From contig WJIQ01000388.1 in NCBI GenBank assembly GCA_014730255.1, positions 1 to 42,182 of the forward strand: 42,182 nucleotides of DNA, in the 5' to 3' direction. Every line of letters begins with the position of its first letter. Position 1 is the stretch's first letter. This document shows, piece after piece, positions 1 through 42,182 of the stretch. The DNA is from a bacterium (GTDB taxonomy: Bacteria; Krumholzibacteriota; Krumholzibacteriia; LZORAL124-64-63). The notes under the pieces are model-generated. The model saw only the letters and a list, made by a program, of their open reading frames with translations. It ran no database searches and had not been told where the DNA came from. The translations under genes and the position numbers were made by a program.

Positions 1-31
1 CCCCCCCCACCCCCGGTGACCGCGAGCACCC

Positions 32-1567
32 CTAGACGTCGAACTTCACCCCCTGCGCCAGGTGGACCTCGCCGCCGTAGTTGATGGTGTTCGTCTGCCG
101 GCGCATGTAGGCCTTCCAGGCGTCCGAGCCGCTCTCGCGACCGCCGCCGGTCTCCTTCTCGCCGCCGAAGGCGCCGCCGATCTCCGCACCCGAGGTGCCG
201 ATGTTCACGTTGGCGATGCCGCAGTCGGACCCGCGGTAGCTCAGGAAGGTCTCGCCCTCCATCACGCTGTCGGTGTAGATGGCCGAGCTGAGGCCCTGCG
301 GCACGTCGTTGTGCAGCTTGAGCGCCTGGTCGAGCTTCTTGTACTTCATCACGTAGAGGATCGGCGCGAAGGTCTCGTCCTGGACGATGTCCGCCTTGTT
401 GTCGATCTCGATGATGGTCGGCTCGACGAAGGTGCGCCGGCGGTTCTTGCTCGCGCGCTTGACCTTGCCGCCGCAGAGCAGCTTGCCGCCCTGCTCGAGG
501 GCCGCGGCGATGGCGTTCTGGTAGTCCTCGACCGCCGCCTCGTCGATCAGGGGGCCCATGAGCGTCTTCGGATCGAGCGGATCGCCGATGTTCACCTTCT
601 CGTAGAGGCCCACCAGCTTCTTGATGAAGGTGTTGTAGATCTTCTCCTGGATGATCAGCCGGCGGGTCGAGGTGCAACGCTGGCCGGCGGTGCCGACCGC
701 ACCGAAGAACGCGCTGGCCAGGGCCCCCTTCATGTCGCACTTCTCGCTGATGATCAGCGCGTTGTTGCCGCCCAGCTCGAGGATGGTGCGGCCGAGCCGC
801 GCGCCGACGACCTCGCCGATGCGCTTGCCCATGCGGGTCGAGCCCGTGGCCGAGACCAGCGGGATGCGCGGGTCGGCGATCAGGCGCTCGCCGATGGTCG
901 AGCCGCGGCCGACGACGACGCTGCTGATGCCCTCGGGCAGGTCGTTCCGGCGCAGCACGTCGGCCAGGATGTTCTGGCAGGCGATGGCGCAGTAGGGCGT
1001 CTTGCTGGACGGCTTCCACAGGGTGGTGTCGCCGCAGACCAGGGCGAGCGCGGTGTTCCACGACCACACCGCCACCGGGAAGTTGAACGCCGAGATGATG
1101 CCGACCGTGCCCAGCGGATGCCACTGCTCCATCATCCGGTGACCGGGCCGCTCGCTCTGCAGCGTCGGGCCCGAGAGGAACCGGCTCTGGCCGACGGCGA
1201 AGTCGCAGATGTCGATCATCTCCTGGACCTCGCCGAGGCCCTCGGTGTAGATCTTGCCCATCTCCAGGGAGACCAGCGCGCCGAGGGCCTCCTTCTTCTC
1301 GCGCAGCGCCTCGCCGAGCTGGCGGACGACCTCGCCGCGCCTGGGCGCGGGGATCGCGCGCCAGGCCTGGAATGCCTTCTGGCTCGCGCGCATCACCTTC
1401 TGGTAGTCGGCCGCCGAGCACTGCGTGACCTTGCCGAGCAGCTCGCCGGTGGTCGGGCTGTGCACCTCGATCACGTCCTTGCCGGTGGCGAACCACTCGC
1501 CGCCGCTGCTGGCGCCGCCGACCTTGGCCTTCAGGCCGAGCTCGCGGAAGATCTGAGCCTTGTTCAT
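32..1567 (-). CDS. amaB: ALDH7-family aldehyde dehydrogenase (alpha-aminoadipic semialdehyde dehydrogenase-like)
   Basis: 511 aa ORF; ALDH motifs LELGGNNALI and GTAGQRCTSTRR; ALDH7/antiquitin-like throughout; third gene of an operon with SDH and LKR. Confidence 0.88.
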   Translation of the reverse strand: MNKAQIFRELGLKAKVGGASSGGEWFATGKDVIEVHSPTTGELLGKVTQCSAADYQKVMRASQKAFQAWRAIPAPRRGEVVRQLGEALREKKEALGALVSLEMGKIYTEGLGEVQEMIDICDFAVGQSRFLSGPTLQSERPGHRMMEQWHPLGTVGIISAFNFPVAVWSWNTALALVCGDTTLWKPSSKTPYCAIACQNILADVLRRNDLPEGISSVVVGRGSTIGERLIADPRIPLVSATGSTRMGKRIGEVVGARLGRTILELGGNNALIISEKCDMKGALASAFFGAVGTAGQRCTSTRRLIIQEKIYNTFIKKLVGLYEKVNIGDPLDPKTLMGPLIDEAAVEDYQNAIAAALEQGGKLLCGGKVKRASKNRRRTFVEPTIIEIDNKADIVQDETFAPILYVMKYKKLDQALKLHNDVPQGLSSAIYTDSVMEGETFLSYRGSDCGIANVNIGTSGAEIGGAFGGEKETGGGRESGSDAWKAYMRRQTNTINYGGEVHLAQGVKFDV

Positions 1568-1577
1568 CGGTCGCCTC

Positions 1578-2909
1578 CTAGTAGGTCTCGCTGCGCTCGG
1601 TGAGCGCGATGTCCATGGTGGCCAGCTCGTCGAGGACAGGGTTGTAGATGCCCGGCAGCACCGGACGCAGGACGCCCGGCTCGGTGATCTCGCCGGTGAG
1701 GATCATGTGCGCGGCGATGGCCGCCGGCAGCGACACGGTGCGGCTCATGGCGCTGTCGCCGCCCTCCTGGCCGAAGTCGATCAGCTGCGACGTGATGTGC
1801 TCCCGGTGGCCGTCGGGGAACCGCGCCTGGAAGTCGTGGAACATGACGATCATGTCGAGCTCGCCCTCGGCGAAGGCGAGGCGCTCGAACATGAGGTCGC
1901 CCAGGGCGTCCAGCATGGTCGTGCGCTCGCCCTGGACCGGGCGATCGGAGAAGGCGCCCAGCCAGTGCAGGTTCCACGCAGGCAGGCAATCGGGTGCGAT
2001 GCCGGCCTCGCGGGCGAACGCCTCGCGCAGGTCCTCGTCCGGACCGGCGCCCAGGTGATCGCGCATGAGCTGGGCGTAGGTGCGCCCCTCGACGTCGAAC
2101 TCGTCGAGGTCCAGCAGGCCCGTCCTGCGGAAGTTGTAGATGGTGTCGCACCAGCCCATGTTGCGCAGGGTCCCGCGGTAGATGGTCGGGATCCCCTCGA
2201 GGCCGTAGACCTCCTGGTAGCCGATGCTGTCGCGATTGGGGTAGGCCTCGAAGTCGCCGAAGTCCGGCACCTGCAGGATGTGCATGTCGCGGAACAGGCG
2301 CGCGGGCGGGACCTCGACCTTGCGGCCGTCGAGCAGGTACTGCGCGCCGTTGCGGCTGGCGACGAGCACCCCGCGGGGGGCCCAGCTGAACTTGTAGCCG
2401 AACGGATTGTCGTTGTGCTGCGGGGCGGGCAGGCCGCCGGTGTAGCTGCGGAAGGCCACCAGCTCGCCGCCGCGGTTCTTCACGTCGTCGATGATGCGCA
2501 TGGACGACATGTGGTCGATGCCGGGGTCGACGCCGATCTCGTTGAGGATGGTCAGCCCCTTCTCGCGGGCCTCGCCATCGAGGGCGGCCATCTCCGGCGC
2601 CACGTAGCTCGTGGTCACCATGTTCTTGCCGGCGTCCAGGCAGTGGCGCGCGACCACCGGGTGGTACGGCGGCGGCACGAGGCTGATCGCCAGGTCGGTC
2701 TCGGCGATGAACTCGGCGAGCTTGGCCTCGTCGCCCATGTCCAGCGCGTAGGCACGTCCGTTCTCGTGGCCGGCGATCAGCGCCTCCGCTTTGGCCACGG
2801 TGCGGCTCGCGCAGGTGACCTCGTACCCCTCGTCGAGCAGGTAACGCACCAGCGGCCGTGCGACCAGACCAGCGCCGAGGACCAATACCTTCTTCATGGT
2901 GGCGTCCAT
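1578..2909 (-). CDS. Saccharopine dehydrogenase (glutamate-forming, LYS9/SDH type)
   Basis: N-terminal Rossmann motif VLVLGAGLVARPLVRYL; GVDPGIDHMSSMRIIDDV and GGLPAPQHNDNPFGYKFSW typical of the AASS SDH domain; alternative start Met at 2897. Confidence 0.88.
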   Translation of the reverse strand: MDATMKKVLVLGAGLVARPLVRYLLDEGYEVTCASRTVAKAEALIAGHENGRAYALDMGDEAKLAEFIAETDLAISLVPPPYHPVVARHCLDAGKNMVTTSYVAPEMAALDGEAREKGLTILNEIGVDPGIDHMSSMRIIDDVKNRGGELVAFRSYTGGLPAPQHNDNPFGYKFSWAPRGVLVASRNGAQYLLDGRKVEVPPARLFRDMHILQVPDFGDFEAYPNRDSIGYQEVYGLEGIPTIYRGTLRNMGWCDTIYNFRRTGLLDLDEFDVEGRTYAQLMRDHLGAGPDEDLREAFAREAGIAPDCLPAWNLHWLGAFSDRPVQGERTTMLDALGDLMFERLAFAEGELDMIVMFHDFQARFPDGHREHITSQLIDFGQEGGDSAMSRTVSLPAAIAAHMILTGEITEPGVLRPVLPGIYNPVLDELATMDIALTERSETY

Positions 2910-2916
2910 CCTTCGG

Positions 2917-4206
2917 TTAGGCGTTGAGGTATTGCTGGAGGTAGGCGTAGTCGGGGGTCAGGCGCCCCCGGTGGACGATGACGGCGTTCTTGAGCTCCGG
3001 CGGCAGGTCGAGCGCCGCGAAGGGCTGCGACCAGTCGCACGCCGCGAGCGCCGGCACCATGGCGCGCAGGACGTGGCTGAAGTGGTCGCTGCTCTCCTTC
3101 GAGACCTCGCAGGGGAGGTTGTCGACGGCCATGATCGCCGGTCCGGTCCCCTCGACGCCGTAGGTGATCGCGTCGCGGTCGCGGTCGTAGGTGTAGCTCG
3201 GCGTGTCGGGCATGGTGGCCTCGAGGGTGATCTCGATCGAGCCCTCGATGTCGCAGCTGATGTCGCCGATCGCCGCCAGACGCGGTTCGCGGTTCTCGAG
3301 CGCCCACTCGCGGGTGACCAGCCGCGGGTAGCGAGGCTCCCAGTAGATCGTGTTCATCAGCACGTCGAGATGATCGAGGTGCCGCGCGAACGTGCCGCGG
3401 TAGCGCTCGGGCTGCGCGTAGTACTCGGCGAGGTCGAACGCCTGGCCGGCGGCCGGCTCGACCATGTGCTCCTCCCGGAACTCCACGCAGCGGATGACCG
3501 GCGCGTCGCCGTCCCTGGCGGCCAGCCGCGGCAGGTCGGCCGGGTCGATCCACTCGCAGGGCAGGCAGTCGAGCACCTCGCGGCAGCCGCGCGCGACGTT
3601 GCCGTAGCCCGCCACGCCGATCACCAGGGGGCGCAGCTCGGCCGGCATCTCGTCCCGGAGGCGCGCGCCCAGGAGCCGCAGATGAGCCTTGGCGTCCTCG
3701 AAGCTCGTGTAGCGGTAGGTCTGCTCGACCTCGGCCAGAGGCGTCGTGATCCCGCGGGCGGCCAGCCGCTGGCCCAGCGTCCAGAGCGTGTCGATCATGC
3801 CGGCGTACCCGGCGTGCACGGAGAAGAAGATGAGCCGCCGTCCGGTCTCGGCGTCGCAGATCTTCTCGTAGTCGACCAGGCTGCACTCCAGATCGAGCAG
3901 GCGCTGCAGCATGGGCATGTTGTAGGCCTGGCCCTTGATCACGTGCGAGAAGTAGACGTACGCCTTGCCCGGCTCCAGCAGCGCGGTCGGGATCTCCTTG
4001 ACCGCCAGGATCAACGGGCACGGACCGAGGTCCTCGGCCACCTCGGCGCCGGCCTCGACGTAGTCCTGATCGGGGAAGATGCGGTTCGCCGAGGGCTGGA
4101 CCCGGAAGTCGAGACCCTCTCGGACGAGTTCGGCGAGATCGGCCGGGACCAGCGGTACCCGGCGCTCCCAGCGGTTCTTGTCCTCGCGACGGATGCCTAT
4201 GATCAC
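2917..4206 (-). CDS. Lysine-ketoglutarate reductase (LKR domain of AASS; saccharopine dehydrogenase, lysine-forming)
   Basis: IGIRREDKNRWERRVPLVPADLAELV, FFSVHAGYAGMIDTLWTLGQRL, SYTYDRDRDAITYGVEGTGPAIMAVDNLPCEVSKESSDHFS. GTG at 4206 preceded by AGAGGGG is preferred over the ORF start at 4281, which would fall inside the predicted -35. Confidence 0.83.
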   Translation of the reverse strand: MIIGIRREDKNRWERRVPLVPADLAELVREGLDFRVQPSANRIFPDQDYVEAGAEVAEDLGPCPLILAVKEIPTALLEPGKAYVYFSHVIKGQAYNMPMLQRLLDLECSLVDYEKICDAETGRRLIFFSVHAGYAGMIDTLWTLGQRLAARGITTPLAEVEQTYRYTSFEDAKAHLRLLGARLRDEMPAELRPLVIGVAGYGNVARGCREVLDCLPCEWIDPADLPRLAARDGDAPVIRCVEFREEHMVEPAAGQAFDLAEYYAQPERYRGTFARHLDHLDVLMNTIYWEPRYPRLVTREWALENREPRLAAIGDISCDIEGSIEITLEATMPDTPSYTYDRDRDAITYGVEGTGPAIMAVDNLPCEVSKESSDHFSHVLRAMVPALAACDWSQPFAALDLPPELKNAVIVHRGRLTPDYAYLQQYLNA

Positions 4207-4252
4207 TCTGCCAGCCCCTCTCGCGGCGAGCCAATCCCAGGGTCCCGCGGCA

Positions 4253-4281
4253 AAGCTAGGCCCGCTGAAATCGCCAGTCAA
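4253..4281 (-). promoter_or_regulatory. Candidate sigma70-type promoter for the lysine operon
   Basis: Minus strand TTGACT - 17 nt - TAGCTT, about 45 nt upstream of GTG 4206. Confidence 0.45.
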
Positions 4282-4288
4282 GAAAGGG

Positions 4289-4846
4289 CTACAGGTACTT
4301 CTCGAAGACCACGACCACGATCGGCAGAACGAAGCCCAGGGTCATCCAGACGCCCCCGCGGCCGGTCAGTCCCTTGCGTCCCTTGATCAGGAACGGGCCC
4401 GACAGCGCCAGCAGCAGGAGGATCACCGCATAGGCGTCGGCGATCCAGGTCCACAGGCCCTTGCCCTGGTTCAGGTGCAGGAAGTTCACGTCGCGCAGGA
4501 TCGGCCGCGGCACCAGGCGCTCCTCCCGCACCAGGCCGCTGGCCAGGTTCACGTCGAGGGTCGCGCTGGGAGTGATGACGCGCAGGACGTCCTCGGTCGC
4601 GCGCCAGACGTTGCGCACCGGCTCCTCGAGGCTCAGCTGCTCGAGCACCAGCGGGCTGACCGTCTCGGTGGGCGCGATGCCCGGCGCGGCGATCGTCCAC
4701 TCGTTGCGAACCTGCTCGTAGCTCGGATTCCAGTCCTCGACGTGGTTGACCGCCACGCCGCTGACGGCGTAGATCACCGTCAGGCCGACGGCGAAGAACC
4801 CCAGCTCGCGGTGCAGGAAACGGCAGACCTTGCGGAACTTGCTCAA
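4289..4846 (-). CDS. PepSY-associated TM helix protein
   Basis: FRKVCRFLHRELGFFAVGLTVIYAVSGVAVNHV...; several TM helices; TTG start with GGAGG 7 nt upstream. Confidence 0.72.
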   Translation of the reverse strand: MSKFRKVCRFLHRELGFFAVGLTVIYAVSGVAVNHVEDWNPSYEQVRNEWTIAAPGIAPTETVSPLVLEQLSLEEPVRNVWRATEDVLRVITPSATLDVNLASGLVREERLVPRPILRDVNFLHLNQGKGLWTWIADAYAVILLLLALSGPFLIKGRKGLTGRGGVWMTLGFVLPIVVVVFEKYL

Positions 4847-4863
4847 CCGGCGGCCTCCGGAGG

Positions 4864-4905
4864 CGCGGGCCCACCGCCGGCCGTCGACCGGCGCGTGGGC
4901 CCGCG
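4864..4905. terminator. Strong GC-rich inverted repeat, possible terminator of the DUF4920 gene (no U-tract)
   Basis: CGCGGGCCCAC-CGCCGG-ccgtcga-CCGGCG-c-GTGGGCCCGCG: 17 bp stem with one 1-nt bulge between two minus-strand genes. Confidence 0.5.
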
Positions 4906-4923
4906 AGGTGGGCGATCAGGGGA

Positions 4924-5535
4924 TCAGGACTCGGCCGACGCCAGCACGACGGCGCCGGTGCCCTTGATGCGATACATGGTGATGCCCTCGGCGGGCACCG
5001 TGCTCCTGTCGAAGGACTCGCCCTGGCACTCGGCCTCGTGCTCGAGGAACGCGCAGGCCTGCTCGTGGGTCATGGGGATGCCCTCGAGCACGCCCTCGAC
5101 GATGGCGGTCTGGCCCATGATCTCGGGCGGGAAGACGATCTCGCCGTCCTCGACCTTCAGCTGGATCTTCTGCATCTCCTTGTCGCTGGCGATCTCGATC
5201 CAGCAGCCACGGCTCTTGCAGACGCCGACGATCGGGCCCTGCACGCGCACCGTGTGGCCGAGATGCTTCTCCGGCTGGGCGAGGAGCTTGCTGATGGGCA
5301 TGGTGTCGCCGGCCGCCACGCCCTCGCCGTAGACGTCGCCACCGGGGGCGGGCAGATCGGCGGAGACCGACTGGGCCTTGGCCTCGGTCGTGGCGCTCTT
5401 GCAGGTGCTCGCGCAGGCGGCGGGGTCGCAGCCGCCGGCAGCCTTGGCGGGATCGGGGTCGGCGACGGCGTCACTGGTGACGACGCCGAGGGCGAGGATG
5501 GCGAGAAGGGCGGCAATGACGGTCATCGATCGCAT
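4924..5535 (-). CDS. Exported DUF4920-type protein
   Basis: Signal peptide MTVIAALLAILALGVVTSDAVA; VRVQGPIVGVCKSRGCWIEIASDKEMQKIQLKVEDGEIVFPPE...VEGVLEG. Upstream in-frame ATGs up to 5592. Confidence 0.7.
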   Translation of the reverse strand: MRSMTVIAALLAILALGVVTSDAVADPDPAKAAGGCDPAACASTCKSATTEAKAQSVSADLPAPGGDVYGEGVAAGDTMPISKLLAQPEKHLGHTVRVQGPIVGVCKSRGCWIEIASDKEMQKIQLKVEDGEIVFPPEIMGQTAIVEGVLEGIPMTHEQACAFLEHEAECQGESFDRSTVPAEGITMYRIKGTGAVVLASAES

Positions 5536-5607
5536 GTCGACCTGCCTGAGTTCGGGGTTCATCGGATCCGGGTGTTGCAACAAGGATGGCAACTCTACGC
5601 CGGGATT

Positions 5608-6585
5608 TCAAGGCCCGAGCGGCAAGATCCGGCAGAACGCATCGGCCAGACCGTTGCACCACGTGGTCCAGTTGTGGCCCGAGGGCCTCTCCCGGTACAC
5701 AACGTCGAAGTCGGCGTTTTCCAGCGCAGCGGCGAGATTCTCGTTGGGACGATGCAGCCATTCCAGCGTCCCGGTCTGCAGGACCCAGCGGACCGGCCGC
5801 CAGGCCTCGGTGCGCACGCGCTCGGCCCACCACTCCTTGCCCGAATGCGGACCGTCGGCCAGCCGCTGGCCGGGATGGAAGAGGAAGGCCCCGGACTGGC
5901 TGACCACGGTCTGGAAGCTGAGCGGATGCCGCCAGGCCAGCTCGGCGCTGCAGAGCCCGCCCATGCTGGCGCCCCAGGCCGTCCGCTGCCCGTTGCCGGG
6001 CGCGCGCGACTGGACCGCGGACAGCAGCTCCTCGGTCACGAAGGCCAGGTAGCGGTCGTTGAAGTGGTACTCGCGCGTGCGGTCCACCGGCGGGATGAAC
6101 ACCAGGTGGGCCGGCGCGCAGCGTCCCGCCCGCAGCAGGCGGTCGAAGACCTGCGGCGTCTTGCCCCAGCCGAAGTAGGCCTTGCCGTCCTGGAAGACGA
6201 CCTGCGGCAGGGGCTCGTTCGCGTGGCCGGCCGGGGTGTAGACGAGCACGTGGCGCGACTGGCCCAGGTGCTCGCTGTCCAGACGCAGGCGCACGACCTG
6301 GCCCGCCGGCGCGGTCTTCGCCGGGACCTGCGACCACGGGTCGGGCTCGTACTCGGGACCGGCGAGGTAGCGGGCGTACTCCCACCAGGGATTGTTCGGC
6401 GGATTGGGATTGAGCGGGTCGGGCCGCGGCTCGCCCTCGCGGTCGAGCCAGGCGTACTCGAAGTACACGTCGTCGGGCAGCTCGAAGGGCGCGACCTCGG
6501 CGACGGGTCGCGGGGCGCGGAACCAGTCGTCGAGGTCGCTCACCAGGTGGGTGGCCCAGCTCGGCGGTGTCAGGTCGACCCTCAT
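5608..6585 (-). CDS. Enterochelin esterase-like alpha/beta hydrolase
   Basis: VLVYTPAGHANEPLPQVVFQDG...; nucleophile elbow GASMGGLCSAELAW; GHNWTTW near the C-terminus. Confidence 0.8.
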   Translation of the reverse strand: MRVDLTPPSWATHLVSDLDDWFRAPRPVAEVAPFELPDDVYFEYAWLDREGEPRPDPLNPNPPNNPWWEYARYLAGPEYEPDPWSQVPAKTAPAGQVVRLRLDSEHLGQSRHVLVYTPAGHANEPLPQVVFQDGKAYFGWGKTPQVFDRLLRAGRCAPAHLVFIPPVDRTREYHFNDRYLAFVTEELLSAVQSRAPGNGQRTAWGASMGGLCSAELAWRHPLSFQTVVSQSGAFLFHPGQRLADGPHSGKEWWAERVRTEAWRPVRWVLQTGTLEWLHRPNENLAAALENADFDVVYRERPSGHNWTTWCNGLADAFCRILPLGP

Positions 6586-6592
6586 GGCCCGA

Positions 6593-6901
6593 TCACGTCT
6601 TCAGATCGCGCCCCGACTTGTCCCGCAACGTCTGGACCTTGCTCTCGAGCCGGCCGGACTTGCCCGCCCGGTAGTCCACCTTCAGGTTGACGGCGATGCG
6701 GTCGCTGTCCTGGCGCATGCGCTCGAAGCAGCGGGTGACCACGGCCATGACCTCGTCCCACTCGCCCTCGAGGCAGGTACCCATCGGCCCGAGCCGGTAC
6801 TCGACGCCGCTGTCGTCGATGATCTCCAGCGAGCGCTTGACGTACTCGCTCACGCTCGCGCCCTTGTCCGTCGGGAACATCGAGAACTCGAGCAACACCA
6901 T
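6593..6901 (-). CDS. MTH1187/YkoF-like thiamine-binding family (UPF0045) protein
   Basis: 102 aa; MVLLEFSMFPTDKGASVSEYVKRSLEIIDDSGVEYRLGPMGTCLEGEWDEVMAVV. Confidence 0.82.
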   Translation of the reverse strand: MVLLEFSMFPTDKGASVSEYVKRSLEIIDDSGVEYRLGPMGTCLEGEWDEVMAVVTRCFERMRQDSDRIAVNLKVDYRAGKSGRLESKVQTLRDKSGRDLKT

Positions 6902-6914
6902 GATCGGCCTTTCG

Positions 6915-8723
<1,809 letters not shown>

Positions 8724-8837
8724 GGTGCCGCCAAGATAACCGGCCGCCCGGTCCCGTCAACGCGCGTTCACGGTTGACAGGCCCGCAGGTGCGGTCGACC
8801 ATGGTTATGTAGTCGAAAGACCACAAGGGAGGCGGGC

Positions 8838-9947
8838 ATGGAACGCGAACTGGCGGCCGCACTGAACGACCTCGGACTCTCGAGCACCGAGGCGGCGATC
8901 TACGTCGCCCTGCTCGAGCACGCGAGCGAGGGACCGATCAGCGCCTACAAGCTGGCGCAGACCCTCGGGCGCGACCCGGCCAACATGACCAAGGCCATCG
9001 GCATGATGGTCAAGCGCGGCGCCGTCACGGCCACGGGCAAGCGGCCGCGGCTGTACACGCCGGTGCCGCCGCGCGCGTTCCTCGGCGAGCTCACCGCCAG
9101 GGTCGAGGCCCGCCGAGACGAGGCGGTCGCCATGCTCGAACGGCTCGGCCCCGCCCCCCCGGACGAGCGGCCGCACGAGCTGACGAGCGTGCCGGAGGCG
9201 TTCGAGCGCGCGCGCCTCCTGCTGGCCGCGGCCGAGCGCATCGTGCTGGTCCACGCGGCTCCGGAGTGGCTGGACCGGCTTCGCGACGACCTCGCCCGCG
9301 CGGCCGATGACCAGGGCGCCGTCGTGCTCACCCGCTCGCCGGCGCTGGACGACGCGCCGGGGCCGTGGCTGCGCCTGGCCGTTGACGGCGCCGCGTCGCT
9401 CACGGCGATCGGACGTCCCGGCGGCGACGCGCTGCTCCACGGTCAATGGAGCCGCAACCCCGCCGCGGCGTTCGTCGCGCACCGCGAGCTCGGCCTCGAG
9501 GTCGTGCTCGACGACGTCCTCGAGCTGCTGCACGAGGGTGCCGGGGCCGACCTCGTGCGCCGCCGTGCGGACGATCAGTGGGCCCTGGTCCAGCGGCAGG
9601 TCCGGTGGAAGCACCGCTGGAAGGAGGCCGGGCTCGCGGCCTACACGCCGGCCACCCCCGCGGCGGCCGAGGCCGGAGACGCGGCGGCCGAGGCCGGGGC
9701 CAGGGCGGTCGAGCGCGTGGAGATCGATCGCGACGAGATCGCCCGGGCGATGGCCGAGGTGTCGGCCGAGCTGGAAACGCCCGGCCCGGAGGAGACCGTC
9801 GACGAGGACGCCACGCCCTCCGAGGACGCGTTCCAGCCCGAGACCCCGGGCCAGCCCCTGAAGGCCGCCGAGGCGGCCGCCGGCGAGTCGGCGGACGACG
9901 ATGGCGGGCCGCTGAAGTTCATCTTCCGTCGGAAACGGAAGGACTAG
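8838..9947 (+). CDS. TrmB-family-like helix-turn-helix transcriptional regulator
   Basis: LGLSSTEAAIYVALLEHASEGPISAYKLAQTLGRDPANMTKAIGMMVKRGAV, then a sensor-like domain; AGGGAGG upstream of ATG. Confidence 0.75.
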   Translation: MERELAAALNDLGLSSTEAAIYVALLEHASEGPISAYKLAQTLGRDPANMTKAIGMMVKRGAVTATGKRPRLYTPVPPRAFLGELTARVEARRDEAVAMLERLGPAPPDERPHELTSVPEAFERARLLLAAAERIVLVHAAPEWLDRLRDDLARAADDQGAVVLTRSPALDDAPGPWLRLAVDGAASLTAIGRPGGDALLHGQWSRNPAAAFVAHRELGLEVVLDDVLELLHEGAGADLVRRRADDQWALVQRQVRWKHRWKEAGLAAYTPATPAAAEAGDAAAEAGARAVERVEIDRDEIARAMAEVSAELETPGPEETVDEDATPSEDAFQPETPGQPLKAAEAAAGESADDDGGPLKFIFRRKRKD

Positions 9948-10863
9948 ATTCGCGGTCGTAGCGTGGCCCCACCACGAGCTGGACCGCCCGCGGGATCACG
10001 CGCGCCTCGACCGGCGTGACCCCGAGCATCTCCCCGTCGATCTGCACCGGCAATGGCGGCGTGGCGTCGATGCGCACGTGCTGCGACTTGAAGTGGATCA
10101 TGCGACGTGGGTGCGGACCGCGCCAGGCGAGCATCCTCGCCAGGATCACCAGGACATCCCAGAGCGAGCGGCTCGAGATGAGCGTGACGTCGAGGAACCC
10201 GTCCGACGGATCGGTGTCCGGCGTCATGCGCAGGCGCAGGTCGGGCACCCGGCCGATGTTGGTCACGAAGATGGCGTTGGCCCGCCGCCGGCGCCGCGTA
10301 CCCTCGGACTCGACCACGACCGACGCGCTCTGCCGGCGGAACAGGTTGCGGATGCCGGCCCAGAGGTAAGTGCCCAGGCCGAAGAAGTTCTTCCAGCGCC
10401 GTGGGCTGTCCTTGACCACGTTGGCCGGGAACCCCACGGCCGTCATCAGGACGAAGTGCCGCTTGCGGCCGACGAGGTAGCCGACGTCGAACTCCTGGAC
10501 GCGTCCCTGGAACACCGCGCTGACGGCCGGTCCCGGGAACCAGGGCAAGGCGAGGGTGAGCGGGATGACGTTGGCGCTGCCGCCGGCGATGTGGGCCAGC
10601 GGCACCTTCTGCGCGGCCTCGACCTGGCCGTCGACCGCCTCCTGCAGGCTGCCGTCGCCACCGAGGACGCAGACGAGGTCGAAGCCTTCGTCGGCCGCGC
10701 CGTGCGACCAGCGCCGGATGTCGCCGGGCTCGCGAGACTCGCGCTGCTCGACGGTCAGGCCGCGCCGCTGGAGATCGCGCACCACGCGTTTGGCGTAGCG
10801 CGGCGCCAGGCCGGGGCCGGACACGGGATTGACCACCAGCAGGGCGTTGTGGAATTCGGGCAT
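9919..10863 (-). CDS. Diacylglycerol/lipid kinase family protein (YegS/DgkB-like)
   Basis: LLVVNPVSGPGLAPRYAKRVVRDL, VCVLGGDGSLQEAVDG (GGDG), GGSANVIP. Confidence 0.87.
   Translation of the reverse strand: MPEFHNALLVVNPVSGPGLAPRYAKRVVRDLQRRGLTVEQRESREPGDIRRWSHGAADEGFDLVCVLGGDGSLQEAVDGQVEAAQKVPLAHIAGGSANVIPLTLALPWFPGPAVSAVFQGRVQEFDVGYLVGRKRHFVLMTAVGFPANVVKDSPRRWKNFFGLGTYLWAGIRNLFRRQSASVVVESEGTRRRRRANAIFVTNIGRVPDLRLRMTPDTDPSDGFLDVTLISSRSLWDVLVILARMLAWRGPHPRRMIHFKSQHVRIDATPPLPVQIDGEMLGVTPVEARVIPRAVQLVVGPRYDRESSPSVSDGR
9923..9941. terminator. Hairpin within overlapping convergent 3' ends
   Basis: CTTCCGT-cggaa-ACGGAAG, perfect 7 bp stem inside the 29-bp convergent overlap. Confidence 0.35.
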
Positions 10864-10865
10864 CG

Positions 10866-11330
10866 TCAGGTCACGTCGCGATCGTAGGTGCCTTTCCAGG
10901 ACCGGATGCGCAGGGACACGCCATCCTCCTTGTCCTGCTCCGGGACCTTACCCTCCGCGACGCGAACCGTCCAGGCTCCGAGCCACTCGTCCTTCTCCCA
11001 GGCGGTCACGAGCACGAGGTGCTCGTCGACGAAATCGCGCACGAACGCGATGGCCCGGCCATGGAAATCCGGGTCCTCGCTCTGGTCGCCCACCCCGAAC
11101 CGCGTGTGGAAATTAGCGCCGAAGCCGACGGACACCTCCCACTCGCTGGTCGTGATGAACAGGCCGTGGCGGCCGTCGGCCGCCGGGCGCGGCACCTCGA
11201 CGAGCAGCGCCTCCTTCTCGAATTCCTCGTAGGGGTCGAAGCGGGCGTGGCGCAGCCAACCGGGGAACTCGCGGAACAGCCGCTGGGCGAACTCGCGGGA
11301 GTGATCGTTGAGTCGGGACACGTCGAGCAT
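10866..11330 (-). CDS. Hypothetical protein, 154 aa
   Basis: Start MLDVSRLNDHSREF at 11330 with GAGG upstream; ends 2 nt before the lipid kinase ATG; family not recognised. Confidence 0.6.
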   Translation of the reverse strand: MLDVSRLNDHSREFAQRLFREFPGWLRHARFDPYEEFEKEALLVEVPRPAADGRHGLFITTSEWEVSVGFGANFHTRFGVGDQSEDPDFHGRAIAFVRDFVDEHLVLVTAWEKDEWLGAWTVRVAEGKVPEQDKEDGVSLRIRSWKGTYDRDVT

Positions 11331-11355
11331 TGCAGGCCTCGCTGGATACACGGGA

Positions 11356-11391
11356 TCGACCGGCTCGCCTCTGCTACGGCGAGCCGGTCGA
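11356..11391. terminator. 14-bp perfect inverted repeat downstream of the giant-protein operon
   Basis: TCGACCGGCTCGCC-tctgctac-GGCGAGCCGGTCGA between the stop at 11437 and the next minus-strand start; no U-tract. Confidence 0.6.
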
Positions 11392-11436
11392 AGAGTTCCG
11401 ACGGCAAGTAATACTGGTTCGCGGCCCGTGGCCAGA

Positions 11437-12345
11437 TCAATCGGCGTGCTCGATGGTCACCGCCACGGTGCCGTCCATCTCCGCCCGCAGGTCCGGCCGC
11501 TGGACGGCCTCGGTCTCGATCTGCTCACGCGGCAGGATCATGCTGTCGGCCAGGTGGGCGGCCACCAGCTCGGCGCGCGCGGCGGCCAGCTCCTCGGTCT
11601 CGGCGGTCACGACCACGCGGACCGGCGAGTACGGGTGACGCCGGATCTCGTCCGCCGTCCGCTGCAGCCACTGCTCTCCGCGCGGGCTCAGCTCGCTGCG
11701 GCGCCGCGGGAAGACCTCGCCGCCGGCGAGCTCGAGCACCCGGTGGCCGTCCCGGCGGTAGTCCAGGCCCGGCAGGCGGAAGCTCTCGCCCGCGTAGTTG
11801 TAGGTGTTGGTCCCCTCGTCCGTGGTGGTGAAGACGTAGCTGTAGGGGTAGCCCACGCGCAGCATCTCGCCGTGATCGCTGCGGCCGTCCCACTGGACGG
11901 TCTCCGGCGGGTGACCGGAACCCGTGTAGGTCCGGCAGGGGCTGCCCCGGAAATCGGTGATCACGAGCTTCCATTCGCTCGGCGTGTGCCCCTCGGGCTC
12001 GCTGGTGAAGAAGCTCGCCACCGGCGTGGTCGGGATCTCCGGCAGCCAGTAGTGCGGCGGCTGGTCGCTGCGCAGCGGCTCGAGGTTGTTCAGGTGCGGC
12101 TGAAGGCCCGAGACCGGGCTCACCGAGAGCGCGATCTCCTCCATCGCCGAGTAGAACGAGTCGACACCGGCGGCGTCGAGCTCGAAGTCGAACGACGCCT
12201 TCTCGATGGCCTGGCGTACCTCGTTCTGGGCCTCGACCACCATCTCCGGCAGCACGGCCCCGCTCTCGCCGTCCTCGGTGAACTGCTCCTGGGCGAGCAG
12301 CAGGGACGGCAGCATCACGATCACGATCAGGACTGTCCAGCGCAT
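11437..12345 (-). CDS. Exported protein with FlgD-like Ig module and a divergent OmpA-like C-terminal region
   Basis: Signal peptide MRWTVLIVIVMLPSLLLAQ; WKLVITDFRGSPCRTYTGSGHPPETVQWDG; C-terminal VRVVVTAETEELAAARAELVAAHLAD resembles the OmpA peptidoglycan-binding helix region. Confidence 0.6.
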   Translation of the reverse strand: MRWTVLIVIVMLPSLLLAQEQFTEDGESGAVLPEMVVEAQNEVRQAIEKASFDFELDAAGVDSFYSAMEEIALSVSPVSGLQPHLNNLEPLRSDQPPHYWLPEIPTTPVASFFTSEPEGHTPSEWKLVITDFRGSPCRTYTGSGHPPETVQWDGRSDHGEMLRVGYPYSYVFTTTDEGTNTYNYAGESFRLPGLDYRRDGHRVLELAGGEVFPRRRSELSPRGEQWLQRTADEIRRHPYSPVRVVVTAETEELAAARAELVAAHLADSMILPREQIETEAVQRPDLRAEMDGTVAVTIEHAD

Positions 12346-12357
12346 GGTCGACCTTCT

Positions 12358-13728
12358 CTAGTTCAGACGGAAGACGATGGTGATCACGCCCCACTGCTCC
12401 ACGGCCGACTGCGACGCCGGCAAGGGCGCGAAGCGGAACTGGCGCAGGGCCGCCATGGCGGCCTGGTTGAGGTCGCGATGCACCGAGGTCTGCTCGAAGT
12501 ACATGTTGTCCTTCACGCGGCCGTCCGGCAGCACCGTGAAGTGCACGGCGACCACGCCCTCCCAGCCATTGCGGCGGGCGCGGTCGGAATACTGCGCGGG
12601 CACGCGCGAGAGGATCTTGCGGCCGGCGATCTGGCCGGTGATGGTCATGCCGACGCCCTTGCCGGAGTCGAGATCGGCCTCGGCCACCTGCTTGGCCGGC
12701 GTGCTCTGATCCCCGGACGCCGACTCGACGATGTCGCGCGTGACGGTGGGCTCGGCCAGGCGGCCACGACGGCCCACCAGGCTGCCCGATCCGCCACCGC
12801 TGCCCTCGCCGTAGTCCAGGATGGTCTTGCGGCCCTTCTGGGTGCCACCGCCGGAGCCGCTCTCGGGGCCGCTGACGTCGACGATGGCGCCGGCCGTCCC
12901 GCCGACCCCGGCGCTGCCACGCGCCAGCGCAGGGCGCGTCGACCGCGGCGCGGACGCGGGCGCCTGGCGCTGCGAGAGCCCGCCGCCCTGCAGGGCGACG
13001 TCCGCCCCGGCGACCTTGCCGCGCGTACGGCTGGCCGTGCCCGTGGCGGCGACGACCGGCTCGGAGCCGACCGGCGCACGGCCGCCCCGATTGCGCAGGC
13101 CGCCGGCCTTGGGCTTGAACGTCTCGCGCGTCGTCGGACGCGCCGGACGCGGGGTCTTCAGCTCGGTGTCCTCGACCTCGCCGGCGAGGCTCTTGTTCAG
13201 CTTCTCGGTATCGAAGACGCGCTGGGCCGGCATGGGCGCGGTGCGGGCCTCGAGCTGGGCCGCGGCGGCCAGCTCCTTGCGCGGGGTGACGACCGGCGCG
13301 GTGGTCGGCACGTCGGCCGCCGCGAGCTCGGGACGCTTGGGCTCGGGCCGCCGGGGCTCGAGCTTCGGCGCCGCGGGCAGGGGCTGCCGCGGCTGGAGCT
13401 TCGGTTCGGCGACCGGCGCCTCGATCTCCGGCGCCTCCACCTCGGCGACCGTGGGCGCCGGCTCGGGCTTGACCGCCGACTCGGTGCTGATGCCCGGCCC
13501 ACCGGTGCCGGCGGGCTTGAGCGCCTTGAGCTTGACCTTCTCGGCCACGTCCTCGCCGTAGCGGGCCTCGATGTAGGCGATCTCGGTGAGCTCGTCGCCG
13601 GCGAGCTGTTGCGCGACCTCGCGTCCGATGAGGAATGCCAGCAGCAGCAGCGCGAGCGCGTGCAGGCCCAGGCTCGCGGCGAACGAGCCGCCGGTCTGCC
13701 GCGACCGATCGATGGCCAGTTGCATCAT
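12358..13728 (-). CDS. TonB-family energy transducer
   Basis: N-terminal TM SLGLHALALLLLAFLIGREV; long linker; C-terminal RARRNGWEGVVAVHFTVLPDGRVKDNMYFEQTSVHRDLNQAAMAALRQFRFAPLP. Confidence 0.85.
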   Translation of the reverse strand: MMQLAIDRSRQTGGSFAASLGLHALALLLLAFLIGREVAQQLAGDELTEIAYIEARYGEDVAEKVKLKALKPAGTGGPGISTESAVKPEPAPTVAEVEAPEIEAPVAEPKLQPRQPLPAAPKLEPRRPEPKRPELAAADVPTTAPVVTPRKELAAAAQLEARTAPMPAQRVFDTEKLNKSLAGEVEDTELKTPRPARPTTRETFKPKAGGLRNRGGRAPVGSEPVVAATGTASRTRGKVAGADVALQGGGLSQRQAPASAPRSTRPALARGSAGVGGTAGAIVDVSGPESGSGGGTQKGRKTILDYGEGSGGGSGSLVGRRGRLAEPTVTRDIVESASGDQSTPAKQVAEADLDSGKGVGMTITGQIAGRKILSRVPAQYSDRARRNGWEGVVAVHFTVLPDGRVKDNMYFEQTSVHRDLNQAAMAALRQFRFAPLPASQSAVEQWGVITIVFRLN

Positions 13729-14144
13729 CGCTGGCCCTCCTTCGGTCGCGTGGCCAGGGCGATGCGCGGCGCGCCGGCGTGCTCGACGGCGGCGATGAGC
13801 GTCTCGACCTCGCCGTAGGGCAGGTTCTGGTCGGCCTTGACCACGGCCACGCCGTGCGGCATGCCCTCGAACACCGGGCCGAGGATCTCCGGCACGTCCT
13901 CGAGCAGCATCTCGTTGTCCTCGACGATGATGCGGCGATCGTGCGTGTAGACCACCTCGATGTTGTCGGTGTCGTCGGCCTGGCTCGAGTTGGCCTCGGG
14001 CAGATCGACGTCCACCTCTTCCCCGGTCAGGAACGGCGCGATCATCATCAGCGTCAGCACCACCACCAGCGAGACGTTGATGATGGGCACGACGTTCACG
14101 CGGGTGTCGACGGCGAGCTTGTTCTTCTTCTTACGCGCCACCAT
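13725..14144 (-). CDS. ExbD/TolR-family protein with Asn replacing the conserved TM Asp
   Basis: MVARKKKNKLAVDTRVNVVPIINVSLVVVLTLMMIAPFLTGEEVDVDLPEA; ATG overlaps the upstream TAA (TAATG). Confidence 0.86.
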   Translation of the reverse strand: MVARKKKNKLAVDTRVNVVPIINVSLVVVLTLMMIAPFLTGEEVDVDLPEANSSQADDTDNIEVVYTHDRRIIVEDNEMLLEDVPEILGPVFEGMPHGVAVVKADQNLPYGEVETLIAAVEHAGAPRIALATRPKEGQR

Positions 14145-14572
14145 TAACTCCCGATCTCGTTGAGCAGGGCCAGGCTCTCGGCGCCACTGGCCTTGGCGAT
14201 GTCCAGGGCGGTGACCACCCGACCGAGCTTGACCAGATCGTCGGGCACGATCACCACCGTGCGGTCCTGGCGGACGGAGAGCTTGCTCGTCAGCTCGCTC
14301 GCGATCTCCTCGTCGCTCAGCAGGGTGCCGTTGAGCTTCAGGCCCTCGGGCGTGACCGCGAGCGTGAGCAGCGACTCGTCCAGCTCCTCGGTGGGCTGCA
14401 CCTCGGGCTGCTCGCCACCGGTCTGCGCCTGGTTGACGTCGAAGCCGTTCCACATCAGGGCCGGCATGGTGATCAGGAAGACCACGATCAGCGTCGTCGT
14501 CACGTCCGCCAGGGGCGTGACGTTGGCCTCGTTCAGACCGCCGCCCAGTCCTTCCCGCTTCGCGCGCGCCAT
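14144..14572 (-). CDS. ExbD/TolR-family biopolymer transporter
   Basis: NEANVTPLADVTTTLIVVFLITMPALM; conserved TM Asp present. Confidence 0.88.
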   Translation of the reverse strand: MARAKREGLGGGLNEANVTPLADVTTTLIVVFLITMPALMWNGFDVNQAQTGGEQPEVQPTEELDESLLTLAVTPEGLKLNGTLLSDEEIASELTSKLSVRQDRTVVIVPDDLVKLGRVVTALDIAKASGAESLALLNEIGS

Positions 14573-14573
14573 G

Positions 14574-15281
14574 CTACACCCCGACCGGCTCGGGCTGGGG
14601 CTTGGGCGCGGGCGCGGGCGCGGCGGCAGCCGGCGCCTTGGCGGACTGGCTCTGTCGGCGGCGCTGCATCTGCGACGCCAGGGTCAGCCAGTGCTCCCGC
14701 GCGTCCTCGAGCTGCGCCACGCGCGAGCGGATGCGCCGGGTGAAGACGTTGAAGAACACCGTCGCGATCACGGCCACGATGATGCCCGCCGCGGTGGTCA
14801 GCAGGGCCTCGGAGACACCCATGGCGACCACGGCGCCGCCACCGGAACCGGTGCGCGCGATGTCGGCGAAGGCCCGGATGATGCCGACCACGGTGCCGAA
14901 CAGGCCGAGCAGCGGGGCGATGTTGGCCATGGTGCCCAGCACGCCGATGTTCCGCTCCATCTCCACCTGCTCGAGCTCGATGGCCGTATCGAGGCGCTGG
15001 ACCTGCTCGTCGTAGGGACGGTTCAGGTTCGCGCAGCCCTGGGCCATGACCCGCGCGATGGGCTTGTTGTGCTTCTGGCAGTAGTCGAGGGCCGCTCGCG
15101 GATTGCCGTTCTTCAGGTGGCCGGTGACCTCGTTCATGAACCGGCGGGCGTCGACGCTGCTGGACATGAAGTACATCAGGCGCTCGACCGCGAAGCCCAC
15201 GGTCACGATGGAACAGGCCAGCAGCACCACCATCGTGGGCGAGGACTTGAAGACCTGGATGATGGACAGTTCGCCGAACAT
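14574..15281 (-). CDS. MotA/TolQ/ExbB proton channel family protein
   Basis: MFGELSIIQVFKSSPTMVVLLACSIVTVGFAVERL; ANIAPLLGLFGTVVGIIRAF; GVSEALLTTAAGIIVAV. Confidence 0.9.
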   Translation of the reverse strand: MFGELSIIQVFKSSPTMVVLLACSIVTVGFAVERLMYFMSSSVDARRFMNEVTGHLKNGNPRAALDYCQKHNKPIARVMAQGCANLNRPYDEQVQRLDTAIELEQVEMERNIGVLGTMANIAPLLGLFGTVVGIIRAFADIARTGSGGGAVVAMGVSEALLTTAAGIIVAVIATVFFNVFTRRIRSRVAQLEDAREHWLTLASQMQRRRQSQSAKAPAAAAPAPAPKPQPEPVGV

Positions 15282-15367
15282 TGGCTCCGATCCTTTCGCT
15301 CGTTCCGTGCCCGTGGCATTTCGCACCGGGCGTCACTGTTTCCCGTCATGCCAGCAAAGACCGCGCC

Positions 15368-18300
15368 CTACCTGCCCGCGGTCACTCCAGCCTCCGTGAT
15401 CGCCGCGATGCGGCCCTCGGCCATCGCCGTCCACTCGGCCTTGCCGCCGGCGGAGATGATGCGCTCGTAGGCGCTGATCGCGCCGTCCCAGTCGCCGCGT
15501 TCCTCGGCGATGCGTCCGATCTCGGCCAGGGCCGCGACGCGGAACGGGTCGGCGCCCGAACCGGCGGCCGCCTGCTCGTAGCGCGCGATGGCGCCATCGA
15601 CGTCGCCGGCCTTCTCCAGGCACTCGCCCTGCCGGTAGCGGATCTCACGGACCGGCGCGGCCGGGTCCTCGGCCGCCCGCTCGTACGCCGACACCGCCCG
15701 CGTCCAGTCGCCCAGCTCCTCCTGGTAGAGGCTGGCGATCTGCAACCACACGCCCTGGGCGTTCTCGTGGTCGGGGTAGTCGGCGGCGAAGCGCTCGAGG
15801 CTACCGATTGCAGAATGCCATTCCTCGAGCTCCTGGTAGCAGATGGCTGCATTGTAGGCCGCCAGGGGCGCGTACTCGCCCTGCGGGAACAGGTCGGTCA
15901 GCGTCTCGTAGGCGACCGCGGCCGCGGCGAAGTCCTCGGTCTTGAACAGGCACGTCGCCTCGCGCAGGTGCGCGAGCTCGGTCAGGTCGTGCGCCGGATG
16001 CGTGGTCGTGAAGTTGCGGAACCCGGCGAGCGCCTGATCCAGCGACGCGGCGCGGTAGTAGCTCTCGGCCAGGTAGAACAGGGCGCCGGGAGCCGACTCG
16101 CTCTCGGGGTAGTCGAGGGTGACGCGCTCGAAGGCGTCGGCCGCCTCGGCGAAGCGCTCGGCCGCGAACGCCTCCTGCCCCTTGTTCCAGTAGACGTCGG
16201 CCGCCAGCGGGCTGTCCGGGTGCTGCTCGAGGTACTCGGTCATGTCCCGGTCGCTGCGGTAGTAGCAGCTCTGGATGCCGAGCTCGGCGTCCTCGGTGCG
16301 CGGGTCGTCGGGGAAGCGCTCGACGAACTCGCCGAAGCGGGCGATCGCCTGGTCGTCCTGGCCCTGGTTGTAGGCGCAGTTGGCCAGGCCGAAGACCGCG
16401 TCGGCCGCCCGCGGGCCGTCCGGGTCCTCGGCCAGCATCCGGCCGTAGGCCCGGGCCGCGGCGTCGAACCGCGCGAGCCCGAACTGGGTGTCGGCGATGC
16501 GGTACAGGGCCTCCTCGGCCTCGTCCGCCTGCGGGAAGCGCTGCAGCAGGCTGCTCCAGGCCTCGAGCGCCTGGTCGTAGTACTGCAGGCGGTAGTAGCA
16601 GTCGGCCTGGTTGGCGAGTGCGGTCGGCGCGTTGGGATCGTCCGGGTTCTTCTCCAGGAAGTCGCTGAACTCCTCGAGCGCCTCCTCGTACTTGCGCTGG
16701 TTGAAGAAGATCGAGCCCACGGCCAGCGAGTTGGTGCCGCTCTCGCTCTCGTTGTTCGCCAGCACCAGCAGGAAGCGCTCCTGCTCGGCGAGGGCGTCCT
16801 CGTACTGGCCGACCCGGCTGAGCGAGGCCACCAGGCCCTGCAGCGAGGGCGCGGCCACGTTGGCCCGCGGGTAGCCGGTGAGCACGAGGCGGTACATGCC
16901 GGCGGCCTCGCGGTACAGCCCCTGCGAGAAGTAGGCCTCGCCCAGGTAGTAGTAGGTGCGGGCGCGCCAGTTGCTCGCCGTCGGCAGCAGCTTGCTGGCG
17001 ATGTAGTGGTAGTTGGTCAGCACGCGGTCCATCTGGCCCAGGCGCGTGTACGCCAGCGTCGAGAGGAAGAGCGCGCGCTCGGCGACGTCGGTGTTGACGT
17101 GCTTGTCGATCACGTTCTGGAAGGCGAGGATCGCCTTCTTGTATTCCTCGAGCTGGAAATGCGCGAAGCCCTTGAGAACCCGCACGCGCGGGGCCAGGGG
17201 GTCGCCGGGATACCGCTGGAGGAAATCGTCGGCCAGCACGATGGCCTGGCCGTAGTTGCCCTCCTGCGAGTAGGCGTAGACCACCTTGTGCATGGCGGCC
17301 GAGGCGACGGTCGACTCGGGGAAGCGCTTGATCACGTCGGTCCAGGCGAAGATGGCCTCGCTCGGACGCTCGAGCTTGAGGCAGCAGTCGCCGACCAGGT
17401 ACTGGGCGTAGGCCGAGACGTCCGAGTCGGGGAAACCCTGGACGATCTGCTGGAGCTGGCGCATCGACTCGTCCCAGCGCTCCTCGCGGAAGGTCACGCA
17501 GGCGATCTTGTAGCGCGCGTTGGGCACGAACGAGCTCTTCGGGTAGGTCTCGACGAAATCGCGGTAGCTGCGCACGGCGATCTTGTTCTGCCCCGAGTGG
17601 TAGAACGCCTCGGCGATGGAGAAGGCCACGTCGTCGGCCAGCGGGCTCTCCGGGAAGCGGCGCAGGACCTGCTTGTAGCGCTGGATGGCCAGGATGTACT
17701 GGCCGGATTCCTCGAGCGTGCGGCCGAGGAAGTACAGCCCGCGATCGGTCGGGACCTTCTCGAAGTGCTCGCGCGCCTCCTCGAAGCGCTCGTCGTGGAA
17801 GGCGAACAGGCCGAGGGCGAAGATCACCTCCTGCAGGTCGGCGTAGCCGGGCCGCCGCTCGAGCAGCTCGCGGTACGCCTCCTCCAGGCGCAGCCAGTTG
17901 CCCTGGACGATGTACGCCTGGCCGAGCTCGTACAGGCCCTCGGCCAGCAGGAACGTGTCGTCGTGCTTCTCGACCAGCGCGGTGTAACGCTCGATGGCCT
18001 CGTCGTAGCGCTCGAGGTTGAACAGGCACTCGCCCTCGCGCAGCAGGACCGAGGCCTTCAGGTAGTCGTCGAGCCCCTTGCGGCCCGAGACCTCGGCGTA
18101 CTCGCGCAGCGCGCCCTTCCAGTCGCCCATGGCGTGGTAGCACTCGCCGAGCATGAACTGGGCGGCGGCGGCGCGCTCGCTACCGCCGTAGGTCTTGACG
18201 AACAGGCGGTACTGCTGCATGGCCGCCGACTTGTCGGTCTCGTCGGCGGTGTAGGCCGCGCCGGCGGCGCGCCAGAGCGCGTCCTCGGGCGGGACCAGGG

Positions 18301-18373
18301 ACGGCTCGTCGGCCAGGGCGGCGGTCGCGAACACGAGCAGCAGAACGACGAGGCACAGGTTGCGCACGGTCAT
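15368..18373 (-). CDS. Large TPR-repeat exported protein, 1001 aa
   Basis: Signal peptide MTVRNLCLVVLLLVFATAALA; many TPR units (e.g. AYYDQALEAWSSLLQRFPQADEAEEALYRIADTQF); ATGA overlap with the upstream gene. Confidence 0.88.
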   Translation of the reverse strand: MTVRNLCLVVLLLVFATAALADEPSLVPPEDALWRAAGAAYTADETDKSAAMQQYRLFVKTYGGSERAAAAQFMLGECYHAMGDWKGALREYAEVSGRKGLDDYLKASVLLREGECLFNLERYDEAIERYTALVEKHDDTFLLAEGLYELGQAYIVQGNWLRLEEAYRELLERRPGYADLQEVIFALGLFAFHDERFEEAREHFEKVPTDRGLYFLGRTLEESGQYILAIQRYKQVLRRFPESPLADDVAFSIAEAFYHSGQNKIAVRSYRDFVETYPKSSFVPNARYKIACVTFREERWDESMRQLQQIVQGFPDSDVSAYAQYLVGDCCLKLERPSEAIFAWTDVIKRFPESTVASAAMHKVVYAYSQEGNYGQAIVLADDFLQRYPGDPLAPRVRVLKGFAHFQLEEYKKAILAFQNVIDKHVNTDVAERALFLSTLAYTRLGQMDRVLTNYHYIASKLLPTASNWRARTYYYLGEAYFSQGLYREAAGMYRLVLTGYPRANVAAPSLQGLVASLSRVGQYEDALAEQERFLLVLANNESESGTNSLAVGSIFFNQRKYEEALEEFSDFLEKNPDDPNAPTALANQADCYYRLQYYDQALEAWSSLLQRFPQADEAEEALYRIADTQFGLARFDAAARAYGRMLAEDPDGPRAADAVFGLANCAYNQGQDDQAIARFGEFVERFPDDPRTEDAELGIQSCYYRSDRDMTEYLEQHPDSPLAADVYWNKGQEAFAAERFAEAADAFERVTLDYPESESAPGALFYLAESYYRAASLDQALAGFRNFTTTHPAHDLTELAHLREATCLFKTEDFAAAAVAYETLTDLFPQGEYAPLAAYNAAICYQELEEWHSAIGSLERFAADYPDHENAQGVWLQIASLYQEELGDWTRAVSAYERAAEDPAAPVREIRYRQGECLEKAGDVDGAIARYEQAAAGSGADPFRVAALAEIGRIAEERGDWDGAISAYERIISAGGKAEWTAMAEGRIAAITEAGVTAGR

Positions 18374-19635
18374 TGGTCACTCCCACTAGTGGCGGTACCG
18401 GTGCCGCCGATCTCGAGGCGGATGGGGTCGCGGGTGCGCTCGCGGAATCCGAGCACCTCCACGTCGCTCTCGTAGTCCCAGATCTGGCCCAGCTCGTCGA
18501 CGATCAGCACGCTCGCGGTGTAGGTGCCGTCGCCCACGAGGCGACCATCGGTGTCCTCGCCGTCCCAGGTGACGTCCTCGGGCGGGTTGCCGGCGCCCTC
18601 GAGGCGGCGGACCTCCTGGCCCCGGCCGTCGCGGATGACCACCTGCCAGCGCTCGACCTCGCCGCGGACGGCGGTGCGGATGCCGAAGGTGACCGAGCGG
18701 TCGGCGCCCGAGGGGCTGAACAGGGCGCGGTCGCGCTCCAGCTTGACGCCGTAGGGCACGCCGAAGCGCAGCGTGGCCGACACGATGTTCTGGCTGCCGA
18801 GGTCGGTGTTGACGTAGGCGTAGTCGAACTGCCAGTTGTCCAGGCGCAGGCCCGCGCCCGCCGACCACTGCTCCTTCTCGCCGTCGTAGCCGCCACGCAT
18901 GGCGATCATGCGCGCGGGCCAGACCTCGAGGCCGGCCCGGTAGCTGGTGTCCATCCACTCGGTGCGAACGGCGTCGGCGGTCATGTGCAGGCGGTTGTGG
19001 AAGAAGCTCACCGCGAGGCCGGCGCGGAGGCTGCGGTTGAGCGTCTCCTCGTCCTCGACCAGGGTGATCTTCGGCTGCATCGCGTTCTGGACCGCCACGC
19101 CGAGGGCCAGCGCCCGGTGGGGGCGGTAGTAGGCACCGAGGTCCAGGCCGGTGCCCGAGCCCGCCGCGCCGCCGATGTCCTGGCGCACGGTCTTGAAGGT
19201 CATGCCCAGCGACAGGCGGCCGAAGGCCTTGGCCCAGCCGAGGGAGAACACGCCCTCGGTCTCGGAGAAGGTCTCGTCGAGGTCCTCGTAGACCGTGGTG
19301 CGCTCGAAATCGCCGCTGGTGGTGTAGGTGCCGCTCAGCGCGAAGGTGCCCCAGCTCTCGGTCGGCAGTCCGAGGGCGACGAAGCCGTACTGGGTGTCGA
19401 GGCCGAGGTTGGCGCCCATCGCGGCCAGCTCCATGGTGCGCAGCTGCGCGTAGCCAGCGGGGTTCCAGTAGCTGGTCGCCGCGTCGTCGGCCAGACCGGT
19501 CACCGCGTTGCCGAGCGAGAGGCTGCGGGCGCTGGCGCCGTAACGGAGGTAGCCGCCGGGCACGCCGCCGTCCTCCATGGCGATGGCCGGCAAGGCCACG
19601 GCGAGCACTGCGAGGGTGAGGATGAGCCTGTTCAT
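18370..19635 (-). CDS. PorV/PorQ-like outer-membrane protein with C-terminal FlgD-like Ig module
   Basis: MNRLILTLAVLAVALPAIA; GASARSLSLGNAVTGLADDAATSYWNPAGYAQL (PorV/UPF0164-like); beta-barrel strands; WQVVIRDGRGQEVRRLEGAGNPPEDVTWDG. Alternative ATG at 19659 overlaps the upstream TGA. Confidence 0.78.
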   Translation of the reverse strand: MNRLILTLAVLAVALPAIAMEDGGVPGGYLRYGASARSLSLGNAVTGLADDAATSYWNPAGYAQLRTMELAAMGANLGLDTQYGFVALGLPTESWGTFALSGTYTTSGDFERTTVYEDLDETFSETEGVFSLGWAKAFGRLSLGMTFKTVRQDIGGAAGSGTGLDLGAYYRPHRALALGVAVQNAMQPKITLVEDEETLNRSLRAGLAVSFFHNRLHMTADAVRTEWMDTSYRAGLEVWPARMIAMRGGYDGEKEQWSAGAGLRLDNWQFDYAYVNTDLGSQNIVSATLRFGVPYGVKLERDRALFSPSGADRSVTFGIRTAVRGEVERWQVVIRDGRGQEVRRLEGAGNPPEDVTWDGEDTDGRLVGDGTYTASVLIVDELGQIWDYESDVEVLGFRERTRDPIRLEIGGTGTATSGSDQ

Positions 19636-19658
19636 GGTGCCTCCGGTATGCGCGCGCA

Positions 19659-22600
19659 TCACTTCACCACCGCGATCTTGCGTTGCAGGTCGATGCCGGC
19701 GCCGTGGATCCGGCAGACGTAGCCGCCGTTGCCCACCACCCGGCCCTTGCCGTTGCGGCCGTCCCAGACGTACTGCTCGACCGCACCCGCGGTGACGCTC
19801 TTCTGAGCCTTGTGCACGATGTCGCCGTAGAGCGTGTAGAAGACGATGTTGACCGTGCCCGACTCCCGGGCGCGGAAGATGACCGTGGTCTCCTCGCGGC
19901 CGGCCGCGAAGGGGTTGGGCCGGTTGGTGACGTCGCGATCGGTACCGAGGTCGGCGGCGATGTAGAGCACGATGCTCTTGACGGCCTCGCTCACCCCGCC
20001 GGACTCCTCGGCGTAGAAGCGGATCACGTGACGACCCGGCGCGGTGGCCTCGTCGCCGAGATCGGCCAGCGTGAACGGACCGTCGTACAGCTCGCGCGGG
20101 CGCGGATCGTCGGTCACGTCGAGGTCGTACCAGACGCCCTGCACCGGATCGGGGCCCTCGACCGTGGTCGAGAGGCTGATCTCCGTCGACGGCAGCACGT
20201 AGTAGCCGTCGCTGTACTCGACGGCGTCGGGGAAGAGCTCCAGCGACGTCGTCGGCGGGCCCTGGACCTCGACCGCCACCGGCGGCGACAGCGCGTCGCC
20301 GGCGGCCGCCTGCAGGATCAGGTCACGCGAGCCGTGATCGGTGACGTACAGCTCGCACGTCGCCTCGCCGCCGTTGTTGGCCACCAGCTCGGTCTCCGGA
20401 CCGCGCAGCGACCCGATGCCGGCGTCGCCGTCGAGCAGCCAGACCGAGATCGGGGTGCCCGCCACCGCGTTGCCCGAGGCATCGTGCGCACGCACGCGCA
20501 GGTACACCTGGTCGGCCGGCCGCAGCGGCCGGTCGAGCCGCTGGCCGGGCAGGTCCTCGACGACCAGCTCGCAGACCGTCACGGGCGCCGGGACGATGGT
20601 GATGGGCTCGCTGAAGAACTGCTCGCCCTGGTCGTCGCTGACCTCGATGAAGATGGTCTCGGCGCGGTCGTAGCTCTGGAAGGGGAACTCACGCACGCCT
20701 TCGACCGTGGTGCCGACGGTGTCGGCGAGGACGCCGGCGGGCGTGAGCGAGAAATCGGGACGCGGCGCGTTGCCGCTGAAGGCCGTCAGCACGAACGAGC
20801 GGTCGTCGCTGGTGACGATCTCGCCGGTGACGATGTCCACGCGGCGGACCGCCATCTCGAACGGCTCGCCGGCGACCGCCGAGTCGGGCACGTCGACGGC
20901 GTAACGCACGCCCTCGGGCACGACGGTCAGGACGTCGGAGTAGTTGGTGCGTCCGCGGCTGTCACGCACGCGGATCACGATGTCCTCGCTGGCGGGGTAG
21001 TGCTGGCCGCTGACCACGGCCTCGCCCGCGACGAGGGTGCCCTCGCTGATGCCCAGGGTCGCCGAGGCCGCGCTGCGATCGGGCCGGAGCGCCGTGAGGT
21101 TGAAGTCGCCACCGGCATTGATCCTCGCCCCCGTCTCGGGATTGATCAGACGCACGGTGAGCGTGAAGGTGGCCGGCGGTCCGGCGGTGACGACGGCCGG
21201 ATCGGGCAGCACCACGCGGTACTCGGCCTCGTTGACCGGGATGTCGACACGGCCGCTGGAGACGTCCGGGTGGCCGGGGTCGTTGGCGAAGACCGAGATC
21301 AGGCCCGGGTTGCCGAGCACGATCTCGATGTCGCGGCTGCCGCCGATGAACGGGGCGTCGTCGTCGTCGTCGTCGACCAGGTCGAGCGCCCCGCCGCTGC
21401 TGGAGAGCTGGATCTGCCCGTCGTCGATGTCGTTGGCCAGGTTCCAGTACTGGTCGACCGCGCGCACGGTCACCGTGAACGGGACCTCGGCCTGCTGGGT
21501 GAGCACCTCGCCGGTCTTGCCGGTGCCGGTCAGGCTGCCGGGCGCCGGCAGCTCGCCGGGGGCGAGGACCTGGATGCGCTTGAACCCGTCGGCCTTCATG
21601 CGGCAGGTGTTGCTGATGCCGACGATGCCGGTCGTGTCGCTGACCTCGATGAAGATGTCTTCCGAGCGCGTGTAGGCCTGCGAGATCTCACGGATGCCCG
21701 CCTGCAGGATGCCCTGGCCCACCTCGAGGTGGCCCTCGCCGGGCAGGCCGGTCTGGGCGCTCATGACCTCGATGGTGAACAGGCGGTCCTGCGTGGTGAC
21801 GCGCTGGCCGGTGTTGCTGTCGATCAGCTCGACCGTCAGCGGGAAGGTCTCCGGCGGGCCGACCGTGGCCGAGTCCGGCAGGGTCACCGCGTAGTAGAGG
21901 CCGCCCGAATCCATCTCGATGACCGAGCTGAAGGCCTCGCGGCCGTAGTCGTCGTCGACGCGGATGATGATGTCCTCGACCGTGTCGTAGCTCTGGGTAT
22001 TGAGCACGCACACGCCGCCGATGAGCTGGGCCTCCTCGATGCCGAGGTTGCCGTTGGCCGCGCCCTGGTTGGGCAGGAGCGGCGTCATGCGGAACCGGTT
22101 GTGGGCCGTCGGCACCACGTTGCCGGTGACCGGGTCGATGAGCTTGACGGTGATCTGGAAGCCGGGCACCGGGCCGGTCGAGGCGGTCGCCGGCACGGTG
22201 ATCTCGTACTCGTAGGGCGGATCGACCGGCACGTACGTGGTCTGCGACGGGATCGAGATGTCCTGCTCGTCGTAGACCGATACCGAGACCGTGCCCTCGT
22301 CGGTGAGGAAGCCGTTGAACGTGCGTCGGCCGTTGACGAACGGCACGAAGTTCTGGTCGGGGTTGCCGTCCTCGGAGAACGAGCCGTCGCTGGCCACCAG
22401 CCGCAGCGTGCCCACCGAGGTGGTGTCGGCCAGGTTCCAGTACTGGTCGACCGCACGCACGGTCATGGGGAACGGCTCGCCCGAGCGCTGCACGTCCGGG
22501 GCGCCGCTCTTGCCGCTGCCCTCGTACTCGGGGCGGCCGGCCTCGACGACCTCGCCGGGCGCGACGATCTGCAGACGCTTGTACCCGTCGGCGGTCATCG

Positions 22601-25600
22601 AGAACACCGGGCTCGAGCCCTCGAGACCGGTCGTGTCCGTGACGGTGACGTAGACGTTGCCGGCGCGGGTGTAGCTCTGCTGGAAGGTCACCGTACCGTG
22701 GTCCAGCCGCTGGTTCGTCACGCCGACCACGCCGAGCCCGACGCCCGTGGCCGCCTCGTGGATCGAGACGTCGAAGCGGCGGTCGCTGTCGATCATGGTC
22801 TGCGTGTCGACGTCGCGCAGGGTGACGGTCATCGGGAAGGTGGCCGGCGGTCCGACGCGGATCGTCTCGGACGCGTCGACGTTGACCACGTACTCCAGGC
22901 CGTTGGGCTGCATCTCGATGGTCGAGCTGTAGCTCTGGCGACCGGAGATGTCGGTGATGCGGACGACGATGTCCTCGACCGTGTCGTAGGCCTGGTCGGC
23001 GATGGTCACCGTCCCGGCCGAGAGCTGCGCGCTGGTGATCTGCAGCGTGCTGCTGGCCGGCTCGAGGTTGGCCTTGAGCGCCTCGACGGTCACCCAGTTG
23101 TTGGCCGTCGGCAGCGGGTCGCCGTTCTCGTCGACCAGGCTGATGGTCATGCTGAAGGTGCTCGGCGGCCCGACCAGGGCCGTGGCGGGCACGTCGATCT
23201 GGTACTGCGCGCCCTGGAGCACCTCGACCGTGGCCGACTGGCTGGTGATGTCGGTGTGGTCGAGCGCCGAGGCCGTGAGCGTCACGTAACCGGGCGTGGT
23301 CAGGTACAGCGGCATCACCAGCTCGCCGCCCACCAGCGGCTGATCGTTGTTCAGCGGGTTGGTCGGGGTGAAGCTGTCGTCGTCGCTGGCGAGGTGGACG
23401 CGTTCGTCGACCGTCGCGACCAGGTTCCAGAACTGGTCGGTGGCGCGGATGCGCGCGTCGAACTGCAGGCTCGCCGTCTGCGGCGTCGGGCTGCCGACCT
23501 TGCCGTCGGATTCGGGGCCGCCGGGCTCGGCCGTCTCGCCGGGCAAGAGCAGCATCAACCGGTCGAACTCGCCGGCGGTGACGCTGACGGTCGAGGTGTC
23601 CGTGATGGTCGGCTCGATGAGGTCGCTGACCGTCAGATCGTGCGTCTCGGCCGCCTTGAAATAGAGATCGAAGACCCGCGAGCCGTCGATCTCCAGGGCC
23701 TGGTCGTTGGGCGAGATCATCTGGAAGTAGCCGCTGCTCGCGAAGTGGACCTGGGGCCGCGCCGGCACCTGGTTGAAGTTGGCATCGGTGGCGATGACGG
23801 TGGCCTGGACCGGGTCGCCGGCCTGCACCGGGACCGGCGTGCCGGCCTTGCCCGGCGCGATGCCCGGCGTGTGCGTCTCGCCCGGCAAGAGCACGATGAG
23901 ATCGGCGTAGTCCTGCTCGTCGGCGAACACGTCGAAGGTGTTCGAGCTGTCGGTCAGGGCGTAGGTCTCCTCGCGCACGAACAGGCGCACGTCCTCGCCG
24001 GTGCGGGTGATCTGGATCGGCCCGCGCCAGGCGCCCTGGAAGGTGCCGCTGCCCATGCCGTCGCCGAGGTCGGCCACGGTCGGGGTCAGGATGCCCGTGC
24101 CGTGGTTGACGTAGAGGGTGACCTCCTCGGCGTAGTCGTTGATGTGGTTGCCGAAGATGTCACGGGCGATCAGGGTCACGTTGGGCAGCGAGCTGCCCGC
24201 GCGATGGTCGGGGATCGGATCGAGCACGTCGTTGGGCGTGGGATTCGAGCGGTTGTTGATGCCGATGTCGAAGTGGTCGATCACGCCCGCGCGCACCGGG
24301 ATGGTGGCGTAGGCCGAGCGGCCGGTCAGCCGGTCGGTGACCTCGACGGTCTGCCGGTTCGGGTCGGCCAGGGTCACCAGGGCGACCTCGAAGTCGCCGA
24401 GATGGTCGTTGAGCTGCTGCGGGTTCGCGGGAAGGACCGCCGCGGCGTCGCTGCTGGTGAAGTCGATGTCCATGGGCAGCGCCGGCGAGGCGTCGCTCAC
24501 GGGGTTCCAGTACTCGTCGGTGGCGAAGACGCGCACGTCGAAGGGCACGCCGGCGTCCTGGGTGCCGGGGTCGCCCTGCTTGCCGTCGTCCTCGATGCTG
24601 TCGAAGATGCCCGGCGCGAGGGTCTCGCCCGGAGCCTGGACGACCAGGCGCTGCCACGGCGCCGGCGAGACGGAGATCTCGTTGGAATCGTTGGGATCGA
24701 GACCACTGCTCTCCGCGCGCAGGACCTGCGAGTCCGAGGCCGTGCGCAGCACCACGCGGATGTCGGTGGGGTTGGAGATCTGCACGATGTTGGACGGATA
24801 GTCGGGCAGCTCGAAGTATCCGGTCGGGCAGCTCAGGCTCACGTTGCGGGTGCCGGGCGCCAGGTTGTTGTAGCGGTCGACCGGCCGCAGGGTGACCGGC
24901 TGGATCTCGTCGCCGGCGGTGACCGAGTTGGGCGGGTTGAGGTTGCCGCTGAAGTCGGGGTCGTTGAGGCCGGGCGTCCACTGCTGGCCCGGGAACGTCA
25001 TCAGGATCTTCTCGCACGGGCCGGGGTTGACCTGGAAGGCGGGCGACTCGCCGACCACGCCGGAGTCGACGATGATGTAGGCGGAGAACCCGCGCTTGGT
25101 CACCTGCACGAGCGCGTCGAGCTGGCCGTTCACGAACGTGCTGTTGCTGGTGATGATGTAGTCGGCCGATTCGTCGGCCGCGCCGATCCGCGCGCGCAGG
25201 CTCACCTGGCCGTTGAGGTCCTCGAACACGTTGCCGTTGGCGTCACGGGCGATGATCCGGATGTTGAACGGGATCGTCGTCACCTGCGGATCGTTCGGGT
25301 CCCAGATGCCAGTGTCGAACTCGAAGTGGTCGAGCCCCTCGGGGTTGATGAACACGTCGCTGCGGCTGGTCGCGTTGATCGCGCCGCTGGCCGTGGCGGT
25401 CACGCGCGTGGTCCCCGACTCGATGAGCGTCAGGGTGTAGCCGGTCTCGGGGTTGTCGCCCATGCCGGCGGTCCCGGGCAGGACCACGCCGGGATCGGCA
25501 TCGTCGCTGGTCCAGGCGATCGTCGGGTAGGGACCGGATTCGATGGGGTTCCAGCGCTGGTCGGTGGCGTAGACGCGGATGCCGCCGAAGTTCGCGCCGG

Positions 25601-26414
25601 AGGTCTGGCTGTTGGGCGTGCCGCTCTTGCCGGGGCTGACGCCCGGGGTGAGCGTCTCGCCGGGCAGGAGCAGGACGATGTCCGCCGGGGCGCCGGGCAA
25701 CAACGGCGCGACCGTCGCCTGGCCCGAGGCCGGCTGCGCGTAGCCGTCGTAGACCACCGAGCCGTCGGCGTAGATGATGTTCTCGCGGGTCACCGGATCG
25801 GTGCCCCAGAAGGTGACGTCGCGCGTGACGGTACCGTCGGCGAACGACGTGCCGGCGACCGTGATCGACGGACCGGTCGAGAAGTGCCCGACCTCGGCGG
25901 TGAGCGTCACGTCGTCGCGGAAGTTGAGGACCGTCTCGCCGAACGTGTCGACCGCGGTCAGGGTCACCGGAACCGCCTGGTCGACGTACTTCGTCCCGGC
26001 CGGGACCTCGACGACGAACCGGTCGACCGGCGGGTAGCAATCGATCTCCACCTCGGCCGTGGGCACCGATCCGTCGTCGGCGTCGCTCACGCGCAGCCGC
26101 ACCGGCCGCCCGGGCGCCAGGAACTCCACGCCGTCGAACTGCCGCTCGCCGTTCTGCAGGTACTGGCTCGACGGCAGGTTGGCCGCGACGTCCGGCGAGG
26201 CGAGCTCGGCATTGATGAAGTCGGCGGTGACGTCCGTGGTCCCGTCGGCGTTGACCGCACGCACGTAGACGCTGAACGGCTCGTTCACCGTGACCGCGGG
26301 CCGGCCGGCGACCAGATGCGGGTTCACCACGGTGATCTCGAGGTGGTCGAACGCAGCGGCCGTCGAGACCAGAAGGCTGGTCAGGGCGAAAATGATGATT
26401 GCTTTCGTCGACAC
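19659..26414 (-). CDS. Giant exported repeat protein (~2250 aa), Ig-like modules, FlgD/T9SS-type C-terminal domain
   Basis: GTG at 26414 with AGAGGT upstream gives STKAIIIFALTSLLVSTAAAFDH signal peptide; C-terminus NRPNPFAAGREETTVIF...YVWDGRNGKGRVVGNGGYVCRI...KIAVVK. Confidence 0.85.
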   Translation of the reverse strand: MSTKAIIIFALTSLLVSTAAAFDHLEITVVNPHLVAGRPAVTVNEPFSVYVRAVNADGTTDVTADFINAELASPDVAANLPSSQYLQNGERQFDGVEFLAPGRPVRLRVSDADDGSVPTAEVEIDCYPPVDRFVVEVPAGTKYVDQAVPVTLTAVDTFGETVLNFRDDVTLTAEVGHFSTGPSITVAGTSFADGTVTRDVTFWGTDPVTRENIIYADGSVVYDGYAQPASGQATVAPLLPGAPADIVLLLPGETLTPGVSPGKSGTPNSQTSGANFGGIRVYATDQRWNPIESGPYPTIAWTSDDADPGVVLPGTAGMGDNPETGYTLTLIESGTTRVTATASGAINATSRSDVFINPEGLDHFEFDTGIWDPNDPQVTTIPFNIRIIARDANGNVFEDLNGQVSLRARIGAADESADYIITSNSTFVNGQLDALVQVTKRGFSAYIIVDSGVVGESPAFQVNPGPCEKILMTFPGQQWTPGLNDPDFSGNLNPPNSVTAGDEIQPVTLRPVDRYNNLAPGTRNVSLSCPTGYFELPDYPSNIVQISNPTDIRVVLRTASDSQVLRAESSGLDPNDSNEISVSPAPWQRLVVQAPGETLAPGIFDSIEDDGKQGDPGTQDAGVPFDVRVFATDEYWNPVSDASPALPMDIDFTSSDAAAVLPANPQQLNDHLGDFEVALVTLADPNRQTVEVTDRLTGRSAYATIPVRAGVIDHFDIGINNRSNPTPNDVLDPIPDHRAGSSLPNVTLIARDIFGNHINDYAEEVTLYVNHGTGILTPTVADLGDGMGSGTFQGAWRGPIQITRTGEDVRLFVREETYALTDSSNTFDVFADEQDYADLIVLLPGETHTPGIAPGKAGTPVPVQAGDPVQATVIATDANFNQVPARPQVHFASSGYFQMISPNDQALEIDGSRVFDLYFKAAETHDLTVSDLIEPTITDTSTVSVTAGEFDRLMLLLPGETAEPGGPESDGKVGSPTPQTASLQFDARIRATDQFWNLVATVDERVHLASDDDSFTPTNPLNNDQPLVGGELVMPLYLTTPGYVTLTASALDHTDITSQSATVEVLQGAQYQIDVPATALVGPPSTFSMTISLVDENGDPLPTANNWVTVEALKANLEPASSTLQITSAQLSAGTVTIADQAYDTVEDIVVRITDISGRQSYSSTIEMQPNGLEYVVNVDASETIRVGPPATFPMTVTLRDVDTQTMIDSDRRFDVSIHEAATGVGLGVVGVTNQRLDHGTVTFQQSYTRAGNVYVTVTDTTGLEGSSPVFSMTADGYKRLQIVAPGEVVEAGRPEYEGSGKSGAPDVQRSGEPFPMTVRAVDQYWNLADTTSVGTLRLVASDGSFSEDGNPDQNFVPFVNGRRTFNGFLTDEGTVSVSVYDEQDISIPSQTTYVPVDPPYEYEITVPATASTGPVPGFQITVKLIDPVTGNVVPTAHNRFRMTPLLPNQGAANGNLGIEEAQLIGGVCVLNTQSYDTVEDIIIRVDDDYGREAFSSVIEMDSGGLYYAVTLPDSATVGPPETFPLTVELIDSNTGQRVTTQDRLFTIEVMSAQTGLPGEGHLEVGQGILQAGIREISQAYTRSEDIFIEVSDTTGIVGISNTCRMKADGFKRIQVLAPGELPAPGSLTGTGKTGEVLTQQAEVPFTVTVRAVDQYWNLANDIDDGQIQLSSSGGALDLVDDDDDDAPFIGGSRDIEIVLGNPGLISVFANDPGHPDVSSGRVDIPVNEAEYRVVLPDPAVVTAGPPATFTLTVRLINPETGARINAGGDFNLTALRPDRSAASATLGISEGTLVAGEAVVSGQHYPASEDIVIRVRDSRGRTNYSDVLTVVPEGVRYAVDVPDSAVAGEPFEMAVRRVDIVTGEIVTSDDRSFVLTAFSGNAPRPDFSLTPAGVLADTVGTTVEGVREFPFQSYDRAETIFIEVSDDQGEQFFSEPITIVPAPVTVCELVVEDLPGQRLDRPLRPADQVYLRVRAHDASGNAVAGTPISVWLLDGDAGIGSLRGPETELVANNGGEATCELYVTDHGSRDLILQAAAGDALSPPVAVEVQGPPTTSLELFPDAVEYSDGYYVLPSTEISLSTTVEGPDPVQGVWYDLDVTDDPRPRELYDGPFTLADLGDEATAPGRHVIRFYAEESGGVSEAVKSIVLYIAADLGTDRDVTNRPNPFAAGREETTVIFRARESGTVNIVFYTLYGDIVHKAQKSVTAGAVEQYVWDGRNGKGRVVGNGGYVCRIHGAGIDLQRKIAVVK
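20577..21584 (-). repeat. Super-repeat copy 3 (~336 aa)
   Basis: FKRIQVLAPGELPAPG...RAVDQYWNLA; YRVVLPDPAVVTAGPPATFTLTVRL...HYPASEDIVIRVRDSRGR; YAVDVPDSAVAGEPFEMAVRRV...SYDRAETIFIEVSDDQG. Confidence 0.8.
21585..22583 (-). repeat. Super-repeat copy 2 (~333 aa)
   Basis: YKRLQIVAPGEVVEAG...RAVDQYWNLA; YEITVPATASTGPVPGFQITVKL...SYDTVEDIIIRVDDDYGR; YAVTLPDSATVGPPETFPLTVEL...AYTRSEDIFIEVSDTTG. Confidence 0.85.
22584..23567 (-). repeat. Super-repeat copy 1 (PGE module + two beta modules, ~328 aa)
   Basis: Starts FDRLMLLLPGETAEPGG...RATDQFWNLV; then YQIDVPATALVGPPSTFSMTISL...AYDTVEDIVVRITDISGR; then YVVNVDASETIRVGPPATFPMTVTL...SYTRAGNVYVTVTDTTG. Confidence 0.85.
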
Positions 26415-26604
26415 CGTCGGACCTCTGGGGATTGCGTTTTGCAGTGCCCCGGTGGGGAGCGCGGGCGCATCCTGCGCGATCACCGGGCTGCCTTTGGGAT
26501 TTCTGGCGACCATCCGGTCGCTGGCGATCCTCCACGCGGATCGGATCAAGAGCCGTGCCTAGCCGTAGCGTTTCTCATCATGCCCCCCGATTCCCCGGGC
26601 GATC

Positions 26605-27927
26605 TCAGGTTCTCAGCGTCAGCAGGTCCCTCTGGCGGGCCATCACGTACTGACGGATCACCTGCGTGGCGTGGCGGTCGGCCGCACCGGCGACGATGAA
26701 CTCCAGGCCGACGTGCGTGGACTCGCGGCCGCGCCCGCTCGGCTCCCGCCGCAAGCGGCGCACCTCGGCGGTCACGGTGACCGGCTCGGCGAGCTCCTCG
26801 CCCTCGAGGCGCAGGCGCACCCGGGCATCGACCTTCAGCATGGGCGGCGTGTCGGTCTTCAGGACCACGCCGGCTCCGGCGAAGCTGAGGTCGGACACGA
26901 GGGCCTCGACGGCCGCCTCGGGCACCAGCGAGGTCAGCGCGCCGTCGAGCTCGAGCGACGTCTGCTCGTCGTCCTCGGGGTCGGGGGCCGGCACCAGGAC
27001 CTCGAGGTGGGCCCGCAGGACCTCGTCGGGCGCGACCCGGAAGTAGCGGCGTCGCTGGTCCAGGCTCACCCGCCGGGGCAGGGCGATCTCCAGGGCGCTC
27101 AGGGGCTCGAGCCCGTCGAGGGACACCTCGACCTCGGCCTCGAGCCGGGTGCGGAAGTGGAACAGGCGGCCGACGGCGCCGAACGCGCCCTCGATCTCCA
27201 GGCCCGACCGCAGCTCGACGTCGGCCTCGCGCCGGTCGAGGTCGCAGGTCAGCTGCAGGTACGGGGCGCCGTCGTGCTTGACGCGCCGCAGGACCGCCGC
27301 GCTGGTGGGCTGGACGTCGCCGTCGCGGCTGGGGATCAGCAGCTCGAGGTCGTGCTCGCAACGGGCGAGGTAGGTGCAGAGGCGGTCGATCTCGCCCCGG
27401 TCCTCGATGCTCTCGATGCGGCCGACCTCGGCGGGCAGCAACTGCCCGGCCAGCGCCGACTCCCAGGTGTCGTCCCGCATGCTCTCGTACTCGCGACGGG
27501 AGGCGACATCGGTCATCAGATAGAGATTGCCCGCGGCGGTCTGGTGTCGCAGGATGAAGCTGCGCAGCCCGCGCAGCTCGCACGGCCCGGCGGCGGGATC
27601 GACCCGCTCCCAGGCCACGATCGGACGCTTGGCCGGTAGCGTGGCGAGCAGCTGGCCCTTGAGCGCCTCCATGAGATGCTCGTGGGCGCGCTCCTGCGCT
27701 TCGGCGTCGGCTCCGAGGGTCTGGGCGAGATTCTTGGCGATGCCGACGTAGATCTGGTGGACCGGGCTGTTGGCCACGGTCACGCGGGTCAGGTGGGGCA
27801 GCGCGAACGACCACTCGCGCATCTGCGTGACCTGGGTCCGCAGGGGGCGCTGCGAGGTGATCTCGTAGATCGCGCGGCTGCTCGCGGTCCCGATCGCCGC
27901 AAGGGTCTCCCGGATCATGGCGTCCAC
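26605..27927 (-). CDS. YcgR-like PilZ-domain (c-di-GMP-binding) protein with an extra N-terminal domain
   Basis: PilZ motifs QRRRYFRV (RxxxR) and DLSFAGAG (DxSxxG); YcgR-N-like FHFRTRLEAEVEVSLDGLEPLSALEIALPRRVSLDQRRRYFRV; N-terminal ~180 aa not assigned. Confidence 0.75.
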   Translation of the reverse strand: MDAMIRETLAAIGTASSRAIYEITSQRPLRTQVTQMREWSFALPHLTRVTVANSPVHQIYVGIAKNLAQTLGADAEAQERAHEHLMEALKGQLLATLPAKRPIVAWERVDPAAGPCELRGLRSFILRHQTAAGNLYLMTDVASRREYESMRDDTWESALAGQLLPAEVGRIESIEDRGEIDRLCTYLARCEHDLELLIPSRDGDVQPTSAAVLRRVKHDGAPYLQLTCDLDRREADVELRSGLEIEGAFGAVGRLFHFRTRLEAEVEVSLDGLEPLSALEIALPRRVSLDQRRRYFRVAPDEVLRAHLEVLVPAPDPEDDEQTSLELDGALTSLVPEAAVEALVSDLSFAGAGVVLKTDTPPMLKVDARVRLRLEGEELAEPVTVTAEVRRLRREPSGRGRESTHVGLEFIVAGAADRHATQVIRQYVMARQRDLLTLRT

Positions 27928-28008
27928 TCCTTCGGTGGGTGATTCGGCGGGACACCCTGGGATCGGCCAGCGAGTGGGTCACTTGATCGAAAGTCGGAGG
28001 CAGGCTCG

Positions 28009-30036
<2,028 letters not shown>

Positions 30037-30043
30037 CGCGGCG

Positions 30044-31285
30044 TCAGGCCTGCTTCAGCTTGCGGGCCCGCTTCAGCAGCCGCACGGCGAGATCCTTCTG
30101 GTCGTCGAACTTGGCCGCCTGGACCAGATTCTGGATGGCCAGGCCCCGGTTGCCCATCTCGATGTGGCAGTAGCCGATCATCAGCAGCGGGCGGCCGTTC
30201 TCCGGGTCGAGCTCGGCCACCCGGGCGAAGGCCCGCGCCGACTCGGCGTACTCCTGGCGCATGTAGTGGATGTCGCCGAGCAGCGACCAGAGCCGCACGG
30301 TGGGATCGGTCTTAAGGCCCTCCTCGAGCGCCGCCAGCGCCTCGTCGAGGTCGTGCGCGGCGACGTACGCGGAGACCAGACGCTCGTAATCCTCGGCGCT
30401 GGTGTCGTCGCCGTCCATGGCCCGGCGGTAGCGGTCGCTGGCCAGGGCGGGCACCTCGACCACGTTGTAGAGGTCGCCGAGCGTGCGCTGCTCGCGCGGC
30501 GTCAGCTCGCGCAGGTAGCCCACGATGGTCAGGGAGACCGCCGCCTCGCGGTAGCGCTCGAACCCGACCTCGAACTGGTAGCGCAGGAACCAGGCCTCGT
30601 GGCTGTCGGGCTGGATCTGCAGGTAGTGCTCGAGCCGGTCCTCGGCCAGCCCGGGGCGCTCGAGGGTGATCGCGCACTGCGCGAGCTGCGCGTACCAGTC
30701 GTGGCGCGGCACGCCCCACTTGCCGCTGCAGAGCTCGTCGAGCAACGGCGCGGCGGTCTCGTGATCCTCGGCCAGCATGTAGCCCGCCGCCGCGAAGTAG
30801 AGGGTCTCCGGCTGCGGGTCGATCGCGGTACGGAACGCCTTGAGGAACGCGGCGCCGGAGCTGGCGTAGTTGCCCAGGTTGTACTCCACGTGCCCGAGGC
30901 CGAACCAGCCCGAGTCCAGACGGGGCTCCATCTCGACCGACCGCGTGTACTGCAGCTTGGCGTCCTCGTAGCGCCCCAGGGCGTCATGGCTGGCGCCCAG
31001 GTGGTAGCGCACCAGGAAGTGGTCGTGGTCCGGATGATCGCGCAGGTGCTCCTCCAGGGTGGCGATGGCATCGGCGTGCTCGCCCCGCTTGGCCTTGGTG
31101 ATGGCCCGGAAGAGGACCTTGCGCGTCAGGCGCGGCACCTGCGACATGTCGCTGGGGTCGATGAACTGCTGCGAGACGCCGCCGGCGTCGACACTGCGGG
31201 CATCGGCGTCGTTGTCGGCGGCGATCGCCCCGGTGGCGACCATCAGCACGCCGGTGGCAAGGAGCATCCGGAAGAATCGGTTCAT
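30044..31285 (-). CDS. TPR-repeat exported protein
   Basis: MNRFFRMLLATGVLMVATGAIAADN signal peptide; TPR units; last gene of the TonB2-like cluster. Confidence 0.82.
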   Translation of the reverse strand: MNRFFRMLLATGVLMVATGAIAADNDADARSVDAGGVSQQFIDPSDMSQVPRLTRKVLFRAITKAKRGEHADAIATLEEHLRDHPDHDHFLVRYHLGASHDALGRYEDAKLQYTRSVEMEPRLDSGWFGLGHVEYNLGNYASSGAAFLKAFRTAIDPQPETLYFAAAGYMLAEDHETAAPLLDELCSGKWGVPRHDWYAQLAQCAITLERPGLAEDRLEHYLQIQPDSHEAWFLRYQFEVGFERYREAAVSLTIVGYLRELTPREQRTLGDLYNVVEVPALASDRYRRAMDGDDTSAEDYERLVSAYVAAHDLDEALAALEEGLKTDPTVRLWSLLGDIHYMRQEYAESARAFARVAELDPENGRPLLMIGYCHIEMGNRGLAIQNLVQAAKFDDQKDLAVRLLKRARKLKQA

Positions 31286-31320
31286 GGGTCTCGTCTCCTC
31301 GTCGGTTCCGTCCGTTCGCG

Positions 31321-31938
31321 TCAGTTCAGCCGGAAGTGCAGGGTCGTCGTGACCCAGGCGGTGACGGGCTCGCCCCCGACCTCGCCGGGCTTGAAGCGCC
31401 AGTTGGGGACCGCCCGGCGCACGGCCGTGTCGAACACGCCCTTGGGCTTGGCCTTGAGCACGTTGACCTGGCGGACCGAGCCGTCCTCGGACACCAGCAC
31501 CTTCACGGCGACGTAGCCCTCGATCCCGCGCTCGCGGGCCTGATACGGGTACTCGGGGTTGACGCGCGAGACCACCTCGGGCGCCCGGTCGAGATCCACC
31601 GAGTCGAAGATGAAGCTGGTCTTGGCGGCCTCGCGCTCGACGCCGCCGACGTTGATCGACACGCCGATCGCCGGTCCGCCCATGTCGCCGAGTCCGGGCT
31701 GGACGAGGTCGGGCGCGAAGTCGGGCTTCTCCTGCGGCGGCGGCGGCTCGGGGTCCTTGATCTCCTCCTGCTCGGGCGGCTCGGGCGCCTTCAGGGAGAC
31801 CAGGCTGACGCCGACCGGATCGGAGATGTCCTGGGGCGGCTCGCGCTCCTGCGACAGGATCGTGGTCGCACCCAGCAGCAGCAGGTTGACCACCGCCGCG
31901 AGCACGGCCAGCACCAGGTAGCGTCCGAGAGCGCGCAC
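31321..31938 (-). CDS. TonB-family protein (TonB2-like)
   Basis: YLVLAVLAAVVNLLLLGATTIL TM; Pro-rich PEPPEQEEIKDPEPPPPQEKP; YPYQARERGIEGYVAVKVLVSEDGSVRQVNVLKAKPKGVFDTAVRRAVPNWRFKPG. Confidence 0.9.
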   Translation of the reverse strand: MRALGRYLVLAVLAAVVNLLLLGATTILSQEREPPQDISDPVGVSLVSLKAPEPPEQEEIKDPEPPPPQEKPDFAPDLVQPGLGDMGGPAIGVSINVGGVEREAAKTSFIFDSVDLDRAPEVVSRVNPEYPYQARERGIEGYVAVKVLVSEDGSVRQVNVLKAKPKGVFDTAVRRAVPNWRFKPGEVGGEPVTAWVTTTLHFRLN

Positions 31939-31941
31939 GCG

Positions 31942-32361
31942 CTACTCCTCTCCCTCGCGCTTGGCCGCGAGCGAGACGCTGCTCGCGCCGGCGAGGCGGC
32001 ACTGATCCATGACCTTGACCACGTCCCCGGTCTCGCTGCCCTTGTCGGCGACGACGACCACGCCGGCCTCGGGATCCTCGGCGAGCGAGCGCTCGACCAG
32101 GCCCCGGACCGAGCGCACGTCGACCTCCTTGCCCTCCATGTAGACCTCGCCCTCGCTCGTGACGCCGATCATGATCGAGGCCTTCTCCTTGACCTCGGCC
32201 GTCGACGCGGTCGAGCGCGAGACCTCGATGCCCGATTCCTTGACGAAGCTCGTGGTCACCACGAAGAAGATCAGCAGCAGGAAGACCATGTCGATCAGGG
32301 GCGACATGTTGACGTCGACGTTGTCATTGCCGCCGCGAATGGTGCCTCGGACGTTGATCAT
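31942..32361 (-). CDS. ExbD/TolR-family protein
   Basis: NVDVNMSPLIDMVFLLLIFFVVTTSF. Confidence 0.92.
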   Translation of the reverse strand: MINVRGTIRGGNDNVDVNMSPLIDMVFLLLIFFVVTTSFVKESGIEVSRSTASTAEVKEKASIMIGVTSEGEVYMEGKEVDVRSVRGLVERSLAEDPEAGVVVVADKGSETGDVVKVMDQCRLAGASSVSLAAKREGEE

Positions 32362-32374
32362 CGGATCTCTCCCG

Positions 32375-33001
32375 TCAGGACCGGGCGCTCAACGCCGGAT
32401 CCTGGTGCTTGAGGGTGCGATCGAGAAGATGCGAGAACTCGTCGAGCCGGAGCTCCATGCGGCGCGCGCGTCGCAGCAGCGCGCCGGAGACGAGCATGCC
32501 CGGGATCGCGACCAGCAGGCCGGCCTGCGTGGTCACCAGCGCGACCGAGATGCCACCGGCCATGGCCTTGGCGTTGCCGGTGCCGAACATCGCGATCACC
32601 TCGAAGGTCTCCATCATGCCGAGGACCGTGCCCAGCAGCCCGAGCAGCGGGGCGATGGCGGCCAGGATGGCGATCATCGCCAGGTGCTGCCGGATCTTCG
32701 GACGCAGCGCCAGGGTGTGCTGGTGCAGGATGCTGCGGTCGAGCTCGGCGTCCCGGCTCCGCTCGTTCAGGAAACGGTTGAGCAGCATCCGCCGCAACCC
32801 CGAACCCGAGGTGTCGACGTCCTGGTCCTCGAGCGCCTTGACCGCGCTCATCGCATCGATGTCGCCCGTGGTGAAGGCGGCGTACTGGGCGAATCGGTCC
32901 AGGACGAGCACCCACATCCACAGCGAGGCGGCGCCGAGCGGGATCATCACCCAGCCGCCCTGCTTGAGGTACTCCCAGGATTCCCAGACCAGATCGGACA
33001 T
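32375..33001 (-). CDS. MotA/TolQ/ExbB proton channel family protein
   Basis: MSDLVWESWEYLKQGGWVMIPLGAASLWMWVLVLDRF; AAIAPLLGLLGTVLGMMETF; TGATG overlap with upstream gene. Confidence 0.92.
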   Translation of the reverse strand: MSDLVWESWEYLKQGGWVMIPLGAASLWMWVLVLDRFAQYAAFTTGDIDAMSAVKALEDQDVDTSGSGLRRMLLNRFLNERSRDAELDRSILHQHTLALRPKIRQHLAMIAILAAIAPLLGLLGTVLGMMETFEVIAMFGTGNAKAMAGGISVALVTTQAGLLVAIPGMLVSGALLRRARRMELRLDEFSHLLDRTLKHQDPALSARS

Positions 33002-34407
33002 CAGGCCTCTCCCTGCGCCTGGCTCGCGACCTGCTGCTTCTGGAAGATGTTGGCCAGCTGCACCGCGCGCTCCTCCATGTCGCCGATGATCGCGTGGACC
33101 CGGCGGTTGAGGAACGTGTGCAGGAGCATGATCGGGATCGCCACCGCCAGGCCCAGCATGGTGGTCACGAGCGCCTCGGAGATGCCGCCGGACATCAGCT
33201 TGGGATCGCCGGTGCCGTAGAGGGTGATCACGCGGAAGGTCTCGATCATGCCCGTGACCGTACCCAGCAGCCCGAGCAGGGGCGCCACGGCACCGAGCAC
33301 CGCGAGCACGGCCATGCCGCGCTCGACCTTGGGCAACTGGCTGAGGATCGCCTCCTGCAGCACGCTCTCCTGGGTCTCGCGGTCGAGCCGGCGCACGCCC
33401 AGGCCGGCGGCGAGCACGTGGATCACCGGGGTCCGCTTGCGGGCGACCAGCTCCTCGCAGCCCTCCCAGTCGCCCTGCTCGGCCAGCTCGTTCATGCGGC
33501 CCATGAGCTTGGACGTGTTGCCGGCGACCGTGTTCAGATAGATCGCCTTGTAGATCACGATCAGCAGGGCGACGGTGGCCAGGGCGAGGATCGGCCACAC
33601 CAGCGGGCCGCCGGCCTCGATCTGCTCCCAGAGCGTGGTCTGATGGCTCACCTGGCGCAGGGCGCCGCCGGCGGAGATGTCGATGGGCACGCGCGCGCCC
33701 TCGCCGGCGAAGTAGTCCTCGAGGTCGCCGGCCAGGCCGCCCTTGGGCAGGTTCGCCAGGGCCACCAGGCGACGGCCCTCGGGCGAGTAGTTCAGGAAGC
33801 CGGTCTCGTCGGCCGTCTGGTAGGCCGCGGTGAACTTGCCCAGGTTCAGGATCGTGCCCTGGGTCTCCTGGCCGTCACGGCCGACGAACTGGCCCTGGTG
33901 CAGGCGGACCTGCCCGGAGAGCTGGATCTCGTCCAGCAGCACGGCCGTCAGGCCGGTGATGTCCTCGATGTCCGGGAAATAGCCCGGCTGCAGCAGCGGC
34001 CGGACCTGGCCCAGGCGCCCGGGGTCCTCGGCGGTGAACGGCGACTGGTGCAGCAGCGTCTCGACGTTCTTGGCCGCCAGGCGGACGTTGCCCGAGATCT
34101 CCTTGAAGTCGAGCTCGCTCTGCTCCCAGCGGTCGGCGAGCTTCAGCCGCAGCTCCTCCTGGGACTCCATGTGGACCTGCAGCGAATCGAGCGTGGCCTC
34201 GAGGCGGGCCTGCCGGGTCTCCAGACGCGTGACCTCGGCGGTGAGCTTGCCGCGGTCCTGCAGGATCTCCTGCTCGGCCTCGCGGGCGAGGCGCTCCTGG
34301 CGAGCGCGCTCCTCGGCGGCCTTGCGCGCGGCCTCGCGCACGTCCTGCGCGCCGGCCACGCTCACGGACACCAGGAGGATCATGATGATGATGGCTAGGC
34401 GCTTCAC
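33001..34407 (-). CDS. Long MotA/TolQ/ExbB-family protein with periplasmic coiled-coil (TtpC-like)
   Basis: Signal peptide plus coiled coil ARKAAEERARQERLAREAEQEILQDRGKLTAEVTRLETRQARLEATLDSL; AVAPLLGLLGTVTGMIETFRVITLYGTGDPKLMSGGISEALVTTMLGLAVAIP. Confidence 0.9.
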   Translation of the reverse strand: MKRLAIIIMILLVSVSVAGAQDVREAARKAAEERARQERLAREAEQEILQDRGKLTAEVTRLETRQARLEATLDSLQVHMESQEELRLKLADRWEQSELDFKEISGNVRLAAKNVETLLHQSPFTAEDPGRLGQVRPLLQPGYFPDIEDITGLTAVLLDEIQLSGQVRLHQGQFVGRDGQETQGTILNLGKFTAAYQTADETGFLNYSPEGRRLVALANLPKGGLAGDLEDYFAGEGARVPIDISAGGALRQVSHQTTLWEQIEAGGPLVWPILALATVALLIVIYKAIYLNTVAGNTSKLMGRMNELAEQGDWEGCEELVARKRTPVIHVLAAGLGVRRLDRETQESVLQEAILSQLPKVERGMAVLAVLGAVAPLLGLLGTVTGMIETFRVITLYGTGDPKLMSGGISEALVTTMLGLAVAIPIMLLHTFLNRRVHAIIGDMEERAVQLANIFQKQQVASQAQGEA

Positions 34408-35159
34408 GGCTCGATCCTCCCCAGGGGCAGGGAAAGCAGCTGCACCGGACGCATGCGGGTGGCCATCTCCATGGCCCGCTCGATGGTCCGCGACTCGCTC
34501 GACGGCATCGCGACGTAGTCGCCGGAGACGGGGTCCCAGGTGCCGACCTGGGTGCCGTCCGGCGTGACCCAGAACATGGCCAGGCGACCGACCCGCAGCA
34601 TGTCGACGAACTTCTCCTGGCCGTCGATGGCGATCTTCTCCTGGGTGACCTCCACCGACTCGCCGTACTGGGCCTCGACCAGCATCGCCTCGAGCAGGCG
34701 GCGCAGCTTCTCGGCCGACGCCACCTCGGGCTTGGCGAGCTCGGTGCGGACCTTGTCCAGCCGCTGCGCGCGCTCCTCGGCCAGGAACGGCATGTCCGCC
34801 GCGACGACGTCCTCGAAGCGGCGCAGCACCGCGACCATCGAATCCTGGATCACCGCCTGCAGGCGTCCGGACTCAGCGAGGCGACGCTCGAGCTCGGCGA
34901 CCCGGTCGTCGAGGGCCTGGGCACGCTGGGTCTCGACCGCGATCCGCTCCTCGAGCCAGCCGACGGTCGATCTGGCGACGCGGTAGCGGTTCTCGAGTTC
35001 GGCGCGCTGATCGGCCCACTCGTCCTTCTTCTCCTGCGTCTCCTCGGCGATGTCGATGGTCTCGTCCACCGTCCCGGAGAGATCGTCGGCCGTCTGGGCG
35101 GCCGCCGGCATGGCGAACAGCACGGCGAGCAACGTCGCCGCGGCCAGGTATCGTGACAT
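34404..35159 (-). CDS. DUF3450-type exported coiled-coil protein
   Basis: MSRYLAAATLLAVLFAMPAAAQTADDL; NRYRVARSTVGWLEERIAVETQRAQALDDRVAELERRL; typical partner upstream of TtpC-like genes; ATGA overlap with the next gene. Confidence 0.85.
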   Translation of the reverse strand: MSRYLAAATLLAVLFAMPAAAQTADDLSGTVDETIDIAEETQEKKDEWADQRAELENRYRVARSTVGWLEERIAVETQRAQALDDRVAELERRLAESGRLQAVIQDSMVAVLRRFEDVVAADMPFLAEERAQRLDKVRTELAKPEVASAEKLRRLLEAMLVEAQYGESVEVTQEKIAIDGQEKFVDMLRVGRLAMFWVTPDGTQVGTWDPVSGDYVAMPSSESRTIERAMEMATRMRPVQLLSLPLGRIEP

Positions 35160-35280
35160 GAACGGTTCCCTTCGCGTGCAGGTGATATCGCGCGACCGAT
35201 AAGCTACTGGAGGTCCGTAAGGAGCCGGTTACCGGCATGTTAAATTTGGTTTAAGGGACTGTTGGCGCCGCCCGTGGAAA

Positions 35281-35308
35281 GGGCCCCGCACCCTGAGGTT
35301 CGGGGCCC
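35281..35308 (-). terminator. Candidate terminator of the T9SS-CTD protein gene
   Basis: Minus strand GGGCCCCG-aacctcagggtg-CGGGGCCC-TTT, 25 nt after the stop at 35333. Confidence 0.6.
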
Positions 35309-35332
35309 CGTAACCATCGCGGCGCGAAGGTT

Positions 35333-37033
35333 TTACTTCACCAGCTGCATCTTCTGGACGGCATCGAAACCGTCGCCCTGCAGACGGGCGAAATAGGTGC
35401 CGCTCGACAGGCCGGCGCCATCGAAGTCGATGGAGAACTGGCCGGCGGGCAGGTCACCCTCGTGCAGCTCGGCGACCACGCGACCGGCGACGTCGAAGAC
35501 CTTCAGGCTGACGTTTCCGGCGCGGGGCAGGTTGAACTGCACCTTCGTGGTCGGGTTGAACGGGTTCGGGTAGTTGCGCACCGTGGCGTTGGCCAGGGGC
35601 AGCTCACCGAGGTCCTCGACGGCCACGAAGTAGGTGGTGTTCTGGGGATCGAAGTTGGTCCAGCCAGCGGTCCACTGCTGATCCATGGCCACGCCGGGCG
35701 CGAAGGCGCCGCGGTAGTTGGCCGTGGTGTCGAAGCTGTAGCGACCGGCGACGTCGGCGAGGTAGTCGTTGCTGAAGTCGGCGGTGCCGTCCAGCTCGCT
35801 GAACGCCTGGGGCTGGGGCTGGGGGTTGGTCAGGTCGGACATGTCGGTCAGACCGACGGTGCTCGGCAGGCGCTGATCGATGCCGTTGTTGTTGAACGCC
35901 GTGGTGCCGAGCCAGTCCTCGATCGTCGGGAAACGATCGGTGTCGTGAGCCGAGCCGTCGGGGTAGCCATCGTACATGGCGGTGAAGCTCGAGTTCTGGA
36001 TGCGCAGGTCGCCGTCCAGGGCGGCCTGGATCGATCCGTCACGCAGCGACCAGCCGCGCACGAAGCCGACCAGCACCGAGTTGAAGATCGAGCTGCGGGT
36101 GTTCTCGCGCAGGACGCCCATGTTGCGGTGCGTGTTGCCCGGGGGCAGGTTGCCGACCAGGGCGTCGATGCGCTCGGGACCGACCATGGTGATGTTGCTG
36201 TAGATGGGCTGCGAGAAGGGCTCGGCCTCGTCCTTGGAGTCGTTCTCCAGGCCGTTGGCCGAACCGGCGGCGTCGAAGATGTCGGGGTACTTCATCGCGA
36301 ACAGGAACTGCAGGCGACCGCGGAAACCCTCGTCGACGTCGAAATCGTCGTCGAGGCCACCGAGGGCGACCAGGTGATGGCCGTCGACGTTGCCGCCGAA
36401 CCACTCGTAGCTGTCGTCGTTCGCGAAGCTGACCTGCACGTGGTGCAGCTCGGTGCCGTGGCCCAGGCCGCCCATGGTCAGGCCGTTGATCTCGTTGCCT
36501 TCCTCGAAGCGGTAGCCGGGGAACTCGAGGCGCAGGTACTTGATGACGCCGCTGCTGTCGTCAGCGATGTCGCCACCGTACTGGCCCTCGATGATGCCAC
36601 CCTCGATGTCGGTGCCGGCGGGATCCACGTTCAGCGGAGCCCGACCCAGGACCACGAGGCCACCCCAGTCGCCGTTCGAGCGCATGCCCGGCTCCATGGC
36701 CGAGGTCATGACCACGGGCTCCTCGGGGGTGCCGTTGACGAAGATCTGGCCACCCTGCTTGATGACGATGGTGCCGGCGGGCTCGCCGACGATGCGCGTG
36801 CCGGCCGGGATGGTCAGCGTGGCGCCGTCCTCGAAGTAGACCTGGCCGCGAAGCGTGTACAGGGTATCGGGGCTGAGGGTGCGATCGGCGTTGAAGTAGT
36901 ACGGCTGGAGCTCCGGGCCGTCGGTCGGGCCGAGGGTGGCCTGGCCGACGAAGAAGCCCGCGTCCTCGGCAGGACCGGCGTGGACCAGACCCGCAGCCAG
37001 GACGAGGCTGAACAGTAGCATCGCCTTCTTCAT
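35333..37033 (-). CDS. Exported beta-structured protein with T9SS type A-like C-terminal domain
   Basis: MKKAMLLFSLVLAAGLVHA; GTIVIKQGGQIFVNGTPEEPVVMTSAMEPGMRSNGDWGGLVVLGRAPLN; C-terminal VRNYPNPFNPTTKVQFNLPRAGNVSLKVFDVAGRVVAEL...SSGTYFARLQGDGFDAVQKMQLVK; GAGGAG upstream of ATG. Confidence 0.85.
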   Translation of the reverse strand: MKKAMLLFSLVLAAGLVHAGPAEDAGFFVGQATLGPTDGPELQPYYFNADRTLSPDTLYTLRGQVYFEDGATLTIPAGTRIVGEPAGTIVIKQGGQIFVNGTPEEPVVMTSAMEPGMRSNGDWGGLVVLGRAPLNVDPAGTDIEGGIIEGQYGGDIADDSSGVIKYLRLEFPGYRFEEGNEINGLTMGGLGHGTELHHVQVSFANDDSYEWFGGNVDGHHLVALGGLDDDFDVDEGFRGRLQFLFAMKYPDIFDAAGSANGLENDSKDEAEPFSQPIYSNITMVGPERIDALVGNLPPGNTHRNMGVLRENTRSSIFNSVLVGFVRGWSLRDGSIQAALDGDLRIQNSSFTAMYDGYPDGSAHDTDRFPTIEDWLGTTAFNNNGIDQRLPSTVGLTDMSDLTNPQPQPQAFSELDGTADFSNDYLADVAGRYSFDTTANYRGAFAPGVAMDQQWTAGWTNFDPQNTTYFVAVEDLGELPLANATVRNYPNPFNPTTKVQFNLPRAGNVSLKVFDVAGRVVAELHEGDLPAGQFSIDFDGAGLSSGTYFARLQGDGFDAVQKMQLVK

Positions 37034-37225
37034 GAGTTGAACTCCTCCTCTTTGGGATCGGCGAGCTTGGACGGCCCCCGCGGAACCGCGGTGACCGTCA
37101 AGAACCTTCTCACTGGATGGACCGCAGCGAATGCGCTTCCCGAGTGTCAAGTGAATGGATCCCTTTCGGGTGGGAAGCAGGATGCTCACGTGCTCACACG
37201 CACACCGCAGGTCAACCGTCGAAAA

Positions 37226-37274
37226 GGCCGGCCCCAGCGGGCGGCATGCCGCCCCTGAAGACCCAGCCGGCTGG
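37226..37274. terminator. Cluster of palindromes in the TBDR / T9SS-protein intergenic region, possible terminator
   Basis: On the minus strand: CCAGCCGGCTGG, then GGGCGGCATGCCGCCC (16-nt perfect palindrome, 37239-37254), then GGCCGGCC followed by TTTT. Confidence 0.5.
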
Positions 37275-37472
37275 TCATCACCAGCACGATCGGGCGCCAG
37301 TATAGGAGCGGGTTGTTACCAGGCAGCGAGGACGATGTATGTTTTGCGTTAAAACGATGACATTACGTCAACTATACGAACATCACGCATCAAACGACCC
37401 GTCGGCTGCGGTACATCGCATGGAGAAGGCGACGTTTCTGCAATTTCAAGGCTCGAATCGGGATTTGATCGA

Positions 37473-40265
37473 TCAGAATTTCCAGCTCAGGGACAACTTG
37501 TACGAGGTCCCGTCGGTCCGGCGGCCGTACTCGCGCGAGCGCGGATCGCGCACGCCCTGGCTCTGATCGATGTCCCAGCGCCACCGGGTGTCGGCGGCCA
37601 GGATGTTCTTGGCGGTGAACTTGAGCTTGCCGCCGCCGGGCACCTTCTGGGTGATCGCGGCGTCGAGCAGGTTGCGCGGTTCCTCGTAGACGTTGAACTG
37701 CGGCACGGCCTTGAGGCGGTCGAGGCGACGGCCCAGCTTGTTGAAGAGCAGGTTCACCGACGTGCCGAGGTTCACGTCCTCCCACTGCAGGCTGAGATTG
37801 ATCACGTACGGCGACTGCCCCTGCACCTGGCGGGACCCGAGGATCGTGTCCGCCGACTGGCCCTCGTCCTCGGGGTTGACGGCGACCGGGAAGTCGACCG
37901 TCGACCAGATGCGCGTGTAGTTGGCCTGGACGGTGATGTCGGAGAACTCCTCGCCGAGGAAGTCGAGCTTCTTGCGCAGCTCGAGCTCGAAGCCATAGTT
38001 CTCGCCGTCGGAGTTGAAGAACGACAGCTCGTCGACGTAGGCGCTGGACTCGGTCAGGCGCGACTCGATGGCGTCGCGCATGTCCTTGTAGAAGAAGCTG
38101 AGCGCCAGGACCTCGCCGTACTCCGGGAAGTGCTCGACGCGCAGGTCGTAGTTGGAGATGCGCGCCCGCCTGAGGTCGGGGTTGCCGCGCACGGTGTAGT
38201 CGTTCATCAGGTCGATCGAGCTGACGTCGGCGAGCTCGCGCAGGTCGGGGTAGTTCACCGAGCCGAAGTACGCCAGGCGGACGTTCGTGTCCTCGTCGTA
38301 GAAGTAGATCAGGTTGACCGACGGGATCACGTCGGTGGTCGACGAGCGCGACGGGATGATCGTGTTGGTCACCTTGTCGAACGCGTCGACGGCATACTGC
38401 GTGTTCTCGATCCGCACGCCGCCGGAGAGGCGGAACTCCTCGAGCGCCACGTCGAACGGCGTGTCGACCATGACGTAGTACGCGTTCGAGACGTGGCTGC
38501 CGATGTAGGTGCTCTCGAACTGGTCCTGGTAGCGCAGCGTGAGCAGCCCCTCCTTGAGGTTCTCGGGGGCGAAGATCTGCTCGGGCGGCAGCAGGACGGT
38601 GCCGCCGGCGCTGTTGTCGGCCTCGGGCCAGTCGTACTTGTACGGCCGGTGGTCGACCAGGCGCTCGCGATGGCTGAGCGCGAGGCCCGCCTTGAGCGTG
38701 GTCGGCCGGTCGACGTCGCCCACGCGCCACGTCAGGTCGGTGTCGACCCCCCGGCGGAACTCGTCGATGTACAGCCAGTGGCGGCGGTTGGTGAGCATGC
38801 GCGGCTCGTCCTGCTCGGCATTGTAGTCGAGCCAGCGCAGGTCGGGCTCCTTGGCCGTGTTCTCGTTGTAGAACATCTGCCAGTCGAGCGTCACGTCGCC
38901 CAGCGGCAGGGCATGCGAGCCGCCGAAGCTGCTGGTCAGCTGGCTCTTCTCCTCCCACTCGAGGACGCGGCGATAGATCAGCTGGTTCTTGAACTTGTAT
39001 CCGACCAGGAAGTTCTCCTCGGCCGTGTGGCCGAACAGGTTCTTGAAGGAGAACGTCTGCCGTTCGGCCAGCTTGAGGTTGAGGTTCAGGAGCGCCCCCA
39101 TGCGCGAGCTGGTCTCGTAGTTCCGGTAGTCGAGCCAGTCGGAGGACGTGTACTGGCCACCGATCTCCTCGAGGTAGCTCTTGCTCTCGTCGTGGATGTC
39201 CCGGCCATTGCCGAACGTCACCGCGCCGATCAGGCCGATCTCGCGGCCGGCGAGCCCGAACTTGTTGCCATGGGAGACGGAGAACGAGCTGCCCAGCGGG
39301 GCGGTGGACGTCTCGGTGGCGTAGCGGTTCGGCAGGGCGCGGGCGACCTCGTCCGCATAGGCGTACGCCTCACCATCGAAGGGCTGACGGCCGGCGTCGA
39401 GCACGATGCCGGGCAGGTCGCGGCCACCATCGTCGAAACCCCAGAAATCGCGGTCGCCGCTGTAGGCGTCGCTGAGGAACAGCTCGCCGGTGACGTCCTG
39501 ATCCCAGCCGGCGCCGACCGAGACGCTGGTCGTGGCCCGGTCGGGGAACTCCTTGGTGTTGATCTCGACCAGGCCGCCGGTCAGATCGCCGGGCATGTCG
39601 GGCGTGGGCGTCTTGACCACCTTGAGGCTGGCGAGCAGGCCGGCGGGGATCATCTCGAAGTTGAAGCTCTTGCGATCGAGGTCCGGGTCGACCGAGGTGA
39701 CGACCGTCCCGTCGACGATGGTCACGTTGTACCGGTCGGGCATGCCGCGCACGTTGATGTACTGGCCCCCGCGCACGGTCACGCCGGTCACGCGCTTCAT
39801 GGCGTCGCCGGCCTGGCCGTCGGGCGAGCGGGAGATCTGCGCGGCGGAGATGGCGTCGCCGACCACGGCGGCGTTCTTGCGGTCGGCGAGCACCGCACTC
39901 TCGGTCGAGAGCACGCGCGTGGCGGTGATCATCACGTCGTCGATCTCGTCGGCGCGGAAGCTCTCGAGCTGGATGTCGAGGGTGCGGGTGCCGCTGGCCG
40001 GCACCTCGACCTCGGGCACGACCCTGGTGTTGTAGCCGAGGTAGGAGACGCGGACGTTGTACTGGCCGGCGGCGAGGTCGGCGAAGGAGTAGTAGCCCTC
40101 GAGGTCGGTCTGCGTCGCGAGGCCGGTGCCGATCAGGAGCACGTCGGCGGCGATGAGCTCCTCACCCGAGTCCTTGTCGACGATGCGCCCCTGGAGGGTC
40201 CCCGCCGTCGCCGTCGCCGCGAGCGCAAGGACGCACAGGGCGACCGTTCCATACCGACCCAGCAT
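37473..40265 (-). CDS. TonB-dependent receptor with N-terminal carboxypeptidase-regulatory-like domain
   Basis: GTLQGRIVDKDSGEELIAADVLLIGTGLATQTDLEGYYSFADLAAGQYNVRVSYLGY; plug GDAMKRVTGVTVRGGQYINVRGMPDRYNVTIVDGTVV; C-terminal aromatic KLSLSWKF. Confidence 0.93.
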   Translation of the reverse strand: MLGRYGTVALCVLALAATATAGTLQGRIVDKDSGEELIAADVLLIGTGLATQTDLEGYYSFADLAAGQYNVRVSYLGYNTRVVPEVEVPASGTRTLDIQLESFRADEIDDVMITATRVLSTESAVLADRKNAAVVGDAISAAQISRSPDGQAGDAMKRVTGVTVRGGQYINVRGMPDRYNVTIVDGTVVTSVDPDLDRKSFNFEMIPAGLLASLKVVKTPTPDMPGDLTGGLVEINTKEFPDRATTSVSVGAGWDQDVTGELFLSDAYSGDRDFWGFDDGGRDLPGIVLDAGRQPFDGEAYAYADEVARALPNRYATETSTAPLGSSFSVSHGNKFGLAGREIGLIGAVTFGNGRDIHDESKSYLEEIGGQYTSSDWLDYRNYETSSRMGALLNLNLKLAERQTFSFKNLFGHTAEENFLVGYKFKNQLIYRRVLEWEEKSQLTSSFGGSHALPLGDVTLDWQMFYNENTAKEPDLRWLDYNAEQDEPRMLTNRRHWLYIDEFRRGVDTDLTWRVGDVDRPTTLKAGLALSHRERLVDHRPYKYDWPEADNSAGGTVLLPPEQIFAPENLKEGLLTLRYQDQFESTYIGSHVSNAYYVMVDTPFDVALEEFRLSGGVRIENTQYAVDAFDKVTNTIIPSRSSTTDVIPSVNLIYFYDEDTNVRLAYFGSVNYPDLRELADVSSIDLMNDYTVRGNPDLRRARISNYDLRVEHFPEYGEVLALSFFYKDMRDAIESRLTESSAYVDELSFFNSDGENYGFELELRKKLDFLGEEFSDITVQANYTRIWSTVDFPVAVNPEDEGQSADTILGSRQVQGQSPYVINLSLQWEDVNLGTSVNLLFNKLGRRLDRLKAVPQFNVYEEPRNLLDAAITQKVPGGGKLKFTAKNILAADTRWRWDIDQSQGVRDPRSREYGRRTDGTSYKLSLSWKF

Positions 40266-40293
40266 GCACCAGCCTCCGTGTCCACGCCATTCG

Positions 40294-40326
40294 GCGGCCT
40301 CGACCGGAGGCCGCTGATTCCGGTCG
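40294..40326 (-). promoter_or_regulatory. Mutually exclusive hairpins in the TBDR 5' leader
   Basis: GCGGCCTC/GAGGCCGC (40294-40301, 40307-40314) versus CGACCGG/CCGGTCG (40301-40307, 40320-40326); arms share bases. Confidence 0.35.
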
Positions 40327-40396
40327 CGTGCACGGTATCGGCGAAGTGTCAGCGTTCTGTAAAAACGGCGTTACCTTCGGATGAAACCAGCGTTTC

Positions 40397-41059
40397 TCAG
40401 CCGCCGAACGCGATGCCTCCGCGCACGACGAGGTAGCTCCAGTCGAAGGTGGTGTCGGTGGCCCCGTCCCCCAGCGGCAACTCCCTGTTATCGACCGGGT
40501 TGTAGGTCCAGAGCACGCTCAGCTCCATGGGCCCGAGGGCCACGCCGCCACCGGCACCGAGCGCCAGGTTGTTCGACGAGGTCTCGTAGATGCCGTCGCC
40601 CTCGACCCAGTCCTCGTACCGGTTGCTGGCCAGCGCCACGCCGACGGTCAGGTAGGGGCGCACGCGGCTACGCCGCGGCGCGAAGAACTGCTGGATGTCC
40701 ACCCCGATCCGCCAGGTCTCGGTGCGCACGCTGTAGGCGGCCTCGCCGAACTCGTCGACGAACACGTCGTCCCAGTCGCCGAAATCGGCGTAATGGACCA
40801 CCGGGCCCACCGCCGTGCGGGACGAGACGTAGTAGCGCAGGCGCCCGCCGACCTCGAAGCCGGTGCCGGCGCCGAGCCCCTTCTCGGTGCCCACGAAGTC
40901 GTCGCCGAGGTCGCCGCCCGGCAGGGCGGCCGCCCCCTCGAACACCAGTTGCAGGGGCGCCGGCCTCGGCGCAGGCGCCCGCCGGAAGCCTCGCTGCGCC
41001 AGCGCCGGCGCGGCCACCAGGACGACCAGGAGCACGATGATCACGGTGCGCGATGTCAT
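40397..41059 (-). CDS. Outer-membrane beta-barrel protein
   Basis: MTSRTVIIVLLVVLVAAPALAQRGF signal peptide; alternating beta strands (GTGFEVGGRLRYYVSSRTAVGPVVHYADFG; RVRPYLTVGVALASNRYEDW); GGGAG upstream. Confidence 0.75.
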   Translation of the reverse strand: MTSRTVIIVLLVVLVAAPALAQRGFRRAPAPRPAPLQLVFEGAAALPGGDLGDDFVGTEKGLGAGTGFEVGGRLRYYVSSRTAVGPVVHYADFGDWDDVFVDEFGEAAYSVRTETWRIGVDIQQFFAPRRSRVRPYLTVGVALASNRYEDWVEGDGIYETSSNNLALGAGGGVALGPMELSVLWTYNPVDNRELPLGDGATDTTFDWSYLVVRGGIAFGG

Positions 41060-41252
41060 GATGGAACTCCCTTGTTCGCGCCGGCCGTTCGACCACGGGC
41101 GGCACGCGGGACCTTGCACGACCGGTGCCACCCGTCGCAAGGGCCGGAATCGTCCCGGAACGGCGTCGAGGACCGTCATCCGCGGTCCTGAGAGCGTCGT
41201 CGTGTCCACTCCGTGTCCCACGGTGTGGACAGCGTGGCCCAGCAGGGACACG

Positions 41253-42182
41253 CTACGATCCCGGCGAGCGGCCCCGGTCCAGCAGCTCACGGACCCGCGA
41301 CAGCAGGTCCACCGCCCGGTAGGGCTTGCTCAGGAGGCGCGCGTCCATCTCCAGCATGTACTCGGACTCGAGGAGGTCGGCGCTGTAGCTGCTACAGAAG
41401 AGGACGGGCACGCCGGGGCGCAGCTCGCATATGTTGTCGTAGAGGAGGCGCCCGTCCATGCGCGGCATCACGACGTCGAGCACCAGGGCCTGGATCTCGG
41501 TCGCGTGGGCCATGAACAGTTCCATGGCGTCCTCGCCGTCGCGCGCGTCGAGCACCTCGTAACCGGCCCGCTCGAGCATCTGGCGCGTCAGGCTGCGCAC
41601 CATGTCGTCGTCCTCGACCAGCAGGAGCAGCTCGCCCCGGCCCTGGATGTAGCCGTCGGCGGCGACCGGCTGCTGCGGATCCTCGGCGGGCAGCTCGGGC
41701 ACCGGCAGGAAGACGTGGAAGCTCGTGCCCACGTCGAGCTCGCTCTCGAAGTCGATGTAGCCCTGGTGCTGCTTGCAGATGTTGTAGGCCGTGGCCAGGC
41801 CCAGTCCGGTCCCCTGCCCGAACCCCTTGGTGGTGTAGAACGGCTCGTAGATCCGCTCGCGCGCGTCCGGCGGAATCCCGCACCCCTCGTCGCGGACGGT
41901 GATCTGCACGTACCGGCCCGGGCGGGCCCAGGGCCGCGTCGAGCAGAATTCCTGGCCGAGCTCCACCTCGGCGGTCCGCAGCTCGATCACGCCCTCGCCC
42001 GGCAACGCATCGCGCGCGTTCATCAACAGGTTGACCAGAACCTGCTCGATGTGACGCGGGTCGGCGTAGACGCGTGGCAGGTCGCGGGCCGTGGCCACGT
42101 CGACGGTCACGCCCTGGCCCAGGGTGCTCCGGCCGAGGGTGAGCGCGTTCTCGCACAGCAGGTTGACGTCGACCAGCTCGGG
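41253..42182 (-). CDS. Hybrid sensor histidine kinase/response regulator, 5' end beyond window
   Basis: HATPase HIEQVLVNLLMNARDALPGEG, VRDEGCGIPPDARERIYEPFYTTKGFGQGTGLGLATAYNICKQHQG; C-terminal REC LLLVEDDDMVRSLTRQMLERAGYEVLDARDGEDAMELF...ALVLDVVMPRMDG. Frame stays open to 42182. Confidence 0.92.
   Translation of the reverse strand, partial: PELVDVNLLCENALTLGRSTLGQGVTVDVATARDLPRVYADPRHIEQVLVNLLMNARDALPGEGVIELRTAEVELGQEFCSTRPWARPGRYVQITVRDEGCGIPPDARERIYEPFYTTKGFGQGTGLGLATAYNICKQHQGYIDFESELDVGTSFHVFLPVPELPAEDPQQPVAADGYIQGRGELLLLVEDDDMVRSLTRQMLERAGYEVLDARDGEDAMELFMAHATEIQALVLDVVMPRMDGRLLYDNICELRPGVPVLFCSSYSADLLESEYMLEMDARLLSKPYRAVDLLSRVRELLDRGRSPGS

Follow-up and report, generated by a model that had tools for sequence, protein, structure and literature searches.

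A giant Ig-array protein encoded in a Krumholzibacteriota MAG carries three tandem A-B-C cassettes of about 1 kb, conserved in number among orthologues across its bacterial class, and its gene heads an eight-gene operon that also encodes an outer-membrane barrel and an ExbB-ExbD1-ExbD2 motor. In the reading preferred here, to which a probability of roughly 45% is given, the protein is a surface rod exported by the type IX secretion system (T9SS) onto its own PorV-type barrel, which is coupled through TPR and TonB proteins to an asymmetric motor. All of these genes lie on the minus strand of the window, the stretch of 42,182 nucleotides that was analysed.

The giant gene spans 19659..26414 and encodes about 2,250 aa, with a likely GTG start at 26414 and a stop at 19659, in an open reading frame that reaches up to 26549; the N-termini of orthologues agree at ...AFDHLEI. 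The protein begins with the signal peptide MSTKAIIIFALTSLLVSTAAA, followed by FDHLEITV, a Sec signal read directly from the sequence and from the aligned orthologue N-termini. About 20 modules are arranged in the order N1-N2-a1-x1-a2-a3-x2-a4-[A-B-C]x3-D-E-CTD. Upstream of the cassettes, alignment Z-scores and the tree define a PGE array (23571..25700) of single A-type modules a1, (a2), a3 and a4 with interleaved x modules, of which at least three are A-type, a1 (25700-25338), a3 (24659-24288) and a4 (23915-23571), scoring Z 6-19 against A1-A3 in shuffle-corrected local alignment. No module of the giant protein exceeds a curated family cut-off (Big_1 12.8 against 34.9, Invasin_D3 12.2 against 33, MG2 19.9 against 32.8), and only one short paralogue has a module, D, above the Big_1 cut-off (35.5 vs 34.9). 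PDB sequence searches returned arginase and ubiquitin as chance-like matches only.

The three tandem cassettes that the earlier note had described were recovered with boundaries at most 3 nt from its numbers. Cassette 1 (22587..23570, 984 nt) consists of A1 (23570-23211), B1 (23210-22899) and C1 (22898-22587); cassette 2 (21588..22586, 999 nt), the most conserved copy, of A2 (22586-22215), B2 (22214-21897) and C2 (21896-21588); and cassette 3 (20577..21587, 1011 nt) of A3 (21587-21222), B3 (21221-20910) and C3 (20909-20577). Module similarity was measured by shuffle-corrected local-alignment Z-scores. The claim that modules match best at their own position held for A (Z 22-27), B (Z 27-34), C1-C2 (Z 28) and C2-C3 (Z 23) and failed for C1-C3, whose Z of only 7 lies below the 17 of C1-B1, so that raw pairwise scores do not match C1 and C3 best to the same position. 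A modules score near background against B or C, with A2-C3 (Z 8.9) as the one exception, and B against C mostly gives Z 10-25, which indicates that B and C modules are homologous. Tandem Repeats Finder detected no array in the DNA because the copies are too diverged.

The AlphaFold2 model of cassette 2 is all-beta (pLDDT 88.2) and can be read as three beta-sandwich domains, and its structural matches are domain strings of complement/A2M MG domains, filamin and intimin. Ig-like repeats of the MG, Big_1, invasin and filamin type resemble the giant protein as strings of beta-sandwich modules, with weak Big_1, MG2 and Invasin_D3 matches, but they differ from it in that its modules form a higher-order A-B-C cassette of fixed copy number.

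Phylogenetic analysis with FastTree and fixed-model IQ-TREE, with orthologues included, clustered the modules by position, as had been predicted. SH-like support was 1.0 for the A clade, 0.94-0.97 for B and, in the B+C tree, 0.97 for C; B and C are sister modules. In the run with an outgroup, UFBoot support was 85 for B and 73 for C. Across Krumholzibacteriota, each of the three cassette copies forms its own clade (UFBoot 94, 100 and 99 for copies 1, 2 and 3). These position clades rule out a grouping of modules by cassette, which the earlier note had named as evidence against itself, and they support its proposal that A-B-C was copied as one unit and then diverged. Within one protein the cassettes are 31-42% identical, whereas the same cassette is about 60-80% identical between most relatives, so the duplication is, judged by sequence divergence, ancient. 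The single B/C module of the short paralogue falls outside both the B and the C clade, which suggests that the B/C duplication preceded the triplication; the inferred order of events that this supports is B/C duplication, cassette triplication and then freezing. The triplication site appears to be where the shorter relative has an A module followed by its single B/C module. One homologue labelled Zixiibacteriota has three more similar cassettes (49-50%), which cluster together weakly (support 58); a shared triplication was not rejected for it by the AU test (p = 0.20), and its cassettes may have been homogenised, or may even have been triplicated, independently.

Orthologues in three families retain, at 44-80% sequence identity, the same order of about 20 modules with near-constant module lengths, and every intact long gene has exactly six B/C modules, while the shorter paralogue, of about 1000 aa, has one. 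Constant copy number and module lengths rule out a recent or variable repeat expansion, and the cassette number has been fixed since the triplication. The giant cargo is conserved about as well as its operon partners.

The operon encodes, in order, the Ig-array cargo, a PorV-type barrel, a periplasmic TPR protein, ExbB, ExbD1, ExbD2, TonB and an OmpA-like protein. In a comparison that reached two phyla, the same operon was headed by either the long or the short cargo, and each of the 13 loci traced through to its last gene had the full set; no description of it was found in the open-licence literature. The barrel (18370..19635) belongs to the PorV/PorQ family (NF033709 129 bits, cut-off 90), below the PorV and PorQ equivalog cut-offs, and ends in a FlgD_ig domain (36.6 bits). 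Its structure model is FadL-like, with best PDB matches 8gl6_F and 6h3i_F, both chains of T9SS translocon complexes, while its score for the PorP/SprF family is only 11.6 (TIGR03519, cut-off 90.55) and profile search revealed no TonB-dependent-receptor plug domain. The many-TPR protein (15368..18373, 1,001 aa) is assigned to the periplasm or to secretion from its signal peptide, in which no lipobox was seen, its profiles, with TPRs of YbgF/CpoB type, and operon order. It is followed by the ExbB/TolQ-type proton-channel subunit (14574..15326, MotA_ExbB 105 bits), ExbD1 (14144..14572, ExbD 51 bits), ExbD2 (13725..14150, ExbD 63 bits) and TonB (12358..13728), which has an N-terminal helix with a conserved His, a long linker and a TonB_C domain above cut-off (54 bits). 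The last gene (11437..12345), which adjoins TonB in 13 of 13 loci followed that far, encodes a weakly OmpA-like protein (E 0.0046, below cut-off) that has a signal peptide and, in its middle, a FlgD_ig-like region.

The two ExbD proteins differ at the proton-binding residue. ExbD1 (transmembrane motif PLADV) has the proton Asp in all sequences read, whereas in ExbD2 (PIINV here) 28 of the 29 long-form operons, counted by genome, have Asn in its place and 26 of 26 short-form operons retain Asp; the lone long-form exception with Asp in ExbD2 is locus L134 (G025). The ExbD1/ExbD2 duplication is older than the long/short split. The long-form motor is thus predicted to be asymmetric, with the proton-binding Asp in ExbD1 only and ExbD2 as an Asn-bearing 'dead' partner.

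Two features are those of a T9SS cargo: in addition to the Sec signal peptide of the giant protein, its genome encodes both a translocon, SprA (504 bits, cut-off 200), and a sortase, PorU (425.6 bits, cut-off 420). The C-terminal sorting-like domain of the protein (CTD; 19662..19955), putatively of FlgD_ig / T9SS CTD type, is matched at 43 other places in the same genome and aligns with the C-terminal part of T9SS models below curated cut-offs. It scores 16.9 against FlgD_ig (cut-off 27), a cut-off that the short paralogue's CTD exceeds, and profile search gave no match to CHU_C, the type B CTD. Models of GldL and GldM, which form the usual T9SS motor, had no match in this 94% complete genome, but the positive control was uninformative, giving no match itself.

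About 20 Ig-like domains, a conserved triple cassette and an operon with barrel and motor together suggest that the protein is a surface rod on which the cell can pull. The rod would be exported by T9SS and handed over at the outer membrane to the barrel encoded by the next gene. A chain of periplasmic TPR protein, TonB and OmpA-like protein would link that barrel to the proton-driven ExbB-ExbD1-ExbD2 motor; physical contact of the barrel with TPR and TonB is what we infer from gene order alone. Through this coupling, the motor could exert force on the rod, serving adhesion, gliding-like movement or extension, and the invariant cassette number would set rod length, roughly estimated at 80-90 nm if some 20 domains of about 4 nm each are stacked in a line. 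The anatomy of the system is read from the genes themselves, and force transduction is given slightly less than even odds. Weighing against this reading are the sub-threshold CTD score, a barrel of PorV/PorQ rather than PorP/SprF type, the missing GldL/GldM matches and the single long-form operon with Asp in ExbD2. Only tentatively do we propose an undescribed trans-envelope force machine in which a fixed-length T9SS Ig rod, a dedicated PorV-type barrel and an ExbB motor with separately encoded ExbDs are combined, the long version being one-armed (ExbD1 Asp, ExbD2 Asn).

The rod might instead be a static spacer or adhesin, exported and anchored, with ExbB-ExbD-TonB serving envelope upkeep as a Tol-Pal-like link from outer membrane to peptidoglycan. 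The YbgF/CpoB-type TPRs, the OmpA-like last gene and the likeness of ExbB/D/TonB to Tol-Pal parts agree with such a role, as does the strong conservation of the whole gene set, which suggests housekeeping. However, the operon proteins tested gave no match to a TolB/PD40 beta-propeller, the OmpA domain is below cut-off, and the Tol-Pal combination of a TolB propeller with a Pal lipoprotein bearing an OmpA domain was not found among them; nor does envelope upkeep explain why both paralogous copies of the motor operon begin with cargo and dedicated barrel, or why Asp and Asn are split by cargo type, and we judge it rather unlikely. Alternatively, by pulling on the PorV/FadL-type barrel, TonB may drive the release of cargo or the import of a ligand collected by the Ig array. 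A TonB_C domain above cut-off and a FadL-like barrel, from a family that includes importers, favour this, and another energiser might be needed if the missing GldL/GldM matches are taken at face value, uninformative as that control is; the barrel, however, has no plug domain, profile search found no recognised ligand-binding domain in the cargo, and uptake needs no large rod, so that TonB-energised transport seems improbable.

Large surface proteins often gain domains by tandem duplication, and the three cassettes could be an accident of this kind in a fast-changing adhesin unrelated to its neighbours, with which the position clades are also compatible. Such an origin is contradicted by the invariant copy number and module lengths across families, by a cargo whose conservation is similar to that of its operon partners and by fixed gene order, and it is considered very improbable.

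The proposed surface rod and motor have counterparts in known systems. In Flavobacterium johnsoniae, the gene for the T9SS gliding adhesin SprB is followed by that of the 14-strand FadL-family barrel SprF, which SprB requires and binds (PMC9143113, PMC12618676). A giant repetitive cargo, here putatively of T9SS type, with the barrel gene directly next is common to both; here, however, the barrel is PorV/PorQ-type rather than PorP/SprF, the CTD resembles FlgD_ig instead of type B/CHU_C, and a complete ExbB-ExbD-ExbD-TonB motor and TPR protein share the operon, whereas the Bacteroidota drive is GldL/GldM. In Myxococcus xanthus, gliding is driven by AglR-AglQ-AglS, a motor composed of one ExbB-like subunit and two that are ExbD-like, together with the TonB-like GltG, TPR and OmpA-fold proteins (PMC3169522), and AglQ D28N abolishes it (PMC3858216). 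The likeness is one of component types, with one ExbB/TolQ-like and two ExbD/TolR-like proteins, a TonB-like transducer and TPR clustered in both, and OmpA-fold outer-membrane proteins there answering to the weak OmpA-like protein here; unlike Agl-Glt, the present genes form one operon that includes T9SS cargo and PorV-type barrel, and the long-form ExbD2 lacks the proton Asp. TPR-tolQ-tolR-tolR clusters with a vWA force transducer have been described as systems whose function is unknown (PMC12204202); this operon differs from them in its TonB_C transducer and in the putative T9SS cargo and the barrel at its head.

With its fixed three-cassette array, the giant surface protein provides a case of conserved, rather than variable, repeat number, and the natural Asp-to-Asn split of paralogous ExbDs makes it testable whether ExbB-ExbD motors need one or two proton-carrying arms. 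If the proposed coupling is true, a single operon in bacteria outside Bacteroidota joins a TonB-type motor to surface rods exported by the type IX system, which would bear on the origin of gliding adhesins and their drives.

The giant protein is encoded on the minus strand by an open reading frame spanning 26549-19659, in which the most likely start is GTG 26414, a codon that yields a signal peptide followed by FDHLEITV, the point of agreement among orthologues. The protein was split into about 20 modules, and every pair was scored against shuffles (Z), placing cassette 1 at 23570-22587, cassette 2 at 22586-21588, and cassette 3 at 21587-20577, all on the minus strand and within 3 nt of the three tandem A-B-C units drawn in the earlier note. 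A modules match one another at Z 22-27, B modules at Z 27-34, and adjacent C modules at Z 23-28, while B and C are also related to each other (Z mostly 10-25). Comparisons of A with B/C lie near background, with one exception (A2-C3, Z 8.9), and a profile comparison (E 1e-4, probability 57%) hints that the two types are remotely akin. A-type modules are also present singly upstream of the cassettes.

If the cassette was duplicated as a unit and then diverged, as had been proposed, modules should group by position; with 12 orthologues included, the module phylogeny indeed resolves clades A, B, and C. Cassettes 1, 2, and 3 likewise form separate clades across Krumholzibacteriota (UFBoot 94, 100, and 99). 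Judged by sequence identity, the triplication is old, since cassettes inside one protein are 31-42% identical, whereas a given cassette shares about 60-80% identity with its counterpart in most relatives and 46-50% with that in the remotest of the sampled long forms. In L044, the single Zixiibacteriota-labelled homologue, a long form from a MAG, the three cassettes are mutually 49-50% identical, more alike than in Krumholzibacteriota, and group together weakly (support 58); the best matches of its A modules are still their positional counterparts, and a triplication common to L044 and Krumholzibacteriota is not rejected (AU p 0.20). Slow divergence or homogenisation may account for this likeness.

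Homologues were sought in 80 Krumholzibacteriota genomes and the four-genome group around L044, all species representatives, those with titles shown being MAGs. By a B/C-module profile, each long gene contained entirely within one contig has six copies, with one further copy where the genome also carries the short paralogue; lower counts accompany fragmented assemblies or genes truncated at the end of a contig. Module lengths are almost constant among orthologues at 44-80% identity. In the short paralogue (~1000 aa) the modules run A-x-A-x-A-A-(one B/C)-D-CTD, where CTD is the C-terminal domain, and the single B/C module falls outside a B+C clade (support 93). The simplest history is duplication of a short-type B/C module into B and C, followed by block triplication of A-B-C.

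An AlphaFold2 model of cassette 2 (16 homologues as input, pLDDT 88) is all-beta and is read as three beta-sandwich domains. Among PDB structures the model most resembles complement/A2M MG domains, filamin, PorU, an S-layer protein, and intimin, with low overall TM-scores (0.2-0.3), as expected where domain orientations differ; these matches support an Ig-like fold without implying membership of any matched family.

Downstream of the giant gene, tightly spaced or overlapping, lie genes for a PorV-type barrel, a TPR protein, ExbB, ExbD1, ExbD2, TonB, and an OmpA-like protein. The order is identical with long and short cargo, and the full set is present in 13/13 loci followed to the end. G001, a four-contig genome of the same genus as the window, shows only the short-form operon and the window genome only the long form, while some genomes carry both. 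The barrel scores above the PorV/PorQ-family cut-off, and its model, of moderate confidence (pLDDT 74), has T9SS translocon complex chains 8gl6_F and 6h3i_F as its top two PDB matches. The barrel protein ends in a FlgD_ig domain (about 18500-18700), and the cargo CTD is of this type too, with 43 further matches to the cargo CTD elsewhere in the window genome. The OmpA-like protein holds a similar segment, and this domain type is possibly a docking module shared by all three. PorU and SprA both score above cut-off in the window genome (contigs C352 and C32), although reviews describe T9SS as Bacteroidetes-specific; GldL/GldM models gave no match in this genome (94% complete), nor did the positive control. 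A second, separate energy-transduction cluster at 30044-40265 on the minus strand comprises TPR, ExbD, ExbB with DUF3450, DUF3450, a T9SS-type-CTD protein, and a TonB-dependent receptor.

The proton-binding Asp of ExbD is Asp25 in E. coli, where D25N is inactive (PMC11658791). ExbD1 keeps this Asp in all operons read. At this position ExbD2 (13725-14150; loci L112-L161) carries Asn in 28/29 genomes with long-form operons and Asp in 26/26 with short-form operons, the sole exception, G025, having Asp on the contig of its cargo. By contig name, about 19 Asn and about 17 short-form Asp cases share a contig with the cargo, the remainder being assigned by sequence. Since the ExbD1/ExbD2 duplication is older than the long/short split in the ExbD tree (0.987), the operon seems to have been duplicated as a unit, the long form afterwards losing one Asp.

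Among open-licence papers, no literature match for the system was found. It falls outside the SprB/SprF type by its CTD and barrel family, and outside Tol-Pal, with no TolB and OmpA below cut-off; TPR-tolQ-tolR-tolR clusters of unknown function in a 2025 survey (PMC12204202) differ in their transducer. Beyond the observed anatomy, operon, conservation, and ExbD residue split, the cargo would be exported by T9SS, would dock on its cognate PorV-type barrel, and, with the barrel, would be mechanically coupled via TPR/TonB. Such coupling is plausible because of two precedents: SprB needs and binds the adjacent barrel SprF (PMC9143113; PMC12618676), and gliding is driven by the AglR-AglQ-AglS motor, which AglQ D28N paralyses (PMC3858216), with TonB-like GltG, TPR, and OmpA-fold proteins (PMC3169522).
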